Assembly (NCBI GenBank): GCA_017464475.1
Contig: JAFTZQ010000028.1
Span: 1 to 34,882 of the forward strand
Direction of reading: 5' to 3'
Length of the DNA stretch: 34,882 nt
From: Paludibacteraceae bacterium
GTDB taxonomy: Bacteria; Bacteroidota; Bacteroidia; Bacteroidales; Paludibacteraceae
Shown piece by piece: positions 1-34,882 of the stretch. The translations under genes and the position numbers were made by a program. The notes beneath the pieces were generated by a model, which saw only the letters and a program-made list of their open reading frames with translations, had not been told where the DNA came from and ran no database searches. The first letter of the stretch is position 1; each line of letters starts with the position of its first letter.

Positions 1-113
1 CGCTTGTCGATGTCTCCTGTCCAATACCGCCAACAACATACAAACGACAACTAAAAGAACAAATACCCCACATGTCAACGAACATGCATACATCGAACAA
101 CATTTACTAACCC

Positions 114-133
114 TGTCCAACTTTTTGGGGACA
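114..133. mobile_element. Possible relic of an insertion-sequence end
   Basis: The stretch reads TGTCCAACTTTTTGGGGACA. On the minus strand this gives TGTCCCCAAAAAGTTGGACA, which resembles from memory the terminal inverted repeats of IS3-family elements in Bacteroidota. No transposase is present in the window, so this could only be the outer end of an element lying to the left, or a relic. The sequence is also an imperfect palindrome (TGTCC/GGACA), so a simple hairpin is an alternative. Confidence 0.25.
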
Positions 134-159
134 CCTCAAACCGCAACAAACAACCCTGT

Positions 160-179
160 ATCCGCCACATTTGGCGGAT
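160..179 (+). promoter_or_regulatory. Hairpin just upstream of the first gene
   Basis: ATCCGCC (160-166) and GGCGGAT (173-179) form a perfect 7-bp stem with a 6-nt loop, 18 nt before the ATG at 198. No T-tract follows, so a factor-independent terminator is unlikely. It may shape the leader of the downstream gene or mark the edge of a mobile or repeat unit. The function is unknown. Confidence 0.35.
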
Positions 180-197
180 CCTTAAACACTCAAAAAT

Positions 198-728
198 ATG
201 GCTAAAGCACAATTATCGCACCCCTTCGATGAAATACACGGGGCGTTAGGAAAAAACGAAAAGATCATCAACCGCCGGAAGAAATTCCGCGATGACAAAG
301 GTCGGGTCATAGCGGAAGGCAGCCAGGAAGCCTATGTCGTCAAACATCCGCGCAACTGGAAGAAGAATCCTAAACAAGGAGCGGAACTCGCTAATCATAA
401 CGCTTGGACAGAAGTGTGCCGCCGATCCTCGCAGATCCTTTTTGTCGCGCGCCTTGACCAAACGCCTGCCGACCAACAGCAGCACATGCTGGACTTGGAG
501 CTGCGTATCCGTAAGATGAATCATGTCCCGGAATACTATACCTTGGACGAAGCGCGTCTGCTTCTCGCGGAGTACAAGACTCGTTTTGCAGCCCAGATTC
601 CGGGCAAAAGAGGCTCACATCCCGACCCGCAAGCACCCATCGATCCCCTGAAAGGCTCCGGAAAACGCTATCTCCAGTTCCCCGCCTTCCTCCGCGCTAT
701 CATATACCACACCCTCAAAAATCAGTAG
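198..728 (+). CDS. Conserved-looking hypothetical protein, 176 aa
   Basis: This 176-residue, basic, soluble protein has no signal peptide and no membrane segment. It opens with MAKA, has a Lys/Arg-rich stretch at residues 20-60 and a Trp-Lys-Lys-Asn-Pro segment near residue 54. An acidic/Leu-rich helical part follows at about 95-130, then a Pro/Gly-rich linker at about 134-152. I do not recognise a catalytic motif. Short MAKA-type hypothetical proteins of this kind are common in Bacteroidales, but I cannot name a family. The gene converges on the minus-strand gene ending at 722, and the two overlap by 7 bp. A 7-bp hairpin lies just upstream of the start. The coding call is supported by regular codon use and by length. 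The function is unknown. Confidence 0.75.
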   Translation: MAKAQLSHPFDEIHGALGKNEKIINRRKKFRDDKGRVIAEGSQEAYVVKHPRNWKKNPKQGAELANHNAWTEVCRRSSQILFVARLDQTPADQQQHMLDLELRIRKMNHVPEYYTLDEARLLLAEYKTRFAAQIPGKRGSHPDPQAPIDPLKGSGKRYLQFPAFLRAIIYHTLKNQ

Positions 729-1978
729 ATCTCGACGATGTCGCGTTTGACGCGGCGGGTGATTTGAGAGGGAGTGAGGGGATGGATGTCTTGCGTTTGA
801 AGAGAAGTGACACGCTGGGTTGCCTTGACAATCAACGGGATCTCCGCTTTCTTGGAACCCAAGATATGCGCATCGCAGATCATGTTCTTCTCCAAAAGAT
901 AGACATGTCCGTCCTGCCGCTGGTAGATCGTGTTGAGATCGACCGACCCGCGCAGTTTCTTCAGTCGGAATTTTTGGATCTGCTGCTCGCCCATATTGAC
1001 CAGATTGAGCATCTGGAGTTGCTCGGCATTCAGTTTGATACCAAAAGGAATGGTCACTTTGACCTCCGCATGTTCGGAAAAACGGCGCACGGCAAAGGTT
1101 TCCGAGTCCACGATATAATGGCGGGAAAAAGTCATTTTGAATAGACCAAGGTATTTGGAGACCTTTTGGGTATGGGTGAGAACGGTCTCTCCTTCCGATT
1201 CATTGGAGACCGTCCAATGCCGCGTGTCGGTCATGGTCTGCTCAAAATCATAGCGCATATTTCCCATCGCAAAGAGCGCCCGGTGTACGACGACGCCGCT
1301 GTCCACGGCATTGGCAGCCTTGCGCATGAATTTCTCTTTCTGCTTTTTCTCCAGCCGCTCGATCGCGTCTCCGGCTAAGATCGAATCCGCTTGCGCGCGT
1401 TTTTGCGCATCAAAGAAACGCTTGCAGTAGCGTCCCTGGAACTGCACGGAGTCGCGTCCCTCTCTGGCTTGCTCGGGCAGAACGACGATATTGGCAATCA
1501 TCTGCTCCATTCCCCATGTGCTGTTCTCCGCATTCTTAGCCTCAAGGGCACGATCTGCCGGGCAGTACATACGCACGTCGGAGACCACTTGGTATTGGGC
1601 GTTATTGTCAGGAAACTCTTCCTCCAGCTTGACATAGACGGCGTGGAGTAGAGCAGCCATCTGTTTGCGTTTGTTCTTCTGCTTGGAGGGCTTGGCGGCT
1701 ATGACGGTCTCTTGGAGCGCGATGGGCTGTTCCTTGAGGACGAAGGTGAAAGGTGAAAGTTGAAAGGAGGAAGGATCGTCGGAGGGGGAGAGAACTAAAC
1801 ATTCGTTGGCACGAATGGTCAGTTTCTCGTAGCCGATAAAGGAAATGATAATTTTCATATCCGGCACGAGGTTCGCTTCGAAAGAAAAGAAGCCGTCGTT
1901 GTTGGTAGCCGTTCCCCATTCGGGCGCAATCTCCGGATAGACCGTAGCGTAAGCGATCGGCGCTCCTTTCTCATCCAC
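722..1978 (-). CDS. Carboxypeptidase-regulatory-like domain protein, signal peptide out of frame
   Basis: The open frame encodes an N-terminal carboxypeptidase-regulatory-like beta-sandwich (about residues 1-90, with the ATNNDGFFSF turn and SFIGYEKLTI strand usual for this domain). A roughly 320-residue C-terminal part typical of Bacteroidota surface or periplasmic proteins of unknown role follows. The open frame starts only with GTG at 1978 and lacks a signal peptide. An ATG at 2061-2059 overlaps the stop of the upstream regulator gene (TAATG), and it begins a good signal peptide (MKKHIFLLLLILNSQFSIL). That frame ends at TAG 1980-1978 after 27 codons. Three copies of a 7-bp repeat (2009-2034) separate the two frames, and one extra copy would join them exactly. 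As sequenced, the gene is probably switched off or broken. It sits in an apparent two-gene operon with the LuxR-type regulator. A GTG start at 1978 giving a cytoplasmic product is possible but unlikely. Confidence 0.75.
   Translation of the reverse strand: MDEKGAPIAYATVYPEIAPEWGTATNNDGFFSFEANLVPDMKIIISFIGYEKLTIRANECLVLSPSDDPSSFQLSPFTFVLKEQPIALQETVIAAKPSKQKNKRKQMAALLHAVYVKLEEEFPDNNAQYQVVSDVRMYCPADRALEAKNAENSTWGMEQMIANIVVLPEQAREGRDSVQFQGRYCKRFFDAQKRAQADSILAGDAIERLEKKQKEKFMRKAANAVDSGVVVHRALFAMGNMRYDFEQTMTDTRHWTVSNESEGETVLTHTQKVSKYLGLFKMTFSRHYIVDSETFAVRRFSEHAEVKVTIPFGIKLNAEQLQMLNLVNMGEQQIQKFRLKKLRGSVDLNTIYQRQDGHVYLLEKNMICDAHILGSKKAEIPLIVKATQRVTSLQTQDIHPLTPSQITRRVKRDIVEIY
1744..1766. repeat. Heptamer microsatellite inside a coding region
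   Basis: The plus strand shows three consecutive 7-bp units (AGGTGAA, AGGTGAA, AGTTGAA) within the carboxypeptidase-regulatory-domain gene. They are read on the minus strand as part of a short Ser/Phe/Thr-rich segment between the domain and the C-terminal part. The period matches the heptamers at 2009 and 4480. Confidence 0.6.
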
Positions 1979-2008
1979 TACGCGACCGGAATAGGTGGCA
2001 GCGAAAGA

Positions 2009-2034
2009 ATTGAGAATTGAGAATTGAGAATTAG
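2009..2034. repeat. Three-copy 7-bp tandem repeat at a signal-peptide frame junction
   Basis: TGAGAAT is repeated three times (2011-2017, 2018-2024, 2025-2031), with partial matches on both sides. On the minus strand it is read as ATTCTCA units inside the hydrophobic core of the predicted signal peptide. Seven is not a multiple of three, so gain or loss of a unit changes frame. Four copies (or one) put the ATG at 2061 in frame with the long open frame ending at 722; three copies do not. See the finding. Confidence 0.8.
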
Positions 2035-2060
2035 CAGGAGAAGAAATATATGCTTTTTCA

Positions 2061-2939
2061 TTACTCTAAACTATTGATATCAACTAAGTTATTGACGATG
2101 GCATAGATCGTCAGACCCGCGGTGGAATGGATATTCAGCTTGCGGGTGATATTCTTACGATGGGTAATAACGGTATGCGGCGAGATGAAGAGTACATCCG
2201 CTATCTCTTTGTTACTCAATCCCTTGACGATCTGAACGAGGATGTCTTTCTCGCGGTCGGAGAGTTGTTCGTTGGAAGGTTTGATGGTTTGAGAGTTTGA
2301 AGGTTTGTGTGCGGATGATTGCTGCAAAACCGGACGGAGGATATCATCCTCAATCGCACAATGGTCCGCAAAATCCTGCTCTGTATGCCATAAATCGGAC
2401 ATGACGGAAACAAGGGAATGCGTGGTTAATGAATTCGTGTTGAGGGATTGAGAGGGATAATATTTGATGATCAGATTCTTGATCTCCGTCAGTTTGTCAG
2501 TAATACGTTGGTCGTCATGTTCGTGCTCCTCGTACAGACCTGCATTTTCATGCTCAATATGCGTGCGTATCTCGTCCACGAATTCATCATAGCAGCGGAG
2601 AATGAGGGTCGGTATATGGCTGGAGAAATCATTGGGACGAATCGCCTCCATCAAAGACTGACGCAGTCTCGGAAGACGGAAATCCAAGAAATACGAATGG
2701 GCATTTCGGAGGTAGCATTGCAGCGTGTCCAGATCAATCTCCGCAGGCTGCACTTTGATGCGCGAGACTTTATAATTCACCACCGCCAGAAAAGTAGGCG
2801 TATGGATACCGTGCGACTCGCATACCTGCGCGATGGTTTGCTCTCCCACACCCATTGACAGACCGAAACGGCTGATGATTTGGATGGCTTCTTCCTCATG
2901 CGCCATCAAATCGCATATTTTGTCCGAGGCTTTGTACAC
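2061..2939 (-). CDS. LuxR-type regulator with hemerythrin-like core
   Basis: The protein has 292 residues in three parts. Residues 1-60 resemble the short N-terminal domain of RIC/ScdA-type proteins, but without their CCGG. Residues about 85-205 are His/Glu/Asp-rich and resemble the HHE (hemerythrin) four-helix domain, with visible metal-ligand-type elements NAHSYFLDFRLPRL, HIEHENAGLYEEHEHDD and DFADHCAIEDD. Residues about 228-290 form a LuxR-type helix-turn-helix (LSDREKDILVQIVKGLSNKEI, then ISPHTVITHRKN). HHE domains hold a di-iron centre and respond to oxygen, nitric oxide or iron, so a redox or iron-responsive transcription factor is inferred. A Ser/Lys/Pro/Asn linker between the HHE and DNA-binding parts comes from a microsatellite at 2274-2307. 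The gene has its own promoter (2986-3016), is divergent from two TonB-dependent receptors, and overlaps the ATG of the next gene by TAATG. Confidence 0.85.
   Translation of the reverse strand: MYKASDKICDLMAHEEEAIQIISRFGLSMGVGEQTIAQVCESHGIHTPTFLAVVNYKVSRIKVQPAEIDLDTLQCYLRNAHSYFLDFRLPRLRQSLMEAIRPNDFSSHIPTLILRCYDEFVDEIRTHIEHENAGLYEEHEHDDQRITDKLTEIKNLIIKYYPSQSLNTNSLTTHSLVSVMSDLWHTEQDFADHCAIEDDILRPVLQQSSAHKPSNSQTIKPSNEQLSDREKDILVQIVKGLSNKEIADVLFISPHTVITHRKNITRKLNIHSTAGLTIYAIVNNLVDINSLE
2274..2307. repeat. Short degenerate repeat coding for a regulator linker
   Basis: Four degenerate units based on GGTTTGA/AGTTTGA with 7-9 bp spacing lie in the linker of the LuxR-type regulator. Read on the minus strand they give the KPSNSQTIKPSNEQ linker between the hemerythrin-like and DNA-binding domains. 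This belongs to the same class as the other microsatellites of the window. Confidence 0.5.
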
Positions 2940-2942
2940 GAC

Positions 2943-2964
2943 GAAATTAAAAATTAAAAATTAC
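2943..2964. repeat. Heptamer microsatellite between gene start and promoter
   Basis: About three units of a 7-bp AT-only repeat (GAAATTA, AAAATTA, AAAATTA) lie in the 5' untranslated region of the LuxR-type regulator, between its ATG (2939) and its promoter. Copy-number change here would alter leader length but no reading frame. Confidence 0.5.
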
Positions 2965-2985
2965 GAATTAACAAATTTAACGGCG

Positions 2986-3016
2986 CAAAGGTACGAAAAA
3001 AATCTCATGTATGCAA
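2986..3016 (-). promoter_or_regulatory. Promoter of the LuxR-type regulator
   Basis: On the minus strand TTG (3016-3014) is followed after 20 bases by TACCTTTG (2993-2986). This fits the Bacteroidota primary-sigma consensus of a -33 TTTG and a -7 TAnnTTTG. It lies about 50 bp upstream of the ATG at 2939. Confidence 0.75.
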
Positions 3017-3068
3017 CACAAAACGACAAATTTTATGCCAAAAGGGGCAAAATACCGCAGTTTAGGTA

Positions 3069-3099
3069 TTGCGTATGTGAGAAAAAAGCAGTAATTTTG
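3069..3099 (+). promoter_or_regulatory. Promoter of the TonB-dependent receptor pair
   Basis: TTG (3069-3071), 20 bases, then TAATTTTG (3092-3099) fit the Bacteroidota -33/-7 consensus. It is divergent from the regulator promoter, leaving about 50 bp between the two -33 boxes. That gap is a natural place for a shared operator, but I saw no convincing palindrome in it. Confidence 0.75.
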
Positions 3100-3130
3100 C
3101 ACCCGTTTTTGAAAAATGAAAGGTGAAAGG

Positions 3131-5485
3131 ATGAAATTGAAAGGGATAATATCACTCCTTATTATATTATTTACGTGCGTGTGTGTCCATGCGCAGGTAA
3201 GCGGTGTGGTATTGGATGATCGGGGAGAGCCGATGATCGGCGCAAATGTTTATTGGGCAGGGACAAACAAAGGAGTAGCAAGCAATATTAACGGAGAGTT
3301 CACCATTATGCCGGTGAAGGGAAACCGGACGTTGGTCATTTCTTTTGTGGGCTACCACAACGACACGGTGGAGGTCGCGAACCGCGAACCGCTGACGATC
3401 GTGTTGGTGGAAGATGCGATTTTGGACGAGGTGACGATCACCGAACGCAAGCAGGGTGTGCTCAAGAGCCGCACTTCGGCGTTTGATACGCAGACCATCG
3501 GAACGGAAGAGTTATGCCGCGCGGCGTGCTGTAACTTAAGCGAAGCGTTTGAGACGAATGCGTCGGTCGATGTGGCTTATTCGGATGCCGCAACGGGCGC
3601 CAAACAGATCCGTTTATTGGGATTGAGTGGCACGTATGTGCAACTGATCCAAGAGAATACACCGGCAGTGCGCGGCTTGGCGCAGAACTTCGGACTGGAA
3701 TACATTCCCGGTCCGTGGATGAGCAGTATTCAGGTGAGCAAAGGTACTTCGTCCGTCATCAACGGTTACGAAGCTACTTCGGGTCAGATCAACGTGGAGT
3801 TACTCAAACCGCAGACCCAGAATCCGCTTTCCGTCAATCTGATGTTTAATTCCGAAGTGATGGCGGAAGCCAATATCATGGGCGGATGGGAGTTGCTGAA
3901 AAAAGAACATGACCACGCTAACGGACATCACCACCATGAGTCGCTTTATACGGGGCTTTTGGCGCACTACGGCGGCAGTTACATGGCGATGGACGGCAAT
4001 CATGATTCGTTCGTGGACATGCCGAAGATACAGAATGCCAATATCGCCAACCGCTGGTTCTACAAGAACGGCGAATATACGTTCCAGGCTTTTGTGCGCG
4101 GTTTGTACGACCGCAGACGAGGCGGACAGTTGAATGTACATAGTGACCAAGTACCAAGTGACCAAGTACCAAGTGACAAAGGTAATACACCGTATCTGAT
4201 CAATCTGAATACATGGCGGGTAGAGGGATTCTTGAAAAACGGCTATGTGTTCGATGAAGAGAGCGGGAGTTCGGTTGCTTTGATCACAGCGGTCAGTTAC
4301 CATAACCTCAATAACCAATATGGTCTCAGGGAATGGAAAGCAGACCAGCTGAATGCATATCTCAATGCCATTTACCAGGGCAACTGGGAAGGCGGCGGAC
4401 TGATTGACAACGACCATCGTTTGAGCGCCGGAGCAAGTGTCAATTTTGACAAATACGGCGAGACGCTGCGTCTGCCTGCAATTCTCAATTCTCAAATCTC
4501 AATTCTCAATTTGGATAGATGGGAAGTGACGCCGGGTGTGTTTGCGGAATATAGTTACAAGTATGCGGATATGCTGTCTCTGGTGGCAGGTGTGCGTGCG
4601 GACTACTCAACGCGATACGGATTCTTCTTCACGCCGCGTATGAATATCCGCTATACGCCGTTCCAATGGTGGACGCTGCGCGGAAGCGTGGGAATGGGTT
4701 ACCGCAGCCCGAATGCGATTGCGGACAATGCGTTCATGCTGCCGTCGAGCCGCGAGCTACATCTGGCGAACGAGATCAAGCAGGAGCGGGCAGCCAATGC
4801 CGGTATCAGCACGACCTTCTATATCCCGATGGGAAGCAGGGAACTGCAGCTTTCGGCGGAGTATTACTATACGCATTTCCTGAACTCGCTGATCGTGGAT
4901 TTAGACCAAGATCCGCACGCCGTGCATGTCTATAACCAGACCGACATAGCGGGTGCGAAATCCTTTGCCCATTGCGCACAGATAGAAGCTTCAATGGAGG
5001 TCCTTCGCGGCTGGACATGGACCGCTGCTTTCCGTTGGACGGATGTCAAACAGACGACGAAGAATGGTACCACGGGCAATTATGAACTGCGCACCAAAGC
5101 GCTGACTAATCGGTTTAAGGGAGTGATTAGTACCAGTTACCAGACGCCGCTGAAGAAATGGCAGTTTGACGTGACCGCACAATTCAACGGCATCAGCCGC
5201 ATGCCGGACGGATTTACCGCTTACGGCGATATGCTCGGCGGCTACGGTACGCCGAAACCCATTACCTGGTATCCGCAACTGATGGCGCAAGTGACCAAGT
5301 ATTTCCGTACGTGCAGCCTCTATTTGGGAGCAGAGAACATGACGAATTTCAAGCAACACATGCCGATAATAGACAGTTTCCAGCCTTTCGGACCGGATTT
5401 CGATGCGTCCATGGTATGCGGACCGACCACAGGATGGAAAGTGTATGTCGGATTCAGATATGATTTGGAAAAAGCTGAAGATTGA
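3131..5485 (+). CDS. TonB-dependent outer-membrane receptor with His-rich loop
   Basis: The start at 3131 gives a classic signal peptide (KLKGIISLLIILFTCVCVHAQ). The in-frame ATG at 3116 only adds microsatellite-derived residues. The mature 784-codon product has an N-terminal carboxypeptidase-regulatory-like domain (about residues 24-105, with GANVYWAGTNKG and ISFVGYHNDT). A TonB plug follows (about 115-235), ending in SSVINGYEATSGQINVELLKP, then a beta-barrel. Two oddities are a His-rich segment at about residues 258-275 (EHDHANGHHHHES), which could bind a transition metal, and a 15-bp in-frame repeat giving SDQVPSDQVPSD at about 337-350. Both are probably in extracellular loops. The substrate is unknown; the His cluster makes copper, zinc or haem/iron reasonable guesses. 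The gene is likely cotranscribed with the next receptor, which begins 19 bp later. Confidence 0.88.
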   Translation: MKLKGIISLLIILFTCVCVHAQVSGVVLDDRGEPMIGANVYWAGTNKGVASNINGEFTIMPVKGNRTLVISFVGYHNDTVEVANREPLTIVLVEDAILDEVTITERKQGVLKSRTSAFDTQTIGTEELCRAACCNLSEAFETNASVDVAYSDAATGAKQIRLLGLSGTYVQLIQENTPAVRGLAQNFGLEYIPGPWMSSIQVSKGTSSVINGYEATSGQINVELLKPQTQNPLSVNLMFNSEVMAEANIMGGWELLKKEHDHANGHHHHESLYTGLLAHYGGSYMAMDGNHDSFVDMPKIQNANIANRWFYKNGEYTFQAFVRGLYDRRRGGQLNVHSDQVPSDQVPSDKGNTPYLINLNTWRVEGFLKNGYVFDEESGSSVALITAVSYHNLNNQYGLREWKADQLNAYLNAIYQGNWEGGGLIDNDHRLSAGASVNFDKYGETLRLPAILNSQISILNLDRWEVTPGVFAEYSYKYADMLSLVAGVRADYSTRYGFFFTPRMNIRYTPFQWWTLRGSVGMGYRSPNAIADNAFMLPSSRELHLANEIKQERAANAGISTTFYIPMGSRELQLSAEYYYTHFLNSLIVDLDQDPHAVHVYNQTDIAGAKSFAHCAQIEASMEVLRGWTWTAAFRWTDVKQTTKNGTTGNYELRTKALTNRFKGVISTSYQTPLKKWQFDVTAQFNGISRMPDGFTAYGDMLGGYGTPKPITWYPQLMAQVTKYFRTCSLYLGAENMTNFKQHMPIIDSFQPFGPDFDASMVCGPTTGWKVYVGFRYDLEKAED
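4142..4181 (+). repeat. 15-bp in-frame tandem repeat in the receptor
   Basis: AGTGACCAAGTACCA is present twice in tandem, followed by a partial third copy. The period is five codons, so copy-number change would lengthen or shorten the loop (SDQVP units) without frameshift. Confidence 0.8.
4480..4511 (+). repeat. Heptamer microsatellite in the receptor barrel
   Basis: There are four consecutive 7-bp units (AATTCTC, AATTCTC, AAATCTC, AATTCTC) plus a partial fifth, coding for NSQISILNLD. The unit is identical to that at 2009-2034 read on the minus strand. Slippage here would shift the frame and truncate the receptor. Confidence 0.75.
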
Positions 5486-5504
5486 AAGCTGAAAAAAGAA
5501 AGGA

Positions 5505-7772
5505 ATGAAAAAGATATTAGTTTGTTTATTAACCGTTCTGGCTATGCCTATGCTGGCGCAATACGATGCGCACTTGACGGGGCACGTGCTGGACGAAGCG
5601 ACCGGCGAACACATGGCGTTCGTCAATGTGCAACTGAAAGGAACCAACATCGGAACCGTTACCGATGAGAGTGGTCACTACCTGCTGAAAGACCTGCCGA
5701 TCGGACGGCAGACGATCGTGTTCAGCTTCGTGGGGTACGAGACCTTGGAGATGCCGATAACTATCATCGAAGACAAGACAGTAGAGCTGAAGATGTCTCT
5801 TCGCGAAGTCTCACAGCAGTTAAATAATGTGGTCGTGACCGCCAACCGGTATGCCACCAAACGGCAGGAAACATCGACGATTGTCAATGTGTTGAACCCT
5901 AAATTATTTGAGACAACTGCGGTGTCGTGTGTGGCAGATGTGCTGAATTTCCAACCCGGTTTGCGGGTGGAGAACAGCTGTTCGAACTGCGGCAAAACGG
6001 ATCTTCGTATCAACGGTCTGCAGGGACAATACACCCAGATTCTGATGGACAGCAGGCCTGTGTTCTCTTCGATGGCTTCGGTATATGGACTGGAGCAAGT
6101 GCCGGCGGCGATGATTGACCGAATTGAAGTCATGCGCGGCGGCGGGTCAGCTATCTACGGCGCAAACGCGATTGCCGGAGTGGTGAATATCATTACCAAA
6201 GAGCCGGTACGTAATTTCGTCAATATCGCCAACACCAGCAATATCAACGAACATGCGGGCTATGACATCAACACGGACCTGAACGGATCGGTCATGAGCG
6301 AGAACCGCAAAATAGGCGCGTACCTCTTTGCTTCCCATCGTACCCGCAGCGCGTACGACCGCGATCTGGATGGGTTTAGCGAACTGCCGCAGTTGCGTTC
6401 TACCACTGCCGGCGCACGGTTGTTTTTCAAGACCAGCGCGTACAGCAAGATCACCATGGAATACCACCACACGACGGACTATCGCCGCGGAGGCAACAGA
6501 CGCGATGAGGAACCGCATAAAGCGGACATCGCGGAGCAGTTGCGGCATAACATTGACGCCGGATCGGTGGCTTTCGACTGGTACTCGCCGGACGAGAAGC
6601 ATTTCGTATCCGCTTATTCGGCTATCCAGCATATCGGTCGAGACAGCTATTTCGGAGCAGGAAGAGACACAGCGGCATACGGCAGAAGTACGGATTTGAC
6701 TTCCAACACCGGTCTGCAATACCGTTTCTCGTATCCCTGCGGTCTGATGAAAGGCGACCTGACGGTTGGAGCGGAATATAATTACAACGGTCTGCATGAC
6801 AAGATGCTGGGCTACAACCGCGATATGAACCAAAAAGTGCATGTGGTGGGTGCTTACGCGCAGAACGAATGGAAAAACGACCATTGGAGTGTACTCATCG
6901 GTGCTCGTTTGGAGAAACATAACTTACTGAAAATGCCGGTGGTCACTCCGCGTGCCACATTCCGATATACGCCTATTGAAGGTTTGGTCTTCCGCGCAGG
7001 TTACAGCAGCGGTTACAGAGCGCCGCAGGCGTATGATGAGGACTTGCATGTAGCGGCGGTGGGAGGTAGTGTGTCGCTAATCACATTAGACCCGAAACTG
7101 CGTCCCGAATACTCGCATAGCGCAACGCTTAGCGCAGACTGGTATCGCCAATTTGGCAAATGGGAAGTGAACCTGACGGCGGAAGGATTCTATACGTATC
7201 TGCAAGACGTGTTCTTCCTGCGCGAGGACGGAATGGATGCAGCGGGTAACTTGTTATTCACGCGTACGAACGCTCCCGGTGCTTGGGTGGGCGGATTGAA
7301 TATAGAAGGCAAAGTGGTATATGGTCCGTGGGTGACATTCCAATTAGGATATACATACCAGCAGAGCCGTTACACCGTAGCGCAGCAATGGAGCGCGGAT
7401 GTAGCGCCGCAAACGCGGATGTTGCATACGCCGGATAACTATGCGTATATGTTGATTGACGTTGAACCCGTGCGCGATTTCACCATCTCCATCAATGGCA
7501 AAGCGACAGGATCTATGTTAGTGCCTCACTTGGCAGGATATATTCCGCAGGACGAGGAAGTGAAGACTCCGAGTTTCTGGGATTTAGGAATCAGACTGGC
7601 TTACGACATACATCTCTACAAGCATTATTGTCTGGAAGTGAGTGCAGGAATCAAGAATATTCTTGATCAATTCCAGCGCGATATAGACAAAGGCGAGTTC
7701 CGCGACGCAAACTATATCTACGGACCTTCCACGCCGCGAACTTATTTCGCCGGACTGGCACTTAAGTTGTAA
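5505..7772 (+). CDS. TonB-dependent outer-membrane receptor, second of a pair
   Basis: The 755-residue protein has a signal peptide (MKKILVCLLTVLAMPMLAQ) and a carboxypeptidase-regulatory-like domain at about 22-105 (HMAFVNVQLKGTNIGTVTDE, FSFVGYETLE). The plug domain at about 110-235 shows INGLQGQYTQILMDSRPVF and MRGGGSAIYGANAIAGVVN, the form seen in colicin-I/ferric-siderophore/haem-type receptors. A beta-barrel ends in FAGLALKL, a C-terminal signature fitting outer-membrane insertion. A CSNC (CxxC) motif sits in the plug just before the INGLQG strand. The gene follows the first receptor by 19 bp, so cotranscription is likely. A terminator follows at 7799-7837. Substrate import is driven by TonB-ExbBD encoded elsewhere. 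The substrate is not readable from the sequence; iron/haem or another metal is inferred from subfamily resemblance. Confidence 0.88.
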   Translation: MKKILVCLLTVLAMPMLAQYDAHLTGHVLDEATGEHMAFVNVQLKGTNIGTVTDESGHYLLKDLPIGRQTIVFSFVGYETLEMPITIIEDKTVELKMSLREVSQQLNNVVVTANRYATKRQETSTIVNVLNPKLFETTAVSCVADVLNFQPGLRVENSCSNCGKTDLRINGLQGQYTQILMDSRPVFSSMASVYGLEQVPAAMIDRIEVMRGGGSAIYGANAIAGVVNIITKEPVRNFVNIANTSNINEHAGYDINTDLNGSVMSENRKIGAYLFASHRTRSAYDRDLDGFSELPQLRSTTAGARLFFKTSAYSKITMEYHHTTDYRRGGNRRDEEPHKADIAEQLRHNIDAGSVAFDWYSPDEKHFVSAYSAIQHIGRDSYFGAGRDTAAYGRSTDLTSNTGLQYRFSYPCGLMKGDLTVGAEYNYNGLHDKMLGYNRDMNQKVHVVGAYAQNEWKNDHWSVLIGARLEKHNLLKMPVVTPRATFRYTPIEGLVFRAGYSSGYRAPQAYDEDLHVAAVGGSVSLITLDPKLRPEYSHSATLSADWYRQFGKWEVNLTAEGFYTYLQDVFFLREDGMDAAGNLLFTRTNAPGAWVGGLNIEGKVVYGPWVTFQLGYTYQQSRYTVAQQWSADVAPQTRMLHTPDNYAYMLIDVEPVRDFTISINGKATGSMLVPHLAGYIPQDEEVKTPSFWDLGIRLAYDIHLYKHYCLEVSAGIKNILDQFQRDIDKGEFRDANYIYGPSTPRTYFAGLALKL

Positions 7773-7798
7773 AAAACGGTACTCTAATAATAGGAAAT

Positions 7799-7837
7799 GG
7801 GCTTAAAGGGCATTTATTTGCGTTTTAAGCCCTTTTT
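7799..7837 (+). terminator. Factor-independent terminator after the receptor pair
   Basis: GGGCTTAAA (7799-7807) pairs with TTTAAGCCC (7824-7832), and TTTTT follows directly. It lies 27 bp after the stop of the second receptor and separates it from gyrA. Confidence 0.85.
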
Positions 7838-7895
7838 GTTTCTCTACCGACACCCCCTCGGAAACGAAATAAAAATCAAAAATATCGCAGAAAAA

Positions 7896-7927
7896 TTTGC
7901 GTATATCAAAAAAAAGCAGTAACTTTG
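7896..7927 (+). promoter_or_regulatory. gyrA promoter
   Basis: TTTG (7896-7899), 20 bases, TAACTTTG (7920-7927) give a near-ideal Bacteroidota promoter 40 bp before the gyrA ATG. The bases after the -33 box (TTTGCGTATATCAAA) match those at 27637 and 34221; see the finding on an extended element. Confidence 0.85.
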
Positions 7928-7967
7928 CGCGGAATTTTGAAAATCTATTAATCACAATTATACAACA

Positions 7968-10553
7968 ATGGAAGAAAACAACGATTTGATTCAAAATGAT
8001 CACATTATTCCCGTGAAGATAGACGAGGAAATGAAGTCCTCGTATATCGATTATTCGATGAGTGTGATCGTGAGCCGTGCATTGCCGGATGTACGCGATG
8101 GCTTCAAGCCGGTACACCGCCGTGTGTTATTCGGAATGAACGAATTGGGTAACACCAGCGACAAACCGACTAAGAAAAGTGCCCGTATCGTCGGTGAGGT
8201 AATGGGTAAGTACCACCCGCACGGAGATAGTTCTATCTATGGTACGTTGGTTCGTATGGCGCAACCGTGGGCAATGCGTTATTGCCTGGTGGACGGTCAA
8301 GGTAACTTCGGTTCAGTCGATGGAGATGGAGCTGCAGCTATGCGTTATACGGAGGCACGTCTGTCCAAGTTGGCAGAAGAAATGCTGCGCGATCTGGACA
8401 AGGATACCGTAGATATGCAGAATAACTTTGATGACTCGCTCAAAGAACCGGTTGTGCTGCCTTGCCGTTTCCCGAACTTGCTGGTGAACGGAGCAAGCGG
8501 TATTGCTGTCGGAATGGCGACGAATATGCCGACTCATAACCTGAGCGAAGTGATCGACGGCTGCTGCGCGTACATCAATAATATCAAAGCCCGCATGCAC
8601 GATGAGTTCGTACCGGAGATTACGGTAGAGGATTTGATGGAGTATATCAAAGCTCCGGATTTCCCGACCGGTGGTACGATCTATGGCTATCAGGGTGTGC
8701 GTGACGCATTTGAGACCGGACGCGGAAGAATTGTCATTCGTTCCCACGCAGAGATTGAGACCGATGATAATGGGCGTGAGCGGATTATTATTACCGAGCT
8801 GCCGTACGGCGTAGTGAAGAGCGACCTCGTGAAGAATATCGCCGAACTCGTAAGCGACAAGAAGATCGAAGGTATTGCTGATATCAATGACCACTCGAAA
8901 CGCGATATCCGTATCGTAGTGGAGGTAAAACGCGATGCCAACGCACAAGTTGTGCTCAATAAACTCTATAAGTTCACGGCATTGCAGTCGAGTTTCGCTG
9001 TGAATAACATTGCGCTGGTGAAAGGTCGTCCGATGCTGCTGAATCTGAAGCAGTTGATCGGCAATTTCATTGAGCACCGCATGGACGTTGTGACCCGCCG
9101 TACGCGCTATGAGTTGCGTAAGGCAGAGGAGAAAGCGCATATCTTGGAAGGTTTGATCATCGCGGTAGATAACATCGACGAAGTCGTTCGTATCATCCGC
9201 GCAAGCCGCACTCCGGCTGACGCACAAGCCAACTTGGAGAAACGCTTCGAGCTGGACAACCTGCAATCGAAAGCCATCGTTGATATGCGTCTGTCGGCTC
9301 TGACCGGTCTGCGTATCGATGAGTTGAAAGCAGAGTATGCCGAGATCGAGAAATTGATTGAGCATTTGAATGAACTGTTGGCAAGTGAGGAGATGCGTTA
9401 TGACGTGATCAATACTGAACTCATAGAAATCAAAGAGAAATACGGCGATGAGCGTCGCACGCAGATCGTGAAGATGGCTACCGAGTTCAATCCGGAGGAT
9501 ATGTATGCCGATGACGATATGGTAATCACTATCTCGCATCTGGGATATATCAAGCGTACTCCGCTGGCTGATTTCCGTCAACAGAGTCGCGGCGGCATCG
9601 GTTCGAAAGCCGGTAGTGCACGCGATCAGGATTTCATCGAGTATGTATATCAGGCAAGTATGCACTCAACCATGATGTTCTTCACCGAAATGGGACGTCT
9701 GTACTGGCAGAAAGTATATGACCTGCCGGAGGGTAACAAGCAATCCAAAGGTCGTGCTATCCAGAATATGATCAACCTGCAGAAGGGTGACAAGGTACGC
9801 ACCTGTATCAACGTCAAAGGTTTGAACGATCCGGAGTATGTACAGAACCACTATCTGATCTTTATTACCAAAAACGGTTTGATGAAAAAGACGACGTTGG
9901 AGGCTTACAGCCGTCCGCGTGCAAATGGTATTATTGCACTCGGTCTGCGCGACGGCGATGAACTGATCGGCGTGACGCTGACCGACGGACAGAGCGAGAT
10001 GTTAGTCGCTTCGTACAATGGTAAAGTCGTCCGTTTCAACGAAGGCGGCGTTCGTCCTATGGGTCGTGGAGCAACCGGCGTGAAAGCCATTACTTTGGAA
10101 GATGACGGTCAAGATCGCGTAATTGGCACGGTTTGTGTAGAGAAGGGAACAGATAAGACCATTCTCGTGATTTCGGAGAACGGATTCGGCAAACGTACGC
10201 CGGTGGACGACGAAGAAGGCAATCCGATCTATCGTGTCACCAACCGTGGCGGTAAGGGCGTTAAGACCATTGAGATCACCGAGAAAACCGGACATCTGGT
10301 AGGTATCGAGGCGGTAACCGATGAGGACGACCTGATGCTGATGACCAAATCCGGAACCGCAATCCGCATGGACATCTCTACTATTCGTCAGACCGGACGC
10401 GCTGCACAAGGCGTCAAACTGATCGAACTCCAGAAACGTAACGATAGCCTCGTAAGCGGCTGTATCGTTCCGAAAGAGGAGGAAGAGAATGCAGAAGAAG
10501 GAAACGATGAAGGAATGAGTGAAGAAACTAATAACAATGGAACAAATGAATAA
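7968..10553 (+). CDS. gyrA: DNA gyrase subunit A
   Basis: The 861-residue protein is the breakage-reunion subunit of DNA gyrase, a cytoplasmic A2B2 enzyme that introduces negative supercoils. The N-terminal winged-helix/tower region is clear (SYIDYSMSVIVSRALPDVRDG, KPVHRR). The catalytic tyrosine is Tyr127 in AAMRYTEARL. The quinolone-determining region reads HPHGDSSIYGTLVRMAQ. Ser88 matches E. coli Ser83, while Gly92 stands where E. coli has Asp87. The C-terminal beta-pinwheel begins with a GyrA-box-like QSRGGIG near residue 544, and the protein ends in an acidic Glu/Asn tail (about 838-861). The pinwheel with GyrA box argues for GyrA rather than ParC. The gene has its own strong promoter and is followed after 4 bp by the TPR protein, so the downstream genes may share this transcript. 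Confidence 0.95.
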   Translation: MEENNDLIQNDHIIPVKIDEEMKSSYIDYSMSVIVSRALPDVRDGFKPVHRRVLFGMNELGNTSDKPTKKSARIVGEVMGKYHPHGDSSIYGTLVRMAQPWAMRYCLVDGQGNFGSVDGDGAAAMRYTEARLSKLAEEMLRDLDKDTVDMQNNFDDSLKEPVVLPCRFPNLLVNGASGIAVGMATNMPTHNLSEVIDGCCAYINNIKARMHDEFVPEITVEDLMEYIKAPDFPTGGTIYGYQGVRDAFETGRGRIVIRSHAEIETDDNGRERIIITELPYGVVKSDLVKNIAELVSDKKIEGIADINDHSKRDIRIVVEVKRDANAQVVLNKLYKFTALQSSFAVNNIALVKGRPMLLNLKQLIGNFIEHRMDVVTRRTRYELRKAEEKAHILEGLIIAVDNIDEVVRIIRASRTPADAQANLEKRFELDNLQSKAIVDMRLSALTGLRIDELKAEYAEIEKLIEHLNELLASEEMRYDVINTELIEIKEKYGDERRTQIVKMATEFNPEDMYADDDMVITISHLGYIKRTPLADFRQQSRGGIGSKAGSARDQDFIEYVYQASMHSTMMFFTEMGRLYWQKVYDLPEGNKQSKGRAIQNMINLQKGDKVRTCINVKGLNDPEYVQNHYLIFITKNGLMKKTTLEAYSRPRANGIIALGLRDGDELIGVTLTDGQSEMLVASYNGKVVRFNEGGVRPMGRGATGVKAITLEDDGQDRVIGTVCVEKGTDKTILVISENGFGKRTPVDDEEGNPIYRVTNRGGKGVKTIEITEKTGHLVGIEAVTDEDDLMLMTKSGTAIRMDISTIRQTGRAAQGVKLIELQKRNDSLVSGCIVPKEEEENAEEGNDEGMSEETNNNGTNE

Positions 10554-10557
10554 TAGT

Positions 10558-11796
10558 ATGAAAAAATCTTTGTTTTTGGCAGCATTAGTGCTGATAAGCG
10601 CAGGCTGCTTTGCTCAGAAAAACCCGCTGGTAAAGAAAGCAAAAAATTATGCGATGGCAGAGACTCCTGATTTTTCTGCCGCTCGTGCAGCAATCGCAGA
10701 GGCTCTTGAGGCTGAACCGACCGCTGAGACCTATTATTGGGCAGGTATGATCGGTTATCAGGAAATGACCCAAGAGAACTACAACCAAATGATGGGTAAA
10801 GGTGCTAACCAAGCGAAAGCCGGAGCTGCAGTAGAGGAGAGTTATAACTACTGGCTCAAGGCTGATGAGTTGGCAATGATCCCTACGCTGGACAAGAAAG
10901 GCCGCGAGGTTGTGGACCAAAAGACCCGCAACAACATCGCCAAGAAAATGCTGGAGTACTACAAACAGCAAGAACTGGTGAAATATGGTATTTATCTCAA
11001 CGAGCAGAAAGATTTCGAGGGCGCATACAATGCATTCAAGAAACATATTTCTATTCCTGAGTTGGCAATGATGCAGGATCCGAAACTGCAAAAAGAAATG
11101 CCGCGTGATACTACTTATACCCAGTATAAGTATTATGCAGCTATCTTTGCCGTTCAGAGCGAATTGCATCCGGAGGCTATCGCCCTGCTGGAAGAGATGA
11201 AAGACGGCGATTACGAGGCTATCTCGGTAAACCAATTCCTCTATCAGGAGTACGTAGCAGTAAAAGATACAGCTCATTTCGTAGCTACGCTGCAAAACGC
11301 TGTAACCCGTTTCCCGCAAGAGCCTTGGTTCCTCCAGAACCTGATCAACTACTATATCTTCTCAGGTCAGGAGCAAGTAGCCGTTGAATACTTGTCGCAA
11401 GCTATCGCCCGCGAGCCGAACGTAGCACAATACCATCATATCAAAGGTAACCTGGATGAGAGTTTAGGTAACTACGACGAGGCACTCAAAGATTTCGACG
11501 AGGCATTGCGTTGCGATCCCACGCTGGCTGACGCTATGGCAGGCAAGGGTAGAGTATATTACAACCAAGCTGTGAAACTGAACGAAGCAGCGGCTCTCAT
11601 CAATGACAATAAGGAATACAAGAAAGCTCTGGAAGAGATGAACGAGGTATTCCGCAAATCATTGCCGTTCTTTGAGGAAGCTCACAAAATGGCTCCTGAA
11701 GAGCGTCAATACATGCAAATCTTGAAAGGTCTGTACTACCGCTTCCACATGGATGCCGAGTACAATGCCATCAATGAGAAGCTGAATAATCTCTAA
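10558..11796 (+). CDS. Secreted tetratricopeptide-repeat protein
   Basis: The start at 10558 gives a signal peptide (MKKSLFLAALVLISAGCFAQ), whereas the longer frame from 10519 runs into gyrA and lacks one. The mature part is helical and repeat-rich. Clear TPR units are seen at about residues 255-330 (NLDESLGNYDEALKDFDEALRCDPTLADAMAGKGRVYYNQA), and looser ones fill the rest. Cleavage after FAQ is favoured; the Cys in ISAGC could make a lipoprotein, but Ser at -3 is not ideal for a lipobox. TPR proteins act as scaffolds, here in the periplasm. The partner is unknown. The stop codon overlaps the ruvX start (TAATG), implying translational coupling. The 412-residue length is usual for Bacteroidales TPR proteins of this kind. 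Confidence 0.85.
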   Translation: MKKSLFLAALVLISAGCFAQKNPLVKKAKNYAMAETPDFSAARAAIAEALEAEPTAETYYWAGMIGYQEMTQENYNQMMGKGANQAKAGAAVEESYNYWLKADELAMIPTLDKKGREVVDQKTRNNIAKKMLEYYKQQELVKYGIYLNEQKDFEGAYNAFKKHISIPELAMMQDPKLQKEMPRDTTYTQYKYYAAIFAVQSELHPEAIALLEEMKDGDYEAISVNQFLYQEYVAVKDTAHFVATLQNAVTRFPQEPWFLQNLINYYIFSGQEQVAVEYLSQAIAREPNVAQYHHIKGNLDESLGNYDEALKDFDEALRCDPTLADAMAGKGRVYYNQAVKLNEAAALINDNKEYKKALEEMNEVFRKSLPFFEEAHKMAPEERQYMQILKGLYYRFHMDAEYNAINEKLNNL

Positions 11797-12206
11797 TGGG
11801 CAGAATATTAGCAATAGACTTCGGTCGTAAACGCACAGGATTAGCCGTAACGGATGTTCTCCGCATTGCGGCTAATCCCTTGCTTACGATCGAGACAAAA
11901 GATCTTATTCCATGGTTGACCGACTACATTGCGCGAGAGCCTGTGGATGAAGTGGTGATCGGTCATCCCACCCAGATGAACGGAACCGAATCGGAGAGCA
12001 TGAACTACATCCGGCCGTTTATGGGAGTATTCAAAAAACATTTTCCTAACGTACCTATAACTATGTATGACGAGCGCTTTACCTCCGTGTTGGCGCATCA
12101 AGCAATGATTGCCGGAGGCATGAAAAAGAAAGCCCGGCAAGACAAAGCAGTAGTGGATAAAATCGCTGCATGCATTATTTTGGAAGGCTATTTGGAGAGA
12201 CTATGA
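11796..12206 (+). CDS. ruvX: RuvX/YqgF-family putative pre-16S rRNA nuclease
   Basis: The 136-residue protein has an RNase H-like fold. It opens with ILAIDFGRKRTGLAVTD, where Asp8 is the first acidic metal ligand. It continues with VVIGHP near residue 50, YDERFTS near 90 (the Glu ligand) and a C-terminal DKIAACIILEGYL helix carrying the last Asp. The E. coli homologue YqgF takes part in processing of the 16S rRNA 5' end; older annotations call it a Holliday-junction resolvase. The ATG overlaps the stop of the TPR gene (TAATG), and its own TGA overlaps the def start (ATGA). It is therefore embedded in a tightly coupled run. Confidence 0.93.
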   Translation: MGRILAIDFGRKRTGLAVTDVLRIAANPLLTIETKDLIPWLTDYIAREPVDEVVIGHPTQMNGTESESMNYIRPFMGVFKKHFPNVPITMYDERFTSVLAHQAMIAGGMKKKARQDKAVVDKIAACIILEGYLERL

Positions 12207-12751
12207 TTTTACCTATATATTTGTACGGTCAGCCGGTACTCAGAAAACAGGCTGAAGAAATAGAGCAAACGCCGGAACTGAAGCAGTTTATTGCGGATAT
12301 GTATGAGACCCTGACGCAAGCAGAAGGTTGCGGTTTGGCGGCTCCGCAAGTGGGCAAGCCGTGGCGGCTCTTTGTAGTAGATGGAACGGAGTTGGCAGAG
12401 GACTATCCGGAGTGCAAGGATTTCAAACGCGCATTCATCAATCCGGAGCTTGTTGAGGAAAGCGAAGAGACTTGTACTTATTCTGAAGGATGCCTTTCGC
12501 TGCCCGGAATAAGCGAGAATGTTATTCGTCCTAAGACGATCAAGATGCGGTATTTGGATGAGGATTTTAATGAACACGAAGAGGTGTTCACCGGCTTCCA
12601 AGCGCGTATTGTGCAACACGAATATGACCATTTGGAGGGCCATGTGTTCACAGACCGTATCTCGCCAATTCGCAAGACGTTTGTCCGCAATAAATTAGCC
12701 TCTATTGCCAAAGGCAAAACGGGGGCACGATACAAATATAAGCGGCAATAA
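12203..12751 (+). CDS. def: Peptide deformylase
   Basis: The 182-residue metalloenzyme removes the N-formyl group from nascent proteins in the cytoplasm. All three family motifs are present: GCGLAAPQ (42-49), EGCLS (95-99, Cys97 metal ligand) and QHEYDH (138-143, His139 and His143 metal ligands, Glu140 general base). The start is taken at ATG 12203, which overlaps the ruvX stop and gives the usual ILPIYLYGQPVLR beginning. The in-frame start at 12170 would lie inside ruvX. The ruvX-def order with ATGA overlap suggests joint expression with rRNA and translation functions. Confidence 0.95.
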   Translation: MILPIYLYGQPVLRKQAEEIEQTPELKQFIADMYETLTQAEGCGLAAPQVGKPWRLFVVDGTELAEDYPECKDFKRAFINPELVEESEETCTYSEGCLSLPGISENVIRPKTIKMRYLDEDFNEHEEVFTGFQARIVQHEYDHLEGHVFTDRISPIRKTFVRNKLASIAKGKTGARYKYKRQ

Positions 12752-12758
12752 ACAGGCA

Positions 12759-13322
12759 ATGAGTATATTCACAATCATATTGATGGCAATAGGGCTGGCG
12801 ATGGATTGTTGCGCCGTGTCTGTGGTGCAAGGATTGACAACCGACATCCATAGTTCCGTCAACCGCCCTCGTCCTGCTCTAATGGCACTAATTTTCGGAC
12901 TCTTTCATGCCGGCATGCCGGTTATAGGTTTTTATGCGGGAAACATATTTGACGATTTCTTCCATACTTATGCGCCTTGGATCGCTTTGGTAATACTGAG
13001 TTTTCTTGGAGGCAAAATGATATGGGAGTCGTATCATGAGTCGCACGAAGAGAGCCAAAAAGCGAATTGGACGCTTCGCCATCTGCTGATGCTGGCGGTG
13101 GCGACCAGTATGGATGTGCTGGCAACAGGAATGCTTTTTGTGCCTTATCCCGACCAACTTTGGTGGTCGGTGCTCACGATCGGCGGTATTACAGCACTAT
13201 TCTCTCTCGGAGGATACCTGCTGGGCGTTTTTGTAGGCAGACTGAAGATCAACATGGAACTGGTCGGCGGGTTAGTACTCATCGGTTTGGGAATTAAGAT
13301 CTGGGTAGAAGGATGTTTCTGA
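12759..13322 (+). CDS. mntP: MntP-type manganese efflux pump
   Basis: The 187-residue inner-membrane protein has about six hydrophobic segments in two related halves. Each half carries the family's acidic signature (AMDCCAVSVVQG near residue 14 and ATSMDVLATGM near residue 115). The MntP family (formerly DUF204/YebN) exports Mn2+. Two cysteines replace the more usual Ala-Phe after the first Asp. The start is taken at 12759, eight bases after def, because the longer frame from 12705 overlaps def and adds no membrane segment. No manganese riboswitch is seen, and expression probably comes from the upstream operon promoter. The end overlaps the next gene by 10 bp. Confidence 0.9.
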   Translation: MSIFTIILMAIGLAMDCCAVSVVQGLTTDIHSSVNRPRPALMALIFGLFHAGMPVIGFYAGNIFDDFFHTYAPWIALVILSFLGGKMIWESYHESHEESQKANWTLRHLLMLAVATSMDVLATGMLFVPYPDQLWWSVLTIGGITALFSLGGYLLGVFVGRLKINMELVGGLVLIGLGIKIWVEGCF

Positions 13323-13897
13323 TACAAAACACATTAGTGAGTCTGGATGTGCTGGAGAAAGAGTTCTGCTGCGATCTGGATGTCTGCCGCGGATGTTGCT
13401 GCATCGAGGGAGATGCAGGTGCTCCATTGACCGCAGAAGAGGAGGAGAAGATACAAAGTATCTTACCGATTTTGCTGCAGGATATGACCAAAGAGGCAAA
13501 AGCGGTAGTAGAAGCGCAAGGAATAGCATACAATGATCCGTCCGGCGAGAGAGTAACCTCTATCGTCAATGATAAAGATTGTGTGTTCGCCCGTACGGAC
13601 CATAACGGCTGGTGCTATTGCCTGATAGAGAAAGAATACAATGCCGGCAAGATTGATTTCAAGAAACCCATTTCGTGCCATTTATATCCGATTCGCTTGA
13701 CGCAAGTGGGCGAATATATCGGCGTGGAGTATCATCGATGGGATATATGCCATTGCGCACGAGTGAAAGGAAAGAAACTGCATCTGCCGATCTATCAGTT
13801 CTTAAAAGAACCGCTAATCCGGCGATTTGGCGAAGCATGGTATAATGAATTGGAACTAACTGCAACAGAATGGAAAAAACAATGCGCGCAGAAATAA
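13313..13897 (+). CDS. DUF3109-family cysteine-rich protein
   Basis: The 194-residue soluble protein has a cysteine pattern typical of DUF3109: FCCDLDVCRGCCCIEGDAGAPL (residues 18-39), single Cys near the DCVFAR and GWCYC segments, ISCHLYPIR and DICHC. Such clusters usually bind zinc or an iron-sulphur cluster; the family has no established function that I know of. The ATG lies 10 bp inside the 3' end of mntP, and the 3' end overlaps cinA by 16 bp, so it is part of the coupled run. The coding call is firm because the cysteine pattern and length match the family. Confidence 0.88.
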   Translation: MFLIQNTLVSLDVLEKEFCCDLDVCRGCCCIEGDAGAPLTAEEEEKIQSILPILLQDMTKEAKAVVEAQGIAYNDPSGERVTSIVNDKDCVFARTDHNGWCYCLIEKEYNAGKIDFKKPISCHLYPIRLTQVGEYIGVEYHRWDICHCARVKGKKLHLPIYQFLKEPLIRRFGEAWYNELELTATEWKKQCAQK

Positions 13898-15159
13898 TAA
13901 CTATCGGCGATGAGTTGCTGATCGGACAAGTCGTGGACACCAACTCCGCCTGGATGGCTCAAAAACTGAACGAGAACGGAATTGAACTATTCCAAATCAC
14001 TTCCGTCCACGATGACAGGGAACATATCATCGCAGCGATTGACGATGCGTTTAAACGGGTGGATATAGTCTTGACCACAGGCGGATTAGGTCCGACCAAA
14101 GACGACATCACCAAGCAGGTCCTTTGTGAGTATTTTCAAACGCACCTTATTGAAGATGAGCGCGTGCGTGCGCATATAGAGCATCTCTATCAAGACCGAC
14201 CGGATGTCCTAAACCGACTGACGGCAACGCAATGGATGGTGCCCGAATGTGCGGTTATTTTGCCCAATAGAGTGGGGTCTGCTCCGCTGATGATTTTTCC
14301 GCACGGACAGCAACTGCTCGCCTCTATGCCCGGTGTGCCGTACGAAATGGAAATCGCCATGGAGGAGCAGATACTGCCTTATGTGACGCGGTTCATAGCA
14401 GAACAGACAGACGCTGACATTCATTACGGAATCCAGCATCGTACTTTGCAGGTAAGCGGTATATCGGAATCGGCTTTAGCTATCCGTTTGGAGACGTATG
14501 AACGATTGCTGCCGAAGAATGTTCATCTGGCGTATTTGCCTAAAGACGGAATCATCCGCCTGCGTCTGTCTTCCTATGGCGATGTGTGCAAAGGAAGTAT
14601 AGATCATTCGTTCTGGCATCTCAAGTATAATGTTCGGGACTACTTGTTCGACGAAACGGGTGATTCTCCGGAGATAATAGTCGGCAGATTGTTGAAAGAG
14701 AGAGGAGCTACGATCGCTACAGCAGAGAGTTGCACGGGCGGCAGATTAGCCTCGCTGTTAGCCAAACATGCCGGTAGTTCTGCCTTCTTCTGGGGCTCTA
14801 TTGTGAGCTATGACAACTCGGTGAAAGAACATCTTTTGGGTGTGCCGGAAGAAGTATTAAAAACGCACGGAGCGGTAAGCGAAGAAACGGTGCGTATTAT
14901 GGCGGAGTCTGTTCGCAAACAAATGAGCACTACTTATGCCATAGCCACAAGCGGCATTGCAGGTCCCACAGGAGGCAGCGACGGTAAGCCTGTTGGAACA
15001 GTCTGGATTGCTTGGGCGACGCCGGAGGGCACTACGGCGGAGTGCTTCCATCTGGGCAAATTGCGGGAACAGATAATCGAGCGTGCCTGCGCAAGGGCGT
15101 TGATCGGTTTGATTAAAATAATTGGTCCTAAATTTGATGTACTGAATGAGTTCTGTTGA
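13882..15159 (+). CDS. cinA: CinA: molybdopterin-binding-like plus nicotinamide-nucleotide amidase domains
   Basis: The 425-residue two-domain protein starts at 13882, giving the family-typical RAEIITIGDELLIGQVVDTNS. ATG 13870 would add only four residues. Residues 1-170 form a MoCF-like domain with TTGGLGPTKDD. Residues about 265-420 form the PncC-type NMN deamidase domain with ATAESCTGGRLASLL and SGIAGPTGGSDGKPVGTVWIAW. The family recycles pyridine-nucleotide by-products (NMN to nicotinate mononucleotide; some members cleave ADP-ribose). The gene overlaps its neighbours on both sides. Overlap with the downstream transporter fusion is 14 bp (ATG 15146 inside cinA), which argues for cotranslation. 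Confidence 0.93.
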   Translation: MRAEIITIGDELLIGQVVDTNSAWMAQKLNENGIELFQITSVHDDREHIIAAIDDAFKRVDIVLTTGGLGPTKDDITKQVLCEYFQTHLIEDERVRAHIEHLYQDRPDVLNRLTATQWMVPECAVILPNRVGSAPLMIFPHGQQLLASMPGVPYEMEIAMEEQILPYVTRFIAEQTDADIHYGIQHRTLQVSGISESALAIRLETYERLLPKNVHLAYLPKDGIIRLRLSSYGDVCKGSIDHSFWHLKYNVRDYLFDETGDSPEIIVGRLLKERGATIATAESCTGGRLASLLAKHAGSSAFFWGSIVSYDNSVKEHLLGVPEEVLKTHGAVSEETVRIMAESVRKQMSTTYAIATSGIAGPTGGSDGKPVGTVWIAWATPEGTTAECFHLGKLREQIIERACARALIGLIKIIGPKFDVLNEFC

Positions 15160-18001
15160 GTCGTTTATATTCACTCCGTCTATTACGCAGTCGCTGCTAT
15201 GGCTGACGATAGTGATGACGATTGGTCTATGGTTAGGCGAGAAAGCGAAAATTAAACAATTCTCGCTTGGAGTGACTTGGGTGTTGTTTGTTGGAATAGC
15301 TTTGGCTTCCGCGGGCGTCATGATAGACCATTCCGTGGCGCAATTTGCCAAGGATTTCGGTCTGATACTCTTTGTTTATTCAATCGGTCTGCAGGTCGGA
15401 CCTTCTTTTTCTCCGTTTAAGAGAGGTAGTCTGCAGCTAAATATGTTAGCCGCTGCCATCGTGTTGCTGGGATGCGTGTGCGCTATTGTGCTGCATTATA
15501 TCACCGGCATAGACATGTCCACAATGGCTGGCGTCATGTCCGGCGCAACGACTTCTACACCTTCTCTGGCATCTGCACAGCAGGCTTATTTTGATATAAC
15601 CGGCACTACTAATCCGGATATCGCTACCGGATATGCAGTCGCTTATCCGTTGAGTATCGTTGGAGTGATTTTGGCGTTTGAGTTGATACGCAAGTCTTTC
15701 CGCATTCAGCTGCCGGAGGAAGAGAAACGACTGAAAGAGGCTGCTCAAGCCGCTACGGAAGAGCCTGTATGCGTTGATGTGACGCTCAATAATCCGCAAA
15801 TTAGTACTTTGACTTTGCCTGAATTGCAACGTCTGTGTCCGGTGAAGGAGATGGTCGTCAGCCGGGTGATCCGACCGAATGGATCGGATGAACTGGTGGA
15901 TGAGCAGACCTCATTCAAAAACGGAGATACGCTGCGTATTTTAACGGACAAACAGCATATTGATGGTTTGCGTCTGTTGGGGCAAATGAAGAATTACGAC
16001 CTGCGCGTGCAGATAGAGAAATCGGATCATTTGATTTCCCGTCGAATAGCAGTCACTCGCCCTGAGTGCAACGGCAAACGGATCCAATCGTTCAATCTGA
16101 GCCAGCAATACCATGCAACGATCACGCGCGTCAACCGAGCCGGTATTGATCTGTTGGCTACGCCGGATATGATTCTGCAACTGGGTGACCGCCTGATGGT
16201 CGTGGGCGATAAGAATGACGTGAGCCGAGTGGCAGACACGTTTGGTAATGAGTTGAAGAGGCTCGATGTGCCGCATCTGTTGCCGGTATTTTTTGGTATG
16301 GTATTGGGTATCTGCGTCGGTTTGCTGCCTATTCCGATACCCGGCATGGGAACTACTTTCAAATTAGGACTTGTGGGAGGATCGCTTATCGTAGCTATCC
16401 TAATTGGCCATTACGGACCCTATTATAATATGGTCACTTTCTCTACCACTTCCGCGAATATGATGTTGCGTCAAGTGGGATTGACTTTGTTCCTTGCGGC
16501 GCTCGGGCTCTCTGTCGGAGAGACCTTCTTGCCGACCTTGGTCAACGGCGGCTATCTATGGATCGGCTACGGCTTCTTGATTACGATTATTCCGTTGCTG
16601 ATCGTTGGTATTATTGCCTATAAATGGCTGCACATGAATTATTTCAATGTAGTCGGACTGATGGTGGGTTCTATGACTTCGGCTATGGCATTGCCGTACG
16701 CGCAATCCTTGTCGAGCGAGAATAATCAGGCTTCTGTGTGTTATGCCACGGTCTATCCGTTTACTACGTTCCTGCGGGTGATGGCTGCTCAGTTGCTGGT
16801 ACTTGTTTTCTGCAGTTTTACGACTCCGGATTCTATTCAGCCGCAGATCCTGCCACAAAGCGTAAATACCATTGAGGGCGAAGAATACGGTCCGACGCTG
16901 ACGATTGATGATAAGACTTTGTATTTCGTAGGGCTGAATCGAGAAGACGGTTCGTATAGCGAAGATATTTATGTCTCTCGTCGGGACGCTCGAACAGGCG
17001 AATGGAGTGCTGCGCGACGAATTCCGGAGTTGAGCAATCCGTATCGCAACGAAGCGCCCACTTCCGTCAGCGGCGACGGCAAGACCATGCTGCTGTTTAT
17101 CGAAGGGCGGATGTATTTCTCCGTTCGTGGAGCGTACGGCTGGTCGGAACCGCGACCGCTGCCTGCCCATCTGCAATTGGGTAACTGGCAAGCGGACGGA
17201 CAGATAAGCGCAGACGGGTCTGTGCTGCTTTTCGCGGCTAATTATCCGGCGGAAGGAGAAGAGCAGGCGAGTCTGAATATCTTTGTTTCCGAACGGGACG
17301 CACAAGGCCGATGGGGCAAACCGTACTCGATCGGACAAACGATCAATACAACGGGCATGGAGCGTTCGCCGTTTCTGCATCCCGACATGAAGACCCTGTA
17401 TTTCTCGTCCGATAGGGAAGGAACAATAGGCGATTTGGACGTCTGGGTGACCAGAAGACTTAGCGACACATGTTGGAATTGCTGGTCGGAGCCGGAGAAT
17501 TTAGGACCGCAGATCAATACTGTCGGACGCGATTGCTGGTACAAGATCACCGCGGACGGTAAGACGGCTTATTATGCGCAGAAATATGGACGGAGACATG
17601 ATATTTATTGCATCGCCTTGCCCGAAGACAAGCGTCCGGAGCATATCACGGTATTGAAGACCAACGAAGCGGTCGCGATCAACAATTTGCTTTTCGAGAC
17701 CGGAAGCGATGTGATCCAAGAGAGTTCGCTGCCGGAGCTGAAACGAATCGCGGCATTTATCGCGACGTACGGCTATAAAGTGCGTCTGGCGGGGCACACG
17801 GACAATATCGGAAAACCGGAGGACAACAAAGCGCTCTCGCAAGCGCGAGCCGAATCCGTGCGCAAGCAACTGATCGCTTTCGGCTGTGCGCCGGAGAGCA
17901 TCAAAGCATTCGGCTACGGCGACACCAAACCGATCGCGTCCAATGAAACAGAAGAAGGACGTCAAGAAAACAGACGAGTAGAGATAACTATCCTGCCGTA
18001 A
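15146..18001 (+). CDS. AspT/YidE-type transporter fused to PD40 propeller and OmpA-like domain
   Basis: One uninterrupted 951-codon frame holds three modules. Residues 1-556 match the AspT/YidE/YbjL transporter family: an N-terminal hydrophobic half (about 10-185), a soluble loop with two TrkA-C-like RCK segments (about 215-275 and 295-365), and a second hydrophobic half (about 376-556) with the TTSTPSLASAQ and TTSANMMLRQVGLTLFLAALG repeat signatures. Residues about 579-825 form PD40/WD40-like beta-propeller blades (YGPTLTIDDKTLYFVG, APTSVSGDGKTMLL, SPFLHPDMKTLYFSSDREG). Residues about 836-951 form an OmpA-like domain with Asp886 (GHTDNIG) and Arg901 (LSQARAESV), 15 residues apart as in the peptidoglycan ligands Asp271 and Arg286 of E. 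coli OmpA. AspT is reported to have a periplasmic C-terminus, which would place both extra modules in the periplasm. The start lies inside cinA. The substrate is unknown. I know of no such fusion. Confidence 0.9.
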   Translation: MSSVESFIFTPSITQSLLWLTIVMTIGLWLGEKAKIKQFSLGVTWVLFVGIALASAGVMIDHSVAQFAKDFGLILFVYSIGLQVGPSFSPFKRGSLQLNMLAAAIVLLGCVCAIVLHYITGIDMSTMAGVMSGATTSTPSLASAQQAYFDITGTTNPDIATGYAVAYPLSIVGVILAFELIRKSFRIQLPEEEKRLKEAAQAATEEPVCVDVTLNNPQISTLTLPELQRLCPVKEMVVSRVIRPNGSDELVDEQTSFKNGDTLRILTDKQHIDGLRLLGQMKNYDLRVQIEKSDHLISRRIAVTRPECNGKRIQSFNLSQQYHATITRVNRAGIDLLATPDMILQLGDRLMVVGDKNDVSRVADTFGNELKRLDVPHLLPVFFGMVLGICVGLLPIPIPGMGTTFKLGLVGGSLIVAILIGHYGPYYNMVTFSTTSANMMLRQVGLTLFLAALGLSVGETFLPTLVNGGYLWIGYGFLITIIPLLIVGIIAYKWLHMNYFNVVGLMVGSMTSAMALPYAQSLSSENNQASVCYATVYPFTTFLRVMAAQLLVLVFCSFTTPDSIQPQILPQSVNTIEGEEYGPTLTIDDKTLYFVGLNREDGSYSEDIYVSRRDARTGEWSAARRIPELSNPYRNEAPTSVSGDGKTMLLFIEGRMYFSVRGAYGWSEPRPLPAHLQLGNWQADGQISADGSVLLFAANYPAEGEEQASLNIFVSERDAQGRWGKPYSIGQTINTTGMERSPFLHPDMKTLYFSSDREGTIGDLDVWVTRRLSDTCWNCWSEPENLGPQINTVGRDCWYKITADGKTAYYAQKYGRRHDIYCIALPEDKRPEHITVLKTNEAVAINNLLFETGSDVIQESSLPELKRIAAFIATYGYKVRLAGHTDNIGKPEDNKALSQARAESVRKQLIAFGCAPESIKAFGYGDTKPIASNETEEGRQENRRVEITILP

Positions 18002-18053
18002 ATGTATTATTTTGCTGAATTATTGCTAAATTTTCATAAAAGTGGCATAAACA

Positions 18054-18085
18054 TTTGTTTATGTCATTTTTTTTTCGTAAATTTG
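18054..18085 (+). promoter_or_regulatory. V-type ATPase operon promoter
   Basis: TTTG (18054-18057), 20 bases, TAAATTTG (18078-18085) match the Bacteroidota consensus. The leader to the first ATG (18199) is about 105 nt and contains an 11-bp direct repeat GAAACAACCAC at 18121-18131 and 18132-18142 of unknown meaning. Confidence 0.85.
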
Positions 18086-18198
18086 CAGCGGATTTTATGG
18101 GGAAGAAAATTTGATAACCCGAAACAACCACGAAACAACCACGACAAAACCCCGATTGAGTGGCAGAAAATAGAGTACATAATTAAAAAATCAACTAT

Positions 18199-18783
18199 AT
18201 GAATCTTTCAGAATTAACAGACAAGATCTACGCAGAGGGCGTAGAGAAAGGCCAAGCGGAAGCACAACAGATCGTTGAGAAAGCGAACGCGAAGGCTGCA
18301 GAAATCATTGCCGAGGCAGAGAAAAAGGCTGCTGCGCTGGTAGCCGAAGCAGAGAGCAAATCGGCTGATTTGGACAAGAAGACTCGCGCAGAGTTGAAAC
18401 TGTATGCCGAGCAGAGTGTGAATGCCGTGAAGACAGAGATCGTGAACCTGCTTTCCGACAAGATCGCTTCGGACAGCGTGAAAGCTGCTACGGCGGACGC
18501 CAAGTTCATGCAAGGGCTGATCGCCAAACTGGCAGAGCAGATGGCGAAAAACGGCGAAGTACTCATCGAAGCCAAAGATGCAGAAGCGCTGAAGAAATAT
18601 TTTGCAGCCAATGCCAAAGGTTTGCTGGAGAAGGGCGTGAAGATCGAAGAGGTGAAAGGTATCAAAACCGATTTCACTATTCAGCCGGCGAAAGGCGGTT
18701 ACAAACTCGCTTTCGGCGACGCGGAATTCATCGCGTACTTCAAGGAAATGCTTCGTCCACAGTTGGTTGAGGAACTGTTCTGA
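18199..18783 (+). CDS. atpE: V-type ATPase subunit E
   Basis: The 194-residue protein forms the peripheral stalk (stator) of the V/A-type ATPase. Residues about 15-90 are a long Ala/Glu/Lys-rich helix with coiled-coil character (QAEAQQIVEKANAKAAEIIAE), followed by a globular C-terminal domain (about 95-194) ending in MLRPQLVEELF, as is usual for subunit E. It is first in an operon whose order (E, DUF2764, A, B, D, I, K) matches that remembered for Chlamydia and other bacterial V-type clusters. No separate subunit G/H partner is seen in the cluster. Confidence 0.9.
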   Translation: MNLSELTDKIYAEGVEKGQAEAQQIVEKANAKAAEIIAEAEKKAAALVAEAESKSADLDKKTRAELKLYAEQSVNAVKTEIVNLLSDKIASDSVKAATADAKFMQGLIAKLAEQMAKNGEVLIEAKDAEALKKYFAANAKGLLEKGVKIEEVKGIKTDFTIQPAKGGYKLAFGDAEFIAYFKEMLRPQLVEELF

Positions 18784-18791
18784 ATCAACAA

Positions 18792-19433
18792 ATGGAAAAT
18801 GACAAAATAGTAAATGTCATGACTTACGAGTATTTACTGTCGGGACTTCCGGAGTTGAAAGCCGGATCGGACGCACCGGTGTCGCTGGAGAAACTGGACG
18901 AACTGCTGGACGAACAATTGCAGGAGTCGGACAAGGCGATGCTGGATCTGCTTCGTGTGCCGATGGATGAGGCTACGCTGGAGACGGGATTGAAAGCGAA
19001 GAATCGCTTCATCCGTGAGTGGTTTGCCTTCAACCGCGATATGAACAATGTGCTGGTCGCGCAGATTTGCCGCAAACACGGTTTTGACTTGAAAACGCAG
19101 ATTGTGGGCAACGACGAAGTAGCCGAGCAGCTGCGCACGCATACTTCGCAGAAGGATTTCGGACTAAATGAACTGTCGGGTGACTATCAATCGATTCTGG
19201 CTTTGGCGCAGATTGAGGACCTGATGGCGCGCGAGAAAGCGATGGATGCCATCCGTTTTGAATGGCTGCAGGATCGCACGGAGTTTGATTTCTTCTCCGC
19301 GGAGATGGTGTTTGCTTATTATCTGGAGGCGGTAATGCTGCATCGCTGGAGCCTGCTGACCGTTGAGGAAGGCGAACGGGTCTTCCGCGCAATGGTTGCA
19401 GAGATGAAGAAAGGAGTACGCATCGACGCATAA
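18792..19433 (+). CDS. DUF2764-family V-type ATPase-associated protein
   Basis: The protein is up to 213 residues, soluble and helical, and rich in Leu/Glu/Asp (EKLDELLDEQLQESDKAMLDLL). It contains FIREWFAFNRDMNNVL, typical of the DUF2764 proteins found between subunits E and A in bacterial V-type operons (for example Chlamydia). Its position suggests it stands in for the missing subunit C (central-stalk socket), but that is inference. The start is uncertain. ATG 18792 is given, but the first nine codons look like microsatellite-derived sequence, and ATG 18819 (MTYEYLLSGLPEL) matches the family start better. The following 38-bp gap to the A subunit contains another AAATGAAnAAAT-type short repeat. 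Confidence 0.85.
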   Translation: MENDKIVNVMTYEYLLSGLPELKAGSDAPVSLEKLDELLDEQLQESDKAMLDLLRVPMDEATLETGLKAKNRFIREWFAFNRDMNNVLVAQICRKHGFDLKTQIVGNDEVAEQLRTHTSQKDFGLNELSGDYQSILALAQIEDLMAREKAMDAIRFEWLQDRTEFDFFSAEMVFAYYLEAVMLHRWSLLTVEEGERVFRAMVAEMKKGVRIDA

Positions 19434-19471
19434 ATGAACAAATTGTAAATGAATAAATCGTAAATATTTTT

Positions 19472-21229
19472 ATGACAACAGGAAAAGTAAAAGGTATCAT
19501 CGCCAACCTCGTCACGGTGGCTGTCGATGGACCTGTAGCTCAAAATGAAATTTGCTACATCTTTGTAAATGAGACGCGGCTGATGGCAGAGGTGATCAAG
19601 GTCATCGGCGCCAACGTCTATGCGCAGGTGTTTGAATCCACCCGTGGTCTGAAAGTGGGTGACAAAGTAGAGTTCACCGGTCACATGTTGGAGGTGACTC
19701 TCGGACCCGGTCTGCTGAGCCGTAACTACGATGGTCTGCAGAACGATCTGGACAAACTGACCGGCGTGTTCCTCAAACGAGGAGAGTATAATTTCCCGCT
19801 CGACGAGAAGAAAAAATGGGCGTTCACTCCGATCGCCAAAGTGGGCGACAAAGTGGAAGCCGCTGCTTGGCTGGGCGAAGTGGATGAGAACCACCAGCCG
19901 CACAAGATCATGGTGCCGTTCGTCTTTGAAGGCACTTACACGGTCAAATCGATCGCCAAAGCCGGAGAATATACCATCCATGAAGTGATGGCTGTTCTGA
20001 CCGATTCGGAGGGTGTGGACCACGAAGTGACGATGGTTCAGAAATGGCCTGTGAAAAAAGCCATCTTGGCGTACCGCGAGAAACCGCGGCCCTTCAAACT
20101 GCTGGAGACAGGCGTTCGTACCATCGATACGGCGAACCCGCTTTGCGAGGGCGGAACAGGCTTTATCCCCGGTCCGTTCGGAACAGGTAAGACCGTGCTC
20201 CAGCACGCGATCTCCAAACAAGCGGAAGCGGACATCGTGATCATCGCTGCCTGCGGTGAGCGTGCCAACGAAGTTGTGGAGACTTTTACCGAGTTCCCGG
20301 AACTGGAAGATCCGCACACGGGACGCAAGCTGATGGAGCGTACCATCATCATCGCCAACACCTCCAACATGCCTGTCGCTTCTCGTGAAGCATCTGTTTA
20401 TACCTCAATGACCATCGCGGAATACTATCGCTCGATGGGTCTGCGCGTGCTGCTCATGGCGGACTCGACCAGCCGTTGGGCACAAGCTCTGCGTGAGATG
20501 TCAAACCGTCTGGAGGAGCTCCCGGGACAGGATGCCTTCCCGATGGACCTCTCCGCAATCATCGGTGCCTTCTATGCCCGCGCGGGTTACGTGTACCTTA
20601 ATAATGGTGCTACGGGTTCCGTTACTTTCCTCGGAACCGTTTCGCCTGCCGGTGGTAACTTGAAAGAGCCGGTTACGGAAGGAACGAAGAAAGTGGCTCG
20701 CTGTTTCTATGCTTTGGAGCAGGCACGTGCGGACCGCAAACGCTACCCGGCTGTCAACCCGATTGATTCGTATTCCAAATACGTGGAGTATCCGGAGTTC
20801 GAGGCATATATCGCGGAGCTGATTGACAAAGAGTGGCTGCCGATGGTGAATGACATGAAGACCTACCTGCAGCGCGGTAAGGAGATCCAGGAGCAGATTA
20901 ACATCCTCGGTGACGACGGCGTGCCCGTTGATTACCACGAGGAGTTCTGGAAATCCGAAGTGATTGACTTTGTGATCCTCCAGCAGGATGCCTTTGATAA
21001 GATTGACGCCGTTTGTCCGCTCGAGCGCCAGCAGTACATGCTCCGCCTTGTGATGGACATCTGCCGCCATGATTACAGTTTTGACATCTTCACCGATGTG
21101 ACGGACTATTTCAAACGCGTCATCAACCTCTGCAAGCAGATGAACTACTGCGAGTTCCATTCACCGGAGTTTGAAGATTACCGCAAGAAACTCGATGAAC
21201 TATTGGCTGAAAAACAAATTAAAAAGTAA
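19472..21229 (+). CDS. atpA: V-type ATPase catalytic subunit A
   Basis: The 585-residue protein is the nucleotide-hydrolysing (or ATP-synthesising) subunit of the cytoplasmic V1 head. The Walker A loop GPFGTGKT is at about 234-241, and the catalytic-glutamate motif AACGERANEVVETFTEFPEL follows at about 257-276. The long insert between the N-terminal beta-barrel and the nucleotide domain that distinguishes V/A-type A from F-type beta subunits is present at about 115-200. LLMADSTSRWAQALREMSNRL and the C-terminal helical domain are complete. Length is normal for bacterial A subunits. Five bases separate it from the B subunit gene. Confidence 0.96.
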   Translation: MTTGKVKGIIANLVTVAVDGPVAQNEICYIFVNETRLMAEVIKVIGANVYAQVFESTRGLKVGDKVEFTGHMLEVTLGPGLLSRNYDGLQNDLDKLTGVFLKRGEYNFPLDEKKKWAFTPIAKVGDKVEAAAWLGEVDENHQPHKIMVPFVFEGTYTVKSIAKAGEYTIHEVMAVLTDSEGVDHEVTMVQKWPVKKAILAYREKPRPFKLLETGVRTIDTANPLCEGGTGFIPGPFGTGKTVLQHAISKQAEADIVIIAACGERANEVVETFTEFPELEDPHTGRKLMERTIIIANTSNMPVASREASVYTSMTIAEYYRSMGLRVLLMADSTSRWAQALREMSNRLEELPGQDAFPMDLSAIIGAFYARAGYVYLNNGATGSVTFLGTVSPAGGNLKEPVTEGTKKVARCFYALEQARADRKRYPAVNPIDSYSKYVEYPEFEAYIAELIDKEWLPMVNDMKTYLQRGKEIQEQINILGDDGVPVDYHEEFWKSEVIDFVILQQDAFDKIDAVCPLERQQYMLRLVMDICRHDYSFDIFTDVTDYFKRVINLCKQMNYCEFHSPEFEDYRKKLDELLAEKQIKK

Positions 21230-21234
21230 GTATT

Positions 21235-22560
21235 ATGGCTAAAGCATTTCAAAAGATATACACGCAGATTACTGCGATCACTAAAGCCACTTGTTCGCTG
21301 AAAGCAGAAGGAGTGGGTAATGACGAATTGGCTACCGTGAACGGTAAGTTGGCGCAGGTGGTTAAGATCATCGGCGATGAAGTGACGCTGCAGGTGTTCC
21401 AAGGAACGGAAGGTATTCCGACCAACGCCGAAGTGGTCTTCCTTGGCAAAGCGCCATCGCTCAAAGTGAGTGACCAATTAGCGGGTCGTTTCTTCAACGC
21501 CTATGGTGAGCCTATTGATGGCGGTCCCGAGGTAGAAGGCAAAGAGATTGAGATCGGTGGTCCTTCTGTCAACCCCGTGCGTCGTAAGCAACCGTCTGAG
21601 TTGATCGCTACCGGTATTGCCGGTATTGACTTGAATAACACGCTCGTTTCCGGACAGAAGATCCCGTTCTTCGCCGATCCGGATCAGCCGTACAACCAAG
21701 TGATGGCAAATGTGGCACTTCGTGCGGAAGCGGACAAGATCATCTTGGGCGGTATGGGTCTGACCAATGACGATTACCTCTATTTCAAGAATGTGTTCTC
21801 CAATGCAGGTGTGCTCGACCACATCGTTTCATTTGTCAACACGACCGAGAACCCGCCTGTTGAGCGACTCCTGATCCCGGACATGGCGCTTACCGCAGCC
21901 GAGTATTTCGCAGTAGAGAAACACGAGAAGGTGCTTGTTCTGCTGACCGATATGACGCTCTATGCCGACGCGTTGGCAATCGTCTCGAACCGAATGGACC
22001 AAATCCCGTCCAAAGATTCTATGCCGGGTTCGCTCTATTCCGACCTCGCTAAGATCTACGAGAAAGCGGTTCAGTTCCCGGAGGAAATTGGCGGCGGTTC
22101 GATCACCATCATTGCAGTCACAACCCTTTCCGGCGGTGATATCACACACGCTATTCCGGATAACACCGGTTATATTACAGAGGGTCAGTTGTACCTCCGT
22201 CGTGACTCCGAGATCGGTAAAGTCATCGTGGATCCGTTCCGTTCGTTGAGCCGTTTGAAACAATTAGTAGCGGGCAAAAAGACACGCGAAGATCATCCGC
22301 AGGTAATGAATGCCGCTGTTCGCTTGTACGCCGACGCCGCAAACGCAAAAACAAAGAAAGAGAACGGTTTCGACTTGACCGACTACGATATCCGCTGTCT
22401 CGACTTCGCGCGCGATTACAGCCGCGAGATTCTGGCAATCGATGTGAACATCAATACCGTTCAGATGTTGGATGTGGCTTGGTCACTCTTCGGTAAGTAC
22501 TTCAAACCGGAAGAGGTGAACATCAAAGCAGCCCTTGTGGAGAAATACTGGCCAAAATAA
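21235..22560 (+). CDS. atpB: V-type ATPase subunit B
   Basis: The 441-residue non-catalytic subunit alternates with A in the hexameric head. It has the AGRFFNAYGEPIDGGP segment (about 83-98), no complete Walker A loop (SGQKIPFFADPDQPYNQ where A subunits have GPFGTGKT), VLVLLTDMTLYADALAIVSN and GYITEGQLYLRRDSEIGKV. These are all standard for V/A-type B. Complete and of normal length. The next gene is not the expected subunit D but a small unknown protein. Confidence 0.95.
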   Translation: MAKAFQKIYTQITAITKATCSLKAEGVGNDELATVNGKLAQVVKIIGDEVTLQVFQGTEGIPTNAEVVFLGKAPSLKVSDQLAGRFFNAYGEPIDGGPEVEGKEIEIGGPSVNPVRRKQPSELIATGIAGIDLNNTLVSGQKIPFFADPDQPYNQVMANVALRAEADKIILGGMGLTNDDYLYFKNVFSNAGVLDHIVSFVNTTENPPVERLLIPDMALTAAEYFAVEKHEKVLVLLTDMTLYADALAIVSNRMDQIPSKDSMPGSLYSDLAKIYEKAVQFPEEIGGGSITIIAVTTLSGGDITHAIPDNTGYITEGQLYLRRDSEIGKVIVDPFRSLSRLKQLVAGKKTREDHPQVMNAAVRLYADAANAKTKKENGFDLTDYDIRCLDFARDYSREILAIDVNINTVQMLDVAWSLFGKYFKPEEVNIKAALVEKYWPK

Positions 22561-22567
22561 TAAGAAT

Positions 22568-22891
22568 ATGGAAACCAACCCAATTATCACCATCAAAAGT
22601 TCGACCACAGATTGGAGTAATCTTGGCTACACCGTTTGTCCGTCAGAGGATAAAGGAACGATAGAGGTCCCCATTCATTTAGGTATGAACCGTATAGATA
22701 CTTTCCTCGAAATGGAAGTGACTGAGATTACCGAAGATGTGATTCGTTTTAAGGCTTCATATTACACCTACGAATTGCACAAAGGCGGTAAGAACCAAGT
22801 CTGTGTCACCTATACGGTTGGCGGCTATACCGACCACGATGGCTGTGATTGGGACGGAACCGACTTCAATTATTATTTGACCTGGAAATAA
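22568..22891 (+). CDS. Small unknown protein inside the V-type ATPase operon
   Basis: The 107-residue acidic, soluble protein starts at ATG 22568, seven bases after atpB. The longer frame from 22535 overlaps atpB in another frame and is not favoured. It has no signal peptide or membrane segment. Predicted beta-rich: alternating hydrophobic stretches such as DTFLEMEVTEITEDVIRFKAS, then aromatic and Gly/Asp-rich GGYTDHDGCDWDGTDFNYYLTWK at the C-terminus. I do not recognise the family. Its place between B and D suggests it is expressed with the ATPase. It could be a regulator, an assembly factor or a stand-in for a missing small subunit (F or G), or merely an insertion; none of these is shown by the sequence. 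Confidence 0.75.
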   Translation: METNPIITIKSSTTDWSNLGYTVCPSEDKGTIEVPIHLGMNRIDTFLEMEVTEITEDVIRFKASYYTYELHKGGKNQVCVTYTVGGYTDHDGCDWDGTDFNYYLTWK

Positions 22892-22918
22892 AAGATAAAT
22901 TGTCAATCGTTAATCGAC

Positions 22919-23542
22919 ATGGCTATTCAATATCAATTTAATAAAACATCGCTGCAAGGTCTGGAGAAAGATCTGAAAATGCGGCAGAGGACCCTTCCGA
23001 CGCTCCAAAGCAAGGAAACGGCGCTTCGCCTCGAGGTGAAGAAAGCCAAACAAGAATTGGAGGAACTGGACGAAGAGGTGAACCGTCGCATCAAAGATTA
23101 TGACCAGATGATAGCACTTTGGGGCGAATTTGACACTACGCTCATCCATGTGGACGACGTGCGAATGTCTGTTAGGAAGATCGCAGGCGTGCGCGTGCCC
23201 GTGTTGGACGAAGTGGTCTATTCCACCAAAGAGTTCTCGCTCTTCTCCAGTCCGAAATGGTTTGCAGACGGCTTTGAGCAACTCAAAGCTATCGCCGATG
23301 TGGGAATCCGTCAGGAGTTTGTGCGACGCAAAGTGGAACTGCTTGAATATGCGCGAAAGAAAACAACGCAGAAAGTGAACCTCTTTGAGAAAGTGCAGAT
23401 TCCGGGCTATCAGGATGCGATCCGTAAAATCAAACGATTCATGGAAGACGAGGAGAACCTCTCCAAATCCAGCCAGAAGATCGTTAAATCCAAACGCGAA
23501 GCAGAAGCTCGCGCAGAGGAAGAAAGGAGGGCTGAAGCATGA
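22919..23542 (+). CDS. atpD: V-type ATPase subunit D
   Basis: The 207-residue central rotor shaft is mostly two long antiparallel helices. The N-terminal coiled coil spans about 5-65 (FNKTSLQGLEKDLKMRQRTL) and the C-terminal one about 120-200 (EFVRRKVELLEYARKKTTQKV, KVQIPGYQDAIRKIKRFMEDE). The NLFEKVQIP segment is a family hallmark. The 3' end overlaps the subunit I gene by ATGA (23539-23542). Complete. Confidence 0.93.
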   Translation: MAIQYQFNKTSLQGLEKDLKMRQRTLPTLQSKETALRLEVKKAKQELEELDEEVNRRIKDYDQMIALWGEFDTTLIHVDDVRMSVRKIAGVRVPVLDEVVYSTKEFSLFSSPKWFADGFEQLKAIADVGIRQEFVRRKVELLEYARKKTTQKVNLFEKVQIPGYQDAIRKIKRFMEDEENLSKSSQKIVKSKREAEARAEEERRAEA

Positions 23543-25302
23543 TTACGCAGATGAAGAAATACACCTTCCTGGTGTTCCATCGTGATTATGAGCCGTTCCT
23601 GACTCAATTGCGCGAGTTGGGCGTAGTAGATATCACGCTCAAATCAGCCGGCGACATCGAAAATGACGAAACGCTTCAGGCTGCGCTGCAGCACGAAGAT
23701 GAACTCCGTCGCTTGATCAAACAAGGTGCGCCGGATCAGATGCTTCAAGAGCGTGCAGCTATAGAGCAACGTATCGCGGACGCAAAACAAGAGGCTGAGA
23801 AAGCCGCTGTATGGGGAGATTTCGATACCAAACGCATCGCGGAACTGCAAGAAGCGGGTTACAAGCTGCGGTTCTTCTGCTGCTCGGAGAAGGCATACAA
23901 GGAAGAGTGGGGTATCGTGGTCGCTAACGAGGGAGGAAAGACCTATTTCGTAGTAGTCGATAACTCGGCATCCCAAAACATCGATAAATCGGATCTGCTC
24001 GAAAACGCTACGGAACTTCCGCAGCCCGCTAAATCAGCTGCTCAATGGGACCAAGAGATAGACCACCTGAAAGGTCTTCTGGCGGCGGCTGACGCACGTA
24101 TCGAGGCATGGAAAGTAGCGAATCTGGAGCGCTTGGAACAGGAACTGCAAGAAGCGCGCCAACAGATTGATTGGCAGCGAGTTCAGCTTTCTACCGACAA
24201 GTTGGCAGATGGCTCATTATGCCTCATCGAAGGTTTCTGCCCGATAGACAAAGAGCCAGAACTGAATGCTATGTTGGCTTCAGCCGAAGTGTATTACGAA
24301 GAGACCGATCCGACAGCCGAAGATGCTACGCCTGTCAAACTGCATAACAACCGCTTCGCCAAACTGTTTGAGGTCTTCACGGGCATGTACGGATGGCCGA
24401 CTTATGGCGAGTTTGACCCGACTCCGATACTTGCGCCGTTCTATCTGCTCTTCTTTGCTATGTGTATGGGAGATGCGGGATACGGACTTGTGCTGATTAT
24501 CTTCGGACTCCTCACGCACTATAAGAAGGTGAACATAGAGATGTTCGAAGGACTCGGACCGATTATCACGACCCTCGGCGTCGGAACAACGATAGTTGGT
24601 TTCTTCCTGGGCACATTCTTCGGCATGCCGCTGCTCGAAGCATCTTGGTATCCCGAAGCACTCAAGCACTTGATTATCAGCGGCAATGTGATGGGATTTG
24701 ATGCACAGATGGTTCTTGCTATCGGCATTGGTGTCTTCCATATCTGCCTTGCAATGGTCGTCAAAGCGCTGTGCTACACCAAGCGTTTCGGTTTTGCGGA
24801 AACACTCTCTGTATGGGGATGGGTGCTGCTGATTGTGGGAGGTTTGATTGTAGTGTCCGTAGCGGCATTGCTCAATCTTCCTGCGCAAGTGACCAAATGG
24901 ACCATCATTTCGATAGCTGTCGTTTCTGCTCTGGCAATATATATCTTCAATAAACCCGGACGCAATCCGCTTCTCAACATTGGAGCCGGTTTGTGGGATA
25001 CCTATAATATGGCAACCGGATTATTGGGAGATGTTCTCTCGTACGTCCGTCTGTACGCACTCGGATTGGCTGGAGGTATGCTCGGAGGCGCATTCAATAG
25101 TATCGCGCTCATGGTACTCGGAGAACATCCGACATGGCAGTGGCTGCCATTCCTGCTGATTCTCCTGTTCGGACATGTGCTGAATATACTGATGTCCGCG
25201 CTCGGAGCATTTGTGCACCCCTTGCGTCTTACTTTCGTGGAGTATTTCAAGAACTCCGGATATGAAGGCAAAGGACAATTATATCAACCTTTTAAGAAAT
25301 AA
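23539..25302 (+). CDS. atpI: V-type ATPase membrane subunit I (a)
   Basis: The 587-residue integral membrane stator subunit forms the ion half-channels against the K ring. Residues 1-300 are a cytoplasmic arm with coiled-coil stretches (IEQRIADAKQEAEKAA, LERLEQELQEARQQIDWQR). From about 295 onward there are seven or so hydrophobic segments, with the family signatures FDPTPILAPFYLLFFAMCMGDAGYGL and LLGDVLSYVRLYALGLAGGMLG. Arg in the latter is the residue expected to face the ring carboxylates. It ends in LRLTFVEYFKNSGYEGKG, typical of the family. The start overlaps atpD. Confidence 0.94.
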   Translation: MITQMKKYTFLVFHRDYEPFLTQLRELGVVDITLKSAGDIENDETLQAALQHEDELRRLIKQGAPDQMLQERAAIEQRIADAKQEAEKAAVWGDFDTKRIAELQEAGYKLRFFCCSEKAYKEEWGIVVANEGGKTYFVVVDNSASQNIDKSDLLENATELPQPAKSAAQWDQEIDHLKGLLAAADARIEAWKVANLERLEQELQEARQQIDWQRVQLSTDKLADGSLCLIEGFCPIDKEPELNAMLASAEVYYEETDPTAEDATPVKLHNNRFAKLFEVFTGMYGWPTYGEFDPTPILAPFYLLFFAMCMGDAGYGLVLIIFGLLTHYKKVNIEMFEGLGPIITTLGVGTTIVGFFLGTFFGMPLLEASWYPEALKHLIISGNVMGFDAQMVLAIGIGVFHICLAMVVKALCYTKRFGFAETLSVWGWVLLIVGGLIVVSVAALLNLPAQVTKWTIISIAVVSALAIYIFNKPGRNPLLNIGAGLWDTYNMATGLLGDVLSYVRLYALGLAGGMLGGAFNSIALMVLGEHPTWQWLPFLLILLFGHVLNILMSALGAFVHPLRLTFVEYFKNSGYEGKGQLYQPFKK

Positions 25303-25341
25303 CTCGATATATCGATACTTCGATATCTCGATAAATCGAAT
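25303..25341 (+). repeat. Short palindromic repeat between atpI and atpK
   Basis: Four or five units related to TCGATAT/TCGATAA alternate over about 38 bp. The units are partly self-complementary (ATATCGAT), so the segment can fold into small hairpins. In polycistronic mRNAs such a segment could raise the yield of the downstream ring subunit, which is needed in many copies; this is inference. Confidence 0.55.
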
Positions 25342-25366
25342 CATATTAACAATAAAAAATCAATAA

Positions 25367-25806
<440 letters not shown>

Positions 25807-25807
<1 letters not shown>

Positions 25808-26676
25808 TGAAAGCATTTGTTTTTCCGGGGCAGGGAAGCCAATTCCCCGGCATGTGCAAAGACTTGTACGATGCGCATGAAGAGGCGCGCGAGATGTGCC
25901 AGGCAGCCGACAGGCTGCTTGGCTTCTCGCTCACCGATGTGATGTTTGAGGGCTCTGCGGACGACCTCAAGCAGACCAAAGTGACCCAACCCGCAGTCTT
26001 TCTCCATTCCGTTGTTTCCCAACGTCTGATGACGATTGAGAAACCGGACATGGTAGCCGGACATAGTCTGGGCGAGTTCTCGGCACTTGTGGCTTGCGGT
26101 GTATTGCGTTTTGAGGACGCCTTATTATTAGTGTCCGCGCGTGCGCAGGCGATGCAAGCCGCCTGCGAGCAAAACCCCGGCACGATGGCAGCTGTCCTTG
26201 GCTTGGAAGATGAGAAAGTGGTGGAGATATGCAAGGTTCAAACGGGTGGGGTAGTCGTTGCGGCGAACTTCAACTGTCCGGGGCAAGTAGTGATCTCCGG
26301 CGACTTCGAAGCGGTCGAGGCTGCGTGTGTGGCAATGAAAGAAGCCGGAGCACGGAGAGCCTTGCGTCTGCCTGTCGGCGGTGCGTTCCACTCGCCCCTT
26401 ATGGCTTCAGCAGCAGAGGATCTGAAGGCTGCTATACTGAAAACGGAGTTCAGAAAACCTTTCTGCCCGATCTATCAGAATGTGTCTGCAAAGGCAGAAA
26501 CAGAACCGGAGATTATCCGCGAAAACCTCTTGAAACAACTCACGGCCCCCGTTCGCTGGACGCAGTCCGTCCAAAATATGATTGCGGATGGCGCTACAGA
26601 GTTCTATGAGTTTGGTCCCGGAGATGTCCTCAAAGGACTCATCCGAAAGATCAACCCGGAGGCAATCGTCGGCTAA
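25807..26676 (+). CDS. fabD: Malonyl-CoA:ACP transacylase
   Basis: The 289-residue cytoplasmic enzyme moves malonyl from CoA to acyl carrier protein at the start of type II fatty-acid synthesis. FPGQGSQ (6-12), GHSLGE (85-90, nucleophile Ser87), Arg112 (malonate carboxylate ligand) and GGAFHSPLM (191-199, His195) are all present. The length is usual. It is unusual in its company: the ATG overlaps the V-type ATPase K subunit stop, and no other fab gene is near. Cotranslation with the ATPase is likely. Confidence 0.95.
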
Positions 26677-26687
26677 AAAAGTATCCT

Positions 26688-27557
26688 ATGAAACGTACCT
26701 ATTCCAAATGGGTCAGCGTTGCGCTGATAACCGCCATTTACCTCCTTGCCGGTATAATCGGCTGGTGGGTGTTTCATTTTGTTATGCAAATATCTCCTTC
26801 CCTTGAGGGGAAGGATGAGGTGGGATTATTCCTCGCCGATGTAGCAGCTACTATTGTAGTTTGGGTATTTGGATTGATCTATGAAAATGTATCGGTGTAC
26901 GACCCATATTGGAGTGTCTTCCCGCCGGTGGCTTTTCTTGCATGGGCGTTTTATACGGGCGTATGGTCGCTTCCCGTCATCCTGCTGCTGATCGCTTCAT
27001 GGTATTGGGGATGGCGGTTGACGCGTAACTGGGTAATTACCTTCAAGGGCATTGCGCATGAGGATTGGCGCTATACGAAGTATAGAAGTCTTCATCCGGT
27101 CTTGTTCCATCTGATCAATTTCTTTGGTCTGAACATGGTTCCGACGCTGGTTGTATTTGCCGCTATGTTACCGGGCTTGAAGTTGTATGAAATCCCCGTT
27201 AACGATACTCCCTCCTTTGCTCTCTTCTTCGGCTGTATAGTTTGTATCGCATCGGCTACGATCCAACTTATTGCAGATAAGCAGAGTCATGATTTCCGTG
27301 CAGCGAACCCGGGGAAAGTTTGTAATGTGGGACTTTGGAAACACGGAAGGCATCCTAATTATTTCGGAGAGATTCAGTTCTGGTGGGGTATTTGGATCAT
27401 GTATGCTGCGTTGAATGGGTTCGATTGGTTCATTCTGGGACCGATAGCCATGACCGCGCTTTTCCTCTGTATCTCTGTTCCGCTCATGGAGCACCGCCAG
27501 CTGGCAAACAAACCCGATTATGCCGAGTATAAAAAGAATACCCGCCTATTGATTTAA
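26688..27557 (+). CDS. DUF1295 (steroid 5-alpha-reductase-like) membrane protein
   Basis: The 289-residue membrane protein has about eight hydrophobic segments. The C-terminal GLWKHGRHPNYFGEIQFWWG (about 215-234) is the cofactor-site signature of the DUF1295/steroid 5-alpha-reductase C-terminal family, which also includes isoprenylcysteine methyltransferase relatives. The enzymatic role in bacteria is unclear; lipid-related reduction or methylation is possible. It begins 11 bp after fabD, so probably shares its transcript, which would suit a lipid function. A perfect palindrome at 26795-26815 encodes a polar loop (SPSLEGKDE) between the first two hydrophobic segments and may be an inserted repeat. 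A strong terminator follows at 27609. Confidence 0.88.
   Translation: MKRTYSKWVSVALITAIYLLAGIIGWWVFHFVMQISPSLEGKDEVGLFLADVAATIVVWVFGLIYENVSVYDPYWSVFPPVAFLAWAFYTGVWSLPVILLLIASWYWGWRLTRNWVITFKGIAHEDWRYTKYRSLHPVLFHLINFFGLNMVPTLVVFAAMLPGLKLYEIPVNDTPSFALFFGCIVCIASATIQLIADKQSHDFRAANPGKVCNVGLWKHGRHPNYFGEIQFWWGIWIMYAALNGFDWFILGPIAMTALFLCISVPLMEHRQLANKPDYAEYKKNTRLLI
26795..26815. repeat. Coding palindrome in the DUF1295 gene
   Basis: TCCTTCCC (26795-26802) and GGGAAGGA (26808-26815) are a perfect 8-bp inverted repeat around a 5-nt loop, set in an otherwise hydrophobic coding stretch. It looks like an inserted palindromic repeat kept in frame. Confidence 0.5.
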
Positions 27558-27608
27558 AGTCCTTCTTTCTACGGATAAAATAATCAATGTATTCCACATC
27601 GTGTATGT

Positions 27609-27639
27609 AAAAAAATCGCACTCAGTTGCGATTTTTTTT
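27609..27639 (+). terminator. Bidirectional-looking terminator after the ATPase-fabD operon
   Basis: ATCGCA (27615-27620) pairs with TGCGAT (27627-27632), preceded by an A-run and followed by a run of eight T (27632-27639). The T-run merges with the -33 box of the next promoter. Confidence 0.85.
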
Positions 27640-27668
27640 GCATATATCAAAAAAATGTAGTACCTTTG
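27637..27668 (+). promoter_or_regulatory. Promoter of the structured RNA and perhaps the polysaccharide genes
   Basis: TTTG (27637-27640), 20 bases, TACCTTTG (27661-27668) match the Bacteroidota consensus closely. TTTGCATATATCAAA after the -33 box is shared with the promoter at 34221. Transcription would start near 27675. Confidence 0.85.
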
Positions 27669-27674
27669 CAGCCG

Positions 27675-27975
27675 CAAACTCACGCTGGGATGTCTGCGTG
27701 ATATTTCGGAGTGAGGGAGCAGACATATTTAATGGCGTTTACTAACGCTTGTTTTTGACTGGTAGAAACCTGAGAAATTTCCAAACAGTCGATAATTTCA
27801 AAACAAGTAGTGGTAGATGCCCATGGGGTGTTTATACGCCCACGTGTACTATTCGGTACACGTGTGTTCGTATATACACAGCGTGGGTTTCTACATTGCT
27901 TATTCGAATTATCGGGTTTTCTCAGGACCTCTACCAGCGGATAAGCAAGAGAAGAGATCCGCGTTTTCTATTTCT
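27675..27975 (+). ncRNA. Structured RNA of about 300 nt, 6S-like in outline
   Basis: No convincing gene lies here, yet the sequence is dense in complementary segments. The 3' two thirds form one nested rod. The closing helix is 27759-27766 with 27930-27937 (8 bp) and 27769-27777 with 27918-27926 (9 bp). Inside come 27791-27797 with 27907-27913 (7 bp), then 27813-27817 with 27890-27894 and 27820-27823 with 27884-27887. These are followed by 27828-27838 with 27869-27879 (10 of 11 pairs) and the apical hairpin 27841-27849 with 27856-27864 (9 bp, loop TATTCG). An open internal loop lies between the 7-bp and 5-bp helices. Two hairpins precede the rod. It has its own promoter and terminator. A rod with a central bubble resembles 6S RNA, but a regulatory leader of the polysaccharide genes is equally possible. 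Ends are estimates. Confidence 0.65.
27937..27970 (+). terminator. Terminator at the 3' end of the structured RNA
   Basis: GCGGAT (27937-27942) pairs with ATCCGC (27957-27962), and GTTTTCTATTT follows. The stem starts on the last base of the rod's closing helix, so the two adjoin. It would end the RNA about 110 nt before the ABC ATPase gene, unless transcription reads through. Confidence 0.65.
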
Positions 27976-28077
27976 CTCGATTTCTTTTAAACTTATTCCT
28001 CTCAAAGACAATCGCTTTCGCCTTTGTCAATGTCTGCATGTGCTCATAAATGAACAGATTGCAAATAAACGCATCAA

Positions 28078-29376
28078 ATGACAGCTATAGAATTTGAACA
28101 TGTCAGCAAGCAGTATCGTTTAGGCTTGGTATCTACCAAGACATTAAGTCATGATATCCACCGATGGTGGGTAACGAATGTCTTGCGTCAAGAAGACCCT
28201 TATTTGAAGATCGGCGAAACAAACGATCGTTCAACCAAAGGAAATTCAGATTACGTTTGGGCACTACGCGATATTGATTTCAAGGTAGAGCAAGGCGATG
28301 TCGTTGGCATTATTGGTAAGAATGGAGCTGGCAAATCTACACTTCTTAAACTACTCTCCAGAGTAACTGGCCCTACCACGGGCATCATTAGGGCTCATGG
28401 TAGAATTGGCTCTCTCCTGGAAGTAGGGACAGGTTTCCATGGAGAGATGACCGGGAGAGAAAATATCTTCATGAATGGTGCTATACTGGGAATGACGCGC
28501 CATGAGATTCAAGCCAAATTGGATGAGATTATTGATTTCTCCGGCTGCGAACGCTATATTGACACTCCGGTAAAACGTTATTCGTCGGGAATGACCGTCC
28601 GTCTCGGCTTTGCCGTAGCGGCATTCTTAGATCCTGAGATTTTAGTCGTTGATGAAGTTCTTGCGGTTGGTGATGCAGAATTCCAAAAGAAAGCCATCGG
28701 TAAGATGAAAGATGTCTCTACCGGTGAAGGAAGAACGGTATTATTTGTGAGCCATAATATGGCAAGTATCAAAGCATTATGCCATAGTGGAATCGTATTA
28801 GAAAAAGGAAGTGTTGTTTATTCTGGCGACGCAAAAGATTGTGTCAATTGGTATGTGGGCAGCAATATCTCCGAGCTATCATGCTATGAAGAAATTACAG
28901 AAAGCATGAGAGAAATAAAAGCTGAAAGTAGAAAAGTGGAAATAGTAAGTGTTGGGCTAAAATCAGATGAAACAATGGAATTCGCAACGAACGAACCGCT
29001 TGAATTTACTATTAAACTTCGCAAGAAAGATCCCAAAATAGATCATGCGGTAATGGAAATTATGTTCAATAACCAGTACGATGTTAGAATTGGGTCATAC
29101 ATATCCGAAACAATTGATTTGTCAAATATAAAGAAAGAAGAAATCTTTACCTTAAGTGTTGTTATTCAAAATCACAATCTTGCGAAAGGACGCTATCATG
29201 TATGCTTCAATATTTGCCAAAAAGACTTGAATGCTGTTCCTGTGGATTATGATATTATTCACAATGTATTGGCATTTTGCGTAGAGTATAATGACTACAT
29301 CAAAAAAGATGCTATTATTCGTTGGCCAGAGGATTGGGGTAGTCAACATTTTGCAGGACAATATATTCTTTCGTAA
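28078..29376 (+). CDS. Wzt-type polysaccharide ABC transporter ATPase
   Basis: The 432-residue protein is the nucleotide-binding half of an O-antigen/teichoic-acid-type exporter. Walker A GKNGAGKST is at 80-88, the YSSGM signature at 168-172, Walker B ILVVDE at 188-193 and the switch His at 226. ALRDIDFKVEQGDVVGIIG is typical of Wzt/TagH. Residues about 275-432 form the C-terminal Wzt-like beta-sandwich that reads the glycan's end group. The expected permease partner (Wzm) is not upstream or downstream in this window. Base composition changes within the gene: the ATPase part is moderately GC-rich like the core genes, and from about 28870 onward it is AT-rich like the genes that follow. This suggests a recombined or transferred 3' part. 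A promoter of its own was not seen, so it probably depends on read-through from 27637. Confidence 0.92.
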   Translation: MTAIEFEHVSKQYRLGLVSTKTLSHDIHRWWVTNVLRQEDPYLKIGETNDRSTKGNSDYVWALRDIDFKVEQGDVVGIIGKNGAGKSTLLKLLSRVTGPTTGIIRAHGRIGSLLEVGTGFHGEMTGRENIFMNGAILGMTRHEIQAKLDEIIDFSGCERYIDTPVKRYSSGMTVRLGFAVAAFLDPEILVVDEVLAVGDAEFQKKAIGKMKDVSTGEGRTVLFVSHNMASIKALCHSGIVLEKGSVVYSGDAKDCVNWYVGSNISELSCYEEITESMREIKAESRKVEIVSVGLKSDETMEFATNEPLEFTIKLRKKDPKIDHAVMEIMFNNQYDVRIGSYISETIDLSNIKKEEIFTLSVVIQNHNLAKGRYHVCFNICQKDLNAVPVDYDIIHNVLAFCVEYNDYIKKDAIIRWPEDWGSQHFAGQYILS

Positions 29377-29408
29377 TTCTCATAGAGCTTCACTTAAATT
29401 TCATAATT

Positions 29409-30311
29409 ATGTTTAAGAAAGTCAAAAGATACCTTCGCGATCCGTATTATTCATTCGGAAATCTGTTTTTAGAAAAGTGCCCCAATTTAATGCCAGATAA
29501 ATGGTTTCTTCAAATTATATATAGGGCTTATATGGGGAAGGAGTTAAATTTAGAAGAACCTAAGAATTTTAATGAGAAATTAAATTGGTTAAAACTATAC
29601 GATAGGAAAACTCTATACACAACTCTTGTGGATAAACTAGCAGTTAAAGATTATGTGGCAAATAAGATAGGAGCGGAGTATATAATACCCACTTTAAAAG
29701 TATATGATTCTGCGGAAGGAATTATCATAGAAGATTTGCCGGAACAATTTGTTCTTAAATGTAATCACGATAGTGGTAGTTTTATAATATGCAAAGATAA
29801 AGGCTCTTTTGATTTAGAAGCCGCAAAGCAAAAACTAACCGCATGTCTAAAACAAAATTTCTATCTCCTTGCTCGCGAATGGCCATATAAAAATGTACCT
29901 CGAAAAATATTCGCGGAGCGATATATGTCTGATAGTTCACAAAAGGATATTTTAACATGTTGTAAATTCTTCTGTTTCAATGGCGAACCTAAAATATTCC
30001 AATTGACAGACAAATCAGATGATATATTTGAAAACTTCTATGATTTAGACGGAAACCTCCTCGACTTGAGTTTAGGATATAGACGTGATGAGACTCGTCA
30101 ACTTCCTAAGCTATTTGGAGAAATGCTTTCTTTAACAAAAGAGTTACTAAAAGATATTAATGCTCCGCATATTAGGGTAGATTTGTATGAAATTGGCGGA
30201 AAGATATATTTTGGTGAATTTACTTTCTTTAATTGGGGCGGTTTTAATTCTTTTGAGGACGAGCATTGGAACGACTTATTGGGAAGTTGGATAAATCTTA
30301 AGCAAAAATGA
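29409..30311 (+). CDS. TupA-like ATP-grasp protein of the polysaccharide locus
   Basis: The 300-residue soluble protein matches the pattern of the ATPgrasp_TupA family: NFNEKLNWLKLYDRK near residue 54, LVDKLAVKDYVANKIG near 75, EQFVLKCNHDSGSFIICKDKG near 115, then FAERYM and HIRVDLYEIGGKIYFGEFTFFNWGGF near the end. TupA catalyses peptide-type or amide ligation in the teichuronopeptide cell-wall polymer of Bacillus. In Bacteroidales such genes are common in capsule and lipopolysaccharide clusters. Here it probably modifies or transfers a glycan unit, but the substrate is unknown. Strongly AT-rich compared with the upstream genes. It overlaps the next gene by 4 bp (ATGA). Confidence 0.85.
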   Translation: MFKKVKRYLRDPYYSFGNLFLEKCPNLMPDKWFLQIIYRAYMGKELNLEEPKNFNEKLNWLKLYDRKTLYTTLVDKLAVKDYVANKIGAEYIIPTLKVYDSAEGIIIEDLPEQFVLKCNHDSGSFIICKDKGSFDLEAAKQKLTACLKQNFYLLAREWPYKNVPRKIFAERYMSDSSQKDILTCCKFFCFNGEPKIFQLTDKSDDIFENFYDLDGNLLDLSLGYRRDETRQLPKLFGEMLSLTKELLKDINAPHIRVDLYEIGGKIYFGEFTFFNWGGFNSFEDEHWNDLLGSWINLKQK

Positions 30312-31378
30312 ACCTGAAATCAATAACACGATCTATTTACGTTCGAATAATCTGTTTTTTTGTAAAAATAGATCTGTTATTGTTGCGTCCTTTATTTCTA
30401 ATAGAAGACGAGTCTTTGAAAAGGTTGCTATGCAAATATAATTATATTGATACAATAGTGGAACACCCCTCTATAATGTTTGCCAATTATGAATACAAAG
30501 AAGGCACAAATAAGGTTTGGGGTATAAGGATTTTAGTGTGGTTCTTCCACCGCGTAGTAAAAAAACAGTTACTAAATAGGGAAAGAGCAACGAAAATGTT
30601 ATTAAAATTAGGTATGCCTAAGTACTTTTCAAACTATCCGTCATATCTATTGAAAGGTAATGATAATTGGAATATAGTAAGATATCAGGTCCCTAAAAAA
30701 AACGAAAGAATAGCAATCTATACTGTCATGACGGGTGATTATGACGACATAAAAACACCTCTATATGAATCTGTAAATTGCGATTACTTTCTATTTACGA
30801 ATAATGCAAATATAGTTGAAGTAAAAGGGTGGAAAGTGATACATATAAAGGAGTCAATAGGTAATCTATTGCTATCAAGAAAGGTTAAAATGCTTCCTCA
30901 CATGTATTTGCCAACAGAGTACGAAGTGAGTGTTTATGTAGATGCATCTGTGCTGATTTGGGGCAATATAGTTGAACTGACGCACTATCTGAACAAAGAT
31001 ATATCTTTTGCTGTAACGAAACATAGCGTTCGCAATAAAGTCATAGATGAGCTGAATGTTTGTTACGAATATAACATCATAAATAAACAAGCATATAATC
31101 AGGCCTTAAAGCGCTATGATGAATTTACAAAAGAAGGATTTAAGGATGATATGGGTTTGGCAGAATGTGGTATACTAATAAGAAGGCATTCGGATAGAGA
31201 TTTACAGAAGTTAATGGAAATGTGGTGGTACGAGTTTCAAAATGGATGTGGTCGAGATCAAATCTATCTTATGCCAGTAATTCATAAAATGAAATTTAAA
31301 TCGTATCGCCTTATTGATGGATTTGTATTTTCCAATCAATTTTGCGTAGTAGAAGGTCATAACAAAGAACGGAAATGA
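30308..31378 (+). CDS. DUF616-like putative glycosyltransferase
   Basis: The 356-residue protein has a hydrophobic stretch near the N-terminus (about 10-30), possibly a membrane anchor. The core from about 135 reads RIAIYTVMTGDYDDIKTPLYESVNCDYFLFTNN, then KVKMLPHMYLPTEYEVSVYVDASVLIWGNI. The latter carries a DxS element in place of the DxD common in sugar-nucleotide enzymes. This layout is that of the DUF616 glycosyltransferase-like family found in bacterial capsule loci and plants. Donor and acceptor are unknown. It overlaps both neighbours by 4 bp (ATGA), so the three genes form one translational unit. AT-rich. Confidence 0.8.
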   Translation: MNLKSITRSIYVRIICFFVKIDLLLLRPLFLIEDESLKRLLCKYNYIDTIVEHPSIMFANYEYKEGTNKVWGIRILVWFFHRVVKKQLLNRERATKMLLKLGMPKYFSNYPSYLLKGNDNWNIVRYQVPKKNERIAIYTVMTGDYDDIKTPLYESVNCDYFLFTNNANIVEVKGWKVIHIKESIGNLLLSRKVKMLPHMYLPTEYEVSVYVDASVLIWGNIVELTHYLNKDISFAVTKHSVRNKVIDELNVCYEYNIINKQAYNQALKRYDEFTKEGFKDDMGLAECGILIRRHSDRDLQKLMEMWWYEFQNGCGRDQIYLMPVIHKMKFKSYRLIDGFVFSNQFCVVEGHNKERK

Positions 31379-32391
31379 AACTGCTGATTACTGGAGGAGC
31401 TGGCTTTATCGGTAGCAACCTCTGTGATTTTTTTGTAAATAACAACTATGACGTAGTGTGCTTAGATAATCTAAGTACAGGGTTCATGCATAACATTGAA
31501 CCTTTACTATCGAAGTCAAACTTTCGCTTTATAAAAGGAGATATTCGAGATCTAAACACCTGTCGTGACGCAGTCAAAGGCTGTGATGTCGTGTTGCATG
31601 AAGCCGCTCTGGGTTCTGTACCAAGGAGCATAAACGACCCGATTACTATAAATTCTACAAATATTAGTGGCTTCCTAAAAATGTTGGTTGCAGCAAGGGA
31701 TGAGAAAGTGAAACGATTTGTTTACGCAGCATCTTCATCAACTTATGGTGATAGTAAGGAATTGCCGAAGATTGAGCACAACATCGGACGCCCTTTGTCT
31801 CCTTATGCTATTACAAAGTTCGTAGATGAGTTATATGCCAATGTATTTACGTCGCTTTATGGTATAGAGACCATAGGATTACGTTATTTTAATGTTTTTG
31901 GACGTCGTCAGAATCCATATGGGGCATATGCTGCAGTTATTCCCTTGTGGGTGAAGACTCTTATTAATCATCAATCACCGTTCATCAATGGAGATGGTTC
32001 ATATTCACGAGACTTTACATATATAGAGAATGTGATTCAAGCCAATTTCCTAGCAGCCACAATATCGCATGAAGAAATAGTACAACGTGCGTCGTTGTAT
32101 AATATGGATTTGCCGCAAAATGCCCCTATAGATTTAGTGTTCAATGTGGCATATGGAGGCAATACCACTTTAAATGAGTTGTTTTATTGTTTAAGAGATA
32201 ACCTCGCAAAATACGATTCTAAAATAGCTACTATAAAACCGACTTATCGTGAGAACCGTGCTGGAGATATCCCGCATAGTCAAGCATCAATTATTAAAGC
32301 TCAGCGCATACTTGGGTATCAACCAAAGTTTAGTGCAATACAAGGTTTTGAACATGCGTGTGAGTGGTACTACAAAAATATTAAAGGATAG
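31375..32391 (+). CDS. UDP-N-acetylglucosamine 4-epimerase-like enzyme (WbpP/TviC type)
   Basis: The 338-residue short-chain dehydrogenase-type epimerase has the NAD-binding loop ITGGAGFIG (5-13), the SSST element at 120-123 and the catalytic Tyr144-xxx-Lys148 (SPYAITK). The segments GSVPRSINDPITINSTNISGF and LRYFNVFGRRQNPYGAYAAVIPLW closely recall WbpP of Pseudomonas aeruginosa O6 and TviC of the Vi locus, which interconvert UDP-GlcNAc and UDP-GalNAc (or their uronic acids). It supplies a sugar nucleotide for the surface glycan. It is the last gene of the cluster: no dehydrogenase, flippase or polymerase follows, and the next gene is on the other strand. Confidence 0.9.
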   Translation: MKLLITGGAGFIGSNLCDFFVNNNYDVVCLDNLSTGFMHNIEPLLSKSNFRFIKGDIRDLNTCRDAVKGCDVVLHEAALGSVPRSINDPITINSTNISGFLKMLVAARDEKVKRFVYAASSSTYGDSKELPKIEHNIGRPLSPYAITKFVDELYANVFTSLYGIETIGLRYFNVFGRRQNPYGAYAAVIPLWVKTLINHQSPFINGDGSYSRDFTYIENVIQANFLAATISHEEIVQRASLYNMDLPQNAPIDLVFNVAYGGNTTLNELFYCLRDNLAKYDSKIATIKPTYRENRAGDIPHSQASIIKAQRILGYQPKFSAIQGFEHACEWYYKNIKG

Positions 32392-32632
32392 TATATATAG
32401 AGATTATGATGCATATGAGATGCAGATACGATTAATTCTCTAACTAATCCAAAGCATATCGCATTGGCAAAAAGTTACTTAAGCCATTTAACTTCCTAAA
32501 ACGTATTTTGAAAGGGAAATAAAATCAAAGGGTGGGGCAGTGCCTCACCCTAATTGGTTGAGATGCATGATTAACGTTCCTCTCCCAGAATTTGTAGCAT
32601 CTGCGCGGGAGGACACCCTGAATCTCAACTGC
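32392..32632. other. Gap with inverted repeats between convergent genes
   Basis: No gene is seen. The first 130 bp are AT-rich and may be decayed coding sequence from the polysaccharide locus. Two inverted repeats follow. One is the 9-bp stem at 32530-32550. The other is GTTGAGAT (32557-32564) with ATCTCAAC (32622-32629), which encloses partly complementary CCTCTCCC and GGGAGG blocks and ends four bases before the stop of the minus-strand gene. Confidence 0.5.
32530..32550 (-). terminator. Probable terminator of the AAA_14 ATPase gene
   Basis: GGGTGGGGC (32530-32538) pairs with GCCTCACCC (32542-32550), with one G-T wobble. On the minus strand the stem is followed by a T-rich stretch (CTTTGATTTTATTT). 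It is less convincing on the plus strand, where AATTGG follows. Confidence 0.5.
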
Positions 32633-33973
32633 CTAAAGATTTGATAGTGCGTATAATGGAAGAATGTCTATTCCATCATTCTCTAATTGAGAAAAATTCT
32701 CCATAGAAGAACGGATTGCATGTGTAAGGTGCTTTTTCTGCATGAATAATCGGAGACTTTTCATCTTGCCGCTTGTGCCGGATTTGATTTCTAGAGGCAG
32801 GACGGTCATGTTTCGCGAAAGGATATAATCGACTTCGGCTGTGGCACCATTAGCAAGGTTCTCCCAATAGTACAACTCTGCTTTACGTTTAGGAGAAGCA
32901 TACTTAATCAGTTCAAGACCTGCCACCATTTCTGCTATAGTTCCTTTATTCACTAGATCAGAGGCTGCAGTTGTAAGTATTTCTTGCGTAAGCAGATGCG
33001 CACCTTGCGTATCCATATTGAGCAGGCATAGCAAAAGTCCGCTATCCAACAAAAGGTATTTTGTAAATTTCTCGTTTACCTCAGCCCCTAATGGGAGACC
33101 ATTGGCGGCAGTGTGTTTGACGGGAATAAGAATACCTGCATCACTCAAAAAGCCCAATGCTTTTTTTACTTCAGCAGTACTATATCCCCCTTCTACATGG
33201 CTATAAACAAATTTCTTTCCGCTCTGAAGTACTGCACTTTGCAGAACAGCCTTTAATAAATCCGGAGATATTCGCTTTGCGTACTTTTTAAAATCCTCAT
33301 AATAACTATCGGCGATATCTTCTATTTCGTCTTGGCAAGCGAGATAATCATTATGATCTATCCAAGCCACGACACTTGCCGGCATTCCTCCTGTCATTAA
33401 GAATGTGCGAAAACTATTCGAGAGTTGTTCATGCAGAATAGGTAATAATGGTTTTTGAGGAGTAGCTTTGCGCTTAGCTTCCAACCACATTGAATGGCTT
33501 GTAGCAATTAAAAACTCATCAAAAGACAGCGGATACATGAATAAGGACTTTATTCTTCCTACGCCATAGGTTTGCGAATCTTCCTTGAGCGCTAATTCCA
33601 AAAGCGATCCTGCGGCTATGACATGCAGTTCAGGAAAATCTTCTTTGAAGAACCATAAACTATGAATAGCCTCCGGGCAGGCCTGAATCTCGTCCAAGAA
33701 GAGCAACGTATGACCCGGTTTAATAGGCTGATTGTATAAGTTTCCTATTCCCGCAGCAATGTCACGGACAGACAGATTGGAGGAGAAAAGAGTCTTCAAA
33801 GAGGGATTTTTCTCAAAATTGGCTTCAATGTAGTAATCAAACTGCTCACCCAAATGACGGACTGCAGTTGATTTACCTATCTGACGCGCCCCTCGAAGTA
33901 AAAGAGGCTTGCGTTGAGACTTGTTTTTCCACTCTACTAATGAGGCATCAATCGTTCGTTCTAAGTACTTCAT
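32633..33973 (-). CDS. AAA_14/DUF4143 ATPase
   Basis: The 446-residue cytoplasmic protein has an AAA-like core with Walker A GARQIGKST (28-36), Walker B LLFLDE (90-95) and VIAAGSLLELAL near 115-130. A C-terminal DUF4143 domain (about 200-360) and a restriction-endonuclease-like end (YYWENLANGATAEVDYILSR, VLPLEIKSG) follow. The Asp and Glu-x-Lys of the latter fit a PD-(D/E)XK fold. Such proteins are numerous in Bacteroidales and archaea. Their role is unsettled, and defence or toxin-antitoxin-like functions have been proposed. The gene stands alone with its own promoter at 34000-34030. Confidence 0.9.
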   Translation of the reverse strand: MKYLERTIDASLVEWKNKSQRKPLLLRGARQIGKSTAVRHLGEQFDYYIEANFEKNPSLKTLFSSNLSVRDIAAGIGNLYNQPIKPGHTLLFLDEIQACPEAIHSLWFFKEDFPELHVIAAGSLLELALKEDSQTYGVGRIKSLFMYPLSFDEFLIATSHSMWLEAKRKATPQKPLLPILHEQLSNSFRTFLMTGGMPASVVAWIDHNDYLACQDEIEDIADSYYEDFKKYAKRISPDLLKAVLQSAVLQSGKKFVYSHVEGGYSTAEVKKALGFLSDAGILIPVKHTAANGLPLGAEVNEKFTKYLLLDSGLLLCLLNMDTQGAHLLTQEILTTAASDLVNKGTIAEMVAGLELIKYASPKRKAELYYWENLANGATAEVDYILSRNMTVLPLEIKSGTSGKMKSLRLFMQKKHLTHAIRSSMENFSQLENDGIDILPLYALSNL

Positions 33974-33999
33974 ATATTTCTATGTTATGAAATCCGGTG

Positions 34000-34030
34000 C
34001 AAAGGTACAAAAAATAAACGAATTACGCAA
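34000..34030 (-). promoter_or_regulatory. Promoter of the AAA_14 ATPase gene
   Basis: On the minus strand TTG (34030-34028), 20 bases, TACCTTTG (34007-34000) match the Bacteroidota consensus. It lies 27 bp upstream of the ATG at 33973. Confidence 0.75.
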
Positions 34031-34070
34031 GGTTTTACAAAAATAAAGACGAATAAACAGCATAATTTTG

Positions 34071-34122
34071 AAAAAATCAAGAGGAATAATAAGTTCCGAA
34101 TCTAAAAAATCAAGAGGAATAA
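34071..34122 (+). repeat. 19-bp direct repeat
   Basis: AAAAAATCAAGAGGAATAA occurs at 34071-34089 and again at 34104-34122, 33 bp apart start to start (about three helical turns). It lies upstream of both divergent promoters and could be a pair of operator sites or a repeat relic. Confidence 0.7.
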
Positions 34123-34220
34123 CTCCTGATTAAATCCGAACGCAACAAACAAAGTACAACAGACAAAATAGGCAAATGCAAAAGGCAAAATTGCAAATAA
34201 TGACCGATTTCATCGGGAAA

Positions 34221-34252
34221 TTTGCATATATCAAATATTTTTTGTACCTTTG
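34221..34252 (+). promoter_or_regulatory. Promoter of the 37-codon ORF
   Basis: TTTG (34221-34224), 20 bases, TACCTTTG (34245-34252) match the Bacteroidota consensus, with the extended TTTGCATATATCAAA element also present at 27637. It is 30 bp from the ATG at 34282. Confidence 0.8.
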
Positions 34253-34281
34253 CACAAGTTTTTGAGATATTACGTATAATT

Positions 34282-34395
34282 ATGACCTACGACGAATACA
34301 TAGCACAAACACAACAAGCCATAGAGGAAGAACACAACGATGAGTCGTGCTTCCTGATCGACACGCCGGAATGTCAGTTCGTTCGAGGACATTAA
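34282..34395 (+). CDS. 37-residue small protein or truncated gene start
   Basis: ATG 34282 opens a 37-codon frame (TYDEYIAQTQQAIEEEHNDE, then SCFLIDTPECQFVRGH) ending at TAA 34393-34395. It is acidic, with two cysteines, no signal peptide and no membrane segment. The strong promoter 30 bp upstream and natural codon use support expression. It may be a genuine small protein. It may also be the surviving 5' end of a longer gene cut by the repeat-rich DNA that begins about 40 bp after the stop. The family is not recognised. Confidence 0.5.
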   Translation: MTYDEYIAQTQQAIEEEHNDESCFLIDTPECQFVRGH

Positions 34396-34437
34396 GGTCT
34401 CAAAAAGCATGTTTGTCTCATAGCAGCGTATGCTGAA

Positions 34438-34490
34438 TCACCCCCTAATAACCCCCTAATAACCCCCTAATCACCCCCTAATCACCCCCT
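34438..34490. repeat. 11-bp C5/G5 tandem array with G-quadruplex potential
   Basis: Five runs of five C (34441-34445, 34452-34456, 34463-34467, 34474-34478, 34485-34489) recur with an exact 11-bp period, separated by TAATAA or TAATCA. The minus strand therefore carries five G5 tracts with 6-nt spacers. Confidence 0.9.
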
Positions 34491-34560
34491 TTTGAGAGGA
34501 AAAAAGGAGGAAAAAATCAGGAAGGAGAGTAGGGAATGAAAAGGAGGGGAAATAAATCAC
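34491..34560 (+). other. Polypurine stretch between two repeat arrays
   Basis: About 70 bp of the plus strand are almost all A and G (GAGAGGAAAAAAGGAGGAAA and on). No gene is seen. It joins the G5/C5 array to the hairpin array. Confidence 0.6.
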
Positions 34561-34568
34561 AGGTAATT

Positions 34569-34800
34569 AGGGCTGTCGCAAATATGCGACAGAAATGCAC
34601 AACGTACAAGAAAGAAAGCATAAATAAGGATATAGGGCTGTCGCAAATATGCGACAGAAATGCATGATGTAAAAGAAAGAAAGCATAAATAAGGATATAG
34701 GGCTGTCGCAAATATGCGACAGAAATGCAAAACGTACAAGAAAGAAAGCATAAATAAGGATATAGGGCTGTCGCAAATATGCGACAGAAATGCAAAACGT
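34569..34800. repeat. 65-bp tandem array with a hairpin in each unit
   Basis: Units begin at 34569, 34634, 34699 and 34764 (exact 65-bp period). Each holds the perfect inverted repeat CTGTCGCAAATATGCGACAG (8-bp arms, AATA loop), followed by an A/G-rich tail. The first three units are nearly identical over their whole length. The fourth decays after about 37 bp. Confidence 0.92.
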
Positions 34801-34882
34801 ACAAGAAAATGCAAAATGTAAAAGAAAGCATATAAATAAGAAAACATAAAAAAGAAAACATAAATAAGAAAACATAAATAAG
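34801..34882. repeat. Degenerate AAAACATAAATAAG-type short repeats up to the window end
   Basis: After the fourth 65-bp unit the sequence continues as 13-15-bp A-rich units (AAGAAAACATAAATAAG and variants). These look like copies of the tail of the 65-bp unit without its hairpin. The array continues past the window end. Confidence 0.7.

Follow-up and report, generated by a model that had tools for sequence, protein, structure and literature searches.

An AAEx/YidE-type carrier fused to a PD40 propeller and an OmpA domain in a genus of Paludibacteraceae

The window analysed here, a stretch of 34,882 nucleotides (contig JAFTZQ010000028.1 of the Paludibacteraceae assembly GCA_017464475.1), encodes a membrane carrier joined in a single frame to a PD40 propeller and an OmpA domain, which is a genuine gene fusion. 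The encoded protein likely functions as a tether between the inner membrane and peptidoglycan, in which the tenth carrier helix would export and anchor the tail; it would have arisen by one fusion followed by repeated loss and exchange, both halves keeping their own jobs. Provided that the tail is exported, as reasoned below, the protein would be a secondary carrier that brings its own wall anchor; no description of one was found in the literature searched.

Domain organisation of the fused protein

Frame and domain searches returned the single 951-codon frame, its coordinates and the order of the three parts as the first-pass annotation had given them (Table 1). The carrier matches NF003007 (PRK03818, putative transporter) over residues 12-557 with 571.4 bits (cut-off 449), and its two PF06826 stretches around the RCK-like loop (TrkA_C, 310-367) make up an AAEx carrier domain. 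Its score against the Asp:Ala antiporter equivalog, 178.8 bits, is below the 546.95 needed. The best-matching PD40 stretch covers residues 733-768, while the OmpA domain, with its Asp, Asn and Arg ligands, scores 77.1 bits against PF00691 (cut-off 27.2).

The AlphaFold prediction is of moderate confidence: its pTM is 0.49, and its mean pLDDT of 77.5 contrasts with about 50 in the RCK loop. The model called for in the first-pass annotation yielded five three-stranded propeller blades but was uninformative on the placing of the tail, whose position relative to the carrier has no meaning at this confidence. AspT structures were the best Foldseek matches, and the matches also included TolB and the TolB/Pal complex.

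Table 1. Positions in the window of the fused gene, its parts and its upstream neighbour
Feature	Position	Strand	Basis
Fused gene, AAEx/YidE-type carrier + PD40 propeller + OmpA domain, 951 aa	15146..18001	+	
Carrier part, residues 1-557 (NF003007/PRK03818; two PF06826 stretches)	15146..16816	+	best Foldseek matches are AspT structures
TrkA_C (RCK-like) domain in large loop, residues 310-367; expected to be cytoplasmic	16073..16246	+	domain match; positive-inside count
Last transmembrane helix, residues 528-557; putatively exports and anchors the tail	16727..16816	+	model, hydrophobicity, junctions
Linker, residues 558-578	16817..16879	+	pLDDT <50 at 559-562; top dN/dS at 558-572
Five-bladed PD40 beta-propeller, residues 579-824	16880..17617	+	domain match, model; TolB among Foldseek matches
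OmpA (peptidoglycan-binding type) domain, residues 849-943	17690..17974	+	domain match, Foldseek
Asp886, predicted diaminopimelate ligand	17801..17803	+	38/38 aligned; PorE Asp576
Asn894, predicted diaminopimelate ligand	17825..17827	+	38/38 aligned; PorE Asn584
Arg901, predicted diaminopimelate ligand	17846..17848	+	38/38 aligned; PorE Arg591
cinA, usual upstream neighbour; 14-base overlap with fusion start	13870..15159	+	

Distribution of the fusion

The genomes surveyed were draft or metagenome assemblies. All three parts occur in one frame in 41 of the 178 genomes of the genus (in G145, one of these, the reading frame opens no earlier than carrier residue 95), and in three more the fusion lacks only the OmpA domain, which brings the fused total to 44/178; a fragment at a contig edge in G031 is additional. 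The two surveys of fused loci overlap in genomes and are not independent. The recurrence of the one-frame fusion in 41 genomes, and hence in many assemblies, excludes an assembly join. Members of the genus come mostly from gut and rumen.

Five close genomes have the carrier without the tail, and 13 have the tail without the carrier, either alone (11) or attached to CinA (2). The first-pass annotation had named two separate genes in all relatives as evidence against its reading; with E-value limits of 1e-100 for the tail and 1e-182 for the carrier, none of the 178 genomes had both halves as separate genes, the carrier being found in 0/11 tail-only and 0/2 CinA-tail genomes and the tail in 0/5 carrier-only genomes. 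A distant carrier paralogue (about 50% identity) mostly falls under the carrier cut-off and was not counted. In G112, a tail of 45% identity begins at a contig start and is left unplaced.

A search of relatives, also proposed in the first-pass annotation, thus found the fusion recurring within the genus and none among the genomes sampled at family, order and phylum level. Among the matches listed, no carrier frame outside the genus exceeded 661 aa in the family sample, 611 aa in that of the order (a list complete at E <= 1e-70) or 594 aa in that of the phylum. A search of one literature collection with few keywords found no description of an AAEx carrier-OmpA fusion.

Wall-binding residues and selection

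For sequence comparison, 41 of the 44 fused proteins were aligned (those of G035, G068 and G070 were left out), and trees and conservation counts used each contig only once. Three aligned proteins lack the OmpA domain; in the other 38, D886, N894 and R901 are each invariant (38/38). The side-chain peptidoglycan ligands of PorE include Asp576, Asn584 and Arg591, according to PMC7192894. The Asp886/Arg901 pair singled out in the first-pass annotation is therefore present throughout, the comparison here being made with PorE, and N894 adds the third ligand of the PorE type.

Purifying selection acts on both halves across the 41 aligned fusions. Median dN/dS values are 0.041-0.079 in the four domains and 0.163, the highest among the five regions, in linker residues 558-572; only unsaturated pairs were used (32/40, 16/40, 12/39, 13/40 and 15/37 for the five regions). 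A Cys-Ser pair at 556-557 occurs in 41/41 fused proteins, but most nearby carriers without a tail end there too, so it does not mark the junction.

Membrane topology and export of the tail

AAEx carriers are described as having 10 helices with the N-terminus outside (PMC8396727) and both termini outside (PMC8396727, PMC9527358). The helices of the model and the positive-inside count agree with such a topology. With helix ends set by hand from the model and the tail excluded, the predicted loops contain 30 Lys and Arg residues inside and one outside, or three and one if the large RCK loop is also left out.

A hydrophobic segment of 13 residues precedes the tail in all 97 loci examined, fused or free, a count made with no control set. 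Kyte-Doolittle minima before the tail were 2.07 in fused (n=77), 2.45 in tail-only (n=18) and 2.82 in CinA-tail loci (n=2), with repeat fetches included and L130, L078 and L079 omitted. These export-like segments vary in sequence. Because such a segment stands before every tail examined, and the carrier is predicted to have both termini outside, the tail is probably exported, and by the last transmembrane helix, as the first-pass annotation had supposed. Among the tail-only genes, eight of the 11 would start with TTG or GTG just ahead of the hydrophobic segment, and in a ninth the first start codon falls within cinA, so the true starts of these genes are uncertain.

Export would also be the sole task of the last helix if the protein were a polyprotein cut after insertion, with the carrier working alone and the PD40-OmpA module released. 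The existence of the tail as a free protein with a short hydrophobic N-terminus speaks for this reading, as do the linker being the least constrained region and the low model confidence at 559-562. However, neither a signal peptidase site nor a lipobox was clear at the junction on inspection by eye, and the conserved Cys-Ser is shared with the ends of most nearby tail-less carriers; we therefore regard cleavage as unlikely.

The cinA locus and the history of the fusion

The gene cinA lies immediately upstream of 39/41 aligned fusions, 11/11 tail-only loci and 4/5 close carrier-only loci; in the outgroup, the carrier alone adjoins cinA in 13 of 17 fetched carrier loci. In G143 and G150 the tail continues in frame behind CinA, and it also occurs alone with a hydrophobic N-terminus. 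The OmpA domain is absent from three fused proteins and from one CinA-tail protein. Loss by frameshift was not seen in the six loci examined (L053, L054 and L132-L135, where L133 repeats the contig of L054 and L135 that of L053): all of them stop at the edge of the domain, and nothing matching OmpA follows. In the 13 tail-side loci tblastn (E <= 1) detected no remnant of the half that is missing, and the same search of 11 carrier-only loci (the five close genomes, most of them fetched twice, and L115) gave one weak match, in L076 (E 0.74).

The genomes G150 and G170 are 98% identical across the tail and downstream DNA and 78% identical across cinA. In G150 the hydrophobic segment lies outside the 98%-identical block, which led to rejection of the view that this genome retains the last helix of the carrier.

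A single clade of tail-only and CinA-tail rows was rejected (p-AU 2e-50; at least 8 changes), as was a clade of fused carriers without carrier-only rows (p-AU 2.8e-4; at least 5 changes). The careful tail tree omits L130, and the careful carrier tree omits 14 carrier loci that were outgroups or repeats. For want of a good outgroup in the tail tree, direction was taken from parsimony and the carrier tree. On this basis an ancestral tail-only gene with later insertion of the carrier was dropped, and one fusion onto a cinA-linked carrier, followed by repeated loss and exchange of either half, is most likely. On a quick cinA tree the locus states require at least 19 changes, with four rows labelled as empty although a carrier or fusion is present elsewhere (L147 of G093, where the fusion is 9 kb further on; L118 of G079; L143 of G009; L114 of G151). 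Because the patchiness includes exchange between species, as in the G150/G170 mosaic, these tree changes should not be read as numbers of deletions.

Proposed function

According to the proposed tether, the carrier would lie in the membrane with both termini outside; its tenth helix would export the tail and then hold it at the membrane, and the OmpA domain would bind diaminopimelate in the wall. The whole protein would thereby link inner membrane and peptidoglycan, and the propeller may serve as a docking surface. The carrier may retain solute exchange and the tail its role as an envelope tether. Pinning of the carrier to the wall, which is plausible, would then be a consequence of the tether and not a switch. 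The three fused proteins without an OmpA domain count against a tether in so far as wall binding cannot be essential everywhere.

As an alternative to pinning, the first-pass annotation had proposed that the carrier is gated by a wall or outer-membrane partner. In such a reading the tail would switch transport on sensing or relaying contact with either peptidoglycan or that partner, much as MotB's periplasmic part acts in the flagellar stator. MotB/PomB conducts ions across the inner membrane; it binds the wall through an OmpA-like domain, and its plug and linker regulate conductance (PMC9093738). Retention of the fusion in 44 of 178 genomes plus one fragment would fit such a role. Against it, the halves persist apart (tail in 13 genomes, carrier in five close ones) and OmpA has been lost from three fused forms and is missing from one CinA-tail protein, which indicates no obligatory coupling of carrier and tail; the linker, with the top dN/dS, does not suggest a conserved plug. 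Gating is thus unsupported and, in our judgement, rather improbable. The same doubt applies to its broadest version, a carrier covalently tethered to the wall and switched by wall contact or by the distance spanned across the periplasm, with a module that one helix could also mount on a second cytoplasmic partner, CinA. A chance fusion at a rearrangement hot spot behind cinA, tolerated with no joint role, would accord with the many locus-state changes on the quick cinA tree, the CinA-tail proteins and the G150/G170 mosaic, but is very improbable given purifying selection on the frame and both halves and the export-like segments, differing in sequence, before every tail examined.

Of the new transporter architecture proposed in the first-pass annotation, the fusion stands as real and was not found elsewhere in the searched genomes; the wall gating is not supported. 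The genus offers a natural series, mostly at one locus, of carrier, carrier with propeller, full fusion, tail alone and tail on CinA. Therefore the effect of a wall tether on transport and the location of the C-terminus of an AAEx carrier are directly testable, as is the question whether, in evolution, a signal sequence can take the place of a last transmembrane helix and vice versa.

Comparison with known systems

The fused protein shares with the AAEx carriers (TCDB 2.A.81: AspT, YidE, SucE1; PRK03818) the two PF06826 stretches, the RCK-like loop and the best Foldseek matches, to AspT. Unlike these carriers, which had no such tail outside the genus among the matches listed, it carries one.

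A PD40/WD40-type propeller followed by an OmpA domain is also found in CHU_0125/PorE, the TPR-PD40-OmpA lipoproteins of Bacteroidota, and PorE has the same three ligands. However, the fused protein has no TPR match and no lipobox visible by eye, and its anchor would be the helix of an inner-membrane carrier; its scores against models of the CHU_0125/PorE type (143.7 of 620 and 103.2 of 600 bits) place it outside that family.

With MotB/PomB, and with TssL/TagL of the T6SS, it shares the order of an inner-membrane helix and then, in the periplasm, an OmpA-like domain that binds the wall. MotB/PomB is the single-helix partner of an ion channel, with no propeller described in PMC9093738, whereas here the membrane part is a ten-helix secondary carrier. 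Models of MotD, MotB and MotS match the OmpA part only, below their cut-offs, and the protein is not assigned to the stator B proteins.

The TolB-Pal system likewise combines a beta-propeller with an OmpA-type domain in the periplasm, and the TolB/Pal complex is among the Foldseek matches. In TolB-Pal, however, these are two separate proteins, whereas here they form one chain with the carrier.

Domain architecture of the fusion protein

The gene described in the first-pass annotation as a single uninterrupted carrier-PD40-OmpA frame is indeed one open frame, in which the domains were matched in that order. Residues 1-557 score well over the cut-off of NCBIfam PRK03818 and contain two PF06826 stretches flanking a TrkA_C loop (the RCK loop), while their score with the Asp:Ala antiporter model is below cut-off. 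The PD40 repeat, followed by the OmpA domain, lies C-terminal to this carrier part. The best structural matches of the carrier are AspT, and those of the PD40-OmpA part (the tail) are TolB/Pal and OmpA C-terminal domains. The structure model has a mean pLDDT of 77.5 and a pTM of 0.49; pLDDT is mostly near 90 in the tail, near 50 in the second half of the RCK loop and below 50 at residues 559-562. The two cysteines of a CxxC motif in the propeller are kept in 41/41 and 40/41 fused proteins.

The start of the fusion gene overlaps the 3' end of cinA by 14 bases. A V-type ATPase operon is located directly downstream, at a distance from the tail that varies in relatives. The same genome also carries a tail-less carrier paralogue (49% identity). 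Elsewhere in the window, a hemerythrin match precedes a LuxR-type domain and falls slightly below its cut-off (23.9 vs 25.3 bits), and a row of four kinds of genes is like a surface polysaccharide cluster.

Features in the window and at fetched loci (L) of genus genomes (G)
Feature	Location	Coordinates	Strand	Length
Carrier-PD40-OmpA fusion gene	window	15146-18001	+	951 codons
CxxC within propeller (residues 776 and 779)	window	17471-17482	+	
V-type ATPase operon: E-like, DUF2764, A, B, D, I, C subunits	window	18199-25804	+	
Hemerythrin-like domain, then LuxR-type (GerE) DNA-binding domain	window	2064-2939	-	
Consecutive ABC transporter ATPase, TupA-like ATP-grasp, glycosyltransferase-like and epimerase genes	window	28078-32391	+	
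Carrier (85% identity) without tail, away from cinA	L113 (G151)	1713-3383	-	
CinA-tail with OmpA	L131 (G143)	1550-4009	-	820 aa
CinA-tail without OmpA	L132 (G150)	1940-4048	-	703 aa

Distribution of the fusion

Of 61 genomes of the genus sampled first, each gave some match, and the full fusion was found in 12, the window's own counted. In the full set of 178 genus genomes the tail (E <= 1e-100) is present in 58, with classes set by frame length and carrier match. The first-pass annotation asked whether related Bacteroidales have the same fusion; within the genus it occurs, with the OmpA domain, in 41 of the 178 genomes, one of which (G145) has a frame open only from carrier residue 95. Three others encode a fusion without OmpA (G106, G130 and G170), 11 are tail-only, two (G143 and G150) have the tail in frame behind CinA, and G112 has one distant tail not placeable in any class. 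A fusion fragment lies at a contig edge in G031, and the carrier occurs at 85-88% identity without the tail in G091, G099, G137, G151 and G173. A named collection, whose records are mostly the same assemblies, gave a like result. Most of its record titles read Bacteroidales or Paludibacteraceae, and where a title states the source, this is often rumen or gut.

In 250 family genomes, no non-genus carrier frame among the matches listed exceeds 661 aa. The carrier was found at E <= 1e-70 in 89 of 247 order genomes, where the complete list holds frames of 300-611 aa, the window's own gene apart; in the phylum sample PF06826 (E <= 1e-20) occurs in 16 of 118 genomes, the window's own included, and all frames but that of the fusion measure 524-594 aa. 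The fusion is thus known, within these samples, from one genus only. Every part is a member of a known family; the genome searches gave no instance of their combination outside the genus, and our literature searches gave none in print.

History of the cinA locus

The cinA gene lies directly upstream of 39 of the 41 aligned fusions (exceptions, L029 and L034), of the tail at all 11 tail-only loci and of the carrier in four of the five close carrier-only genomes (exception, G151). At 13 of the 17 loci fetched for more distant carriers (about 62-71% identity in the searches that brought them in), the carrier stands alone beside cinA. The fusion of G093 lies 9 kb away from cinA.

In a careful carrier tree (51 rows) the fused rows and four carrier-only groups need at least five changes, and a fused clade without carrier-only rows was rejected (p-AU 2.8e-4). 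The careful tail tree (54 rows, bootstrap not settled) requires no fewer than eight changes for the tail-only and CinA-tail rows; a single clade of these was likewise rejected (p-AU 2e-50). The two trees group the OmpA-less forms differently, and a quick cinA tree (79 rows) needs at least 19 changes of state. Between G150 and G170 the tail and downstream DNA are 98% identical over 2352 bases vs 78% for cinA over 1204 bases, which argues for exchange between species in addition to loss.

In both CinA-tail proteins, CinA keeps all three of its domains (Pfam) and joins the PD40 tail in one frame via a single hydrophobic segment; CinA would be inside and the tail outside. The CinA match is limited to about residues 1-261, in frames of 258-268 aa, in G012, G016, G040, G050, G064, G072, G122, G158 and G174; the C-terminal amidohydrolase domain thus seems to be missing at the cinA locus in several genus members.

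Selection, topology and proposed function

Median dN/dS over unsaturated pairs of the 41 fused proteins with the window's gene is 0.041 for the membrane part, 0.049 for the RCK loop, 0.054 for the propeller, 0.079 for OmpA and 0.163 for the linker (558-572). By these values, carrier and tail both look like working genes.

Passages of PMC8396727 describe the AAEx family as having ten helices and an outside N-terminus, and AspT is characterised in part of PMC9527358 as a dimer with ten helices including two re-entrant ones. With the RCK loop placed inside and the tail excluded, inside loops hold 30 Lys+Arg vs 1 in outside loops; 27 of these 30 are RCK-loop residues, and we set the helix ends from the model. 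A hydrophobic 13-residue stretch within 50 residues ahead of the tail occurs at all 77 fused, 18 tail-only and 2 CinA-tail loci, counts which include repeat fetches and stand without a control set. The N-terminal segments of free tails (e.g. LGLFGLIILAILLP or LITLFFILLAILLP) differ between groups, and their starts are uncertain because TTG or GTG would be the start codon in most.

The Asp886/Arg901 pair pointed out earlier is conserved: D886, N894 and R901 are each present in 38/38 aligned fused proteins having the OmpA domain, at the same spacing as Asp576, Asn584 and Arg591, given as diaminopimelate ligands of PorE in the consulted text of PMC7192894. The gap from membrane surface to wall is about 100 A according to an excerpt on MotB (PMC9093738), and by our estimate the propeller, OmpA domain and linker could bridge it.

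In our reading, the last carrier helix would act as both export signal and anchor of the tail, which would link the inner membrane to the wall. A carrier gated by the wall had also been proposed; each half persists without the other, which speaks against an obligatory switch and favours separable jobs. Three fusions and one CinA-tail protein have lost OmpA, which suggests a separate task for the propeller. The closest hint at a task comes from a Cytophaga TPR-PD40-OmpA protein, which, in the portion of PMC5891637 consulted, is required for outer-membrane integrity.
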